Positions 1-64,000 of a stretch of 64,000 nt of DNA are shown here, piece by piece. Below the pieces are notes generated by a model. It saw only the letters and a list, made by a program, of their open reading frames with translations, was not told where the DNA came from and searched no databases. Numbering within the stretch: position 1 is the stretch's first letter; each line of letters starts with the position of its first letter. This DNA comes from Gibbula magus. Its lineage: Eukaryota > Mollusca > Gastropoda > Trochida > Trochidae. The translations under genes and the position numbers were made by a program. The stretch is from positions 4,014,035 through 4,078,034 of the forward strand of contig OW388298.1 in assembly GCA_936450465.1 (NCBI GenBank). The letters run 5' to 3'.

Positions 1-265
1 GATAACCACAACAGTTCTAGTTGCTCTCGAAGTGATCAGGGGTCTACATTTCGAAAGTTTCTATTTTTCCTGTAAAATTTCCCGTAAATGACCAACAGTA
101 TCATACTTAAGCCATGTTTTGTTTCTATACACTTTCAATGATATCAAGGATATTAAGGAAATCAGAATTCAGGAACCTGACCCCTTCAGTCTATTTCATC
201 TTGCCAAACATTTCTGAATGATAATGACAAGCTGACTTCTAATATAATATAACATTATACAAATA
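1..265. other. AT-rich flank, nothing recognised
   Basis: No open frame, repeat or RNA gene could be supported in this stretch. It leads into a LINE remnant on the plus strand and may be more of the same decayed element. Confidence 0.4.
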
Positions 266-700
266 TTTTATATGCTAAAAAATCTACTCCTGATATCATG
301 GTATATGGAGAATTGGGAAGGTGTTTATTCTTGATTAGTATTAAATTTCAAATGAATTCTTATTGGGATAAACTATTGCAACCTAGCCACTAGTTATCCC
401 ATGTTATATACAATCTTTTTTTATGTACAAGTTGACTGTAAATTGGAACAGTTCTAATTCTAAAGTTATTTTGGATGAAAAGGGAATGTCATATGGTCAC
501 TTGGTTTAAGAATAATTTAAAGAAAACCTGTTTACCCAGAATCGCCTATGTACCCCTTGTAATCAAGCTTTATGTAACGAATTTCATTTTAATTAAACAT
601 GTTCACGTCAAGAATACAGCTATACGTTGCTTCTGAAACATATTTGTATAAATTGAACACTCTAAATTTGTGTTCCTCTTATTATAAAGTTATCAAAATG
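266..700 (+). pseudogene. LINE (non-LTR retrotransposon) C-terminal remnant
   Basis: Frame at 298 reads MVYGELGRC, then a KFQMNSYWDKLL segment, and about 100 bases later KVILDEKGMSY. This is the region after the reverse transcriptase of a LINE polyprotein. The same motif (MVYGECGRYPL, IRVIKYW) occurs in the minus-strand remnant near 32.6 kb, so both derive from related elements. Several stops and indels break the frame, so it is non-functional. The 5' part with the RT core is absent from the window or unrecognisable. Confidence 0.55.
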
Positions 701-752
701 TGTAAAACGAAAATTTGTGTGTATTGTTAAATGATGTCATATGTATTTCAAA

Positions 753-2340
753 ACACAGTAAAACAAGTTAAGCACCCCCTTCTTTTTTTTGATAGGGGTA
801 TGTTTCAGAGACCCATTATAGCAAAACTAAATATCCCACAGGGGAAAAACGAATTTCAGGAGCAAGTGTAATTAATTGTTTTATTCGTTGACAATGACCA
901 AAAACAGGAAACAAAAATTGACTGGAAAATGGTGAAAAACACAGACTCGTTAATGTATTGTCATTTCAAGTTTGACGGCTGAACATGATGAAGAAATCAT
1001 ACTGAATAACCCGTGCCATTGTCTTAGGAACGATTTAGTGTGCACATGTGCACATGTATCGTGTGCTGCCACCGCGTGCCTGAAGTGCTGCTGCCAGTCT
1101 TCTGGGCATACCCTTCTTCCATGGGGATTTGCTGCCACTCATCGTGAAGTGCGGCCTCCAGTTTTCTTAGATTGTGTGGAGCAGGGTTCCTTCTCTGTAG
1201 ACGTCGACCAATCATGTCCCAGACATGCTCGATGGGATTCAAATCTGGAGACAATGCTGGTCAGGGGATACGAGAAACAGCATTGTTCTCCAGATGTTGA
1301 GTCACAGCTCGTGAACGGTGAGGCCGAGCATTATCATTTATGAACAGGGGTGGTGTTGCAAGCCTGTGATCATCAAAATGGTCAATCACAACTGGATCCA
1401 AGACTTCTGCAATGTAGCGGGCGCCGGTAAGTGTGCCTTGTAGTGTCACCAAATCTAACTTGCAATCAACAGAAAAGCAACCCCACACCATAACGGACCC
1501 TCCACCATATGAAACCCTTGGAAGAATGTTCCTTGGTGTGTATCGACTGTTCTTGACTCTCCAAACTCTGATTCGCCCGTCAACGGTATGGAGGAGGAGG
1601 CGACTTTCGTCTGACCAGTGGATAGGTCTCAATGACCTCAGGTTCCAACGCTGCCGGTCACCACACCACATCCTACGATCCCCTTTATGACAATCAGTAA
1701 GGTTTGGACGTCTGATGACACGTCGAGACCTTAAACCTGCTGCTTTGAGGCGGTTCCTCACCGTCTGATTGCTGAGACGTCTATAGGGTAGCCAGGCTTG
1801 TTTCAAGACGGTACTTGTCGCAAACGGTTGAAGTCGTTGATGACGCAATAGGTTCCTGTCCTCTTGCAATGTGGTAGCTCAGGGCCTTCCGGAACGTGGT
1901 CGATCGAGAACATTGTTAGTTTGGGCATGTTTCCTCACTAAACGACTGTGACCGAATAGTGGTAACCAGTTCTTCTCCCAATTTCCTTGTACGAGAAACC
2001 TGCTAAATGCTGTCCAATAATTTGCAATCTCGTAGCCTCGGACAATTTCCTTCGTGGCATTGTTCATGAATCTTGTGTATTGAACTGACATTGAAGCCGT
2101 AAAAGGCGTTTATTTAGCCATGGTAAGTCGAAGGGTGAAACTGCATTTTGCTGAAATCATGGGTTGCATGATATGCATGCCAATAGCTCCGTTCGTGAGA
2201 ACCGTTCCATAACAGAAACCACACCAGTTCCCATCCAGAATACCATATTTGGCCTGTCTATCGAATTGAATAACATGATCATAAAATCCAAAATGGTATA
2301 CAACTTTTAATTAAGGGGTGCTTAACTTTTTTTATTGTGT
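753..2340 (-). mobile_element. Tc1/mariner-superfamily DNA transposon, complete but inactivated
   Basis: The ends are imperfect terminal inverted repeats. The left end (from 753) reads acacagtaaaacaagttaag and the complement of the right end (to 2340) reads acacaataaaaaaagttaag, both continuing into 'caccccctt'-like sequence. The interior holds one minus-strand transposase pseudogene. About 1.59 kb is the usual size for Tc1 elements. The TA target duplication is present at the right end (tgtgtATA) but eroded at the left. Confidence 0.85.
1045..2091 (-). pseudogene. Tc1-like DD34E transposase, broken
   Basis: Cut-and-paste transposase of the overall element at 753-2340. The N-terminal helix-turn-helix part starts at 2091 (MSVQYTRFMNN). 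The DDE core follows in the same frame: first Asp in HWSDESR, second Asp in INDNARPH, catalytic Glu in SPDLNPIEHVW, giving D..D34E spacing. Two in-frame TGA codons interrupt it, at 1879-1881 after RSGRP and at 1261-1263 before PALSPDLN. A frameshift near 1135 separates the usual C-terminus, which is found in another frame as MPRRLAAALQARGG. The fold and residues identify the family with high confidence; the protein cannot be made as one chain. Confidence 0.9.
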
Positions 2341-4829
2341 ATATATGAATGTAAGTGCCTGATCTCTTGTGTATTTTGAGAAAAAATTATATTCGGTTCT
2401 ACTTTTTTCTGCTCTGTAGTCAGTATGCGATTGTTCTAATACATTTCCATCTTTTCTCATGATGAAGTCCACGTTGTTTTGACAGGAACTCCAACAATCT
2501 TTTCAACATTCTCCAAAACAGTTATTCACCATTATCACTGATCATTCTTTTTTTTAAAGAATGTGGTTTTGTACATACATTTAACATCATTATCACAGTG
2601 TTGGTAGCATAATATTATCAAAATGATTACTTTCGACTGAGAATGTACAAACATATAAAGATTTGCTTCATGTATAGCTTATTTCAGATTATGTTATTTA
2701 AACCACAAATAAACGAAATATATATTGGTATCCAAATACAGAACTGCCCATCCTCATTTGGCCTTATGTAGACCTATTGTAACTTATATTCTAACAGTAT
2801 GTTCTAATGTGCATTCAAACAAAAACGATAAAGTTGGTATAAACACGCTGTCCATCCATTGCACACTCTGTTATAACCTTTTCATTGTCCATGTCAGTCT
2901 ACTGCAAATGTAATGTCCCTCTGCTTCTCTGGAATCTTGTACACATACTGTATATTCCCTGCTTATCTCTGTCACATTCACTTACCCGACGAAGAAGCAC
3001 GGTTGTATTGATATACAATAAAGAATTGTACAGCCATACCACTGGGTGTTTTCTAAGCAGCCTAGCGGTATGATAATTTGGAAAAGTATTGTATGTAGAC
3101 AGAAAGGTTTTGATTACGTAACATTTCATTCACGTAATCATCTTTACCCATGGTATTATTCGATCTCTGTTGTATCAATGAACTTGGATCATCACTATCA
3201 GATTTGGGATACTATTTCTTTTTTCATAGAATTATGTCAAGTTGTTGACTTTCATTTGCCAGGATAAAAACGTGGCAAATATATATGTTATTTTTCAAAC
3301 AAGAGAACCTGATGTGGCAGAAGGGTTTTTTAACACGAACTTGACAGTAATGACAGCGACTATGACATGTTGCTCAGCACTCCAGAGATAACACCTGCGT
3401 TACATCTACCTCGGCGACACGTTCGAAATGTTGACAAAAACAACTTGCTGAAAATAGGACCGAAAAGTAAATGGATAATTTTTTTCAAAATATTATTTGT
3501 ATTTTGGTTGGAACTACACCCTTATTGGTTGGAGGCGCAAACCGCCTCCAACCTGATACGCAGTTGGATTTCACGCTATATTACTGTTGGAATATTCAAA
3601 ATAAACTTTCGACCAATCATGCTTGGCCTCTTCATACTTTGGAAAAAGCATATGACCAACGAACACGACTGTAACAAATTTGTAATCACGTGACCATGTG
3701 GGTTATCCGAAATAATTATCCCCTTTTACTGCGAAAAGAGATTGTGTCTAAACATCTTAAATAGAAACGACCGTTGTGTTATTCTGAGCCTGAATGTTAG
3801 TAAACATAAGATTTTTCAATTCAAAGCCATTTTACACCTCCATGAGCAGACATGTACCAATTCAAGTGCATAATTTCGCACTGCACTTTCGGAAAATCCA
3901 AGAAACTTTACAAGCTAATGTTATACGCGCGGAGCAAGCATATACTAAACGATAATAGTGGTTGTCAATCAACACACCAACCTTCCCCTCAGTTATCAAT
4001 ATTTCCAATGCCAATTAGACTTGCATAATGGTAGGCCTACTCAATGTACTGTTATTGAATTAATGATAGTGAAGCTTGTACATGTATAAGCACATATTGG
4101 ATAGAACCATATTTATGTCCAAACTGATAGCACCAAGCATGAGGATACCGGGTCATTATCCTTGTATTAAAAAAGGTCCTCCCTTCCACAGATAAACAGA
4201 ATATGCTTCATAATCAATCGAATTGGTACACTTTAAATTTGCAAATGTTTAACAAATGGTTGACTGCGTGTTTCAGGGAAAATAGGCCTACATATTCCTT
4301 TTGCTGGAATCTAACAATGACACAACTCTCAACAACGTTTTGATTAAATTCATAATATAGGCCTACTTCAAAATTGGAGCAAAAGCACCCGGGAGTTGCG
4401 CTTTAAAATAAATCAGGGAAGTTGAATGTTCACTTTCATTTTCAAATGATAGATTATATATAATTGTATTTTATTTATGAATAAATAATGCATGTACATT
4501 GAAAAGCATATACACAACTTAAATGATAAAATGGTAAAATTCTTTTATTTGCGACTTTTGAATTGAATAACTAATTGTGTGATTAGTAATCAAAGCTTTT
4601 ATCCCCCAAAATGACCATAATGCAGGCTTCATTTTGCTAAATGTACATATGACATACATATCCTTTTTATAATATATTTTAGCCTTAACAAGATGCCTCC
4701 AACCATGCCTTTTTAAAGGCTTTTCTTGTTTATGAATTGCTAAGATGTTATAGCTATACCACATAAATCAACTATTTCGTGCTAAGGTTATTATTACTGT
4801 CATTCTGCGCAATATTTGCAATATATATA
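2341..4829. other. AT-rich intergenic sequence
   Basis: Only short random open frames are present. The one structured element is a perfect 11-bp hairpin at 3527-3553. I see no conserved protein motif or RNA gene. Confidence 0.5.
3527..3553. repeat. Perfect 11-bp hairpin
   Basis: Arms ggttggaggcg (3527-3537) and cgcctccaacc (3543-3553) are exact complements around a 5-nt loop, caaac. GC-rich in an AT-rich surround. Function unknown. Confidence 0.7.
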
Positions 4830-5206
4830 CGAGTTATTTATTATGTCGGAATTTCTTTTTAGGAATAAAGTTCAACGCTTTCTTTTGAATATCACGCATT
4901 AAGCGGACAGTTAAAAGGCGTGTATCTTGAAGGTGTAAGAGAGCTTACGATGGCGTACGAGTACAATTGGTATTTTAATTCTAATCAAAGATGCGCGACT
5001 TATTTTCTATATTTTAGCAGTAGTTGATTAATTATCATGGTGAACTCATATCTAGAGTTTATTATAATAATCAACTCGGGACAGACAATCTGTCAATCTT
5101 CGCAACTCGTTGATTGTTCTTATATTTTGTTTGTAACTGTTGCTGCATAATTCTAAAATAAGATAAAAATTGAAAAATATTAAAGATAGTATACATCACA
5201 TGTAAC
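4830..5206. repeat. Dispersed repeat, copy 1 (second copy near 33.1-33.5 kb)
   Basis: The segment shares ordered blocks with 33060-33490: aataaa(a/g)ttcaac, 'atcttgaaggtgt(g/a)agagag', 'ggcgta(c/t)g(a/t)gtacaatt', 'tctaatcaaaga', then a 'gggacaga' block and 'cgcaactcgttg(a/g)tt'. In the 33-kb copy the right part is an inverted repeat, so the family is probably a foldback or MITE-type element. The last 102 bp (5105-5206) are duplicated at 5433-5534. Confidence 0.6.
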
Positions 5207-5432
5207 TATGTGTAACATTTCCATAACGTCTAATAGGAATAGAAAACAGTTTTTGATGGAATTGTTGGTATAAAAGTAATTTCTGAAATCTTTTTTACAA
5301 TTCAGGGCATGGGGGCCAAAAATGAATAGCTTGCCTCAAATTATAATAAACTCGTCTCTGACTGAAATAACCCTTTGTTAATGAAAATGTTTGATGGTTA
5401 AATAGTTTTTTTAAAAACGTTTTTGAAATAGA

Positions 5433-5534
5433 ACTCGTTGATTGTTCTTATATTTTGTTTGTAACTGTTGCTGCAGAATTCTATAATAAGATAAAAATTG
5501 AAAGATATTAAAGATAGTATACATCACATGTAAC
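5433..5534. repeat. 102-bp direct repeat of 5105-5206
   Basis: Near-identical copy (a few substitutions, for example ctgcagaattctata versus ctgcataattctaaa) 328 bp downstream of the first. It probably reflects a local duplication of the end of the dispersed repeat. Confidence 0.8.
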
Positions 5535-7130
5535 ATCTTGTCTTCCATAATGTATAATATTCATTCATTTTAACCTGAAATGTTTCAAAATTCTCTGAGC
5601 TTGACTATGGTTCATCCTCTTTTCAATTATCGTCATCTTAACACTGTCAGCTGTCTTTCACTATGCACTGCTTCACAACATATAGAGAGTATTTAATAAG
5701 TTATCATACAATATAAGGCTACCTTTGGCAACTGTATCATGGGACTTAAGTCACAGTAACCAAATTTGTCAAACGGTGTATAGTTGCATATTTTAACCTG
5801 AACAACAATATACAAACAACAATTCAAACAATATACATAATCTCCTTAACCAGACGAGATAGGAGAATCGGTGAGAAAGGGTGTTTGTTTTCCTGTTTTA
5901 TGTCGTAGATCAGTTATTTTTGCGTCAACAAATGTATGTCCAAGATGGTTAGTTATGTCAACAACGTAATGTGAGAATCAAATTTCTAGATTTTATGAAC
6001 GTTCAAGTTAAATGCCAAACATGCTGGTCAAAACCCATTTTGAAAAAGCGACTGTACTTGATGTCAAGATCACCTTATCTTGGTTCAACTGTATGTGGAA
6101 ATCATGCATGGAAGCTATAGAGGGTGGATGTCAGAGTTTGTTAGTCACAGTCATGAACATTTGTGTGAGAGACAAGGGTGTTGTCGACCTGTTTCATGGC
6201 GTAGGTATGATTTTGCAAGGTGAATTTTCTTTAGTGTTGTCTCATAATTTTGTACAAATATAATTACCATGTTTCCATGTAATTATTATAACATCCTGAA
6301 ATTGCTTTATGATGAACAAGTAACAGTGTTTTGCATTGCTGTAACAACGTAGTAATCAGTGTATTATAAGCATTAACATGGTTGTGTAAATGAATAACAA
6401 GTGTTGTTGAAGTGAATGTTATTCTATACTTGCTGTAAAGTGTTAATCATGCTGAGTTGTAATACTCGTTGTATGTTGAATGATTTTGTAGTTGTGACCT
6501 GTGAGAGAGTTAAGTGGTGCAGTGACATAATGTACAAACATGGAATTGTGTACAGTGTTTCTTGAGACAAACTAATATTTTGTTTGATGTATTGACGTTG
6601 TGAATATTGTTCAATTAATGTTGTAATGTTGAGTTGAGGAAATGAGTGAACAAGTATATGTGAAGTGTGATGACTGGATGAGTATGTATTTGGTAAGGGT
6701 GAGGTTCACGAGAAAGAGTGAGTGTGATATTTGAAAGATCTTGTGTGTAGTGGTGAGGTTGTGTACATGATGGAATGGGATGACAGGGGGAATTTATATT
6801 ATTCATGTTTTGAATTTTAGAATAAAATTCATTTATTTAATCACTGCCTTTGTTTTCGTTCCATATCGTGACACTTGAACAGAACTGAAAACAAAATAAA
6901 ATCATACTTTGATGTGTGAAATTACGGGTACTTCTTCATTCTTTATAACTCGTGTCCCTTTAAAGGAAGGCTGAAATATTTTCTATTGAATTCTTAACTG
7001 CAATTGGTTTATTAGACTATTTTGTGAAAAACGAGACCAAAAAAAACCCCGTATGTTGTTCCTATATTAAACTAGAGCGACTTAAAAACACCGAAAAACA
7101 TCGTCCGCTTTTCACCCGTGACAAACAAAC
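5535..7130. other. Intergenic; G/T-skewed tract 6280-6820 followed by AATAAA
   Basis: An 83-codon open frame at 6012 has no recognisable motif. From about 6280 the plus strand is strongly T/G-rich and C-poor, ending at a polyadenylation-type AATAAA (6821-6826). This resembles a 3' UTR or retroelement tail, but no coding sequence or element boundary could be assigned. Confidence 0.35.
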
Positions 7131-7137
7131 CAAAAAT

Positions 7138-7183
7138 GGGGCGGGGCTTAGAGAGTTGGAAGATACCGGAAGTGACGTACGTG
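7138..7183 (+). promoter_or_regulatory. Promoter-like patch: GC box plus ETS/CRE motif
   Basis: ggggcgggg (7138-7147) is followed by taccggaagtgacgtacgtg (7164-7183), a composite ETS (CCGGAAGT) and CREB/ATF (TGACGT) site typical of CpG promoters. It lies 92 bp upstream of the ATG of the THAP-like remnant. A second patch with TACGTACGTCA faces it at 9.27 kb. Activity is inferred only. Confidence 0.4.
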
Positions 7184-7274
7184 AAGGGACGGGGTGTAAA
7201 CATTCGCTTACTATTAACATTGGTAAACACTGGGGAATCGGTCAGTTAATCTGTTATATCTACGCTTTGCAATA

Positions 7275-7376
7275 ATGCCACATCGCTGTTCTGCTGTAAA
7301 CAATTCGAGTAATGTTATAACTCAAGTTTCACTTTACAAATGTACCAAAATATCGTTATATTTATATCAAATATAA
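7275..7376 (+). pseudogene. THAP-domain-like N-terminal remnant
   Basis: A 33-codon frame starts MPHRCSAVNNSSN and contains VSLYK before a stop at 7374-7376. THAP zinc fingers characteristically begin MPxxC-xxxxC-S and continue with a VSLYKFP-type strand. Here the first Cys is present, the second is replaced by Asn, and the frame stops before the rest of the domain. THAP domains occur in P-element-like transposons and in cellular factors; a transposon remnant is the simpler reading. Moderate to low confidence because only about 25 residues match. Confidence 0.35.
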
Positions 7377-9250
7377 TTGATATAACTAGTGAGAGACGGT
7401 GGATTCATAGACGTTCGTAGACATAGGATAAATCAATGCTAATGATATATAAGATGACAAAATGAAACCAAGATATGATAAAATGAACGAAGTATAGTTG
7501 AGACAACGAAATCAGATAGTCGGTGTTGTTGTTATTTTTTGTTAGAGAATGTTTGTGTTTAAAAAAAACCAACAAACGTGAGATAAGCACGCCGGCGAAG
7601 TAGGCCCTATTGTAAGCCATCGACAATAAAAGCACTTCACAACATCCTATTTTTAAACGTCGTTAATCAACCGACAACCTAATTTACTAACTGTACATAA
7701 CAACAATCAAAGTAACTCACCACATATTTTAAAACATCAAAAGAATTTCATTAGCAACGATAATAATACGTCTACGAATCCACCTACGAAAACATCGCAT
7801 CCCAATGTTACATTTTACGATTTAGTTATCACTTATTACACATTAAAACATTCAGAATCTAATAGATAATAAGATAATGGTTTCAATAAAATGTGTGGTT
7901 AATCAAATATAATCAAATAAACGTCGTATTAAATTGACATTTCATCAAGAGTGTCAATTAATGTAGGAATCTTACCTTATAAATGTATCCTAAAGGACAA
8001 TGTGAATATCCAAATGCACATTAGACACAAAATGTAAACCTATAATTCCATCAATGACAGTACTTTGAAACAGAAATTGGTCAAATAATAACCCGCTTTC
8101 AGCAAAAGTCTTTTTGCAAATGGCAAGATAGAAAACCAAATAGTTATGACAATTTCACACTTAAAGTAATTTCATTGGCTGACAACATCTAGACTGAATG
8201 TCGCGTTAATGTTTATTGCGTATTTCTTTTGTGTCACCAAGACAGGACGTTTGACAATAAACATGTATGACATGCTGGTCACCGACTTGCCATTTGTTAT
8301 ATAATTGAATCGGTCCAGTAAACTTGTTATCTGTACAAACATAATTACACTCCTTCCTTCCCACGTATATATACTCAGCTTCTTAATTGCGTAAACTAAT
8401 TTGCTGTAACAACACTACTCCACTTTGATCTGGAAGAAACATCTATACGGTCCGCTAAACTGAGAATTGTGTGTTGATGTGCAGAAGTGACTCATAAAAG
8501 CTATCAGACTATTAATTAAACTATTTCGTTTTATTAATGAGATGTGCATTAAAGTGCTTCTGGTAACATAATTCTTTTATTCGGTAATGTTCGTTGTCTA
8601 TATCAATCTGTGTATCATAATGTAAATGTTTAGCGTGTACAATAGAGCAATCTTCATGTAAATTTCATTGAGCTTGTTGACCAATCCAGTTCATTTATTT
8701 ATTAATGAAAGTGAAGTGAAAATGGTTTGCATTGCATTACATCATACATAGAATATCTTAATTGACAAACTTAAAATACAGTAATCTTTTATATTAAATA
8801 CACAATGTTATTTATAAATCTGCAATGTTGTCTCGCTTGTTTGAACATTCAATCGTTCAGTGTATATGAAATTATACCTACCATATATATTTATTTATTA
8901 ATACATACTAAACAAAATTAACATGCCGATTATTCAACATAATTTGATCAATTGATGCTACTTAATCTCTCTTCACCCGATTCCCGCGATAATCTTCTTC
9001 CCTTGTTTCAGTGTCACTTGAACTGTCATACTTTCCCTTCTTGTTCCGCGATTAATTGCTACAAACATACTATACAAAAGCGCAGAATGCACCCTAATTA
9101 AGCACGCCCAAGTTGTTGTAACCATATGAAATCGCTAGTTGAATAGTTAAGTAATCTGTTTATTGAAAATTGGGGTTGTTTTGATGAAGTTTTCTATCTT
9201 ATATGAGCAGTTTAAAATAGGGGAAAACGCGTTAAATTATGATTAGCGGC
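7377..9250. other. AT-rich intergenic sequence
   Basis: No convincing coding sequence. A short inverted pair is present: ggtggattc(a)tagacg at about 7400-7416 and its complement in cgtctacgaatccacc at about 7770-7785. This could be the ends of a small decayed element, but no family was recognised. Confidence 0.35.
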
Positions 9251-9312
9251 CATGATGAGGCTCCTCTACGTACGTCACAACACGATACGCTTCAGCGACC
9301 ATCCCCGCCCAC
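9251..9312 (-). promoter_or_regulatory. Second promoter-like patch, minus strand
   Basis: On the minus strand it reads GC box gtgggcgggg (9312-9303), then gtgacgtacgtag (9279-9267), then an ATG at 9253 opening a 13-codon frame (MAANHNLTRFPLF). GC box, TGACGTACGT core and ATG are in the same order as in the patch at 7.14-7.28 kb. The 13-residue frame is not recognised as any gene. Confidence 0.3.
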
Positions 9313-11461
9313 TTTCATTCTGGTCGCCGGGGCTTAATTAGGCATTTTTTTAAAAAGCCGTATATAAGTAATTTATGGGTCGATTTCAGAAATTTAAAAT
9401 CGAGCAATTGTCAAATTGAAGCCCCTTTTCAAAGAATCCGAATGTGACCATATGTCATTTCATCTAACCTTTTAAAGCATTCAAAATCGAGTTTCTCCAG
9501 CACCAGTATTTCGTCTTCTACACTGTTGAAAATGTGGTGACATTGATTTGCTGTTGATGTGTTTCTGCTAGTATGACCCTTTAAGATTGGTATAAAATTA
9601 CCATAAGTGAGATCAAGCAAGTCTAAATGAAGGTATTAAATGGTTAATTGATATATTGATGTATTTATTTAAGAAAACGACAATTAAAAAATCAGATGAT
9701 GCTCTTATTATCAGTCAGACACGTGTAAAATTTCAGCTGTCGCGAGAGTGACGGTAGGTGTTGTCATTTTGTCCCATGTAGAAACAATGTAATAGATGGT
9801 AATTATGATACATTGATACATTAATACAAGGGCTTACCTAAGACATTTAACACCCAAAGAGGTTTATGAATTATTTTGTTGCTCAATAAGTATAAGATAT
9901 ATCGATTATTTCAAAAAAAAACTTGATGTGTTGACAAAATGAATATTGGTGACTTAATATGATGTGTTCATCGTGTTTAAAATTAAGATTTCCTGTTTCA
10001 AAACCTCCTCACCTTAAACTGTTTTGTTGCTCCATGTTTACAGTGTGCCAGCACATGGGGATATGATATCGCAAGGGGAGCGAACTCTTGTCACATTATG
10101 AGTGAGACGTATAAGTTACAAGAACATGTTTTTATCAATCAGTGTTAGCTGTATAGTTGTTATACTTCTTTACCAAACCAGGAAGTAGAAAGGGCGGTGA
10201 AACTAGGACACGTATTATTATGACAGTAAGTATATGTACAGTTATTACTTCGACAATATCACTTGCGTTTATACACTTACCTGTAGTTTACTGTTTTGAG
10301 TTCTGATTATTCTTGCATGCAGGTGTATATATCCCTGAACAATATATATGTGGAGATTAGGAAACTGTTGAATGTATGTTGTGTTCAGTTGACATGTCTA
10401 CCATGCTGTTTATATTATTTGTATCAACAGAACAAACAAGCAGAGCTGCCGTTACTATCTTGAACTGCTTTGTAAACATGCAGTGACACATTCAGTTGAT
10501 CGTTTACAAAAGCAGACTTAATATCACTCGCTGTGTGTGGCATTATCAGCTGGAAACATGTACATTATTTTGTTAGTTATGGTGTATAACCTTTCATAGG
10601 CATGTCGTTATATGGTTACTTCACTCAACTTAAACTTTTAAGTATTTCACCTCATTTCGTTTACAATAAAAGATAAGAATAAAGGTTATTGAAAGGTCTG
10701 GGAACTGCAACAATAAAACAGTATGTACAAATAATGTGTACAAGCAGCATGCGGTGGTTCACATAGAAATAATGCCTAAATCCCTTATACGCGTTTAGAA
10801 GGCGTAAGTGCTTTATGGTGAAAATACAATATTGTTGACCACTTGGACCAATAAAACTATTGGGTGGGTGGGATTGGGAAAATCATCAGCGTTGGCAAGC
10901 GTGTCACCATGCGGGTTGCTAGAAGGACGTCAGAGGGCGTTGATTCCAAGGGAGGCTACTCCTATAAATTTGAGAATATATGATAAAAATATAAACAACA
11001 GGTTCACTCAAAATCTATTTTGATATTAAAAATACAATTTTACATGATGCATAGTCTGAAACATAGAGCGTGAGGTTCAGTTTCATAAATGTAAACGTTT
11101 CAAGCGTCTAATGGCGAAATAATTCAATCAATAATATTGGAAACTCTAATCTTTCCCTTCAAAGAAATATAAGGGTCTTTACAAATGTACAACTGCTTAA
11201 ACCACTTTTTATGAATCTTTCACGCGGAAGCAAAAGGGAAACAATTTCAAATATTACATGTTTGTAAAATAAATCAGATGTAACATGTTCTAGGTCAAAG
11301 TTAATAGTATATTGTGCATTAATTGAAATGTGTATGTGTTACAGAGCGAGCCAACATTCCAAGGTATACATATTTGCCAACTCGCAAAATCAGTTCTAAC
11401 TGATTTATTGTGACACATATCACTCAACACCCTGTGACACATAAAACACACGTTGTAAAAG
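9313..11461. other. Upstream region of the Ig receptor gene
   Basis: AT-rich and without supported genes. It includes cagagggcg at 10931-10939, which resembles the core of a CTCF site about 520 bp upstream of the start codon. No clear TATA box or initiator could be placed for the receptor gene. Confidence 0.3.
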
Positions 11462-11522
11462 ATGTCTTCAAGAAGCTGTGTACGACTCCTTGTCCTGGCT
11501 CTGTGTATCCCTATTGTTAATG
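11462..11522 (+). CDS. Exon 1: start codon and signal peptide
   Basis: ATG at 11462 opens MSSRSCVRLLVLALCIPIVN, a short basic n-region and hydrophobic core typical of a secretory signal. The donor is G|GTATGT at 11523, phase 1. This start is chosen because the hydrophobic leader joins in phase to the first Ig exon. Confidence 0.8.
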
Positions 11523-14500
11523 GTATGTATCGATATTTAATACATGTTTTAACGAACTCAGTAGCTCAATAATTATTTATTTCAACGCATATTCTTTGAT
11601 GCAGAGAGTTGTTATTACCAACTGAAACAATAATTTAATGTAATTTATTCACAGGCCAGTACAGCTTGTCAGGACCGAGCACAGCTACAGAAGGATCCAC
11701 TGTCACCTTCACCTGTACCACCTCGCCTGTACAGATTTCTGTTAGCTGGAGAGTGATATCAGGTTCTACTTCAAGCAGCTACATATACTACTACGACTCA
11801 ACACTAGGAAGATGTCAGTACTCATCAGGTGACGTAGCACCAGACTACACATTCAAGTGCAACTCTTCGGGACTGTTCAGGCTGTCCTTCCCAGCTAACT
11901 ACACCAGACACAGTGGGTCTGTGTTCCAGTGCAGGAATAATGCTGGACCAGGAGAGAGCGACAGCATAACTCTCAGTATCACAGGTGAGTTACAACTAAT
12001 GCCACATGCTGCATTAGCTTATCAACATTATTCTATGTATACATAAAGAAAGACGTTGAACATTTATAACTGAAACGTGATGTTGTTGAGATGTTACTTC
12101 TCAGGAGTGATTTGTGTGGAGATATAGATGGTAGTGGAGGTACAGGAGAGAGTAACAACATCACTCTCAGTGTCACATGTGAGTTATTGGAAGTGATGGA
12201 GGGAGTGAAGACTACAGTAGACACAGTGGATATATGTGGAGATGTATAGATCGTGGTGGAGGGACAGGAGAGATTAACAGCATCACTCTCAGTGTCACAT
12301 GTGAGTTATTAGAAGTGGTGGAGGGAGTGTAGACTACAGTAGACACAGCGGATTTGTGTGGAGATGTATAGATATTGCTAGAGGGACAGGGGAGAGTAAC
12401 AACATAACTCTCAGTGTCACAAGTGAGTATTAGAAGTGATGGAGGGAGTGTAGACTACAGTAGACACAGTGGATTTGTTTGGAGATGTACATATGGTGGC
12501 GGAAGGACAGGAAAGAGTAACAACATCACTTACAGTGTCACAGGTGAGTTATTAGAAGTGATGGAGGGAGTGAAGACTACAGTAGCTACAGTGGATATAT
12601 TTGGAGATATATGGATCTGGCGCCTGCTTTATGTTCATCGGCACACCTTTCCAGAGGGCTGGAGCTGACACTGAGAATGACCTTTCGTCCAGCTTTGTTT
12701 TAGCGACTGGTAGAGTCAGTAAGTTGTTGTCTGCAGGTCTTAGTGGTCTGCTGGGCTGGGCTGGTAGAAGTCTGACATATTGTGGCGCAGCGGGCATTCA
12801 AGGCCATAATTGGTATCTGAAACCAGTGGAGTTATGTGCTAATGAGTGTTCTATTAACACCACTATTTTGTTTAAGTTTCTGTGATCTATCCTCAAACTA
12901 TGAACACCATGTTCACTGTACACTGATCTAACTTACAGTTCCACTGACGACTGTGACCCTCCTGAACACCACAAATTCTCTCCTCCATCTATCCTCAAAC
13001 TATGAACACCATGTCCCCTGTACACTGATCTAACTTACAGTTCCACTGACGTGTGTGACCCTCCTGAACACCACAAATTCTCTCCTTCATTTATCCTCAA
13101 ACTATGAACCCCTTGTTCACTGGACACTGATCTAACTTACAGTTCCACTGACGAGTGTGACTCTCCTGAACGCTACCAACTCCCCTCTGACTCTGATAGA
13201 AGGAACAGACGTGACCCTGGTGTGTGAGACCAACCCAACTGACCCAGTATCAACCATCTCCTTTAGACGAGACGGCCAGCTGGTTACTCAGGGGGTGACC
13301 AACTCAACCAGACAGGAGACTGGGGGTGTAGTGCCGGTCAGTGTGTTGTCTCGGACAGTCCAGTGGACATACAGGGGTGTCTACAGCTGTGAGGCTCTCA
13401 ATTCGGGGGTCACCAGGACATCTCAGGATATCACTATGGCTGTACAAGGTGATATATATTGATATTTTTTGTTTTTGCTACTTCATGAAATTATTGTTAC
13501 TTTGTGTGAATGACTCAGATGTGTTAAACAGTTGACTATTGATTACACATTCTGAACAAATGATTTTATGTATATTTGAACCAAATCAGCGTTTAATGTT
13601 CACGAGTGGCAAGCACATGGAACTAAAATAGTCACAGTCTTTTAAAGACACAAATATAAAACATTTACATTGTTGTCAAATGTACAGATGAAGATCTTTT
13701 CAATAATGTTAGAGATTATTCTCTACTGTTTATATAACTATCTTATTCTTGCATCAGTGTCTTTATTACATAGATTTGTACCCCTCAATTATTTATCTCC
13801 CAACAGTTCAAGTATCATCTGTCACTCTGACCAACATCACCAACAACGACCAACAAGTACCTGTCAATCAAGAATCCAGCCTCGTTCTGACCTGCCAGAC
13901 TAGCCCCGCCTACCCAGCACCTACAGTCACGTGGTACATCAGATCCAGTATGACGTCATCAGGAGTGGACAGTAGGACAGAGACTCAGGCCAGTGGTCAG
14001 CTGGTCACGGTCAGTACAATCACCAGGACAATGAGGAAGAACAATGACCAGGACACGTTCTACTGTCGAGCTGAGAACATCAACGGAGTGGCAGGGAAAC
14101 AGTCCAACACAGCCAGGGCTAATGTGTTCTGTGAGTGTTGTATTGTTGGAAGGTTTAGTTCACCGTTGTGATGTGTTCAGTGTATATCATATATCATAGA
14201 TTGTCACCTGGGTTATGTTTAATAGTATAAACAATCCAAGACAACCAGGGTTAATGTGTTCTGTGAGTGTGGTATTGTTGGAAGGTTTGGTTCATCATTG
14301 TGATGTGTTCAGTGTATATCATATATCAAAGATTGTCACCTGGGTTAGGTTTAATAGTATAAACAATCCTTACAACCAGGGTTAATATGTTCTGTGAGTG
14401 TGGTATTGTTGGAAGGTTTGGTTCATCATTGTGATGTGTTCAGTGTATATCATATATCAAAGATTGTCACCTGGGTTAGGTTTAATAGTATAAACAATCC

Positions 14501-17500
14501 AAGACAACCAGGGTTAATATGTTCTGTGAGTGTGGTATTGTTGGAAGGTTTGGTTCATCATTGTGATGTGTTCAGTGTATATCATATATCATAGATTGTC
14601 ACCTGGGTTAAGTTTAATAGTATAGACAGTCCAACACAGCCAGGGCTAATGTGTTCTGTGAGTATGGTATTGTTGGAAGGTTTGGTTCATCATTGTGTTC
14701 AGTGTATATCATATATCATAGATTGTCACCTGGGTTAAGTTTAATAGTATAAACAGGCCAACACAGCCATGGCTAATGTGTTCTGTGAGTGTGGTATTGA
14801 TGGAAGGTTTGGTTCATCATTGTGATGTGTTCAGTGTATATCATATATCATAGATTGTCACCTGGGTTAAATTTAATAGTATAGAAAGTCCAACACAGCC
14901 AGGGCTAATGTGTTCTGTGAGTGTGGTATTGTTGGAAGGTTTGGTTCATCATTGTGTTCAGTGTATATCATATATCATAGATTGTCACCTGGGTTAAGTT
15001 TAATAGTATAAACAGGCCAACACAGCCATGGCTAATGTGTTCTGTGAGTGTGGTATTGTTGGAAGGTTTGGTTCATCATTGTGTTCAGTGTATATCATAT
15101 ATCATAGATTGTCACCTGGGTTAAGTTTAATAGTATAAACAGGCCAACACAGCCAGGGCTAATGTGTTCTGTGAGTGTGGTATTGTTGTAAGGTTTGGTT
15201 CATCATTGTGATGTGTTCAGTGTATATCATATATCATAGATTGTCACCTGGGTTAAGTTTAATAGTATAAACAGTCCAACACAGCCAGGGCTAATGTGTT
15301 CTGTGAGTGTGGTATTGTTGTAAGGTTTGGTTCATCATTGTGATGTGTTCAGTGTATATCATATATCATAGATTGTCACCTTGGTTAAGTTTAATAGTAT
15401 AAACAGTCCAACACAGCCAGGGCTAGTGTGTTCTGTGAGTGTGGTATTGTTGGAAGGTTTGGTTCATCATTGTGATGTGTTCAGTGTATATCATATATCA
15501 TAGATTGTCACCTGGGTTAAGTTTAATAGTATAAACAGTCCAACACAGCCAGGGCTAATGTGTTCTGTGAGTGTGGTATTGATGGAAGGTTTGGTTCATC
15601 ATTGTGATGTGTTCAGTGTATATCATATATCATAGATTGTCACCTGGGTTAAGTTTAATAGTATAAACAGGCCAACACAGCCAGGGCTAATGTGTTCTGT
15701 GAGTGTGGTATTGTTGTAAGGTTTGGTTCATCATTGTGATGTGTTCAGTGTATATCATATATCATAGATTGTCACCTGGGTTAAGTTTAATAGTATAAAC
15801 AGTCCAACACAGCCAGGGCTAATGTGTTCTGTGAGTGTGGTATTGATGGAAGGTTTGGTTCATCATTGTGATGTGTTCAGTGTATATCATATATCATAGA
15901 TTGTCACCTGGGTTAAGTTTAATAGTATAAACAGTCCAACACAGCCAGGGCTAATGTGTTCTGTGAGTGTGGTATTGATGGAAGGTTTGGTACACCGTTG
16001 TGATGTGTTCAGTGTATATCATATATCATAGATTGTCACCTGGGTTAAGTTTAATAGTATAAACAGTCCAACACAGCCAGGGCTAATGTGTTCTGTGAGT
16101 GTGGTATTGATGGAAGGTTTGGTTCATCATTGTGATGTGTTCAGTGTATATCATATATCATAGATTGTCACCTGGGTTAAGTTTAATAGTATAAACAGTC
16201 CAACACAGCCAGGGCTAATGTGTTCTGTGAGTGTGGTATTGTTGGAAGGTTTGGTTCATCATTGTGTTCAGTGTATATCATATATCATAGATTGTCACCT
16301 GGGTTAAGTTTAATAGTATAAACAGGCCAACACAGCCATGGCTAATGTGTTCTGTGAGTGTGGTATTGTTGGAAGGTTTGGTTCATCATTGTGTTCAGTG
16401 TATATCATATATCATAGATTGTCACCTGGGTTAAGTTTAATAGTATAAACAGGCCAACACAGCCATGGCTAATGTGTTCTGTGAGTGTGGTATTGTTGGA
16501 AGGTTTGGTTCATCATTGTGTTCAGTGTATATCATATATCATAGATTGTCACCTGGGTTAAGTTTAATAGTATAAAGAGGCCAACACAGCCAGGGCTAAT
16601 GTGTTCTGTGAGTGTGGTATTGTTGTAAGGTTTGGTTCATCATTGTGATGTGTTCAGTGTATATCATATATCATAGATTGTCACCTGGGTTAAGTTTAAT
16701 AGTATAAACAGTCCAACACAGCCAGGGCTAATGTGTTCTGTGAGTGTGGTATTGTTGGAAGGTTTGGTTCATCATTGTGATGTGTTCAGTGTATATCATA
16801 TATCATAGATTATCTTCTGGGTTAGGTTTAATAGTATAAACAGTCCAACACAGCCAGGGCTAATGTGTTCTGTGAGTGTGGTATTGTTGGAAGGTTTGGT
16901 TCATCATTGTGTTCAGTGTATATCATATATCATAGATTGTCACCTGGGTTAAGTTTAATAGTATAAACAGGCCAACACAGCCATGGCTAATGTGTTCTGT
17001 GAGTGTGGTATTGTTGGAAGGTTTGGTTCATCATTGTGTTCAGTGTATATCATATATCATAGATTGTCACCTGGGTTAAGTTTAATAGTATAACCAGTCC
17101 TAGACAGCCAGGGCTAATGTGTTCTGTGAGTGTTGTATTGTTGGAAGGTTTCGTTCATCATTGTGATGTGTTCAGTGTATATCATATATCATAGATTGTC
17201 ACCTGGGTTAAGTTTAATAGTATAAACAGTCCAAGACAGCCAGGGCTAATGTGTTCTGTGAGTGTGGTATTGTTGGAAGGTTTGGTACATCATTGTGATG
17301 TGTTCAGTGTATATCATATATCATAGATTGTCACCTGGGTTAAGTTTAATAGTATAGACAGTCCAACACAGCCAGGGCTAATGTGTTCTGTGAGTGTGGT
17401 ATTGATGGAAGGTTTGGTTCATCATTGTGATGTGTTCAGTGTATATCATATATCATAGATTGTCACCTGGGTTAAGTTTAATAGTATAGACAGTCCAACA

Positions 17501-20500
17501 CAGCCAGGGCTAATGTGTTCTGTGAGTGTGGTATTGTTGGAAGGTTTGGTTCATCATTGTGATGTGTTCAGTGTATATCATATATCATAGATTGTCACCT
17601 GGGTTAAGTTTAATAGTATAACCAGTCCTAGACAGCCAGGGCTAATGTGTTCTGTGAGTGTTGTATTGTTGGAAGGTTTGGTTCATCATTGTGATGTGTT
17701 CAGTGTATATCATATATCATAGATTGTCACCTGGGTTAAGTTTAATAGTATAAACAGTCCAAGACAGCCAGGGCTAATGTGTTCTGTGAGTGTGGTATTG
17801 TTGTAAGGTTTGGTTCATCATTGTGATGTGTTCAGTGTATATCATATATCATAGATTGTCACCTGGGTTAAGTTGAATAGTATAGACAGTCCAACACAGC
17901 CAGGGCTAATGTGTTCTGTGAGTGTGGTATTGTTGTAAGGTTTGGTTCATCATTGTGATGTGTTCAGTGTATACCATATATCATAGATTGTCACCTGGGT
18001 TAAGTTTAATAGTATAAACAGTCCAACACAGCCAGGGCTAATGTGTTCTGTGAGTGTGGTATTGTTGTAAGGTTTGGTTCATCATTGTGATGTGTTCAGT
18101 GTATATCATATATCATAGATTGTCACCTGGGTTAAGATTAATAGTATAAACAGTCCAACACAGCCAGGGCTAATGTGTTCTGTGAGTGTGGTATTGTTGT
18201 AAGGTTTGGTTCATCATTGTGATGTGTTCAGTGTATATCATATATCATAGATTATCACCTGGGTTAAGTTTAATAGTATAACCAGTCCTAGACAGCCAGG
18301 GCTAATGTGTTCTGTGAGTGTGGTATCTTTGTAAGGTTTGGTTCATCATTGTGATGTGTTCAGTGTATATCATATATCATAGATTGTCACCTGGGTTAAG
18401 TTTAATAGTATAAACAGTCCAACACAGCCAGGGCTAATGTGTTCTGTGAGTGTGGTATTGATGGAAGGTTTGGTTCATCATTGTGATGTGTTCAGTGTAT
18501 ATCATATATCATAGATTGTCACCTGGGTTAAGTTTAATAGTATAAACAGTCCAACACAGCCAGGGCTAATGTGTTCTGTGAGTGTGGTATTGATGGAAGG
18601 TTTGGTTCATCATTGTGATGTGTTCAGTGTATATCATATATCATAGATTATCACCTGGGTTAAGTTTAATAGTATAACCAGTCCAAGACAACCAGGGTTA
18701 ATATGTTCTGTGAGTGTGGTATTGTTGGAAGGTTTGGTTCATCATTGTGATGTGTTCAGTGTATATCATATATCAAAGATTGTCACCTGGGTTAGGTTTA
18801 ATAGTATAAACAATCCAAGACAACCAGGGTTAATGTGTTCTGTGAGTGTGGTATTGTTGGAAGGTTTGGTTCATCATTGTGATGTGTTCAGTGTATATCA
18901 TATATCATAGATTGTCACCTGGGTTAAGTTTAATAGTATAAACAGTCCAACACAGCCAGGGCTAGTGTGTTCTGTGAGTGTGGTATTGTTGTAAGGTTTG
19001 GTTCATCATTGTGATGTGTTCAGTGTATATCATATATCATAGATTGTCACCTGGGTTAAGTTTAATAGTATAAACAGTCCAACACAGCCAGGGCTAATGT
19101 GTTCTGTGAGTGTGGTATTGTTGTAAGGTTTGGTTCATCATTGTGATGTGTTCAGTGTATATCATATATCATAGGTTGTCACCTGGGTTAAGTTTAATAG
19201 TATAAACAGTCCAACACAGCCAGGGCTAATGTGTTCTGTGAGTGTGGTATTGTTGTAAGGTTTGGTTCATCATTGTGATGTGTTCAGTGTTTTTCATATA
19301 TCATAGATTATCACCTGGGTTAAGTTTAATAGTATAACCAGTCCTAGACAGCCAGGGCTAATGTGTTCTGTGAGTGTGATATTGTTGGAAGGTTTGGTTC
19401 ATCATTGTGATGTGTTCAGTGTATATCATATATCATAGATTATCACCTGGGTTAGGTTTAATAGTATAACCAGTCCTAGACAGCCAGGGCTAATGTGTTC
19501 TGTGAGTGTGGTATTGTTGTATGGTTTGGTTCATCATTGTGATGTGTTCAGTGTATATCATATATCATAGATTATCTTCTGGGTTAAGTTTAATAGTATA
19601 ACCAGTCCTAGACAGCCAGGGCTAATGTGTTCTGTGAGTGTGGTATTGTTGGAAGGTTTGGTTCATCATTGTGTTCAGTGTATATCATATATCATAGATT
19701 GTCACCTGGGTTAAGTTTAATAGTATAAACAGTCCAACACAGCCAGGGCTAATGTGTTCTTTGAGTGTGGTATTGTTGTAAGGTTTGGTTCATCATTGTG
19801 ATGTGTTCAGTGTATATCATATATCATAGATTATCACCTGGGTAAAGTTTAATAGTATAACCAGTCCTAGACAGCCAGGGCTAATGTGTTCTGTGAGTGT
19901 GGTATTGTTGGAAGGTTTGGTTCATCATTGTGATGTGTTCAGTGTATATCATATATCAAAGATTGTCACCTGGGTTAGGTTTAATAGTATAAACAATCCA
20001 AGACAACCAGGGTTAATATGTTCTGTGAGTGTGGTATTGTTGGAAGGTTTGGTTCATCATTGTGATGTGTTCAGTGTATATCATATATCAAAGATTGTCA
20101 CCTGGGTTAGGTTTAATAGTATAAACAATCCAAGACAACCAGGGTTAATATGTTCTGTGAGTGTGGTATTGTTGGAAGGTTTGGTTCATCATTGTGATGT
20201 GTTCAGTGTATATCATATATCATAGATTGTCACCTGGGTTAAGTTTAATAGTATAAACAGTCCAACACAGCCAGGGCTAATGTGTTCTGTGAGTGTGGTA
20301 TTGTTGTAAGGTTTGGTTCATCATTGTGATGTGTTCAGTGTATATCATATATCATAGATTGTCACCTGGGTTAAGTTTAATAGTATAAACAGTCCAACAC
20401 AGCCAGGGCTAATGTATTCTGTGAGTGTGGTATTGATGGAAGGTTTGGTTCATCATTGTGATGTGTTCAGTGTATATCATATATCATAGATTGTCACCTG

Positions 20501-23500
20501 GGTTAAGTTTAATAATATAAACAGTCCAAGACAGCCAGGGCTAATGTGTTCTGTGAGTGTGGTATTGATGGAAGGTTTTGTTCATCATTGTGATGTGTTC
20601 AGTGTATATCATATATCATAGATTGTCACCTTGGTTAAGTTTAATAATATAAACACAGCCAGGGCTAATTCTGTGAGTGTAGTATCGTTTGAAGGTTTTC
20701 AGTGAATATCATATATTATAGCTTGGGTTAATGTTTGTGATTGTTGAAAAGTCCATTCAGCCTATTGGTTTTATTTTTTATCTATAACTTATAAATTTAT
20801 TATAACTATGCTAAATATAATGTCTGAAGTAATCTGAATATATTTATAGAAATGTGGTTTGTAATAGATATTAGATAGTTATATTCCTGTATTTATATGA
20901 CATAGTTCAGGTGATATTGCTTCATGTATCATATAACTGTGTCCTATATATTTACTATATCATTCTCATACAATAAATAAGTTGTTATTCACAAAAAAAA
21001 TTCTTTGAATAAATTGAATCCTGATCTGAAAATGTATTTCTCCATTGACTGAAATACTACTTCCTTGGACAGTAACATTATTCATATCTACAGATGGTCC
21101 TGATGCCAATATGGTGACGTTGATCAAACCTTCAGTTGTTGCTGAGAGGAACGAAGTGACCCTGACCTGCAAGACACTGACCCCAGTTAACCTGGAAGTA
21201 GACTTCACCTGGTCGTACGGAGACAACACAGCAATCACTTCAGGACTCGGCAGCAAGCAAGGAGGAGCTCGAGGTGTGTGGTCTCAGACACTGAGAGTGA
21301 GAGCAGAGAGAGACAGCAACAGACAGGAGATCAGATGTGACGTCATCAACACAGAGACCAGCAGGAGTGAACGAGTTGTTGTGTATCTGGACGTCAGCTG
21401 TGAGTAGACAGAAGTATTGTTAGATGCGACTGACATGTGAGTTGTTGTAGAAATGAAAGGTAAGATTGAATGTTGAACGGCAAATGAATATAAATCCCAT
21501 AATGTAAATATGTAACTGTAGCGGTTGATCGAGACTGAAAGGATATGTCTTAAGACGAGCGAGTTGCTTGAGTGGTGGAAGGTAGAAAATGATTGAATGG
21601 ATGAATAATGGACTGAACGCTGTGCTAGACAGAGGTACAATGTATGCTTAGATGTGACATGTGAGTTGTTGTAGAAATGAAATTATGTACTTGTTGATCT
21701 GTATCTAAAGCGGTTGTTCGAGACTAAAAATTCGGTTTCATTTGTGATTTGAAGATATGGCTTCAGGCGAGCGAGTTGCTTGAGTGGTGGAAGGTAGAAA
21801 CGGAATGAAAGTGCACCTGTTCAGGGACTGAACTCATTATTCCATATAAACACAGAACCAAACCTCAATGGTGCATGTATGTGTTTCAGGCTAAATCGGT
21901 GTCGCAAATCCGTTTAGTTCTTTCACGAACAGAGGTTATCATTAAAGTGGTCAATTTTCTGTATTAGGAATAAATCTTGTATTTGTACCATGGCGAGCTT
22001 GATATACAGTATTGTTACCTAATGCAGGACATTTACCATCCCTAAAAACACGAGCATGATAACCTATTTGTCGAAAATCAGGAACATTTCTTTACTGTAA
22101 AAATGCACGATGTTCCGTAGTATATACTCTCTCCTGCATCAGATTGAATGTGTTTCATTTTGTTACTTTCCTCCACAGACGGTCCAGACTACGGAGAAGT
22201 TCAGGTCCTTAATTAAATCTTTAATTGTAGCATATTAACCTCATTCTGTTTCTTTTCTTCACAGATTGTCCAGACTCCGGAGAAGTTCAAGTCCTTAATT
22301 AAATCTTTACTTGTAGCATATTAACCTCATTCTGTTTCTTTTCTTCACAGATTGTCCAGACTCCGGAGAAGTTCAAGTTCTTAATTATATCTTTACTTGT
22401 AGCATATTAACCTCATTCTGTTTCTTCTCATCACAGATGGTCCAGACTCCGGAGAAGTTCAATTCCTTATTTATATCTTTACTTTTAGAATATCTACCTC
22501 ATTCTGTTTCTTCTCATCACAGACGGTCCAGACACAAGAGAAGTTCAAGTCCTTATTTATATATTTACTTGTAGCATATCAACCTCATTTTGTTTCTTCT
22601 CATCACAGACGGTCCAGACACAAGAGAAGTTCAAGTCCTTATTTATATATTTACTTGTAGCATATTCACCTCATTTTGTTTCTTCTCTTCACAGACGGTC
22701 CAGACTCCGGAGAAGTTCTTATTTATATATTTACTTGTAGCATATCTACCTCATTCTGTTTCTTCTCTTCACAGATGGTCCAGACTCTGGAGAAGTTCAA
22801 GTCAGCAAAGCCTCCACAGCTGTAGAACTGGAACCTCTCAGTCTGACATGCAGCACAACCAACAACGTCAAACCTGGAGTGACCTTCACCTGGACAGTTG
22901 ATGGGTCAGAGGTCACTTCCGGTACAGGTGTCATACAGGGGTCATCTGGGAGCACATGGTCTCAGACTCTAACGCTGACCCCAACCAGAGGTCAAAGTTC
23001 AGTTGGTTGCACTGTGAACAACACTGCCATTGCTAGACAGGACAGTAGTAGTGTGGATCTCGATGTCAACTGTGAGTATTTTATTTCAGTTAGGACCAAA
23101 ATAACAACTGAATGTATGGGGGAGAGTATAAGTATAGTTACATTGCATTTTTTACACGTGACACCCTTGCATAATTGACTTGTTCTTACCATACTTCTGT
23201 CTTCTGCATCACATATCATACCACATTATGTGATGCTTGCACTACCAACCCTGACACAGCCTGGAGGTGGCGTCCGCAAGATTGTCTTTACAAACCGCCA
23301 TTGAATTATCTCAGACGTTTAATGTATCCACAATTATTTAATGACAGACAGGAGTTAAACTTTTCTGGTTTGGTAATCGAGTTTCTTCTTCCGTTTAGAC
23401 GACCTGTCACTGTAGCAGCTGTTAGTTCCAACCACACTCTTCAGGGGAACAACGCTTGATTTCCGAACTTCCCACGAAACTGTCCTTTTAGGTGTTTTAA

Positions 23501-26500
23501 GCGGGACCTTGTTTACAGTGTGCGAACTAACCAACGAATACTTTGCACTTTAAAATAATGACTAATTTGTCTTTATACTGGGAAACACTTTTTTGGCAAT
23601 TTCTACATATATTTTAAGTAAAAATACTCTGCGTAAAATTATGTGTATATCTTTCAACGACAGAGTTTTGGCAATTTACAATTTAGCATATCCCACAGAA
23701 GCACAAATTGACACAAGAAGACCATCGAGCATATATTTTTGTTTTGTGGACATCCCCACAGGACACACAGCCACATGAGCAGTACATTATGGTATTGAAA
23801 ATGATTATGTCTCCCCCCGAAGGGTCGGGATACATAGTGTGTTTTGTTGAGTTCCCGTAGGCGTCGGCATACCCATTGTTTCTGGAGCATACCTCCAAAA
23901 CTACTTACCCAATCATCAACAGATTTAGTATACAGCCTCCCCATATCATGCAGATGTGCCTTTTGTGGTTTCAGATTTAAAAACAAATTGTTTTGTTTCC
24001 AAGGTAACAATTTGGCCTTTGTCTATTTGAAGGGTAGGGTTTATTTCCGGGTCATATCTCTTAAACTATGTAACCTTTCTTCCCCAAATGTGTTACACTA
24101 CCTCCCGATATCATGTAGCTGTGTCTTTTGGGTGATTGAACTTTTTAAATAATTTGCACTTTGTCTTTTAGAAGGGTTTCAGCCGTTTCTCTCCTATGCA
24201 TAGTCATGTTAATTTCACTAACTACCATAACCAACAACTGTCAATTTTTACTTACATTAAAAATTTTACTTTTAATATTTAATTTTTCCAGCCATGTGAC
24301 TATATAAACCATAAATAGATATATATATATATCATGTTTACATAATATGTGTACCGAAACTATCTGGTTGTATTCCCTACAAATATTACCAGTGGAAGGT
24401 AAGTTAATTAAGTTGGGATGGGGATACAATGCAGCAGTGAGGGTGAGCAATCAGTAGGGGTTAATCATGGAAGCCAGAGTGAGTAGAGTGGATTAATTAT
24501 TTGTGGATTAAGTGGTTGTAACCTGATGGGATGAAATAGCCTTGATCTCTATTCAAAGAGGGATTATGTCTCACAATTTGTAAAGCTTCAGAAAAACGGT
24601 GGTGAGTGTAATCATGTTTGTTGTTTGTGAGTGTTTTGACAGCGTCCCATTTGATGTTGTGTTGTGGAAATTTGGTTATGTGTTCCGAAATGTCTGATTT
24701 GTTGTCTGCCTTGATTGTGGATGTTTTGTGTTCTTTGATGCGTATGTTTTATGGTCTGGATGTTTCCCCAATGTAGTTGCTGCCACAGTTGCGGCTGATG
24801 TTGTAAACTGCGTCTTTAGGCTGTTGTTTTGCTGTGGAGTGTTTCCTACCATTAGCCTTAATGATCATCCCAACTTAATTAACTTACCTTCCACTGGTAT
24901 CCATGTTATCACAACCTGCTTGTTACACCTTTCATATCATACCGAAACGTCGCTATTGTTAATAAATAAGTTGATCATCCATAAATAGTTGTCTTCTTCA
25001 TCACACCAACTTCTAGAATGCCTCTCAAACAGTTTCCTTCATGATTAGTTAGTTATATGCTATTTCAGATCTAGATCGACCACACTTCACAATGAATCAG
25101 ACCGAGGTGAGAGAAGGCGAGAGTGTCAGACTGGAGTGTTCGACTCGGAGTCATCTAACACCACAGCTTACTGTACGTAATGTGGACAACGACACTGATA
25201 TTGTACAGGAAAACACTGGTGATCTCTTGTACACCATTCGACAGGCTCACTGTCTACACAACGGCTCCTTTGTTTGTTCTGCTGCACAGGAGGGAATTGG
25301 AGTATTGTACAGCCAGATACTTCAATTGAACGTATTATGTAAGTTGAAAACGTTTCTTCTTATCTTCTCAAGAGTTCATGTTTAATCCTTCTTTAGGTGG
25401 ATTGCTTGAGGTGAAGTCGGCTTACCTGTTTCCATGAATAGAGAACTCTTATCAGTTTATCATTAAAGAGAAAGAGTTCATGTTATCTTCAGTGGTTGTA
25501 TTCAATACACATCAGAGGTTGAATCCTCACTTGATACGTGGACCATGAACTCTTAACTTTACATCTATATACATATGTATAGATGTACAGTTAAAAGTTC
25601 ATGGTTTATGTTTTAGATATTCTTAAAAATTTATATATTGAAGATTAACTTTCATATAAGTTCATTTCCGATCGGTTTCACAACATAGTGTTCATTAGGG
25701 AAACCTATACAGTGTGTTGCTAATGATGTAGCGTCGACAATGACAAAGGACGTATTTCATGACGTCATATGCATACCACAATAATAAAATATATATACAG
25801 TAAATGCGAAGTCGACATGATTTCATATTTAGTACAGTTCTGTTTGGGCGTATATCCTTTCCTTCAATAAAGTATATTTCTTTGATTTTCCTCAGCTCTT
25901 CATATTTGTGGCATTTTGTAAATTGGACAGATTGTAACATGCGCTGGTTGTGGTGAGGAGTATATTGGGATGAATGCATATGTATATTATTAGGATGAAT
26001 ATATATATACATTCCTTATAACATTGTCAATGGTGACCTTTATTAGTTAGGAGAAAACCATAATTTTAAATTAACCAAATTCTCATTTGGTATGTTCATC
26101 TACTCTAATTCAATCGTATGACGTCATCGATGAAATCGTGGAAACAAGAGTGATGTCATAAGATCAGTAAATGGTTAATGAAGCAAGGCGATCTAAGATC
26201 CATGACGTGAACGCCATTTATGAACTAAATATACACTGTAAATATAATAAATACAATATGCTGATATCTTTATGGGTAAGTGAAATATAATACTGCCGTC
26301 GTATTGAAGCCACATACACCCAATTCTAAAAATGTTCTTTCCCTTTTAAAGATACATCCATTGTGTTGATGGGGGTCACATATTACAAATGTTATAAATG
26401 GTGTTACTTTATCGAGAAGTACCTACAGTTACCGAAAACTACCATTTTGATGATAGTAGACTTATCATATTGACGATATGAAGGTAAAAGTAGTGATCTC

Positions 26501-29500
26501 TAGAAACTAGTAATAATGAGATATTTGGCGATTGGGGATAAATATATAAAGCTGAGTGAATTTATTTATATTGTAGACGGCACATGTGGTGAGTTGGAAC
26601 GTATTAAAGCCAAATAAAATTTTATGAAAAACAATGGATGCACCTTTAACACAAACGTAATATCACAAACGATAAGATCCAGTACAAATATTCAAAGATT
26701 GATTTTGAACTGTTTTGATTTCATCCACGAAACAATTATTGGTCGACTCCCCTTTGTTCTCGGCGCCTTTTGGGTTTTAGCACAGGAGATTGGAAACTGG
26801 GAGCAGAAGTTTTCTGTGAGTTTTTCAGTCAATGCTGACAATATGACTATGTTTGTATTCATCTTTCCTGTTTTAGACCAGGTTCCAAATTGTGAATGAG
26901 ACAATCAAGAAGTCATTTCACTGGTGTTGAACACCTATTTATTACCCAACCGTGGTGAGATCACTATTAGATAACAATGAGATGGTTACACACATGTGTG
27001 AAACCACCGCGTGCTGCCGTTACGTCATAATCGGCGCGTGACATAACTGTCCTTTTTGGTTGATGTCACATTGTTAGCCGAACGACTGCAATAGCGGGTA
27101 ACCTATTTGCAAGTGAGCGTCGCTTACAACGATTTTCTTGCTATTCAGCGCTATTTACATCATGGAGTAATTAATAAAATACTAAACTCGGTCCCGTTTG
27201 ATAACATGTTTATGAAAAATACTCGTGATTTGCATCGGTATTAACTCGCTTTCGCTTGTTAAATTACCAAACAATTCACTCATTTCATAAACATGTTATC
27301 AAACGGAACATCGTTTAGTATTCTATATATTTTAGTACATGTTTGTTTGTGGTGAAATAATTCATATAAGGTTTTCAGTTCAATACAAATGCATGCATGT
27401 TTCAGTTTTGTAAATCAATGTTCTATTTGCCTACTCTTGTACATGTAAGCGATGTCTTCAGTTATCAGCTCATCATGGTCACTGTAAATTCCTCAAAAAA
27501 AAAGATTAGTTGTTAATTTCCTTTAAATACGGTTGGGACTATATTGCCTGTGAATAGATGTAATCTTTTCTTAAAATCAAAATGGATGATTGGATGTTTG
27601 CAGGTTCTCCTCGTCTTGATACGAGAAAACCACTGAAAAGAAACGTGTCAAGTGGACTAGATGAGATCGCATCTCTCCTACTCAACGTGATATCAAACCC
27701 TGCACCAACATTTCACTGGTATCTCAGTGACAACGAGCAGCTGGTTCCTATCCCTAACGTCACCAAGCACGAGGTCATCTCCACAGCGAGGTACTCAGTG
27801 CTGCAGATCCACATCACTCACGTCAGGGATTACGCATCGTATGTTGTAGAAGCTACCAGTATCAGTGGAACGTTCACGGTGAAGTTCAACTTGCTTCCCA
27901 CCATAAGTGAGTATATTGAAATAGTTTATGTGTAGATGGAATATGGGTAAATTGAGTAGATTTTGATATTTGTAGTAACTGCCAATAGCTATGCATTTAC
28001 CAATAAAAAAAGGAACTACATAGTTTCCTTGTAGTATTAGCTGACAATGTCAATAGTTGCATATTCACTAAATGTTGCCATAACAATATTAATAATAGGT
28101 TGATGGATTTAGAAGCCATTTAGGAGATAAACCCTCTATGTTTGAAAATCAGAGACATGTTATACTGGATTGATAGCGAGTAAATTTAAAATTGAAACCG
28201 AACGCAATACACGTTTATCAAAACAAGATCATTATCCATATGTACAAACTCAAGTGCTAAACAAACAATGCAACCACAGTGTGGACTGGTGATCTAGGTC
28301 AGCTATACACAGAACAGTTTCTTTCACAAGTGAAAAGAAGGGTATGAACTGGTTTCCTGGAAAGTAATGCTACAGTGACCATGGGCGAGTGTTTGAATAC
28401 TGTCCTCCAACACAAAACGTTTGTCATCAAAAGGAGATAAACTAATTTTATTAATAGAAGATGTGTACAGTTGATGGTTTTTACTCTGAATTTGACCTTT
28501 TTTTTTACTTTTCTTTCTTTATTCGGTGCTTCTGGGTGCCCCTTATCCTCCTTAGTGTCAAGAGCTATAACCATCTTAACTCGCTTTTGTAGAGCTTCGC
28601 TCTCATTCTAAGGGCACCACGTTCTTACGTGGCGTTGAAGATCGTGGTTGTTTTCAAATACAAGACCACACTCATCACAGGAAGGCATGTTTTCGTCTTC
28701 TGAATCCACAGAGGAATTGTCCAGCAGATTGAAGGTGGTAGCTTTAGGAGTGACGGAGGTATTATCTCGAGTAGTCACAGAGATGTTATCTCTAGGAGTC
28801 AACTGATGAGATGCTCCAGGTTGCTCCTCTTGTCTCATTCAAACTTGATTCTAGTGACATATTTGGTCTGTGTTCTGTCATTTTAGGGGTTGTATGTGTA
28901 AGTACATTAGGCTGTCATCTCTCTGATTCAAGGGTGCTTGGTCGTAGGTCAATCGTGAGATTACCGTATGGGATTTGTACAGCAGTTTCATACACTGACA
29001 TGAATCTATCTACATTGTTGGGGTAGTTGCGTCTAGCAAACAGTTGGACTTGCAGCCTATCCACAGGAGAGTTGAATAAAGTCACATAATGAGAATTCAG
29101 AGCTATGCCATATACTCTTTCCCTCTTGGAAACAGGTTTTGTAACAGAAGAAAGATGATGACATTTTTGTTATGAGAGATTCGTGTAAATAGCTGAGAAA
29201 TGCGTTTGCCATTCTTAGCTTCTCACATCATGTCATCCATGACCACCATGTCGTTGTTTCTGGCATCCAAGTATGTTGTATATAGGGAATTCCTTTCACA
29301 AACTTTACATGAGGTAAGTGTTCACTGATCGTCTGGTAGAGGGGCTGCCAATCTGTGTAACACCACATAATGTTATTTGGCATTGGCTGTATAGACCCCT
29401 GCATGAGATGATTGTATAAGAAAAACGATTTGCCACTCGAACTTGGTCCAACCACAAGAGAATTAGAGGGAAGGATAAAGTTGAAATGCTCTCTATCATT

Positions 29501-29506
29501 GCATTT

Positions 29507-29540
<34 letters not shown>

Positions 29541-32500
29541 TACAGCGGCGGCTGTGGCAATTGCGGCGGTGGCGGTAATTGCAGCGGCGGCGGTGGTAAT
29601 TGAGGCGGCTGCGGTGGTAATTGAGGCGGCTGCGGCGGTAGATTGTTGCTAATGTGCTTATGTCTTCTGTGTCTCAGCATAACATCTTTTCTAGAAAACT
29701 GTCTCTGACAATCTGGACATGTTCCTTCCATTGTGGTTGTGTCTCAAATGAGAAGTACCTGAGAAATAGTCCCATTTATACTGCCTGCATATCCTGCTCT
29801 GGAATCCAACTGTTAAATTCCTTAGGATATCCAATCCATTTCACGTACCCCTCGTTTCTGTCAGCTCTTTTTCTCTTCTTCAAGACTCTCTCTACTCGCC
29901 ATATGGTATCATCAGGTTTATCAACTGGCTGAAGTTCTTTTGTGTAAAATGAACTTGAATCCCCTTCCATGTCCGTGACTTTATAGACTTGTATCTCATC
30001 TCTGTAGTAACGTCTACTGACAATGGATATTTCCTCTGTCCATTTCTCCTGATAGTCATATAGTCTCCTGGAAAACATACCTTAAATGTGACAGTCGCAC
30101 CTGATCCCCTACTTTAAATTTAAAGACTTTCCTCCTGGTTTTGTTCATCTTCTCAGCGGGTTTGAGCGGACTGATCAGTGGATCAATGTACTGTTCTCTC
30201 CAAACAATAGCCTCATTGTTTGCATCAATCTCTGAAGGTGTGCGTTCATTGAGTGATCTGTGAGGTCTGTGGTTGTAGTCCCTCACGAGATCTTGTAAAA
30301 CTTCAAGATAATGATAGGTTTGTTTATAAGTAAAGTATCTATATATATGGGTTTACAATGTCCGTATTACCCTCTCTGCATAGGAAGCCTTAGTTTCATA
30401 CTGTGTCACATAGTAGCTGATAGATCTCACTTTCTTATTATTGAATTCCCGACCTTTGTCAGATCTTATGATTTGTGGTTGTTCAACATGTGGACATATC
30501 TTTTTCACGGCTTTAATCGCAGCATCTGGAGTCTTATTTTGTAAGGGTTCTACCCATAGGAATCTTGTAAATACATTGATATTGAGTTGACCTGATTGCA
30601 CTCTGCATATACACTGCTGGTGGTGATATTGCATACATTCATATAGTCCCTTGTACATAACATTTGTTTGTCATCATCTACAACACACCAACACGGATAC
30701 CTGTCCATTCTATTCATTACGTTGACCGGGTTATCCTCTTGTTCAATTACCCGAAATAAACCCTATGTATATTTCATCATATCTATTTACAGTTGTCTAA
30801 TACTCTTCACTGAGGCCCTGTTCACAAATGTTTTATATCACTGCGAGGGTCTCACGAGTTATTTTTAGGCTGGGATATTCCGTTTCTAACAATAGTCGGG
30901 TTATTACACCACATCCGATCTATTTATAGGCTTCTACGTCACACTCTCTCACGCTAATTAGGTCACTCTATCGATAAATTCAATAAAGTGGGGCTCAACG
31001 CTCTTTCTTATATCATCACACCTCTTTTCATCAAATAAACTCTCTCAATTGCCATTGTTTTAATTATATATATTTGTTGTTTTGACATGCTAATTTAGGT
31101 ACGAGACCCCACAGTACTGCACCTGACAGACTGGGATTAGGAGTTGGGATCGGTATTGCTGCAGTACTGCCGATTGTTATCATCGGAATCATTGTCGATG
31201 TTTGGTTTAGAAGACGTACATTTAATGTGCTACGAAGAAAAGGTAGGTTATAGTTATATTGTTTCTAAATGGCCAGAGAGCACACTTTACTCATGCATTG
31301 TCTTATATTGAATCCCCTAAAATTGTGGATACTGTCTACGTTTCTTTATTCTGTTTTTGACTTTTGTAAATGTATATGTCGGTATTATTTATTTTGTTGG
31401 TGAGTTTATGTTATATCATGTGTGTCTTTTCATAATCGAACGTATCTCGTATTTTAATTACAGATCCCGAAGTAAATCAGGAAACTCAAATGTAAGTAAA
31501 GGAACGTGGTTTTTCCCACATTTAACATACAAACTCCTCTAAATCAATCCATAAGAACTTGCAGAGGATCCAGAACAGGGCATCTCTCACATAGTGAAAC
31601 GGGCTAAACCTTGTGAGCCTCTTGTTTTTAAGTTTTAAATTGTGAAATTGTCACTGATATGATAACTCCACTCTCTGGCTGATTGTTCCAGCAACATTAA
31701 TGAAACTTGCTGACTGTGGCATATTGAAAACACCCGAAACCCTGTTGAACCAATAGTTCCTAGTTCACCAAGCTAATCATATGTAATATTTCTCCTGTTC
31801 AATACTAACAAGTAGCACAATATAGGTACTACGAAAATTAATAAATTTATTTTTTAATTATTAAAAAATTTCAATCAATCAATCAATCTTTATGTCAGTA
31901 CTTAGAAGGCCACAGGCCTATAGTACATTTCACATGTATATACTGCGTAACATTAGAGCTTTGTGAAGAAAAACTGCAACATTTTAATTACATTTTAATT
32001 TAAACAATTCAATAAAGAAGAAAATTTATCAATTGATGGATGGACAAAATAGAATTCTTTAATATATATTTTTACGTTTATTATCATAAGCTCGACAAAC
32101 AAGAAGAAAATGATATTCATCTTCAATACTATTATAATTACAGCATCTACATAATTATTATTTTTTCTCTTTTGATATTAAAAAAAGCTACCTTTTCAAG
32201 TAACAGATCATGCGATGAACAACGGAAACGAGCTAAACATACTCTAAAATTCCTAACATTGACACATGATAAATAACGTTCTGTATAAATATGCGTTTTG
32301 ATGATAGAGTAATAATTACATTTTGTAGATATTGACATTTTTTCAAACCAGTTTTGTTGGTAAATATCTTTAAATCTTTGAGTAAACGTGTTTAGAAACC
32401 ATGACGAGAATTCTACCTTTTGTTCATCCCATATATGATTAAATACAGTTGAAGACAGTAGGCGTTTAACATCTGATACCCTACTCCTTTAACCTTCTTT

Positions 32501-35500
32501 GTCATAAAGTAGCATCATATCATAGCACATTTTTGGCAAACGATAGGATGGCATATTTAATAGCCTTTACCAATATTTAATCACTCTGATTTGTGACGAT
32601 AGAATGAGAGGGTATCGGCCACATTCCCCATACACCATGACATTTGATGTGTTCATCTTTACCCCAAGGAATTTTTTGCAATCAAATAAATGTACCTTTT
32701 CTATACAATCATAGTTTTTAAACCCCCAAATTTCAGCACCATAGAGTAAAATTGGGTTTATTTTAACATCAAATATTCTGAGAAAAGACGTTAAACTGAG
32801 ATCCCCAAGTATCTTTATATTTCTCATTATGCTTATTAATACCTTTCATGATTGAACAGCTGCATATTTTGCATTTCTTACCCAAGCGTGCACAGATATG
32901 CCTGGTATTAAAGTTTTCATAATGGTCATGGGCCTGCCGTGACTTCATTGCTTTGTGAAGTCATTAACCATGACGTCATTTGGTGACGTAATTACACTCC
33001 TATCGTGCATTCCAACAGAGCGAATAATCAGTTCACGTTTTCAAAAGTTTTCTCTCATTCTGCGACATTGTTTACAATATAAATGGCGTACTTACTATGT
33101 CAGTAAACCATTTTGGGAATAAAATTCAACAGTTACTTTAGAATCTTTCTGGAAAAAAGAGCGCAAGTTGTAAACTATTTAGATGTGCGCATCTTGAAGG
33201 TGTGAGAGAGTTTATGCATGGCGTATGTGTACAATTCGTATTTTGCAGTCTAATCAAAGATCGTGAATTTGCGTCTTGTTTTTTAGATTTGTATGCATTT
33301 AAATGATCTTGGGTAAAAAAAGAATAACCAACTCGGTCCTCGGAATTACGAATTATCTGTCCCTCGTGAATTATTATGTCAAACTCCTCGCTAAAGTTCG
33401 GAGTTTATCACAATAATTAACTTGGGACAGATAATCCGTAATTCCTCGCAACTCGTTGGTTATTCTTATAGTACTGACAATGAAAGATTATTAGTAAAGT
33501 ATACACCTTGGTAGTAGTCTCTATGCTATTGACTTTGTAGTACCATCTTTCAATTACTTCTCTTTTATCCATATTACAAGCTAAGCAGAAATTGTTACAA
33601 TAATTTTCTAATTCATTTATTTGAATAATATTTGGAAACTTTCAAATGAAGTCTCCAATTAACTTGGTATTGTCAAATATCAAATAGAAATGTTATTATG
33701 TAGGCAACATCCAGTATATCTAAACCATTAAATGCCAAAATGCGTAAAACATAACACCTCTGTTTATGTACAGATCCTTTGCCTTCAGTCATTGCCTACA
33801 GACTTAACTTTCACAACAAAACAAACATATTCTTTCAACATCTTGGCGAGAGATTAACAAGCTAGACAGGACAAAATGTTGTTCTTAGATAAAAATGAAA
33901 GTGAGCAATATCTTTGTTCAATCCTTGTTTAAATACAATACAACTTTGTCCCCATATGCATGTTTTCAACTTATCTTGTTATCTTGCACCATTTTGTAAG
34001 CACTTTGTACACTTTAAGCACTTTGTAACACGTTTTTCTTGTCCATTTCATAAGTAGTCAACCCCTTAGTCTGAACTAACTGATGTGTTTTTTGTTTCCG
34101 ATGTAATGAAGAAAACGGGTCCTCGTTGAATAACGGTCCTATGGTCATTGTTCAACATTGACAAATGGTCCTAGGTCCAATTTCAACAGGAAGGGGGACC
34201 AGTTTTCAACAGTTGAATAAGATATAGACAGACATCACCCTTCTTATGCTTGTCATTGTCAATTTCGATTCTGAAATTCTGAGTCGGGCAACCGTTTAAC
34301 TTCCCTTTTCCATATTGTCACTTGACGGGTCGTACGGTTGGTATACCCCGACAAGTGCGCCTACACGGTTTCATATGTATTGGCTTAGACCAATCAGAAT
34401 TCAACGAATGTATCTGAAGGCTAATAACGCTATTTAGTATGTTTCTCTTAAATGCTATCAACAAGCGTGACAGTAACACTTTCAGAAAATGTACACTTTT
34501 CAACGTTGAGGACGTGACCTGCAAGATGTATCCGTTGAAAAAGCGATCACAGCGGGGACCAAATTCAACAGAAAACAGCTCGAAATACAACGACAATGCA
34601 GTCACTTTTCAACATTAAAATTAGGTCCTGGTTACTTATTCATTCAAGCATCTGATGTAAAGGTCATCAATGTTATTTCAATACATTTCTAGGCAGAGAA
34701 TAAATGCTATATCCATTGATTATGTTATCATAAATCGTTCTTAACAATACACTATTTGAGAATATTAAAAGATTTAACTTCTTTTCAGAGACATGACATC
34801 GGCGCATCATGATGGTACGTCCAGAAACATCTATAGTTACTTGTCAACTTGACTGTGATGCAAAACAAAAATACTTTTTAAATAAATTGCCATTTTGAGT
34901 ATGTATATTAGTATCATAACAAATCTTTGAGTATATATCTTTGTCTGATATATGACTTTGTTTTTGGTTATTGGTATGATATTGATAAGGTGCAACTGAC
35001 TTCTTCTCCATCAGATCCAACAGGAACATATTCGGATCTATCACCTACACCCGGGAACAAGTATGAACAACTGAAAGTACAGCATCCTGAAGGTGACGTA
35101 TTCTGAAGATATTCTGGTTCCATGATTTGCAGAAATATAAAACTGATTGTATTTGAAAATCATTCTAATTGGATTTATATGTGTTATCAGACGCAGCATC
35201 AGATATAAGTGAGCTGATACGAGGACGCATACCTTCCATGTTATAGCAGTTTTATGAAATGGTTTACTGCTTTGGGATCATACTAAAATGGTTATAAACT
35301 GTAAAAGACCAGAAATAGTATATTGATCTATCTTCCGACAGCAAGATAACATAATCATAATAATTCCTCTTTATCACGTAAATGGTGAGGTATGTAGTCC
35401 AATACTTTAGGTTTTTATAAAATCTCAAGATTTACATTTAAGAAATAAGATATTTCGTTATTTTTTTAAATAAATGTATTTCTTTATATAGAAAGAAGAT

Positions 35501-35623
35501 ATATTCAAACGTTCATGAACTGTTTATGATTTCATGTTTTAAAATGTACAGTTCCAAAGTACATTCTTTACTCTTTCAGATTCGCCCGGAGATTACCAGA
35601 ATGCATTCAATGGTCCAAACTGA
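11462..35623 (+). CDS. Seven-Ig-domain transmembrane receptor with ITAM-like tail (14-exon gene model)
   Basis: Joining 14 exons at GT-AG sites gives 2535 nt, or 844 residues. Order: signal peptide 1-20, seven Ig-type domains (residues about 21-732, one exon each), transmembrane helix about 744-769 followed by RRR, and a 75-residue cytoplasmic tail. The tail has Y804-SDL and Y815-EQL separated by seven residues, which fits the ITAM consensus YxxL-x6-8-YxxL, and Y836-QN, a GRB2-SH2-type motif. Ig-encoding introns are all phase 1, so domains can be shuffled or skipped in frame. It probably acts at the cell surface in recognition or adhesion with tyrosine-kinase signalling; the ligand is unknown. 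AATAAA follows at 35692. Alternative: an adhesion molecule of the nectin/CD22-like type. The gene model is from sequence reading only. Confidence 0.8.
11655..11984 (+). CDS. Exon 2: Ig domain 1
   Basis: Acceptor ttattcacag, 330 nt, phase 1 to 1, donor ACAG|GTGAGT. It encodes residues 21-130, from GQYSLSGPSTATEGSTVTFT to SDSITLSIT. The B-strand Cys lies in TFTCTT, the core Trp in VSWRV and the F-strand Cys in FQCRNNAG. Two extra Cys (GRCQ and FKCN) could form a second disulfide. NYTR is an N-glycosylation sequon. The C-terminal part of this exon is the parent of the array at 12.1-12.6 kb. Confidence 0.85.
12095..12600 (+). repeat. About 4.5 copies of a 122-bp unit carrying the Ig1 exon end and 5' splice site
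   Basis: Each unit has a degraded copy of the last ~90 bp of exon 2 (for example YSRHSGFVWRCTYGGG, then SNNITYSVT) followed by a GTGAGT donor. The donor-like sites are at 12179, 12301, 12423 and 12544, spaced 122, 122 and 121 bp. They lie in the intron after the true donor at 11985. Most units carry stops, so they are not complete exons: no acceptor or N-terminal half accompanies them. Confidence 0.85.
12600..12797 (-). pseudogene. LINE polyprotein C-terminal fragment
   Basis: The minus-strand frame reads RLLPAQPSRPLRPADNN, LLTLPVAKTK, then DERSFSVSAPALWKGVP. This is the characteristic stretch after the RT thumb in jockey/CR1-type LINEs (family pattern: R-S-..N.L.VPR.K....RSF...AP.LWN.LP). 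Only this short piece is present; it joins the Ig1 exon-end array directly at about 12600. Confidence 0.65.
12885..13142 (+). repeat. 102-bp units carrying the Ig2 acceptor and exon start (two decoys)
   Basis: The block containing acttacag|TTCCACTGACG occurs with its AG ending at 12938, 13040 and 13142, exactly 102 bp apart. Only the last leads into the full Ig2 exon. The two decoys copy about 48 bp of the exon start and then return to intron sequence (cctcaaactatgaacacc). Confidence 0.85.
13143..13448 (+). CDS. Exon 3: Ig domain 2
   Basis: 306 nt, phase 1 to 1, donor G|GTGATA. It encodes VPLTSVTLLNATNSPLTLIE through DITMAVQ. Disulfide Cys are in TLVCET and YSCEAL; the usual core Trp is replaced (ISFRRDG). 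The WTYRGVYSC segment gives the Tyr-corner pattern. Sequons: NATN, NSTR. An I/C2-set-like domain. Confidence 0.85.
13807..14130 (+). CDS. Exon 4: Ig domain 3
   Basis: 324 nt, phase 1 to 1. Acceptor tctcccaacag, donor TTCT|GTGAGT. Cys in LVLTCQT and TFYCRAE, Trp in VTWYIRS, sequon NITN. The last 32 bases of this exon (14099-14130) plus the donor are part of the unit amplified in the following 6.5-kb array. Read-through past the donor would stop 13 codons later, at 14169-14171. Confidence 0.85.
14131..20690 (+). repeat. Tandem array, about 50 units of 132/127 bp, each with the Ig3 exon end and 5' splice site
   Basis: The unit reads from gtgagtgtggtattgttgg through tgtatatcatatatcatag and cacctgggttaagtttaat to a 32-bp copy of the exon 4 end, then TTCT|GTGAGT again. 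Donor-like starts occur at 14131, 14263, 14394, 14526, 14658, 14785 and so on to 20553, spaced 132 bp, or 127 bp where 'gatgt' is missing. Units are about 95% alike, with shared sub-variants (tccaacacagcc, tcctagacagcc, ccaagacaacc), showing recent homogenisation. Short open frames within it are periodic by-products. The array fills most of the intron between exons 4 and 5; the last units near 20600-20690 are decayed. Confidence 0.95.
20691..21093 (+). other. Intron remainder upstream of exon 5
   Basis: AT-rich intron with no further repeat unit. It ends in the acceptor ttcatatctacag at 21093. Confidence 0.5.
21094..21399 (+). CDS. Exon 5: Ig domain 4
   Basis: 306 nt, phase 1 to 1, donor AGCT|GTGAGT. 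Joined to exon 4 it reads F-YGPDANMVTLIKPSVVAE. Cys in LTCKT and IRCDVI, Trp in FTWSYGD. A VWSQTLRVRAERDSN segment resembles exon 6 (TWSQTLTLTPTRGQS), so the two domains are probably recent duplicates. Confidence 0.85.
21400..21820 (+). repeat. Imperfect duplication next to the exon 5 donor
   Basis: agacagaagtattgttagat / agacagaggtacaatgtatg, then acatgtgagttgttgtagaa, and later gcgagttgcttgagtggtgg each occur twice about 210-230 bp apart. The first copy begins at the true donor of exon 5. It is shorter and more decayed than the other junction arrays of this gene. Confidence 0.6.
22093..22774 (+). repeat. 86-bp units carrying the Ig5 acceptor and exon start (seven decoys)
   Basis: The block 'cctcattctgtttcttctcttcacag' followed by a copy of the exon 6 start (YGPDSGEVQV) recurs. 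Exon-start positions are 22179, 22265, 22351, 22437, 22523, 22609, 22695 and finally the true one at 22775, spaced 86 bp (the last 80). Each decoy keeps a strong polypyrimidine tract and AG but only about 25-30 bp of exon before gtccttaattaaatct intron sequence. Use of an early decoy would reach a TAA within about 12 codons. Confidence 0.93.
22775..23071 (+). CDS. Exon 6: Ig domain 5
   Basis: 297 nt, phase 1 to 1, donor CAACT|GTGAGT. It encodes YGPDSGEVQVSKASTAVELE through SSSVDLDVN. Cys in LTCSTT and VGCTVN, Trp in FTWTVDG. Chosen as the true exon because only the last of eight acceptor copies leads into a full open domain with a donor. Confidence 0.87.
23072..23760 (+). other. Intron 6, proximal part
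   Basis: No gene or element recognised. Short open frames here have no motif. Confidence 0.4.
23800..24160. repeat. Dispersed non-coding repeat
   Basis: Begins with ctccccccgaagggtcggga and contains two degenerate blocks about 175 bp apart (ccatatcatgcagatgtgcc / cccgatatcatgtagctgtg, followed by cttttg(t/g)G). It looks like a common dispersed repeat; family unassigned. Confidence 0.4.
24240..25000 (-). mobile_element. Penelope-like element remnant with inverted ends
   Basis: The minus strand carries a GIY-YIG endonuclease fragment followed by an AT-rich tail. A 34-bp sequence at 24387-24420 occurs as an exact inverted copy at 24866-24899. The plus-strand part after 24900 reads ccgaaacgtcgctattgtta then aataaataagttgatcatcc, the type of 3' tail seen in Penelope-like elements. 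So parts of two PLE copies lie in opposite orientation around the endonuclease, as expected for the inverted or partial-tandem insertions these elements make. Confidence 0.65.
24560..24814 (-). pseudogene. GIY-YIG endonuclease domain of a Penelope-like element
   Basis: The frame reads VYNISRNCGSNYIGETSRP, stop, NIRIKEHK, then KSDISEHITKFPQHNIKWD and RFLKLYK. This matches the PLE endonuclease: a Y-x-I-.C-C..-YIGET core, the R..EH helix, and the S-x-I-x-EH segment. One stop lies between SRP and NIR and another after KLYKL. The RT part is absent. Confidence 0.75.
25069..25338 (+). CDS. Exon 7: Ig domain 6
   Basis: 270 nt, phase 1 to 1, acceptor tgctatttcag, donor TTAT|GTAAGT. It encodes YLDRPHFTMNQTEVREGESV through QILQLNVL. 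Cys in RLECST and SFVCSAA. The core Trp is missing (LTVRNVDND) and the domain is short at about 90 residues, so the fold is probably compact. Sequons NQT and NGS. Confidence 0.8.
25542..25605. repeat. 64-nt near-perfect palindrome
   Basis: accatgaactcttaacttta then catctata on the left pairs with tatagatgtacagttaaaag then ttcatggt on the right, around a central catatg. It would form a long hairpin with one or two mismatches. It lies in the intron between exons 7 and 8. Function unknown. Confidence 0.7.
25606..27178 (+). other. Intron 7, mixed AT-rich sequence
   Basis: Mostly featureless. On the minus strand at 26692-26904 a frame contains APRTKGSRPIIVSWMKSK, reminiscent of the RPIIVxF segment of LINE ORF1 nucleic-acid-binding proteins. 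That assignment is weak. Confidence 0.35.
27179..27321. repeat. Foldback (MITE-like) element
   Basis: 39-bp arms: atactaaactcggtcccgtt at 27179 continuing to tttatgaaa at 27217, and the inverted copy 27283-27321 ending catcgtttagtat. They differ at a few positions. The 65-bp spacer has no coding content. Target duplication not resolved. Confidence 0.7.
27604..27906 (+). CDS. Exon 8: membrane-proximal Ig-like domain 7, cysteine-free
   Basis: 303 nt, phase 1 to 1, acceptor gatgtttgcag, donor ATAA|GTGAGT. The pattern SLLLNVISNPAPTFHWYLSD then DYASYVVEATSISGTFTV follows an I-set domain, with the core Trp and the D-x-A/G-x-Y corner. Both disulfide Cys positions are hydrophobic (LLLN and YVVE). 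The only Cys is formed at the exon 7/8 junction. The domain likely folds without the disulfide; a fibronectin-III-type fold is an alternative. Confidence 0.75.
28335..28838 (-). pseudogene. C2H2 zinc-finger protein of the Polinton-like element, broken
   Basis: The frame from 28838 ends in CDECGLVFENNHDLQRHVRT then WCP and a stop at 28608. That is a C2H2 finger followed by a WCP motif. Past the stop the sequence continues in frame as NESEALQKRVKMVIALD. Further down, in another frame, FDDKRFVLED then TLAHGHCSI resembles a conserved C-terminus that I associate from memory with ATPase-neighbouring proteins in such elements. Function unknown; at least one nonsense and one frameshift. Confidence 0.45.
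28930..29731 (-). pseudogene. C2H2 plus P-loop ATPase of the Polinton-like element, broken
   Basis: N-terminal C2H2 finger CPDCQRQFSRKDVMLRHRRH from 29722, then a Pro/Gln/Leu-rich linker encoded by the (GGC)n-rich tract. The Walker A motif VVGPSSSGKSFF (about 29455-29420) is followed by MWCYTDWQPLYQ. Walker B MVVMDDMM lies in another frame near 29250. The C-terminal part with LNSHYVTLFNSPVDRLQVQ, FARRNYPNNV and YGNLTIDLRPST runs to about 28930. The order matches packaging-type ATPases of Polinton-related elements. Frameshifts near 29270 and upstream, plus stops, make it inactive. Confidence 0.6.
29505..29642. repeat. (GGC)n microsatellite with degenerate extension
   Basis: About 12 pure GGC units (29506-29541) pass into imperfect ggcggtggtaattgaggcgg-type repeats. 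On the minus strand it encodes a PPQL/PPPP linker of the ATPase pseudogene, so it probably arose by expansion inside that coding sequence. Confidence 0.85.
29776..30658 (-). pseudogene. Integrase (rve) with C-terminal chromodomain, broken
   Basis: Core segments: NVFTRFLWVEPLQNKTPDAA, IIRSDKGREFNN with the second catalytic Asp, and ETKASYAERVIRTL with the Glu. Then DYNHRPHRSLNERTPSE, FKFKVGDQVRLSHLR (SH3-like) and finally a chromodomain, WRVERVLKKRK then YVKWIGYPKEFNSWIP. It is split over three frames (30658-30353, 30286-30056, 30078-29776). The first catalytic Asp lies in the degraded upstream part and was not found. Chromodomains target integration to modified histones in related elements. 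Confidence 0.75.
30721..31098 (+). other. Intron 8, distal part
   Basis: AT-rich, no feature seen apart from the acceptor gacatgctaatttag at 31098. Confidence 0.4.
31099..31242 (+). CDS. Exon 9: transmembrane helix
   Basis: 144 nt, phase 1 to 1, donor AAAG|GTAGGT. It encodes STRPHSTAPDR, then LGLGVGIGIAAVLPIVIIGI then IVDVWF as the membrane helix, then RRR as the stop-transfer. A GxGxG stretch near the outer half may favour helix packing. No charged residue sits in the middle of the helix, so pairing with a separate signalling adaptor is not suggested; the Asp near the inner end (IVDVW) is at the membrane border. Confidence 0.87.
31464..31491 (+). CDS. Exon 10: cytoplasmic micro-exon
   Basis: 28 nt, acceptor ttttaattacag, donor AAAT|GTAAGT, phase 1 to 2. 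It encodes DPEVNQETQ. Supported by phase agreement with both neighbours and good splice sites; too short for independent proof. Confidence 0.6.
31492..31865 (+). other. Intron 10, proximal part
   Basis: No feature recognised. Confidence 0.4.
31866..32860 (-). mobile_element. LINE 3' fragment with (TGAT)n tail
   Basis: Minus strand, from 32827: TSFLRIFDVKINPILLYGAE then IWGFKNYD, then NTSNVMVYGECGRYPL and IRVIKYW. Near 32300-32200, CVNVRNFRVCLARFRCSSHD is the usual C-terminal segment. The element ends in attgattgattgattg at 31868-31890, a LINE-type short tandem tail. It has indels and stops. Same family as the remnant at 0.3 kb. Confidence 0.7.
33060..33490. repeat. Dispersed repeat, copy 2, with foldback part 33321-33468
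   Basis: Left part aligns in order with 4830-5060. The right part is an inverted repeat: agaataaccaactcggtcct then gaattacgaattatctgtcc on one side and the complement of gggacagataatccgtaatt then cgcaactcgttggttattct on the other, around 'aaactcctcgctaaagttcgg', itself palindromic. A non-autonomous foldback/MITE-type element is likely. Confidence 0.6.
33491..34788 (+). other. Intron 10, distal part
   Basis: Mostly unassigned. Between 34120 and 34620 the words 'gtcc' and 'ttcaac' recur (gtccaatttcaacagg, ccagttttcaacag, accaaattcaacag, cttttcaacatt), suggesting a decayed repeat of unknown family. Ends in the acceptor cttcttttcag. Confidence 0.35.
34789..34814 (+). CDS. Exon 11: cytoplasmic micro-exon
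   Basis: 26 nt, acceptor cttttcag, donor GATG|GTACGT, phase 2 to 1. Together with exon 10 it gives IDMTSAHHD. The 28+26 nt pair restores phase 1, so both could be skipped together without a frame change. Confidence 0.55.
35015..35092 (+). CDS. Exon 12: ITAM-like motif
   Basis: 78 nt, phase 1 to 1, acceptor cttctccatcag, donor GAAG|GTGACG. It encodes DPTGTYSDLSPTPGNKYEQL then KVQHPE. Y804-SDL and Y815-EQL are separated by seven residues, which is the ITAM spacing (YxxL/I, 6-8 residues, YxxL/I). In vertebrates, phosphorylated ITAMs bind tandem SH2 domains of Syk/ZAP-70. A single exon holding the complete motif allows regulated inclusion. Confidence 0.75.
35191..35208 (+). CDS. Exon 13: cytoplasmic micro-exon
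   Basis: 18 nt, acceptor gtgttatcag, donor ATAA|GTGAGC, phase 1 to 1. It encodes DAASDI. Very short; supported by splice sites and by the in-frame join to exon 14. Confidence 0.5.
   Translation, partial: TQHQI
35580..35623 (+). CDS. Exon 14: C-terminus and stop
   Basis: 44 nt, acceptor tactctttcag. It encodes NSPGDYQNAFNGPN and a TGA at 35621. Y836-QN fits the YxN motif bound by GRB2-type SH2 domains. An AATAAA follows at 35692-35697. Confidence 0.7.
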
Positions 35624-35691
35624 TATACTCTTTGGGAGTTGTGTTGCGTTTATAGATATTGATATTAATTTTTATTGTAGATATTTGTCAT

Positions 35692-35697
35692 AATAAA
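35692..35697 (+). terminator. Polyadenylation signal AATAAA
   Basis: AATAAA 69 bases after the receptor stop codon, in taataaaacc. A second candidate, caataaagcc, is at about 36351, after a further open segment, so two alternative 3' ends are possible. Confidence 0.5.
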
Positions 35698-37480
35698 ACC
35701 GTTTGGAATGAACTGACCAGTGTACATACACATACATTACACGACGAAAACCCAACGGGTCAATTATATACGATGCTAAGGATGATAAAACCTGATAAGG
35801 ATCAGATATATTATGACGGACGGGGCAGTTTGATTTCAGCATTAATAAAGAGACACGTTATAGCTGCCGGTCAAGATTGGTGTTTCAATAGGCTGATAGT
35901 GTTATAGGAAGATGATACCAAGAAATCTAACTCACTTACAGTAACATTTTGCGATAACCATTGGTTGTTGTGAACTATTCTAAAATATATGTTTTACTTT
36001 TGATGCTGAATTTACTGTAATGTGTTTTAACGGGTGATTTTATAATATGCAGCATGACGCTACCGACACCTCTGGGAATGAGTTGTTGTCAAGTTGACCA
36101 AGGCATCTTCACTTATCTAGAACTTCCATCTTCTGTCGGAGGAATTAATCCGAGAAGAACTAAATCCAAGTATCCCCATCATCCATCCACTACTGTCGAA
36201 GAAAATTATCCGAGGAGACTCTACAAATCCCACCAATCAACACCGATCACCTCCAAACACCAACCAAAAACTTCAAAGCCACCAACATCAACCATTGGCC
36301 TCTCCTCCAAGCAATTATAATTATTGTTTGTTTGTATTTACTTACATCTTCAATAAAGCCGACAGGCAACTGTTTATTCAACACTCAATTACTTACTCCC
36401 CTCGTGTTTGTATTACAAATCTCCATTGTATACCATTCTCATGCATGTTAAACTCCCTCGTTGAGTTTCAATACCATTGTTTTGTTTGCTTTATAAATGT
36501 ATAACATTTATTTCTTACAAATTCTTCGTATATACATTGAATGTAATATTCTAGTGTAGATGATACCATTTAAGTTATTAACAAACAAACACATGATGTA
36601 AACTATATACCACTTGCCACTTATGTATCGTGTGTGAATGAGACTCCATGAACGATTTTTTTTTAAATTTGGGTTCAATAGACACATTTTTTCCAATGCA
36701 ACTTATGCAATTTATTAGAACCAAATTGAGAACACTCAACACTGTAACATTTTACAAATGCAAAGATCTCAAGCCATATGGAATGAGTTCTTTTGATTAA
36801 ATTTAATTTTTCTTATATTCCTCTTTCTTTGGCATTTTTAAAGTACAAGAGAAGAAATAGCAAATGCTCAAGGACAATAAGACATCCAGTAGTAACATGC
36901 TTTATCAAAAAATTAAATGAACCTGACACGATATGCTGTTTATAAAACATTTAATTCCTATAACTATAAGGGGGTGTCAACAATTATACCATGAGTATAT
37001 ATATGAAAAAAATTAGGAAGGTCTCACGTGAAGTAAATGTATATAAAAATAAGATAGTTCAGACGACACTTGCTGTAGATATCATTTTAATGATGACTAG
37101 ATACGTCGCATTTCGACTTGTTTACAAGTCTTTTCAACAGTGTGGAGCATTTTCAATATGGCGAATATATGGGTAGCTTAAACAATGTACAATAGACGTT
37201 GATTGATTGGTAAGTGACAAGTGGTTAGCTTGATTAGGACACAATAAACTATTTACGAGGGATTAAAATTTGAGTCATTGCAGGTCTCACATCCTGGCCC
37301 ACAGTCAATGAATTGATCATTTGTTTCAATTGCATAATTGACATTTCTAGCATACATGTAGTTTCGGGGAGTATAAGATTTTGTGCTTCTTGAAAAAGTT
37401 CTTCTTATAAAATAAAATTTACTCCAATACCTTTTTTCATGGTGTTTGGAGAGGAATCTAAAGAGGTGTTATTAAAGTCA
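35698..37480. other. Downstream flank with possible alternative terminal exon
   Basis: Open frame 36054-36320 follows a possible acceptor (ataatatgcag at 36052). It contains FTYLELPSS, a further YxxL, and would join in frame to the phase-2 donor of exon 10. Its stop is followed by AATAAA at about 36352. No domain is recognised. The rest is AT-rich without features. Confidence 0.3.
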
Positions 37481-37546
37481 ATGTTTGTTGTTTCTGTTAG
37501 TGACACAGTGGTTTGGTCGGTTTCACCAACAGAAACAACAAACATT
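37480..37546. repeat. Perfect 19-bp hairpin
   Basis: atgtttgttgtttctgtt (37481-37498) and its exact complement (37528-37545), plus one further A-T pair outside, flank a 29-nt loop. Nothing coding is associated. A hairpin small-RNA precursor or foldback element end are both possible. Confidence 0.75.
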
Positions 37547-37629
37547 CTAAAAGAGTAATGAGTTTGAAAAGCGAATGACAAATAAGGAAAAGCGAAAAAT
37601 TTGCTATTCGTCATTCAAAGGCGAAAGTT

Positions 37630-37990
37630 TGGATTGCTCAGAGCTAGGGCATTCATACTACTAGGCATATGCATACCTTGTGATGTGACCTTTCAGACGA
37701 AGTCATCATATTTGACCTTGTGACCTTGACCTTGCCGCAATGGACATTTTCAGAAAACTTTAACCTTGGCCATAACTTTGGATTGCTCAGAGCTACGTCT
37801 TTCATACTTGGCATGTGCATACCTTGTGATGAGACTTTCAGATGAGGTCAGATGAGGTCATCATACTTGACCTTTTGACCTTGACCTTGACCTTGCCGCA
37901 GTGGACATCTTAAGAAAACTTTAACCTTGGCCATAACTTTGGTATATCCGGGGGCATCCGTGTTTAGCAAACACATCTTGTTTAGTTAAT
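37630..37990. repeat. AGGTCA-rich repeat, ~160-bp duplicated unit
   Basis: Two units share ttggattgctcagagctacg-type starts, gcataccttgtgatg, tcatact(t)tgacctt, gaccttgaccttgccgca and aaaactttaaccttggccat. They contain several tgaccttgacc direct repeats. Confidence 0.75.
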
Positions 37991-37999
37991 TAATATCAG

Positions 38000-38920
38000 T
38001 TTTTGCGCAGTTTCCGTCGCCGCCGCGTTTAATATTCACTATAACTTTTCTCCTAGAAGGTTTTGAGAACTCATATTCATAACTTCTTACTTATGCCCCT
38101 GGGGAATTGTTTTTACATGTTCATATTCAAGGTCAAAGGTCAAGGTCACGAGTTCTGAAATTGCTAAAAAAAATCCTTGTAAACACGATAACTTGAAAAA
38201 TATTTGTACTATCAGGCTCTTATTTGGTGTACATCAACTATGGAGAAAGGCCAAGAATTGAAAAGGTTTTCGCTAACATCCGTCAAAGGTCAAGGTCACA
38301 GCGAGGGCACGACTTAAGCATGCTTTTGCAAAAATGTCTTATTTCAACTATTAACACTTTGAATATTTAAATGATTGTTATACACAATGGAAAGCGATTA
38401 CTGATTGTGTGACCTTGAATTTTAGAGGTCAAGGTCACGAGATAGGGTCAAGGTCACCAGTTCTGAAATCAATAAATGACCTTTTCCCAAGAAGGTATTA
38501 ACACCTCAGATATATAGCTTCTTTGTTATAAACCTGGTGGATGATTTTGACATGTTCACATTCAAGGTCAAAGGTCAAGGTCACGACTTCTGAAATCACT
38601 ACAAAAATCCTTGTAAACACGATAACTTGAAAAATATTTGTGCTATCAGGCTCTTATTTGGTGTATATCAACTATGGAGAAAGGCCAAGATTTGAAAAGG
38701 TTTTCGCTAAAATCTGTCCAAGGTCACAGCGAGGTCACAACTTAAGCATACAGTTGCGAACATTCTTTATTTTAACTATTAACACTTAGAATCATTACAT
38801 GATTGTTATACACAATGAAAAGTGATCATTGACTGTGTGACCTTGAAGATCAAAGGTCAAGGTCACGAAATATGGTCATGGTGACCAGTTCTGAAATCTC
38901 TAAGTAACTTTTTTTTAAAA
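38000..38920. repeat. AGGTCA-rich tandem duplication, ~440-bp unit
   Basis: Two copies (about 38050-38480 and 38490-38920) share aaggtcaaaggtcaaggtca, ccttgtaaacacgataactt, ctatggagaaaggccaagat and 'gtgaccttgaa'. The TCAAGGTCA words match the extended half-site of NR5A/ERR-type nuclear receptors, though here they are part of a repeat. Confidence 0.8.
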
Positions 38921-38949
38921 TCAGAAATAGGTTTTAAGAACAAAGTTGT

Positions 38950-39900
38950 GAAAAGTGACCCCAGTGATGATTCGACTTGTTAGAATAATTTGAATAATGA
39001 ACACATTTTTATCAAAAAAGATTCCCATTTTATTCATGCTGAGGAGAAGGCGGAACAGGGAAAGGCGAGACCCAAAGTTTCGGAGCTGCTCTGCTTTTGC
39101 GGTGTCCCGCAAACGCTCTTCTAGTTTTTGGATGAGGCCGTTATGCCACACCATATCAAAAGCTTTGGAAAAATCCAGGAAGATTGCGAGTATATAGTGC
39201 TTTTTGTTTTGGCCTACTTTAATATCTTGCTCTAAGTGAGCAAGATTGTTTAATGTAGAACGACCAGGAGTGAAGCCACTCTGGCCGTTGTTTAAGGGAT
39301 TGGAGGCAATGTTTTAACATCGATTCCATTACTTTACAGGGTTTGAGGTTAGGGAGATAGGCCTATAGGAATTGGGGCCCCCGGAGGGTTATTTGGTTTA
39401 GGTATTGGGATTACTAAAGCTTCCTTCCAGTTGGTTGGAAGTTTGCTCTGTTTCCAAATGGTGTTATAGAGATTTAGGAGAATATTAAGTGTGGAGGTGG
39501 GTAGCTTCTTAATTATTTGGTAGGAGGTAAGGTCATGGTACATGGAAGGACCGGGGGCTGAATTTTGTAGGACATGAAGGTCCTCTATTTTAAAAGGTAG
39601 TTGGACAGGGGGTGGTTTTGTAGAGGTCTGGGTGTCGGGTTGGGGATTGGTTTGTGAGGCGGGGTTGGGAGGTGGGTTGGAAGCGGATGTTGGGGGTTGT
39701 GTGTTTGGTTTGTTTTTTGCGGGTTTGCTGCCATTTTGTGTTGTATGTACGTAGGGCAGGAGGAGTGAAGAGAGGGGTGCTCGTGCGATTTGCAATGAAT
39801 GCAGGACCTGTCTCCGCATGTTGCACATCTCTCGCGCTTCTGCAGTTTCTACTGGTGTGCGTTTTGTATGTCAGGCAGTTTGTGCAGTATGTTATTGGTA
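38950..39900 (-). pseudogene. CR1/jockey-like LINE fragment: zinc-knuckle region and RT
   Basis: Read on the minus strand: a Cys-rich piece (CATCGDRSCIHCKS near 39815), a Pro/Thr/Asn-rich linker, then APGPSMYHDLTS, LPTNWKEALVIPIPKPNNPP (RT block 1), later FTPGRSTLNNLAHLEQD and ILAIFLDFSKAFDMVWHNGL (RT block with the first catalytic Asp). It stops near 38990, before the FADD block. Two or more frameshifts lie near 39350 and 39290. The close joining of a gag-like zinc region to RT suggests an internal deletion. Confidence 0.75.
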
Positions 39901-41084
39901 TTGCCTAGAATTTTGATGGTGCGTGTGCTGGCGCCGAAAATGATGGTTTTTGGTAGTGTAGGGTATCGAAAGTGAGAATAACTTTGGGTGTATTTATTTG
40001 GTTACCGGATGGAAGCGTTTTTTTATGCGCCGGGCAGAGAGAATTTTGGGTTACATTTCCGAAATGTTTGCTTCCTTCATGTAACTTTGACGATCATCCT
40101 CTTTTCTTGAAAAAGTAATTACGCCTCTAGACTCTGAGAACCAAATTGGAGTTTTATAGATAACATTGTGGCCAGCAATTTTGGGTAGTGTTTTGTGTGA
40201 TCTGTGTGATATGTTCCATCTTATTTTAGTTCACGTTCTTCTTAATATATAAATTATTGGTTAAATAAGATGAATACTTATTGTTGTTGGCTTTTTTTAA
40301 TGCCTAAAGATAGGCGCAACTAAACCATTGTCTGCCAGTTCATGCTTAATAAGCATTCATTTAGACAAACATTAAGCCATCAGGCTAGTAATTAGCTGAG
40401 AGACCAGTTGTGAGTTGAAGAGCTTGACAGGTGTGAATTTAGTTTTATGAAAATGCAAACGACCTGGCGATAGGCTGATAAACATATGTCTGTCTGTCTA
40501 TCTGTTGGGCATTTAAAATTATCCAATGAGAATTGAATAACTATTTGGACATGCCTTTGGCAGTTACCCCCTCCATTAGTGGAAATACTTTAATGCCAAG
40601 GCTTACGTTAAACAAGTGTTTTAACACACCATCATCATCGTCAAACAAATAACGTAACGCTGATGTTAACTCTGTGTTTTTCCACATCAGTTGTGAATGT
40701 ATTCATGCCAACTTTTTTAAATCCCAAACATAACCATTTCGATTAGGGATTTACTGTTTCAAGTTGCGTTCTTTGGACATTTGGATATTTACAATTTTCC
40801 TTTCGTTGACAAAGTTAAGTTTTCAATAATATTTCAATATATCCATTGTCACATTTATAAATGAGATTTTAAAAGTATGAAACGTCTTTTATGGTCATAA
40901 CAGGTTTTTAAATTTTGATTCACTCATATTGCTAATTTTATATACAATGATGAGATATATTGTTGTTATACTACAGTCAAATTATTGATGCTATATGAGG
41001 AACGGCAAATCATGATCAAAAGTATATCTGATATAAATATCCAATGCCTATAATCAAATGCATACCACTGAAAATACAAAATAT
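39901..41084. other. Intergenic sequence
   Basis: AT-rich, no coding sequence or repeat recognised. Confidence 0.4.
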
Positions 41085-41377
41085 AGTATGTTTTTGTTTA
41101 AACATCATTATTTATACTCACCGTTGATAGTTAACAATATGCCCAATTATCCTAATCTGTCTAATCCCGACAATCTTTACACAGATAAAAGACAGAGTTA
41201 TCGCTCAAGTGAACTGCACTCACCACTCACCGGCAGGTGGCCTACCTTATATGGTCATTGCTTCTTCTGATGGACAGACACGAAGCCGAACGCGACCGAG
41301 GGGAGGCCGGGAGGGAACTTACGATTGTTAACTATCAACGGTGAGTATAAATAATGATGTTTAAACAAAAACATACT
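41085..41377. repeat. DIRS internal complementary region with 54-bp inverted arms
   Basis: Arms 41085-41138 (starting agtatgtttttgtttaaaca) and 41324-41377 are inverted copies. Between them, 41131-41253 is an inverted copy of the element's 5' end (about 47238-47371, with the caatctttacacagataaaa block). This is the layout by which DIRS elements restore their ends through a circular intermediate. Confidence 0.8.
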
Positions 41378-41417
41378 ATTATTTAATATACTCTCCGTGA
41401 TAGTTAACAATATGCCC
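41378..41417. repeat. DIRS terminal repeat, left copy
   Basis: 40 bp starting attatttaatatactctccg and ending atatgccc; exact or near-exact inverted copy of 47357-47396. Confidence 0.8.
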
Positions 41418-41686
41418 GATTGCCACAGAGGTGGAGGGGAGCGAGAGGCTCCTAAGAGGGATAGCTCTGTCTTAACAAGAGTCAAGTTGGTGAGCCAATG
41501 CCACGTAACCAGCCTGAACCCCGATGGGGTTCATCTGTCAACCGGAGGGTTAAGCTTGACCCAACTCGTAACCGGAGGGACTCTCACCCGCGTGGTCACC
41601 AACTAAAGAAAAGACAACAAACGCATCACTAAAATCATCGAGACTATGTTTAATAGCAACTCCAGACTGGTCAAGGAGCAGCCGAA

Positions 41687-44600
41687 TTAACGAGGGGGGG
41701 GTAGGCCTCTTCGGTACGAGGCCGACGGAACTCGTTGCTGGGCGTACACCTGTGCGCCCAACCGATGAATCCCCTCCATGTCCTCGTTGGAAATGTCTCT
41801 CAGATAGTGATTGGCGAACACCAGGCCCGACTTCCAGAAACAGCCGGCCATGATGTCCGCCACTGCCATGTTACTGTGAAGAGCCATCGTAGCCGAGATG
41901 GCTCTTATCTCGTGTGGATTGGCCCTCGCTGGCGGGTCGAGGCCCGCGGCCTTGTAGGCGTCCAACACTGCCGAGCGGAGATACACACTGAGTTGACGCT
42001 TGTCTAACTCCCGAACACTAGTCTGGGAGTGCGGGAGAAAAAGTTTCCTTCTCCCTTGACGTAGTGTCTTGGTCTTTTCGGTGTAGATCCGCAGGGCTCT
42101 CACCGGACAAAGGAGCCGATCCTCGTCCGTCGGATCTATGCTACCGGAAAGAGACGGTAACGAAAAGGTTCTACCCCTTTCGTCTGCGGCTTGGTTCTTA
42201 CAAATGAACTCAGGGGCTAACCCCAGTGACGCCGACCCCCCGTCTCTCACCTCAAAACGCAAGAGGTCCGCCTGGAGAGCGTGAAGCTCTGAAATCCTGG
42301 CTGCGGACCCCATCGCAACCAAAAAGGCTGTTTTGATGGTGAGACGGAGAAGAGTCGTCTCTGTCAACGGCTCGTAGTGGTCCGACTTGAGATGGTTGAG
42401 CACCACTGTCAGGTCCCACTCCGGCGGCCTGAGTTTCCTCCGCCCGTCCTCATTCCGGTAGGTCTTAATCAGTTCTTTAAGGACCGAGATGTCCACCTGG
42501 GGCTCACGCTTCCTAAGGACTGACATGACCGCCGCCAGGTTGGTGTTAATTGAGGAAGCTTTGAGCTTCCTCACCTCTCGTAGGTACACCAGGTACTCAG
42601 CTACCTGCGGGACCGTTACCGCCTGGATGGCATACCCCTCCTTCGCGCAGAAGGCGGCGAAGGCGCCCCACTGGGCGTCATAGAGATTCCTCGTGGAGGG
42701 TCTCTGCGAAGAGGCGACCGCTTCGGCAACGGACTTGGAAAACCCCGCCCCTGTCAACCCCCTTTGGAGACAAACCAGGCGTGAAGGTGGAGCGCCTGGG
42801 GGTTCTCGTGAACCCGCCCGCTTGGTTTGCTCGTCAATAGGTCCCATCTCAGAGGGAGGGGGACAGGGTCTTGGCGGCACATCCTCCTCAGGGGAACGTA
42901 CCAGGCCCTGGCTGGCCACAACGGAGCTATGAGCAGGAGTTGAAGTACTCGTGTCTCCTGTACCTTCGCCACCACGTGACTCAGGATGGCTTGAGGGGGA
43001 TAGGCGTAGGCGACCATCCCCTCCCATCCTAACGCGAGCGCATCGAGAGCCCACGCGGCCGGGTCCGGTACGGGGGACACGTACGTCGGCAACTGGTGGT
43101 TGAGCCGAGTCGCAAAGAGGTCTATGTGAGGTCTGCCGAACCTCAAACACAGACTCTCGAACACCCTCGGGTGCAACATCCACTCCGTCGAAGGAGGTTT
43201 GTCCGGTCGAGACAAGGCGTCCGCCAGGACGTTCTTGGCTCCCGGGATGTGCACCGCTCTGAGAGAGAGTCCGAGACTGTCCACTAGGTGAAACAGCTCC
43301 GCCACCAGTTGAAGTAGAGAGTCTGCCTTGGTTGACCCCTGCTTGTTTATGGCCCAGGCCGCCGCTGAGCTGTCCGTGTGAACACACAGGACCTGCCCCC
43401 GCAGGCGACCTGACCAATGGCTGATCGCCAGCCTTATGGCGTCCAATTCGAGGACGTTGATGTGGCGCCGCGCTTGCGCTGGCGACCACACCCCCGCCGT
43501 TTGGTCCGAGTCTAGGTGGGCTCCCCACCCCTGGGTGGAGGCATCCACGTATAGCTGAGACGTCGCTGGGGGCTGCCTGAGAGGCACTCCTCCCAGCACG
43601 TTGGATTCCTGCTGCCACCAGGAGAGGTGGCGTCTCAAACCGGTTGGGATCGGGAAGACATGACGGCAAGTCTTCTCCCTGACGTGCGTGTTGACGAAGA
43701 TCTGCAGGGGCCTGAGCTGCAACCGACCCCTTCGAGTGAAGTGTTGGGTCGCGCTCAAGAACCCCAACAGCCTCTGCCACTTGCGGAGTGACAGCGGCTC
43801 CCGGAGTGCTAATTCCAGGAGATCTTTGTAGCGCCCCATCCGTTCTGTGGTGACGAAAGCTCTGTAGGTCACGGTATCCAGGCGAGCTCCCAGAAAGACC
43901 AGCGACGTCGTTGGCTCCAGGTCTGACTTGTCTAGGTTGACTAGCCATCCCAGGCGCCTGAACAACGTTATCACAAAGTCTCGTTGCGCCTCCAGAACAG
44001 ATGGGGATCTGTTGTGAGTGAACCCGTCGTCCAGATACATCGCGAACTGCACGTCCACTCGATGAAGGTATTGGACGATGGGCTGGGTCACGCGAGTGAA
44101 AAGCCATGGAGCCGACGATATCCCGAACGGTAGAACGTTCCACTGAAAGTGGCGACCCGCCAGGACAAAACGGAGGTACCTGCGATCCCCATGGTAGATG
44201 GGAATGTGCAGATACGCGTCCTGCAGATCGAGGGATATCATCGAGTCCAAGGGCTCCAGCAACCGCATCACTGATGGTACGGTCAAGAGACGAAAATATG
44301 GCGGCCGCTCTAGGAAGGAGCGGTTGAACTCCTTCAAGTCGTGGATCAGCCGCCACTTTTTCGGGTCCCGCTTCGGTCGCACGAAGACCGGAGAATAGTA
44401 TCCTGGGGTGAGGTTTTGGGGCAGGAGTTCCTCCACCGCCCGTTTGGAGATGAGTGTCTCCACCTGTTCCAGCGTCAGTGCGAGCCGATCTCGTTCTAGC
44501 GGCCTCTCTGTTGGAAAACAGGTTAGCGGGGGGCGGTGTGCCACGGGAATACGAAACCCCCGCTCCAAAACCTTGCAGACGAAAGGATCGAGTCCCAATT

Positions 44601-44692
44601 GCGCCCAGTTGGCCACAAACCGAGAGAGTCGACCTCCCACTGGCCCTTCCCACGCCGGGACAACCTGTGGAGGCAGCTCGGGGGCCATCCAC
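41687..44692 (-). CDS. DIRS ORF3: tyrosine recombinase
   Basis: Performs site-specific integration of the circular DNA intermediate without target duplication. The recombinase occupies the last ~365 residues: an N-terminal SAM-like part (SVAEAVASSQRPSTRNLYDA, then VPQVAEYLVYLREV) and a catalytic part with R799 in AARISELHAL, H927-EI-R930, a Trp/Lys segment CFWKSG and nucleophile Y963 in NHYLRD. All key residues are present. The ~630 residues before it are open but overlap the RT-RNase H frame and show no domain, so the protein probably starts later or is made by frameshifting. It ends at 41687 close to the terminal repeat. Confidence 0.85.
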   Translation of the reverse strand: MDGPRAASTGCPGVGRASGRSTLSVCGQLGAIGTRSFRLQGFGAGVSYSRGTPPPANLFSNREAARTRSARTDAGTGGDTHLQTGGGGTPAPKPHPRILFSGLRATEAGPEKVAADPRLEGVQPLLPRAAAIFSSLDRTISDAVAGALGLDDIPRSAGRVSAHSHLPWGSQVPPFCPGGSPLSVERSTVRDIVGSMAFHSRDPAHRPIPSSSGRAVRDVSGRRVHSQQIPICSGGATRLCDNVVQAPGMASQPRQVRPGANDVAGLSGSSPGYRDLQSFRHHRTDGALQRSPGISTPGAAVTPQVAEAVGVLERDPTLHSKGSVAAQAPADLRQHARQGEDLPSCLPDPNRFETPPLLVAAGIQRAGRSASQAAPSDVSAIRGCLHPGVGSPPRLGPNGGGVVASASAAPHQRPRIGRHKAGDQPLVRSPAGAGPVCSHGQLSGGLGHKQAGVNQGRLSTSTGGGAVSPSGQSRTLSQSGAHPGSQERPGGRLVSTGQTSFDGVDVAPEGVRESVFEVRQTSHRPLCDSAQPPVADVRVPRTGPGRVGSRCARVRMGGDGRLRLSPSSHPESRGGEGTGDTSTSTPAHSSVVASQGLVRSPEEDVPPRPCPPPSEMGPIDEQTKRAGSREPPGAPPSRLVCLQRGLTGAGFSKSVAEAVASSQRPSTRNLYDAQWGAFAAFCAKEGYAIQAVTVPQVAEYLVYLREVRKLKASSINTNLAAVMSVLRKREPQVDISVLKELIKTYRNEDGRRKLRPPEWDLTVVLNHLKSDHYEPLTETTLLRLTIKTAFLVAMGSAARISELHALQADLLRFEVRDGGSASLGLAPEFICKNQAADERGRTFSLPSLSGSIDPTDEDRLLCPVRALRIYTEKTKTLRQGRRKLFLPHSQTSVRELDKRQLSVYLRSAVLDAYKAAGLDPPARANPHEIRAISATMALHSNMAVADIMAGCFWKSGLVFANHYLRDISNEDMEGIHRLGAQVYAQQRVPSASYRRGLPPPR

Positions 44693-44784
44693 GAGTCACT
44701 GCTTCCTCGGGGTACCTCCATATGCGCGGCCCCTGCCACGCTGATTTCCCTTCTTGGGGGTGTGCTTGGGAGAGGGGCCGGCAT
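42754..44784 (-). CDS. DIRS ORF2: reverse transcriptase and RNase H
   Basis: ATG at 44784, overlapping the end of gag by ~89 bases in another frame. RT blocks: SPVFVRPKRDPKKWRLIHDL, LDLQDAYLHIPI with the first catalytic Asp, LPFGISSAPWLFTR and MYLDDGF (44040-44020). RNase H: LYVDASTQGWGAHLD, INVLELDAIRLA, VHTDSSAAAWAINK and HIPGAKNVLADALSR. After it, IDLFATRLNHQLPTYVSPVP and LLLIAPLWPARAWYVPL match the region that follows RNase H in DIRS elements, often likened to a Dam-type methyltransferase. Open throughout; likely functional. How it is translated after gag is unknown. Confidence 0.88.
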   Translation of the reverse strand: MPAPLPSTPPRREISVAGAAHMEVPRGSSDSWMAPELPPQVVPAWEGPVGGRLSRFVANWAQLGLDPFVCKVLERGFRIPVAHRPPLTCFPTERPLERDRLALTLEQVETLISKRAVEELLPQNLTPGYYSPVFVRPKRDPKKWRLIHDLKEFNRSFLERPPYFRLLTVPSVMRLLEPLDSMISLDLQDAYLHIPIYHGDRRYLRFVLAGRHFQWNVLPFGISSAPWLFTRVTQPIVQYLHRVDVQFAMYLDDGFTHNRSPSVLEAQRDFVITLFRRLGWLVNLDKSDLEPTTSLVFLGARLDTVTYRAFVTTERMGRYKDLLELALREPLSLRKWQRLLGFLSATQHFTRRGRLQLRPLQIFVNTHVREKTCRHVFPIPTGLRRHLSWWQQESNVLGGVPLRQPPATSQLYVDASTQGWGAHLDSDQTAGVWSPAQARRHINVLELDAIRLAISHWSGRLRGQVLCVHTDSSAAAWAINKQGSTKADSLLQLVAELFHLVDSLGLSLRAVHIPGAKNVLADALSRPDKPPSTEWMLHPRVFESLCLRFGRPHIDLFATRLNHQLPTYVSPVPDPAAWALDALALGWEGMVAYAYPPQAILSHVVAKVQETRVLQLLLIAPLWPARAWYVPLRRMCRQDPVPLPLRWDLLTSKPSGRVHENPQALHLHAWFVSKGG

Positions 44785-46483
44785 TGAAGTCACGACTTCT
44801 GTCCTGCCGACCCCCAAACCGAAAGGAAACTCCGCCAGTCTTGGCGTTACCCATGGGAGTGTTCGCGCCTCCCTTCCTCTTCTTGGGCGTATGCGCCTGA
44901 GACGAGGCTCTACCCCCGCCAGCGGCCAGTCTGTTGGTCAACTCCTGCTGCTGACACTCCTGCCGCTGCCGGAGGACCCCGGCAATCTGCCCATCAAAGA
45001 GAGATGACGACGACGCGGGAGCGGCCCGCAAGCGGTTCCGGAGCTCCGCCGGAAGGTTTGTCCGGGCAAGGAACCCATCTCTCCTGAGATTTGTGACCCC
45101 CGCCGAAATGCGGGAGGCGCACAACATCATCTGAGCGATGTTCCCCGCCACGGCGCCGAAACCGCGGTAAAGAGCCTTCGCCCCTCCCTCCATCCCCGCC
45201 TCCTTCGCAAAGGACGCCATACCCTGACAGGCATGCGCCACGTGATTGGCCAACCCCAGGATGCTCCTAGCCTCTTTGTCAAGATGGCTCAAGTGAGCGT
45301 CCGACACCTGGTGAGGTACGGAGGGGACGGCCACCCGGCGAATATCCTCGTCCAGGCCAGGGGGACAGAGGGAGAAAGAAGACTGCGCTACTGGGAGGGA
45401 AGCGCGCTGCTTCTCACCCAGAACCAGGGGCGGCAGGAGGCGGCCTGGCGCCGCCGCGGCGACATTGGCGTCGTAATCCTTGCCCGCCGCCTGAAGGAGC
45501 CTGTGTGGCGGCAGCGCCACGAGGCGTTGGGTAGGCGCCTCCTCCTCGGCGCAGAATGTCTCCATTCTGGCCAGTTTGGTCGAGGAGGGTTCATCCTCAA
45601 CCTCAACCAATTCCACTTGACACCAGTCGGCGATAGCCGCCAGGCGTTCCTTGAGGTCAGGGGCATCCACTTGAGGCGTCTCCACAATGGTCAACTCGGG
45701 AGAGGATCTCCCAGAAGTGGACATCCCACCCTCCTGGGAAGCCGCCTCCGGGGCCGACTTGTCTGGATCTGAGGAGGTGCCGGCAGGTGAAACAACCACC
45801 ACCCTCCTCCTCTTGGGCGTGGACGGCGGGGAGGTCAAGGGCGAAGTAACCCCTTCCTCAACCCTAGTCTGCGCCGGCAGTCGTCCGTCCAGCATGGAGG
45901 AAACCATGTCCTTGACTGAGGACAGGATATCCTCAGTCAATCTCCTTGAATCGAAGGGAGGAGGAGAAGGAGGCCTCGACCTCCTCTTCTTAGACTTGTG
46001 TTTCCTCTTCCTCTTAGGCGAAGCTCGCCGGTCTGGAAAAGACTCGGCGTCAGGGGAGGGTCTCCTGACGGGAGATCTCTCAACCCCGCTACCCTGAGAA
46101 GAGACGTAGGTGTCCTTGGCGGCCGCCTCTCGACCCGCTCCCGCCCCTGCCTCTGGCAAATCGAATTCTGCCGCGTCCTCCGAGATCACCAGGTCTGAAG
46201 TCGGCGACCTGGGATCGGACATGGCGGCGCCGGCGCTAGCGGTAGCGGTGGCGGTAGCGGACGGAGAGGGCCGCTTGGACGCCCTCAGCTTAGACTGACT
46301 CTCACTCTTCTTAACGGAGGTGCGATACTCGCGATGCTCCGCCACCGAGAGGTCAGCACATTCCTCACACCTGTCCGTGTCCGAGCAAAGGTTGCGGCAC
46401 AGGCGGCAAAGGGTGTGGGGGTCAAATCGCGCTGACTTCCTATAGCCACACGCCCCACAGAACGCCGAGAATGGTGAAGTCAT
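44696..46483 (-). CDS. DIRS ORF1: gag-like protein
   Basis: 595 residues from ATG at 46483; the frame is open further upstream but MTSPFSAFCGACGYRK is the most plausible start. N-terminal Cys/His cluster (CGAC, HTLCRLC, CSDTDRCEEC) suggests a zinc finger. Then a long Ser/Pro/Lys/Arg-rich region with KRKRKHKSKKRRSRPP as a likely nuclear signal, a helical core (LDKEARSILGLANHVAHACQ to AELRNRLRAA) and a basic, Gly/Arg-rich tail (TPKKGNQRGRGRAYGG) likely to bind nucleic acid. DIRS gag proteins have this layout. It ends where ORF2 begins. Confidence 0.75.
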   Translation of the reverse strand: MTSPFSAFCGACGYRKSARFDPHTLCRLCRNLCSDTDRCEECADLSVAEHREYRTSVKKSESQSKLRASKRPSPSATATATASAGAAMSDPRSPTSDLVISEDAAEFDLPEAGAGAGREAAAKDTYVSSQGSGVERSPVRRPSPDAESFPDRRASPKRKRKHKSKKRRSRPPSPPPFDSRRLTEDILSSVKDMVSSMLDGRLPAQTRVEEGVTSPLTSPPSTPKRRRVVVVSPAGTSSDPDKSAPEAASQEGGMSTSGRSSPELTIVETPQVDAPDLKERLAAIADWCQVELVEVEDEPSSTKLARMETFCAEEEAPTQRLVALPPHRLLQAAGKDYDANVAAAAPGRLLPPLVLGEKQRASLPVAQSSFSLCPPGLDEDIRRVAVPSVPHQVSDAHLSHLDKEARSILGLANHVAHACQGMASFAKEAGMEGGAKALYRGFGAVAGNIAQMMLCASRISAGVTNLRRDGFLARTNLPAELRNRLRAAPASSSSLFDGQIAGVLRQRQECQQQELTNRLAAGGGRASSQAHTPKKRKGGANTPMGNAKTGGVSFRFGGRQDRSRDFNAGPSPKHTPKKGNQRGRGRAYGGTPRKQ

Positions 46484-46523
46484 ACTCAGCAAGCCAAAGA
46501 GAGAGACGCGCGAGCGGCCGGCG

Positions 46524-46920
46524 CTATCCCCGCGCAAGCGCACTAAACAAGCGCAGGCGGCAGTGCAATCCAACCCGGGCGACAAGCGCTGTCCAACCCA
46601 GGCGACACCCTACCAAGAGGAGGCGCCAAGCGCTGTCCACGCGCACGCGGTAAGCGCTAAACAAACGCAGGCGGCAGCGCAATCCAACCCAGGCGGCAAG
46701 CGCTGTCCAACCCAGGCGCCAACCTGCCAAGAGGAGGCGGCAGGCGCTATCCACGCACAAGCGGCAAGCGCTAAACAACGCAGGCGGCAGCGCAAACCAA
46801 CCCAGGCGGCAAGCGCTGTCCAACCCAGGCGCCAACTTACCGAGGGGAGGCGGCAGGCGCTATCCCCGCGCAAGCGGCAAGAGCAATCAAGCGCAGACGG
46901 CAAGCGTCAATCGCTACAGC
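46524..46920. repeat. 113-114-bp tandem repeat in DIRS leader
   Basis: About 3.5 units containing aagcgctgtccaacccaggc, with starts at 46584, 46698 and 46811, rich in aggcggcaagcg. It lies in the element's 5' untranslated leader. Long open frames on both strands here are by-products of the repeat. Confidence 0.85.
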
Positions 46921-47356
46921 AGAAACAGGAGGGCAAGCGGTATGACCCCCGCGCCAAGCGCAAGGGACAGGCGGCACGCGCGAGCGGCCCCGAGATCACC
47001 GACCTGCACGGACTGCACGTGCAGAACGAGCACTCCGAAATTGACAACAGCTGACACGTCAACCGCAGTCAACAACCACTAACCTGTCTAAAGGAGAGAG
47101 ACCACTTCGCGAGAGGCAGTCTACCCAACCTCAGACAGAAAACACAACTGAGAAAGAGAACAAAGTCGAGACAATAGTCTTATTACTATCGAATTAGAGA
47201 GCTATCAAAACACAACATGCTTCGATGGCCGACAGAAAAGCAATGACCATATAAGGTAGGCCACCTGCCGGTGAGTGGTGAGTGCAGTTCACTTGAGCGA
47301 TAACTCTGTCTTTTATCTGTGTAAAGATTGTCGGGATTAGACAGATTAGGATAATT

Positions 47357-47396
47357 GGGCATATTGTTAACTATCACGGAGAGTATATTAAATAAT
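47357..47396. repeat. DIRS terminal repeat, right copy (5' end of element)
   Basis: Inverted copy of 41378-41417. Sequence just inside it (47238-47356) is repeated inverted at 41139-41253. Confidence 0.8.
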
Positions 47397-47789
47397 TGTG
47401 TTTTCTATTAAATACATAATTGTAATAATGCCTTCATGCCGATCATGTTTACATTCGTTCTGCAAATTCAGTGATTTTTTTTTATTACAGTTACAAATAT
47501 CCGAGGCTTGTTGATGTTAAAGCCTTGAGATGTCATTAACTGATGATGTAATAGATTTATGACGATTTGATTGTAGCAAAATCTACAAAGTAGATATCAC
47601 TTGTAGATAGCGCTTGATCTCACACAAGCGATATCTACTGTGGGAACAAGTTTTGGATGATATATCATAACCATGCGTTTCATACGTTTGTAATATTCAT
47701 ACATAAACCAAAAAGACAATTGTTTGTGACTATCAACTTGTAGCTTATATACCTATTTGTTTTTATATGATCTTCTCAGATCGGGACAG
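47397..47789. other. AT-rich spacer
   Basis: No feature apart from a small imperfect palindrome around tagatatcacttgtagatag and cacacaagcgatatctac (47590-47640). Confidence 0.4.
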
Positions 47790-49490
47790 GATGATAGATA
47801 GATCAACTTTATTTCCTCCAAAAAAAATGAAGATTGTTACATATCAAAGCAACATCACAAGTTAAATATACAGTGAATCAATGAACAATTAATTTTGAAA
47901 ACAATCGAGTGACAGAAAGTCATAAAGTCTGACACTAATATCATCACCTTCTCCCATTCTGTCATATTTAATTTTCCCAGTGATGTACAGGAACCACCAA
48001 GCAAATCAACAATAATTTCATCATCATCATTTTCACAAAATTCAACAAAATCAGATATTGGTATGATATCACAAATCCTTTCAAACATGTTATTTCTTAA
48101 ATCATTAAAAACTGTACATGATAGTATAACATGTTTAACAATATCACAAGCTACAATTTCACATATACATTCTCTGGATTCAATCTTTGTACAGCTAACA
48201 TGAATAATACGAGAGATATTGAACAATTTATGCTTATTAATTAAGGCAAGCTCCCAGAGTCTGCTGGGTTTACAAGGCTCTCGGATTAGGTGATATCTAG
48301 ATAGATCCTCTCTCACTGCTATCTGATGACACAGCAACCTCTCGTAATATTGACAAATTGTAGATTTAACAATATCAGTCCATTTTGCTTTAGAGCATGA
48401 AACACCTGTTGTGATATATGTGTCAAGAAGGCCAAACAAATTGTACTTGTCTAAAAGTGAAACCATGTACAAACTAGGTGACTGGGATTTACCGATGTTG
48501 GCCACACACCTACGTTCAAAGAGACGATGAAGGAATAATTACTTAACAGAATAGACATAGTCTAGACGACATAATCTACCAAACATAAGCAAACATGCTT
48601 TTCTATATACCCTTGAACCGGCAGTTAACCCAGAGTATCTAAAACCACAGGAGACGCAGTGCGTTTGGGCAGACCCTGTATCTTTTTGCAGAAATACCTC
48701 TGCACCGACTCCAATATCTCCAATTCTCTTGATGTTAATCTGCTCCATACTGTACAACCATATAGTGCACATGGCAAGATGACATTATTCCATATGCGAC
48801 AAGCACAGACTGGATTGAGTGAACCATAGCATAGCCCAAGGTCATGATACATATTTACCAGTTTTCGAGCCTTTTCACACGAGGACATGGTTCTATCATA
48901 CGACCTATTACATGTAGACAAATGAACTCCAGCATACATAACCGATTGCTTTAAGGGGATTGACGTTGATCCAAGATATAAGCTAAGTGGTGTAAGATAT
49001 CTATCTGCATTGAATACAAGCAAGGCACTTTTACTGACGTTAAACGTCAACTTCCACTTCAAGCCATAATCATGCACAATTTCAAGGAGTGCCTGGGAGT
49101 TACGTGGATTGCTAGAAGTTAAAGTAGTATCATCAGCAAGAAGAATACCTGGACAATGTCCCCATGGAAGCTGGAGACCTAACCCTGAGTTGTCTAAGCT
49201 CTGGATCAGGTCGTTGATGTACAAACTAAAAAGCCACGCTGAAATCACTCTCCCCTGTCCAACACCTTGACAAATTCTAAACACATCAGATTGATAACCA
49301 GCATAAGAAACGGAAGATTGCATTGACAAGTATGAATTTCGAAGCAATCTCCAGATTTTACCTCTGATGCCAAGATTATACAATTTAAGAAACAACCCAC
49401 CCAGCCAGACACGATCAAATGCCTTTTCGTTATCCAGAAACACACAAAAAACTGGAGATTTCCTCTCTCTGAAGTATGATATCTGCTAAT
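47790..49490 (-). pseudogene. LINE reverse transcriptase, 5'-truncated, broken
   Basis: Starts near 49475 with SPVFCVFLDNEKAFDRVWLG (first catalytic Asp), then GVGQGRVISAWLFSLYINDL and ILLADDTTLTSSN, the [FYL]ADD box, followed by the thumb (LKWKLTFNVSKSALLVF). A frameshift near 48640 and an in-frame stop at 48539-48541 separate the C-terminal part (MANIGKSQSPSLYMVSLLDK to 47855), which has CICEIVACDIVKHVILSC, a CxC..D..HxxxxC zinc-like motif. The 3' end has a gatctatctatc tail at about 47792-47803. The class is LINE; clade not assigned. Confidence 0.82.
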
Positions 49491-49849
49491 ATTCCAATGG
49501 TTGTTGATTAATGGTAATCCTGTATGATATCACTTACCTCTTCTGTATTTTTTCCCAAAGATTTAGAAAGGAAGTCAAACAAGATCGCCAAAAAAAATTA
49601 AATTTAATCCTGGTACATTTATTGCCAATATATAATATTTTATAATTGATATTGAGAAATGATTGGTAATATTGTTTTTATTCCGTGTCTAATAAACTAT
49701 AACGGTAAATCTAACGAAATTGCTGTCTACAAATCCGTTTTCTCTACGAATAAGCCTACAAGTAACACACGTTTTGGATTCTACATAGTATAGTTTTGAT
49801 TAAATCAAAAGGGATAAACGTGCAAAGAGTGTACTTATAGTTTCATGAT
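49491..49849. other. AT-rich spacer
   Basis: No feature recognised. Confidence 0.4.
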
Positions 49850-50440
49850 CATGAAAAATTCAAAATGTTATTTTTCGACATAATCTTGCCGATCTCAATG
49901 CATTCTGTCTATCGTTTTCTTACACATTCAACCAATCTGACACCCTACTATACTCCTCATCTGCCGCAATGATGTCCTCATACGTCTCAAATTTATTGCT
50001 ATGAAGCTCTGTTTTCAGTCGAGGGAAGAGAAAGAAGTCTCAGGGTGACTAGATTTGGAGAATTGGAGATTTGGGGGAAATCCTGTACCCTAAGTTCTGT
50101 GCTGCACTTACTGCAACCTGGGTGGTGTGTACAGGAGCTTTGTCCTGAAGCAGCCATAGTTTCCACTAAGTGCCGCAGTTCATTTGTGTAATACCCACCC
50201 TTACTACACCACTGGAGGAACACGTTTTGATTCTTGTTACGGAAAGGTGTTTTCACTGCATGGTTCATCTCAGGATCAAAATGTTGAACGCAGGTTTCAT
50301 CACGAGTAACAAAATGGGTCAAAGGTGATTCCGTGTCTGTGCAGTAATCGCTAAGAACTTAATGACTAACCATAAGAATAAATCGCTTTTGGTCTTTAGA
50401 TAACATTTTTGGAACCCTACTTGCCGATGCTATATTCATG
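49850..50440 (-). pseudogene. mariner transposase remnant
   Basis: On the minus strand: SRVPKMLSKDQKR, then THFVTRDETCVQHFDPEMNH with the first catalytic Asp. After a deletion come APVHTTQV (second Asp region, in another frame), then FLFPRLKTELHSNKFETYED and YSRVSDWLNV. These are hallmarks of mariner (DD34D) transposases. Frameshifts near 50160 and stops show it is dead. No terminal repeats were found. Confidence 0.8.
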
Positions 50441-50971
50441 TGTAAACAAAGACCACATTCAATATACTTGAAAATAATTATGTACTAACACACTTGTTTA
50501 TATTTGTAAATGTAAAATGTTTATCTTGTATTGAATTCTATATGTACTCTGGGCCACGCGACCTTCAATACAAAACTAAACGATCTCCCTCTCAACTCAT
50601 GTACCATTCGTTCCACTGATGTTTTACTTATGTAGCGAGGCAGCTAAGTATCTAAACATTATTGTATGAAGCTAAGTGTTAAAGCTTCCCTGTGTGGTGA
50701 CATCAGATGGACGACCAGGGCGGTGCTCCTCTTACTCTGTCACTAGTTAATTCAGCACACCAATGTTCAACAAAACTAAATGATTGAGCAAAGTCATATA
50801 ATGCTTGTGATAAATCTACGTGCATTTCCACAGGACTGCATTTTTTATACTAACATGAATGTAATGGTTCGGTTAAAACATAGTTTTAATATAATCTGTT
50901 CATGTTTGTGATACAAAAGTATGCATTTTAAAACATCTCCTTACACCAGGCACGATAAAAGATAAAATAAT
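50441..50971. other. Spacer between mariner and second DIRS copy
   Basis: No feature recognised. Confidence 0.4.
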
Positions 50972-51539
50972 AGTATGTTTTTGTTTAAACATCATTATTT
51001 ATACTCACCGTCGATAGTTAACAATATGCCCGATTATCCTAATCTGTCTAATTCCGACAACATTCACACAGAGTAAAGATAGAGTTATTGACGCTCTACC
51101 CTGTACCGAAACTCGCCACCAGGTGGTCAACCCTACGTCATCAGTGCTTCTTCTGACGGTCAGAGAGAAAAGCCGATCGTACAGAGGGGAGGCCGGGTGG
51201 GAGCTAACGATTGTTAACTATCGACGGTGAGTATAAATAATGATGTTAAAACAAAAACATACTATTATTTAATATACTCTCCTCGATAGTTAACAATATG
51301 CCCGAATCCCACTGCCGGAGGTGGGTGCGAGAGGCTAAGGCGATAAAGCTCTATCTTCCAGGAAGAGACTTGGTGACCCAAGGCCGAACTAGAGTGACCC
51401 CCCCATGGGGGGCCACTAGTCAATCGGACTAGCCCTGGCCCAACCTCGCCATGCGAGGAGGCCCGCAACCGAAGTCGCCAACTGATATAAAAGACAACAG
51501 ACACACAAATAGAATCAACATCTGGACGTCGTACCCCTC

Positions 51540-53433
51540 CTTGTTGCAGAAGGTCGCGAAGGCCCCCCACTGAGCGTCGTAGAGGTTCCTAGTCGACGGT
51601 CTTTGGGAGGTCGCCACCGCCTCGGCAACGGATTTGGAGAACCCTGCCCCCGTCAGACCCCTTTGAAGACAAACCAAGCGTGAAGCTGTAGAGCCTGGGG
51701 ATTCTCGTGAACTGCTCGTCAGAAGGTCCCACCTTAGAGGAAGGGGGATCGGGTCTAGGAGGCACGTCCTCCGGAGGGGAACGTACCAGGCCCTGGGTGG
51801 CCACAGGGGCGCTATCAGGAGTAGCTGGAGCACCCGTACTCCTGTATCTTCGCCACCACGAGGTTCAGGATGGCAGGACGGGGATAGGCGTAAGCGACGA
51901 TCCCCTCCCATTCTAACGCGAGCGCATCGAGAGCCCACGCGGACGGGTCCGGTACAGGAGACACGTCGCCAGCTTGTGGTTGAGCCGAGTCGCAAAGAGG
52001 TCTATGTGAGGCTTGCCGAACCTTAGACATAGACTCTCGAACACTCTCGGGTGCAACATCCACTCCGTGGATGGAGGTTTGTCAGCAAGGACGTTCTTGG
52101 TTCCCGGGATGTGCACCGCACGGAGAGAGAGTTCGAGACTGTCCACTAGGCGAAACAGCACCATCACCAGCTGCAGGAGAGAGTCTGCTTTGGTCGACCC
52201 CTGTTTGTTGATGGCCCAGGCCGCCGCTGAGCTGTCCGTATAAACACACAGGACCTGCCCCCGCAGCTGACCTGACCAATGGTCGATTGCCAATCGAATG
52301 GCGTCCAGTTCCAGGACGTTGATGTGGCGTCTCACTTGGGTTGACGACCACATCCCCGCTATTTGCTCCGCATCGAGATGAGCTCCCCAGCCTTGGGAGG
52401 AGGCGTCCACGAATAGGTGACGTGTTGCTGGCGGTTCCCCCCCCCCCCCCCCCCCCCAACACGTTGGACTCCTGCTGCCACCAGGAGAGGTGCGGTCTGA
52501 GTTCCAAAGGAATGGAAAAAACGTGGCGACACGCCTTCTCCCGGACATGTACGTTTACCAAGATCTGTAGGGGCCTGAGCTGCAACCTATCCCTTCGGGT
52601 GAAGTGTTGAGTCGCGCTCAGGAAGCCTAACAGCCTTTGCCACTGGCGTAGTGGCAGAGGCCCCCGAAGTGCTAGCTCCAGGAGATCTCGGTAACGTTCC
52701 ATCCGTTCCTTGGTCACAAAGGCCTTGTAGATAGCGGTGTCCAGGCGGGCGCCCAGGAACACCAAGGACGTCGAGGGCTGCAGGTCTGACTTCCCCAGAT
52801 TGACCAGCCACCCCAACCGCCTGAGCAACGCTATCACAAAGTCCCGTTGAGCCTCCAGAACAGACGGGGACCTGTTTTGACCAAACCCGTCGTCCAAATA
52901 GATTGGTTTGGTCATGCAAGTGAACAGCCACGGAGCCGACGAGATCCCGAACGGAAGAACGTTCCACTGGAAGTGGCGTTCCGCTATGACGAAACGTAGG
53001 TACCTGCGATCCCCGTGATAGATGGCAATGTGCAGGTACGCGTCCTGCAGGTCGAGGGATATCATCGAGTCCAAGGGCTCCAGTAATCGCATCACTGACG
53101 GCACTGTCAAGAGTCGAAAATAGGGCGGCGGATCTAGGAAGGAGAGGTTGAATTCCTTCAAGTCGTGGATCAGCCGCCATTTCCCCGGCTCTCGCTTCGG
53201 TCGTACGAACACCGGAGAGTAGTAGCCTGGAGAAAGGTCTTGGAGCGGGATTTCCTCCACCGCCCGTTTGGATATTAGAGTCAGCGGGGGGCGGCGTACC
53301 ACGGGAATACGAAAACCCCGCTCCAAGATCTTGCAAACGAAAGGATCGAGATCTCCAGTTGGGGGCGTAGCGTGAGAGACGGCCTCCCACTGGACCGTCC
53401 ATGGTCGGGACCACCTGCCGTGGAAGGTCCGGA
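51540..53433 (-). pseudogene. RT-RNase H of second DIRS copy, broken
   Basis: RT blocks SPVFVRPKREPGKWRLIHDL and LDLQDAYLHIAI are kept. Two in-frame deletions occur: one before ISKRAVEE (about 20 residues) and one of about 12 residues just before YLDDGF. A poly-C run at 52438-52457 (poly-G in the coding sense) replaces part of the GGVPLRQPP region and breaks the frame between RT and RNase H. RNase H continues in another frame (LFVDASSQGWGAHLD). 'ADALSRPDKPP' is shortened to 'ADKPP'. Confidence 0.8.
52437..52458. repeat. Poly-C homopolymer run
   Basis: About 20 consecutive C within the RT-RNase H pseudogene, where the intact DIRS copy has mixed sequence. Could be slippage or an assembly/base-calling artefact. 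Confidence 0.8.
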
Positions 53434-54855
53434 TATTAACTTGATGACTAAATTTACATATAGTACTACAAGTATCCAAATGTCAAGCTCTGGTTCCAGA
53501 ACACCCTTGTGATGCAATATCTGATAGTAAATATATTTACATCGTTGTTTAAAACATTGCATAAAACACATGTCACGACAGTCTCCATTAACAAAGTACA
53601 AACACGTGACATCAAACTGACACAACCATGGTCGCCATAAGACTTAAGTATCAATTAGCATGTCTTTGGATTACAACTTGTAATAGCCTATTTTTAATAT
53701 ATCTTTGATACATACATGATACATAGCCACGATATATCAACTTCACCAAGTTGTATACCAATTTACTGACTCTAAGATATTTTTTTTTTTAATGAACTAT
53801 GTTCTTTTGAAAATTTTCTCAAACAGAATAACACCATATTTATAATTCATATAATGGTTTAAACGCTATTATTATGTTCAGTGGGGTTTGTGGAACTTGT
53901 TAATGAGTTCAATTATGGGGAAGTAGACCGTTTGAGCTTTAATAACTAGTGTTTCACATACCTGGAGAGAAGTCTTGAAAGTAGATAGTACCTAGATATT
54001 AATAATATGTCGTATATATATTAATAATTCGTTTCTCCATCATACTTCCCGTTCTAAATCTTCTCAACATAACCTCCATTTCTCAATATAATAATGCATG
54101 ATTTATCCAAATTTACCTCTAAACCCCATTTATCAAAATAAGGCCTTCAGCAAATCAAGCTTCTTCTCCCGACCAAAACCATGTCATTTAAAGGCCATTC
54201 AATATCAGCAAACAGTAGCATTAGAATATCTCCCTCTAAGGTAACCTTTGAAAAGACATATCACATGTGTTTCGGAAAAAAAACAAAAAAACATCTAGTG
54301 TTAATGATAGGTTAAACAAATTTACAAATCATAATCAACATAGGCCAAGAAGTCTGTGCACAACATGTCAGCTTGTTCAGCGTTACGTTTAGATATCCAA
54401 AAGAATTATCCTATTTCATGCAGCATTCACCACATGTACAGATGGACAGACATACCTTTCAAACCTCTCTTATCGACAGATGAGCTCTGATTGGAGGACT
54501 CATAACAACTGGGATGTTTGGCTGTCACTGAACACGCTCAGGATTGGTATATGACATGGATTAATTATATTTATTCATTTATGCTAATATAACACAAAGT
54601 TTATATGCACCATTTCACTGAGGAGATTTATTTTTAAATTATTTTATTTATTTTCACGTCCATAACACATAAAAACAATGCGCACCAACTGCAGTGTCAT
54701 ATTACTATTGTACAATGTATGTCTCACAATGAAGTATGTACATGATATGCTTACACTAAGCAGATTGATGAAGTCTCCAGAACCACACATTTATATTTTA
54801 CCTGAATACTTACACTTTCTATATAACAGAGGAAATATATATTAAATGAAGACTA
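53434..54855. other. AT-rich intergenic sequence
   Basis: No gene, repeat or RNA recognised. Confidence 0.4.
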
Positions 54856-55148
54856 CTCACAGTAGACCGGGAGATTGATTTCATCTGTCCTCGTCCTGTA
54901 AAGACACCTGTGAGATGTTCATGTAGTACACACCAACAGATCCACAGGAACATGTGTAACCGTCTGTCTACATATGTGAACTGTGCACACCGAGAAGGAT
55001 CAGGGGGTAGGCGATTGTACAGATACTAGTTCCATATCTCTTGAAAGCCAGTTTAAGTATATTTCCTGAGACTGAACCAGTAAAGGCGAACTGGAAGGGT
55101 CTGTTCAACACAGCTATGGGGGTGCTGGAGCCGGACAGTGTCTGACCT
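54856..55148 (-). pseudogene. Ig-type pseudo-exon (relative of the receptor family)
   Basis: The minus strand after ctgttgataag reads GQTLSGSSTPIAVLNRPFQF then AFTGSVSGNILKLAFKRYGT, and later DGYTCSCGSVGVYYMNISQV then SLQDEDR, ending at a donor-like ACT|GTGAGT. The start resembles exon 2 of the receptor (GQYSLSGPSTATEGS) and the Y-T-C plus I-S-x-V-x-L-x-D-E-D segment is an Ig V-type F-strand region. A TAG just before the DGYTC segment and a TGA after DEDR, with likely indels, break it. It shows that a related gene lies or lay on the minus strand here. Confidence 0.6.
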
Positions 55149-58100
55149 TATCAACAGAAATAAGTAATAATCGATAGGATTGAAAAAATAAAAATGATAA
55201 ACAAGAAATTGACAAGATCAGAATGCAAATAATAAGTGATGTCACTTTCTCCATAGTTCTCCAAACTGTTATTTTGTTTACATTATATAACACTTATCAC
55301 AGTTTTTTGTTTACTATTATTTCCGAACAGGCCTTTTGGTCAACTTCACATGAAAACTGGAATATGATTTCTTTCTGACCTTCATCAATATCATTGATGA
55401 GATCAGAAGAACCATCATTTAATGGTGAATGAAAATATAGCACTTGACCCAGTTTCAAACGAAGGTTGCTGTGGTATTGTCCATGTGATATAAATTGAGT
55501 GTGTCTGAAGAAATTGACAAGACAAATGTGATGACATAATAAGATAGTTTACATTGCCCTTAAGTGAAGTATGACGTAAATTATCTCAGAGTTTGTAAAG
55601 CTGATAGACATATCCAGTAGTCTACTGATGTATTTATAATCATCCGAAATATGTGTTTTGAAGATACGTGGCTGTTGTTTCCGATCCTTTCTAAGGACAA
55701 CCGATTATGTGATAATACACCCAAAATAACCGTTTTGTTTTGACAAAGAACAATCCTTGATAGTTGGTGATGTGCATGGAACAGATCAGTTGTGAAAAAT
55801 GTCTTAATAACCAATTCCCTGTTTCATTAAATGGTTGTAAATCATTCCTAGTATAAGGTCTGCATTGATATATCTGCATTAGTCAATGTGAATCTACCAA
55901 ATGAGAAGAGTACTATAAGACAAATGTGCACATATTACGGAGAACTAAAGACAAGTTAATAATTGTGGATAATGTTTCATATAAGGCATGATCAAAATAA
56001 AGTTTGCAATGATTGACAGGAACAAATCAGGAATAGCTGAAACATGTCGAAACTGAACAATGGGAGTAGTAAATGCATAGAATATGGTCACGTAACAAGG
56101 AGTGAGATATGATTGATGTTGACTGTAAAGTGGTGTGTATTACTGTCAGTCATGTCATGGATCGAAGACGTTTATAATTTAGAGAATAAACAACGAGTAC
56201 GAGTGAGTACGAGAAATATGCAAGATTCGAAATGATGTTCACTGATTTGTATGCATGCGCGTGTTACACCGAACATCTCCAGTGGTCAAACACTATACAA
56301 ATTGGTTCTTTAATAAAACAGCGAGAAACTAATGTTATCATTCTGTTTTGGATAACCCATAAAATAGTTGTCATGTATGACGCACATTGACATTATAAAT
56401 ACATGTAAGATACAACCTGAAATTATTTAATAAGCACATCATTGCCCTTCAGTATGAATGACTGACATGTGTGAGTGACTGAACAGCATAGTGTTGAACC
56501 GAAAATTGAAAAAAAAACTGAACTTTTTTAAAACGACAATGGTTAAAAGTAGTACTGCCCACAAGAGGAATCAACAACGAATGCTTTGAATCAAATGTGT
56601 ACGCCAAGAGCGTTAATCGATCTGAAGTTTGATCAATATTTCGTCTCAGGAATGTGGATTCAGTTCACGTCATGTCGGCCATTGATCCACAACAAAGAAC
56701 GATAACTCTAATCGGACATTTGTCAATGGAGATTACAATTACAGCAACGAAACATCGGATCCAGTAAGTGTTTACCTAACGTAATATTTATTGTAGTGGC
56801 TGCCGAATGTAGATACACTGAATGCAAAGGGACACCCTGGTGAAATATTCTTTAGATCCTGGCGTGATTGAACTTCAGACTGCTGTCCCGATGTCAAACG
56901 ACAGGTTTGATCTCATTCTTCACGCTTATTCTGATTCAGAAACAACGAGAATAGTGCATAGATTGTCCAATATTATCTGATGTTGTCTCTCGTTGATTAG
57001 GTAGATCTAATTATTTATTGATTGAACATTATCGTGTCTGGAACTGATCATGTTTTACTCTGTTGGCAGTCATTTGTGTTTACAAACAACGACGACAACG
57101 TGAAGCCTTTGAAATTATTTAAAATAATCGTCAATAACGTGTCAATTAAAGTAATAATGACAATGTAGATAAATAAATATAATCTTTCCAATTAGAACTA
57201 AACTAATCTGAAGAGCTTAAAGAACACAACATTGTATTTGTGTCAATTTGTTTATTCATGTTTCATCTCTATGACAGATTTATGACATTAAACTTTAAGG
57301 CAAGACATCACTTTTACTTTGCAAAATATTAACATCATTATGTTTTAAAAAAATACAATGTTAAGTTGGTTGACATGTATCACTTATGAAAAAATCATAC
57401 CAATGTCAGACAATGAGAACATCCAAGGGGAAAGCTAACAAGAAACTTCTTAAGACAGTTTGATATACCGACTAGGTAACCACTAAAAGCAATGTCCCTT
57501 GTATATATAATTTTATAAATATTTTCACCACTTATTGTTTTGTGAATTTGCTATAAACTGCTTCATTAAAAGAACTATCTTGATTAAATTTTAATAGATT
57601 GCTTTTCATGATCATTCTGCTCAATCAGGATAATTCAATCTTCAAGGCTCTTTCAATCTCCTGATTCTCTTACCACATTTGCCTTGTATTCTTATGAACT
57701 CAATAGAATGACTTTATATTGAGAAATATTTGCAGTGCCTAGATAAGAGGCTGACGAGATAACATCAAATTTCTAATCATAACATTCAATTGGCTGCCAA
57801 AATAATGCTACATAAAGAAAAGATTACTGAACCCTCAGCAATATGTTGCAAATAATGCAAAAGGCTATCAGGGCTATGAAGGAGTAATGTGAAAACATAT
57901 ACCCTCGCAGAGCAGAGTGTTCATAATAATTTCAAAGAATTGTTGTTTAAATGTTGAAAAGTAATTAATCTCTCAATCACTGTATACAGTCTTGACATAT
58001 CTTGTTTTCTACTTTATTTACTATGAAGGCTTAACTCTCTTTACAAACAAACACAGACTGATAATAAGAAACATTTGATGTCATAGAAAACTGTTGTCAC

Positions 58101-58280
58101 TATAAAAAAAATAGAGCCATTGGATCTTTAGTTCATCAGTTTTAATTAATAAAATACAATAATGATAATTACCTTTATGAAATATGATCAATGTAACAAA
58201 AAGATTCTTTTACAAAATAAATATTACATAACATTTTTGTTGGACCCTCAATTGTTAGTATTCAACTTAAACATTTTGGA
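55149..58280. other. AT-rich intergenic sequence
   Basis: No supported coding sequence. Other exons of the minus-strand Ig relative could be hidden here but none was convincing. Confidence 0.4.
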
Positions 58281-58839
58281 TTACCTCCCTTAGTCTCTAT
58301 ACTGACTGAGGTGAAGAGCACATTATACACTTAATTACTCATGGTGAGGCATTATGAGAAATATAAGGACTCGAGACCTGACTCCCGGGTTAGTCTGACC
58401 TGACCCAGACCTCCGAGGGAGTCAGGTTATGACCCTGTGATCCATATTTGGGGTCACGGTTGCCACACCTACAATTTATAATCCACTTTGGCTAACAGGT
58501 CTGTACAGAACATTTCAGCTCTCTAGACCTTTTGGTAATGGAGACAAATAGGAAAAATAAAGCCTGTATCTCATCATGGTTTATATTGTTTCTTGTTGAA
58601 GACTGAAACAGTTTATTCTCTGGATAAAGTACAATCCCTTCATATGAAAAATGAAAAATGTGTTCAGTGTCAGTGCACAAAGAAAACATACTTTGTAAAA
58701 CACATCTTTGACAGATACTTGTGTATCTACTACCATACTTCAGATAGTGGGTATTACAGATGCTGAGTTTCAGGTATGTTAAGGGTTTTAGACTTCTGCT
58801 CCAAGCAGTCAAAATCAACAACAACCAACATCCCTCTCA

Positions 58840-59395
58840 TGTTTCTATGGAAACAGAAAAAAATTAATTTTTCAGAAAAAAAACTGAAAATATCAAAGGG
58901 CACCACTTCAGTTAGTTAATACACATGCAAAGTTTCAGTAGGATATGATGAACGGTTTTGGAGCTGTGCTCCGGAAACGAACCTGTCTCTGAACAAAGTC
59001 CAAATTCAACAAGTTTCTATGGAAACGAACAAAAATAAAATTTTCAGAAATCTGAAAATATCAAAAGGCACCACTTCAGTTGGTGGGTAATACACATGGA
59101 AAGTTTCAGGAAGATATGATGAACGGTTTTGGAGCTGTGCACCAAAACGAACCTATCTCTGAACAAAGTCCAATTTCAACATGTTTCTATGGAAACGACC
59201 AAAAATAAAATTTTCAGAAATCTGAAAATATCAAAAGGCACCACTTCAGTTGGTGGGTAAATACACATGGAAAGTTTCAGAAAGATATCATGAACGGTTT
59301 TCGAGTTCTGCTCCGGAAACGAAATGATTACGGACGGACAGACAGAAGGACGGGGTGATGACTATATCCCACGGTATTACATACCGGTGGGATAA
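58840..59395. repeat. Tandem dispersed repeat, three ~180-bp units
   Basis: Units share gtttctatggaaacgaacaa, ggcaccacttcagttggtgg, gatatgatgaacggttttgg and ctccggaaacgaacc. The last ends in gacggacagacagaaggacg then ggtattacataccggtggga, a common tail of invertebrate dispersed repeats. Confidence 0.8.
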
Positions 59396-59399
59396 AAAT

Positions 59400-61000
59400 C
59401 TTCTAGGTATTTTTGTTCCAGAGAAGATGAAAATAGGTTTTAGGTCAAGGCCTGGGAGTCCCTAATTTGGGGCCACAGGGTCACCAAATTAATCTACAAT
59501 TTAGAATCCCCATTGGCTACAGAGTCTGTACACATTATTTCAGCCTTCTAGGTCTTTTTGTTCTGGGGAAGAAGATGAAAATAGGTTTTAAGGTTATGGC
59601 CTGTTAGGCCTTTATTTGCTACCACAGGGTCACCAAATCTACAAATAAGAATCCCAAATGGCCAAGGAGTCTGTATACAAAATTTCAGCTCCCCAGACTC
59701 AGCATTTCTGAGAAAGAATATGAAAAATGGAGCCATGGGCTCTGTAGCTCATCAGAGATTATTTTGTTTGATGATGACGACAGAAATATGTTGTCTCAAT
59801 ATAATGTACAATCCCTAACCCTGACAAATCTTAGTCTTGAAATTAAGAGAGAGCAGTCAGCAAGGTCAACACACAGGAGATTATGCAATATTCTGACCCC
59901 TTTGCTCTGGTTACAAGCCAGCTGTGTTTTTTGTGTTTTACCGCCAAATTATGTAATAGACTCTTGCTTGCACTAAACACTGGCAGCACTGATCTAACTG
60001 TATAAGGCTTAAAGAGAACAGGCAATGTGATGAATCTCATGGTACATAGTACAATTTAGAATCACCTTGGCTGAACAATCTCTGCACAATTTTATCGGCT
60101 CTAAGCCTTGTCATCCAAACTAAACATTCTGAACGCAATATTCCTTCTAGTTTGTTCTGGATGAAAACAGGATTTTAGGTAATGGCCTGTGAGGCCCTTA
60201 TTTGGGGCCATAGGGTCACCAAATCTACAATTTAGAATCTCCATTGGCTAAAGACTCTTTACACAACATGACAGCCTTCTAGGTCTTTTCATTCTGGAGA
60301 AGAAGATGAAAATAATCTTATCTTATCATTTCATAAACAGTCATATGCAGTTCACATATCTAATGTAAAATAAAAGAATTCTTAACTCCTCTTCAATTTA
60401 GTCCTTTGTGGCTTGTCACAATTTTCAGTTCATAGGCTATTCAATAGTTCTCATTTCACATTGATTACATCAATTTGACAAACATGTCAACAATGTAGAT
60501 TGTTATCTCAAGTCGACATACATTTCAAATAAAGTGATTGAAGTGTCATAAAATATCAGTTCAAAATTCATTTTCAAAGGTTTTTCAGGCTGTGGCCCAT
60601 ATTTGGGGTCAAAGGGTCACCAAATTTACAACTTAGAATCCCCATTGGCTAAAGAGTTTGCATACAATATTACATCCTTCTAGGTCTTTTTGTTCCGGAG
60701 AAAAAGATGAAAACAGGATTTTAGGTAATGGCCTGTGAGGCCCTTATTTGGGGTCACAGGGTCACCAAATCTACAATTTAGAATCCCCATTGGCCAAGGA
60801 GTCTGTCCATATAATTTCTGCTCTCTGGAGTCATTGGATCTGGAGAAGAAGATGAAAATAGCTTTTTAAGTTATGACCCCTGTGGCCCTTATTTGGGGTC
60901 ACAGGGTCACCTAATCTACAATTTAGAATCCCCATTGGCCAAGGAGTCTGTAATTAAAATTTCGGCTCTCTAGATTTATTGGTTCCCGGAGAAGAAATCG
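59400..61000. repeat. Dispersed repeat, multiple ~145-210-bp units
   Basis: Recurring blocks: 'ggggtcacagggtcaccaaatctacaatttagaatccccattggc', gagtctgtacacaatatttc and tctggagaagaagatgaaaa. Copies begin near 59460, 59620, 60205, 60600, 60750 and 60895, interrupted by unrelated sequence at 59730-60100 and 60310-60570. The last ends in gacggacggatggacggacc. Confidence 0.8.
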
Positions 61001-61007
61001 AAAAAGT

Positions 61008-61100
61008 GACGGACGGACGGATGGACGGACCGACGCCATCCCATGCCATAAGCCCGCGAAAGGTTTACAGACGGACGGATGGACAGATGGACGGACGAAC
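61008..61100. repeat. (GACG/GATG)n-rich tract
   Basis: gacggacggatggacggac occurs twice around an inverted-like centre (atgccataagcccgcgaaag), closing the dispersed repeat. Confidence 0.7.
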
Positions 61101-61194
61101 ACCGGATACCATGCCATTCCATAAGCCCATCGGGCCTTTCAGGCCTGATGACTCAAAAAACCTAACCAACGTACAGACACAATGAAAATAGATA

Positions 61195-61261
61195 AATACA
61201 TACATACATACATACATAAATACATACATACATACATACATACATACATACATACATACAG
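61195..61261. repeat. (CATA)n microsatellite
   Basis: About 16 catacatacata units with two aata interruptions. Confidence 0.95.
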
Positions 61262-61269
61262 TAAACATA

Positions 61270-61508
61270 ATCAAAAACGTATGTTAGACAAACTGCAGCA
61301 GCAGTTGAGGAATGGCTAGTAAATATCATCAAAACATATGTTAGATAAACTGCAGCAGCAGTTGAGGAATGGCTAGTAAATATCATCAAAACATATGTTA
61401 GATTAACTGCAGCAGCAGTTGAGAAATGGCTAGTAAATAACATCAAAACATATCTTAGACCAACTGCAGCAGCAGTTGAGGAATGGCTAGTGAATAGTAT
61501 CAAAAACA
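61270..61508. repeat. 57-bp minisatellite, four units
   Basis: Unit aacatatgttagataaactg, cagcagcagttgaggaatgg, ctagtaaatatcatcaa; starts at 61276, 61333, 61390 and 61447. Because 57 is a multiple of three, a minus-strand open frame (STAAAV repeats) results; not a gene. Confidence 0.9.
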
Positions 61509-61511
61509 ATA

Positions 61512-64000
61512 AGTAACTAACTTCACACTCTCAGCAACGGATTCGGATTGACCTATGACGAGCCCACAGCGCTAGGTCAAGCCGTAACTAAAAGTTTGTT
61601 ATAGCTAAAATATACCCTTGAAACGGAGCTAACATGTGCTGATTCTTATATAAACTTATGTATTCTGAAACGGGTACCAGCTACAGAAATGTCCAATATC
61701 GAATAAGTAACTCACTTCACACTCTCAGCAACGGATTCGGATTGACCTATGACGAGCCCACAGCGCTGGTTCAAGGCCGTAACTAAAACTTTGTTATAGC
61801 TAAAATGTATCCTTGAGACGAAGCTAACATGTGCTGATTCTTATATAAACCTATGTATTGTGAAACGGGTGCCAGCGACAGAATTGTCCAATATCGAATA
61901 AGTAACTCACTTCACACTCTCAGCAACGGATTCGGATTGACCTATGACGAGCCCACAGCGCTGGTTCAAGGCCGTAGCTAAAACTTTGTTATAGCTTAAA
62001 TGTATCCTTGAGACGAAGCTAACATGTGCTGATTCTTATATAAACCTATGTATTCTGAAACGGGTGCCAGCGACAGAATTGTCCAATATCGAATAAGTAA
62101 CTAACTTCACACTCTCAGCAACGGATTCAGATTGACTATGTCGCGCCCACAGCGCTGGTTCAAGGCCGTAACTAAAACTTTGTTATAGCTAAAATGTACC
62201 CTTGAGACGGAGCTAACATAAGCTGATACTTATATAAACCTATGTATTCTGAAACGGGTACCAGCTACAGAAATGTCCAATATCGAATAAGTAACTCACT
62301 TCACACTCTCAGCAACGGATTCGGATTGACCTATGACGAGCCCACAGCGCTGGTTCAAGGCCGTAACTAAAACTTTGTTATAGCTAACATGTACCCTTGA
62401 GAGGAAGCTAACATGTGCTGATTCTTATATAAACCTATGTATTGTGAAACGGGTGCCAGCGACAGAAATGTCCAATATCGAATAAGTAACTAACTTCACA
62501 CTCTCAGCAACGGATTCAGATTGACTATGTCGAGCCCACAGCGCTGGTTCAAGGCCGTAACTAAAATTTGTTATAGCTAAAATATACCCTTGAGACGGAG
62601 CTAACATGTGCTGATACCTATATAAACCTATGTATTCTGAAACGGGTACCAGCTACAGAAATGTCCAATATCGAATAAGTAACTCACTTCACACTCTCAG
62701 CAACGGATTCGGATTGACCTATGACGAGCCCACAGCGCTGGTTCAAGGCCGTAACTAAAACTTTGTTATAGCTAAAATGTACCCTTGAGACGGAGCTAAC
62801 ATGTGCTGATTCTTATATAAACCTATGTATTCTGAAACGGGTACCAGCTACAGAAATGTCCAATATCGAATTAGTAACTCACTTCACACTCTCAGCAACG
62901 GATTCGGATTGACCTATGACGAGCCCACAGCGCTGGTTCAAGGCCGTAACTAAAACTTTGTTATAGCTAACATGTACCCTTGAGACGACGCTAACGTGTG
63001 CTGATTCTTATATAAACCTATGTATTGTGAAACGGGTACCAGCTACAGAAATGTCCAATATCGAATAAGTAACTAACTTCACACTCTCAGCAACGGATTC
63101 AGATTGACTATGTCGCGCCCACAGCGCTGGTTCAAGGCCGTAACTAAAACTTTGTTATAGCTAAAATGTACCCTTGAGACGGAGCTAACATATGCTGATA
63201 CTTATATAAACCTATGTATTGTGAAACGGGTACCAGCTACAGAAATGTCCAATATCGAATAAGTAACTCACTTCACACTCTCAGCAACGGATTCGGATTG
63301 ACCTATGACGAGCCAACAGCGCTGGTTCAAGACCGTAACTAAAACTTTGTTATAGCTAAAATGTACCCTTGAGACGAAACTAACATATGCTGATTCTTAT
63401 ATAAACCTATGTATTGTGAAACGGGTGCCAGCGACAGAAATGTCCAATATCGAATAAGTAAAAAAAATAACTAACTTCACACTCTCAGCAACGGATTCAG
63501 ATTGACTATATCGAGCCCACAGCGCTGGTTCAAGGCCGTAACTAAAACTTTGTTATAGCTAACATGTACCCTTGAGACGACGCTAACGTGTGCTGATTCT
63601 TATATAAACCTATGTATTGTGAAACGGGTACCAGCTACAGAAATGTCCAATATCGAATAAGTAACTAACTTCACACTCTCAGCAACGGATTCAGATTGAC
63701 TATGTCGCGCCCACAGCGCTGGTTCAAGGCCGTAACTAAAACTTTGTTATAGCTAAAATGTACCCTTGAGACGGAGCTAACATATGCTGATACTTATATA
63801 AACCTATGTATTCTGAAACGGGTACCAGCTACAGAAATGTCCAATATCGAATAAGTAACTCACTTCACACTCTCAGCAACGGATTCGGATTGACCTATGA
63901 CGAGCCCACAGCGCTGGTTCAAGGCCGTAACTAAAACTTTGTTATAGCTAACATGTACCCTTGAGAGGAAGCTAACATGTGCTGATTCTTATATAAACCT
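61512..64000. repeat. 195-bp satellite, 12.8 units, continues past the window
   Basis: Unit starts (gtaact(c/a)acttcacactct) at 61512, 61707, 61902, 62097, 62291, 62486, 62679, 62874, 63069, 63263, 63458, 63661 and 63855, spacing 193-195 bp (203 where eight A-rich bases are inserted at 63460). Two unit types occur: A (cggattcggattgacctatg) and B (cggattcagattgactatgt). Types B are units 4, 6, 9, 11 and 12. The unit holds ggttcaaggcc, which matches a pol III B-box core. Confidence 0.95.

Follow-up and report, generated by a model that had tools for sequence, protein, structure and literature searches.

In a family of immunoglobulin (Ig) receptor genes of the gastropod Gibbula magus, exon edges are repeated in tandem together with their splice sites: the repeat unit spans an exon-intron border in four arrays of the gene studied here and in a fifth array of its paralogs. 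We analyzed a window of 64,000 nucleotides (contig OW388298.1, positions 4,014,035 to 4,078,034); coordinates below are window positions unless a contig is named, and the features described in the window lie on the + strand. From comparison of the sequences, we consider it likely that exon-edge DNA gave rise to the arrays in a set of gastropod Ig receptor genes that are closely similar and recombine, and that the decoy splice sites within the arrays are tolerated.

As read from its sequence, the gene in the window has an open frame and encodes a transmembrane receptor with seven Ig domains and an ITAM-like tail. Its exons stay open when joined, and phase 1 is consistent throughout the gene. 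The signal-peptide exon (11462-11522; signal peptide by inspection) has an open frame, a GT donor and a phase 1 end, and its copies in paralog loci Gx and B are 92% and 70% identical, respectively. Pfam cut-offs were passed by three of the seven Ig exons, namely Ig2 (13143-13448; PF13895, 36.1 bits), Ig3 (13807-14130; PF08205, 43.2 bits) and Ig5 (22775-23071; PF07654, 27.5 bits). Below the cut-offs were Ig1 (11655-11984; weak Ig matches), Ig4 (21094-21399; weak PKD/Ig matches), Ig6 (25069-25338) and Ig7 (27604-27906; 23.2 bits, cut-off 23.7), the last two being 40% and 37.5% identical to a nephrin-like protein of Haliotis asinina. The transmembrane exon (31099-31242; hydrophobic stretch by inspection, phase-1 borders) was 52% identical to the Haliotis protein over 31 residues, with an E of 0.094 when taken alone. 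The ITAM pattern is YxxL/I-x6-8-YxxL/I. The probable cytoplasmic tail exon (35015-35092), which was placed by its frame (it fits the transmembrane exon directly) and by the relative rather than by a transcript, has ITAM-like spacing and an 88% identical copy in paralog A. The gene thus appears to combine the features of an ITAM-type Ig receptor: a signal peptide, Ig domains, a transmembrane segment and the predicted tail motif YSDL-x7-YEQL. A first protein search returned 13 distant vertebrate Ig proteins (among the best 7991 candidates by common words), and a later one returned the Haliotis protein as a relative. No known RNA family was found within the window at gathering thresholds.

Analysis by TRF and unit maps bore out the claim of the sequence-only reading that four tandem arrays of this gene each include an exon edge whose splice site looks usable. 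The Ig1-type donor array (12109-12617; TRF 12115-12617) is built of 122-bp units (4.1 copies) with four decoy donors at 12179, 12301, 12423 and 12544. In the Ig2 acceptor array (12885-13171; TRF 102 bp, 2.8 copies), decoy exon starts at 12939 and 13041 precede the genuine start at 13143. The Ig3 donor array (14097-20735; TRF 14097-20655, 132 bp, 50 copies) comprises 51 units including the real edge, mainly of 132 or 127 bp; the unit map assigned the final 34 nt of the Ig3 exon to the first unit, and the genuine donor at 14131 is accompanied by 50 decoys, with the GT intact in 49. The Ig5 acceptor array (22155-22803; TRF 86 bp, 7.6 copies), whose units hold the tract, the AG and 29 nt of exon, presents seven decoy acceptors and then the genuine acceptor before 22775. 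The weaker fifth duplication claimed at the Ig4 donor was also real: this two-copy repeat (21397-21833, period about 222 bp) begins 3 nt before the donor, and 21397-21618 matched 21619-21833 at 69% (E 1e-18). The arrays were mutually unrelated, as had been stated, since in self-comparison no two different arrays matched at E 1e-4. When one unit from each window array was folded as DNA, no clear outlier relative to shuffles was obtained (z 0.46, -1.59, 1.25 and 0.50), and secondary structure was rejected as a cause of instability on the basis of these unremarkable scores.

Other parts of that reading needed revision. The arrays and the duplication occupy three introns instead of four; the Ig1 and Ig2 arrays share one, and the Ig4 duplication and the Ig5 array share another. 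The notion that each array amplifies the boundary of its own exon failed for the Ig1 array, which does not touch its exon in the window gene; in paralog B, the array begins inside the exon. The window Ig1 array was 89% identical to the Ig1 edge of paralog B over 145 bp, versus 72% over 98 bp to its own Ig1. Independent origins of the arrays agree with their unrelated units, but because the paralogs have arrays in common, these origins are better placed in the history of the family than in the window gene.

In related genes, the window arrays recurred together with a fifth array that also lies at an exon edge. The paralogs, which are closely similar and lie on the same chromosome, carry these arrays at matching edges, in anything from no copies to at least 141; the loci compared are part of the family, and "at least" marks an array that continues beyond the end of the stretch compared. 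For the Ig1 donor, the window has 4 units, A at least 122, B 22, D at least 77 and Gx 12. Loci B and F lack Ig2 acceptor units, of which the window has 3, H 6, D 10, Gx 16, A 20 and C at least 141. Against the 51 Ig3 donor units of the window, C has 141 and A about 4, D and E each have a single extra edge, and F has none; Ig5 acceptor units are most numerous in D (54) and E (35), followed by C (13), the window (8) and I (4). In the fifth array, absent from the window, the 85-bp unit copies the acceptor edge of an additional Ig exon (match to PF13927 at 36 bits); there were 9 such units in D and at least 174 plus 66 (at least 240) in paralog B, where they run into the real exon. This 85-bp family had at least 538 matches genome-wide; apart from those of D itself, the matches listed lie at 277231-347502 of contig C10, up to the real exon at 347403, and among the matches listed the array units were confined to this contig. 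The nearest relative of a unit lay in the same gene for fractions of 0.64-0.92 of the units, versus 0.32-0.58 with shuffled labels, and like satellite DNA the arrays are thus long tandem repeats homogenized within a locus.

The paralogs are mosaics in which exons of 90-98% identity are set within unrelated intron types, with the switches at exon edges. Before Ig4, locus D was closest to E (94.3%, the others 82-88.5%), whereas from Ig5 on it was closest to I (94.3%) and B (90.2%), with E at 68.2%. In D and E, the second Ig3 edge is a window-type unit that continues into an F-type intron. Among the paralog copies of Ig2-Ig5, 22 of 23 were 91-97% identical to the window exons, and the Ig4 exon was 96-97% identical across six loci; Ig1 was the most variable of the N-terminal exons compared, the two paralog Ig1 exons found being 73% and 79% identical. 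The sequence-only reading had offered unequal exchange between paralogous Ig exons as one possible start of the arrays. Between neighboring Ig exons of one gene this was rejected, given their slight DNA similarity (best E 0.002), whereas the mosaic structure supports exon swapping, as well as exchange between exons that hold the same position in paralogous genes.

These observations suggest the following course of events. A unit consists of roughly 29-87 nt of exon, the splice site and 35-98 nt of intron, and such units occur at five edges of the family: the donor edges of Ig1 and Ig3 and the acceptor edges of Ig2, Ig5 and the extra Ig exon. The arrays would then grow and shrink within their own gene, probably by unequal exchange, as the copy numbers and the clustering of units suggest. 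Exon DNA could presumably be duplicated anywhere; a duplication inside an exon would usually break a working gene, whereas one that crosses an edge would spare one complete exon and leave the true site usable, so that selection would leave arrays at the edges in working genes. We counted in favor of such a filter a 71-bp array that repeats exon positions 115-197, with a period not divisible by 3, inside an apparently broken Ig7 copy (three of six close Ig7 copies were examined). Survival alone, however, leaves unexplained why five of six large array families lie at edges and not in plain intron. Finally, the paralogs have exchanged segments at exons, probably because their similarity lies there, and an array may therefore stay behind when its exon is swapped, as for the window Ig1.

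Placement at exon edges might be a matter of chance, if ~100-bp duplications often overlapped an edge in introns that were short before the arrays arose and the gene was noticed as an extreme case. In this part of the gene the collapsed introns measure 132-567 bp; for each of the five edge cases, the chance that a duplication in its own intron overlaps an edge is then 0.26-0.56. Moreover, the claim that the arrays are always at an exon edge did not hold: five of nine window-gene repeats with a period of at least 20 (the periods counted here) lie at edges, and the other four are intronic, namely a pair at 23876-23990/24041-24156 (69%), a GC-rich repeat (29507-29645) and two small repeats of periods 23 and 25. 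Random placement in the collapsed introns gave P values that are uncorrected for the choice of this gene on account of its arrays: 0.001-0.017 for five of six long duplications at edges, 0.0005-0.012 for all four TRF arrays, 0.004 for five of eight repeats when the GC-rich one was omitted, and 0.013-0.034 gene-wide for the four of six that remained, without the Ig4 case, when 20 nt of exon were demanded. These values, of about 0.001-0.03, speak against chance, as do the 85-bp array, the sole further large array found in recognized paralog genes and again at an edge, and a small control in which no array with a period of at least 60 lay near 10 kinase exons or three distant Ig exons. Chance is therefore an unlikely explanation, and an assembly artefact is a far less likely one, to which we give hardly any credence. 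Long arrays are hard to assemble, and copy numbers judged from the assembly without reads may be inexact; nevertheless, the Ig3 array interleaves two unit lengths, 42 of its 51 units are distinct, and the same units recur at many loci along a 77-Mb contig.

Two further alternatives ascribe a role to the arrays instead of seeing in them, as we do, tolerated growth from exon edges. They could be recombination platforms whose repeated edges add homology, so that exons or gene segments are swapped and receptors diversified, somewhat like switch regions; the edge arrays would then be a working recombination substrate of the receptor cluster, both tool and scar, for the swapping of cassettes and above all of the variable Ig1. 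In accord with this, the mosaic paralogs switch at exon edges, there is one hybrid edge (in D and E), the window Ig1 exon and its array differ in their closest relatives, and the paralog Ig1 exons are more divergent than most of Ig2-Ig5. However, the exons alone provide ~300 bp of high identity, so arrays are unnecessary for exchange; no breakpoint was placed at an array except for the D/E edge; and loci that have no array at an edge (F and B) differ in intron type too. We regard such a role as doubtful. Less probable still is that the decoys function by slowing splicing or by yielding truncated, secreted or NMD-targeted isoforms, with array length tuning receptor output. The GT or AG is retained in 496 of 524 recognizable units of four families (genuine sites included) and in 223 of 261 units of the 85-bp family, the scores of the window decoys are on a par with that of the genuine site at Ig3 and close to it at Ig2 and Ig5, and use of these decoys would truncate the protein upstream of the membrane anchor; a study in C. 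elegans has connected minisatellites within introns with multiple alternative splicing (PMC4039745). Against function, the parsimony changes at the GT/AG were near the mean column of the unit in three of four families (3.00/3.39, 3.00/3.38 and 2.50/3.07) and lower in the 86-bp family (1.00/3.00), where 21 of 83 column pairs were equally low; 10 of 124 windows of the 132-bp window array were as well kept as the donor stretch, and closely similar genes range from zero to well over a hundred copies. Conservation of the decoys was thus unsupported overall. Because the 86-bp AG and its wider motif (9 of 69 windows as low) and the Ig2-acceptor motif (15 of 84) change little, there may be weak constraint on acceptor decoys. 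A premature stop was predicted for all 62 intact window decoys, every one before the transmembrane codons, and for all 55 intact decoys in one stretch of paralog B (L034), which together with the near-average drift of the GT/AG makes the decoys look tolerated and unused. Since the exon is shortest with the true site, which alone among those tested keeps the reading frame full-length, the decoys are most likely tolerated passengers, a disuse judged from unit columns and predicted stops and not from RNA; the role proposed for them in the sequence-only reading found no support.

In models of splicing, a strong and complete splice site near the true one is a threat. The open gene studied here contains dozens of near-perfect decoys, and in some paralogs there are well over a hundred. 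With copies from none upward in genes that are otherwise similar, the locus offers a natural experiment in the choice of the true site by the spliceosome. It also shows exon edges as apparent seeds of satellite-like DNA, and exon exchange among mollusc ITAM-like receptors bears on how invertebrates diversify immune-type receptors. The arrays look like tolerated repeat growth, not like a working device, and offer a rare view of the scrambling of immune-type receptor genes. Within the terms used, a search of the open-licence literature turned up no account of splice-junction arrays at several edges within one gene family.

Internal tandem repeats at exon-intron boundaries have been described in human genes in segmental duplications, where 27 intron modifications were retained after inspection and transcript support was weighed (PMC2812944). 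As in the snail family, these are minisatellite-sized repeats at an exon-intron border whose number varies between near-identical paralogs; unlike them, the snail arrays occupy five edges of one gene family, reach more than 100 units in one intron and are known from DNA alone. In the potato RdRp gene, an intron was gained by tandem duplication across an intron-exon border (PMC4974935). That duplication crosses the acceptor with branch site, tract and AG, and the Ig5 acceptor units likewise carry splice signals. It was, however, a single duplication with a new spliced intron, whereas the snail arrays have high copy numbers and new introns are not evidenced; the stops predicted from single decoys (62 of 62) speak against a new intron spliced between exon pieces. 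The polyubiquitin gene UBC also has splice sites in a tandem array within one gene (PMC10809524), but each of its dual-specific sites can serve as donor and acceptor between coding repeats, whereas the snail decoys are intronic edge copies of one kind per array. The SpTransformer genes of the sea urchin (PMC8634487) are likewise clustered, similar immune genes with repeats, for which gene conversion and instability are discussed; there, short tandem repeats flank the genes and imperfect repeats lie inside an exon, whereas the snail units are exon edges with splice sites. The receptor itself has its counterpart in the Haliotis asinina nephrin-like Ig protein (P0070), which aligns with 76% of the C-terminal 251 residues at 41% identity; the two have in common the last Ig domains, the transmembrane segment and an ITAM-like tail (YSDI-x7-YEDL in Haliotis), and the Haliotis protein differs in a fibronectin-III Pfam match and a longer tail.

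The receptor gene spanned 11462-35092 on the + strand and comprised a signal peptide exon, seven Ig-type exons, a transmembrane (TM) exon and a probable tail exon (35015-35092, + strand). In this gene model, predicted from sequence, the joined exons formed an open frame with consistent phase 1. A Pfam profile search placed Ig2, Ig3 and Ig5 above the cut-offs and Ig1, Ig4, Ig6 and Ig7 under them, the best weak match of Ig4 being PKD. A first protein search returned only 13 matches, distant vertebrate Ig proteins; the closest protein found was a Haliotis asinina nephrin-like protein, which aligned at 41% identity across 76% of the C-terminal 251 residues. The tail exon encodes YSDL-x7-YEQL, with the spacing of an ITAM, and the tail of the Haliotis protein carries the similar YSDI-x7-YEDL. 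Receptors with such an ITAM-like tail possibly represent an activating immune-type family in gastropods. Downstream of the TM exon, a possible short exon (31464-31491) reads to ATG TAA at a GTAAGT; its use would yield a tail lacking the ITAM-like motif.

TRF recovered the four tandem arrays where the sequence-only reading had placed them: 122 bp x 4.1 at the Ig1 donor, 102 bp x 2.8 at the Ig2 acceptor, 132 bp x 50 at the Ig3 donor and 86 bp x 7.6 at the Ig5 acceptor. They do lie in introns of one gene, as claimed, although these introns number three rather than four. The units join exon to intron sequence in different proportions (about 87 nt exon and 35 nt intron at the Ig1 donor, about 48 and 54 at the Ig2 acceptor, 34 and 98 at the Ig3 donor, 29 and 57 at the Ig5 acceptor). 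The Ig3 array had 51 units, with TTCT/GTGAGT intact in 50 of them, and its exon-derived part was more variable than its intron-derived part (identity 0.951 vs 0.971). The coding strand of this array (14131-20735) was strongly G- and T-rich, with a GC skew of about 0.3. The weaker duplication that had been noted at the Ig4 donor also proved real, its copies being 69% identical and beginning 3 nt before the donor.

Four more repeats of the gene lay away from exon edges: one at 23876/24041 (69% identity), two found by TRF with periods of 23 and 25, and a GC-rich TRF repeat (29507-29645) inside an apparent mobile-element remnant, with repeats of period <20 left out of the edge and non-edge tally. 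Minus-strand remnants in the Ig7-TM intron (28900-30700) comprised part of a chromodomain (PF00385, 35.3 bits) and a P-loop piece (weak PF19044), perhaps from a Polinton-like element. Elsewhere in the window, two DIRS/Ngaro-like retroelement copies lay on the minus strand (41687-46609 and 51265-53643); the first had its nearest relatives among Haliotis asinina proteins, its DIRS-like reverse transcriptase sharing 72% identity with one of them. With the receptor's own similarity to Haliotis, this suggests that the host is probably a gastropod, perhaps near the abalones. A 195-bp tandem repeat (61508-64000, 12.8 copies by TRF) ran past the window end.

To estimate the chance of edge placement, duplications of the observed lengths were dropped at random into the collapsed introns of the gene. 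Edge overlap in five of six long duplications had P values of 0.001-0.017 under random placement, uncorrected for the choice of this gene. When at least 20 nt of exon was required, so that the Ig4 case dropped out, four of six lay at edges (P 0.013-0.034 gene-wide), and with the GC-rich repeat excluded five of eight did (P 0.004), both likewise uncorrected. Across the window gene and nine paralog loci fetched from the same genome, five of the six array families with a period of at least 60 and at least 10 copies were exon edges; the sixth (211 bp) came from locus H, which had no recognised exon in the fetched stretch. Away from edges, shorter-period or lower-copy repeats were common in the paralog loci. 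In small controls, no array of period >=60 was found at any of 10 kinase exons (1.4 kb read on each side; chosen by hand among 140 matches for being short and resembling exons) or in 0.7-1 kb around three of five distant Ig matches, and repeats of period 23-29 lay near two of the 10 kinase exons.

The genome (1.47 Gb, 140 contigs) was searched with the Ig2, Ig3 and Ig5 edges, and among the matches listed all fell on the 77-Mb contig C10, which carries the window at 4.01-4.08 Mb. Within the nine fetched loci (A, B, C, D, E, F, Gx, H and I), 22 of 23 Ig2-Ig5 copies were 91-97% identical to the window gene, the exception being Ig2 of C (83%); the two Ig1 copies found reached 73% and 79%. Recognised exons in the fetched stretches were limited to the signal peptide and Ig1 in Gx, to Ig2 and Ig3 in F, and to Ig4 and Ig5 in I. 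Ig2 of A holds a stop and that of C is frameshifted, so both genes may be dead. An Ig7 protein search gave six close copies on C10 (three in fetched stretches), one split copy at 16.63 Mb and about fifteen copies at 38-43% identity, mostly on C10. About ten Ig7 relatives of 38-43% identity formed a second cluster of older paralogs at C10:1.30-1.64 Mb.

The array units of the window recurred at the same exon edges in the paralogs with very different copy numbers, given as "at least" where an array continued beyond the fetched stretch. The Ig1 donor array ranged from 4 copies in the window through 12 (Gx), 22 (B) and at least 77 (D) to at least 122 (A). The Ig2 acceptor array was absent from B and F and otherwise ranged from 3 copies in the window through 6 (H), 10 (D), 16 (Gx) and 20 (A) to at least 141 (C). 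The Ig3 donor array was longest in C (141 copies); the window had 51 and A about 4, whereas B showed two or three edges, D and E a single extra edge each, and F none. The Ig5 acceptor array was longest in D (54) and E (35); C had 13 copies, ending 224 nt before the exon, the window 8, I 4, A 2, and B 2-3 partly decayed ones. The 122-bp array directly adjoined the 102-bp array in A and Gx.

In B, C and D, the Ig5-Ig6 intron held a further array, of 85 bp. The view that it is unrelated to exons was dropped, as its unit carries the acceptor of an extra Ig exon, with TTATTCTCCAG before and ACCCTCCAGAC after the junction; this exon was not found in the window gene. The D array ran up to the extra exon (PF13927, 36.0 bits). 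B had 174 units in one stretch and 66 in another, with 5.6 kb between them unread, and the 66-unit stretch extended about 38 nt into the real extra exon. The unit had at least 538 matches in a whole-genome search, about 150 of them listed; among those listed, apart from D's own, matches covered 277-347.5 kb of C10, leading to the real exon at 347403, with none at 299-322.6 kb. This stretch would be one intron of gene I.

The paralogs were mosaic. Their Ig2-Ig5 exons were 90-98% identical in every pair compared, and their introns belonged to unrelated types that changed at exon edges or close to them. Up to and including Ig4, D was closest to E (94.3% identity, against 82-88.5% for the others); from Ig5 onward it was 94.3% identical to I, 90.2% to B and 68.2% to E. 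F was without the Ig3 array, its Ig3 donor continuing into another intron, and D and E had one window-type Ig3 unit and then a second edge continuing into the F-type intron (79.6% over 103 nt in D and 71.6% over 148 nt in E, about 38 nt of it being exon edge). At 89% over 145 bp, the Ig1 units of the window were closer to the Ig1 edge of B than to the Ig1 of their own gene (72% over 98 bp), and the array of B began inside its Ig1 exon. Most simply, the Ig1 exon of the window gene would have been exchanged and the array retained.

If used, all 62 window decoys (splice-site copies within array units) with intact dinucleotides (4 Ig1, 49 Ig3, 2 Ig2 and 7 Ig5) were predicted to bring a stop before the TM codons, and all 55 intact decoys in the 66-unit stretch of B one before the exon end. 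On a simple position table, Ig3 decoy donors scored like the genuine donor, both Ig2 decoy acceptors outscored the genuine site, three of seven Ig5 decoys equalled it, and the other four, like three of the four Ig1 decoys, scored below their genuine sites. The shortest exon at every array edge was that made by the genuine site, which exon definition would for this reason favour. GT or AG was intact in 496 of 524 recognisable units of the four families (genuine sites included, before the loci were extended) and AG in 223 of 261 units of the 85-bp family; these shares are upper bounds, because detection by junction pattern overlooks badly decayed units. Changes counted on unit trees in GT/AG columns vs the mean column were 3.00 vs 3.39 (122-bp family, 106 units), 3.00 vs 3.38 (132-bp, 191 units), 2.50 vs 3.07 (102-bp, 117 units) and 1.00 vs 3.00 (86-bp, 114 units; equally low in 21 of 83 column pairs). 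The wider acceptor motif was lowish, with 15 of 84 windows as low in the 102-bp family and 9 of 69 in the 86-bp family. This pattern fits drift, although acceptor decoys may be under weak constraint, and the decoys probably go unused.

Matches to the interior of Ig7 covered about 42 kb (C10:5687809-5729623), of which 2.8 kb was read. The 71-bp array there corresponded to exon positions 115-197 and continued into a weaker match to the exon remainder, and thus looks like a broken Ig7 copy. In this one case exon DNA is the seed of an array inside an exon too, where nothing must work, and this single case favours a survival filter to explain why working genes carry their arrays at edges. Most likely, duplications of about 70-130 bp arise again and again in this receptor family; those crossing an exon edge would leave one intact exon and survive, and unequal exchange would then lengthen them into arrays, with the decoys as presumed passengers. 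Exchange between paralogs at exons would carry exons between intron types and past arrays.

Among the open-licence papers searched, no report was found of five edges in a single gene family growing to well over 100 complete splice sites. Human genes are known to have exon-intron border repeats that vary between paralogs (PMC2812944), and in potato a duplication across an exon edge created an intron (PMC4974935).
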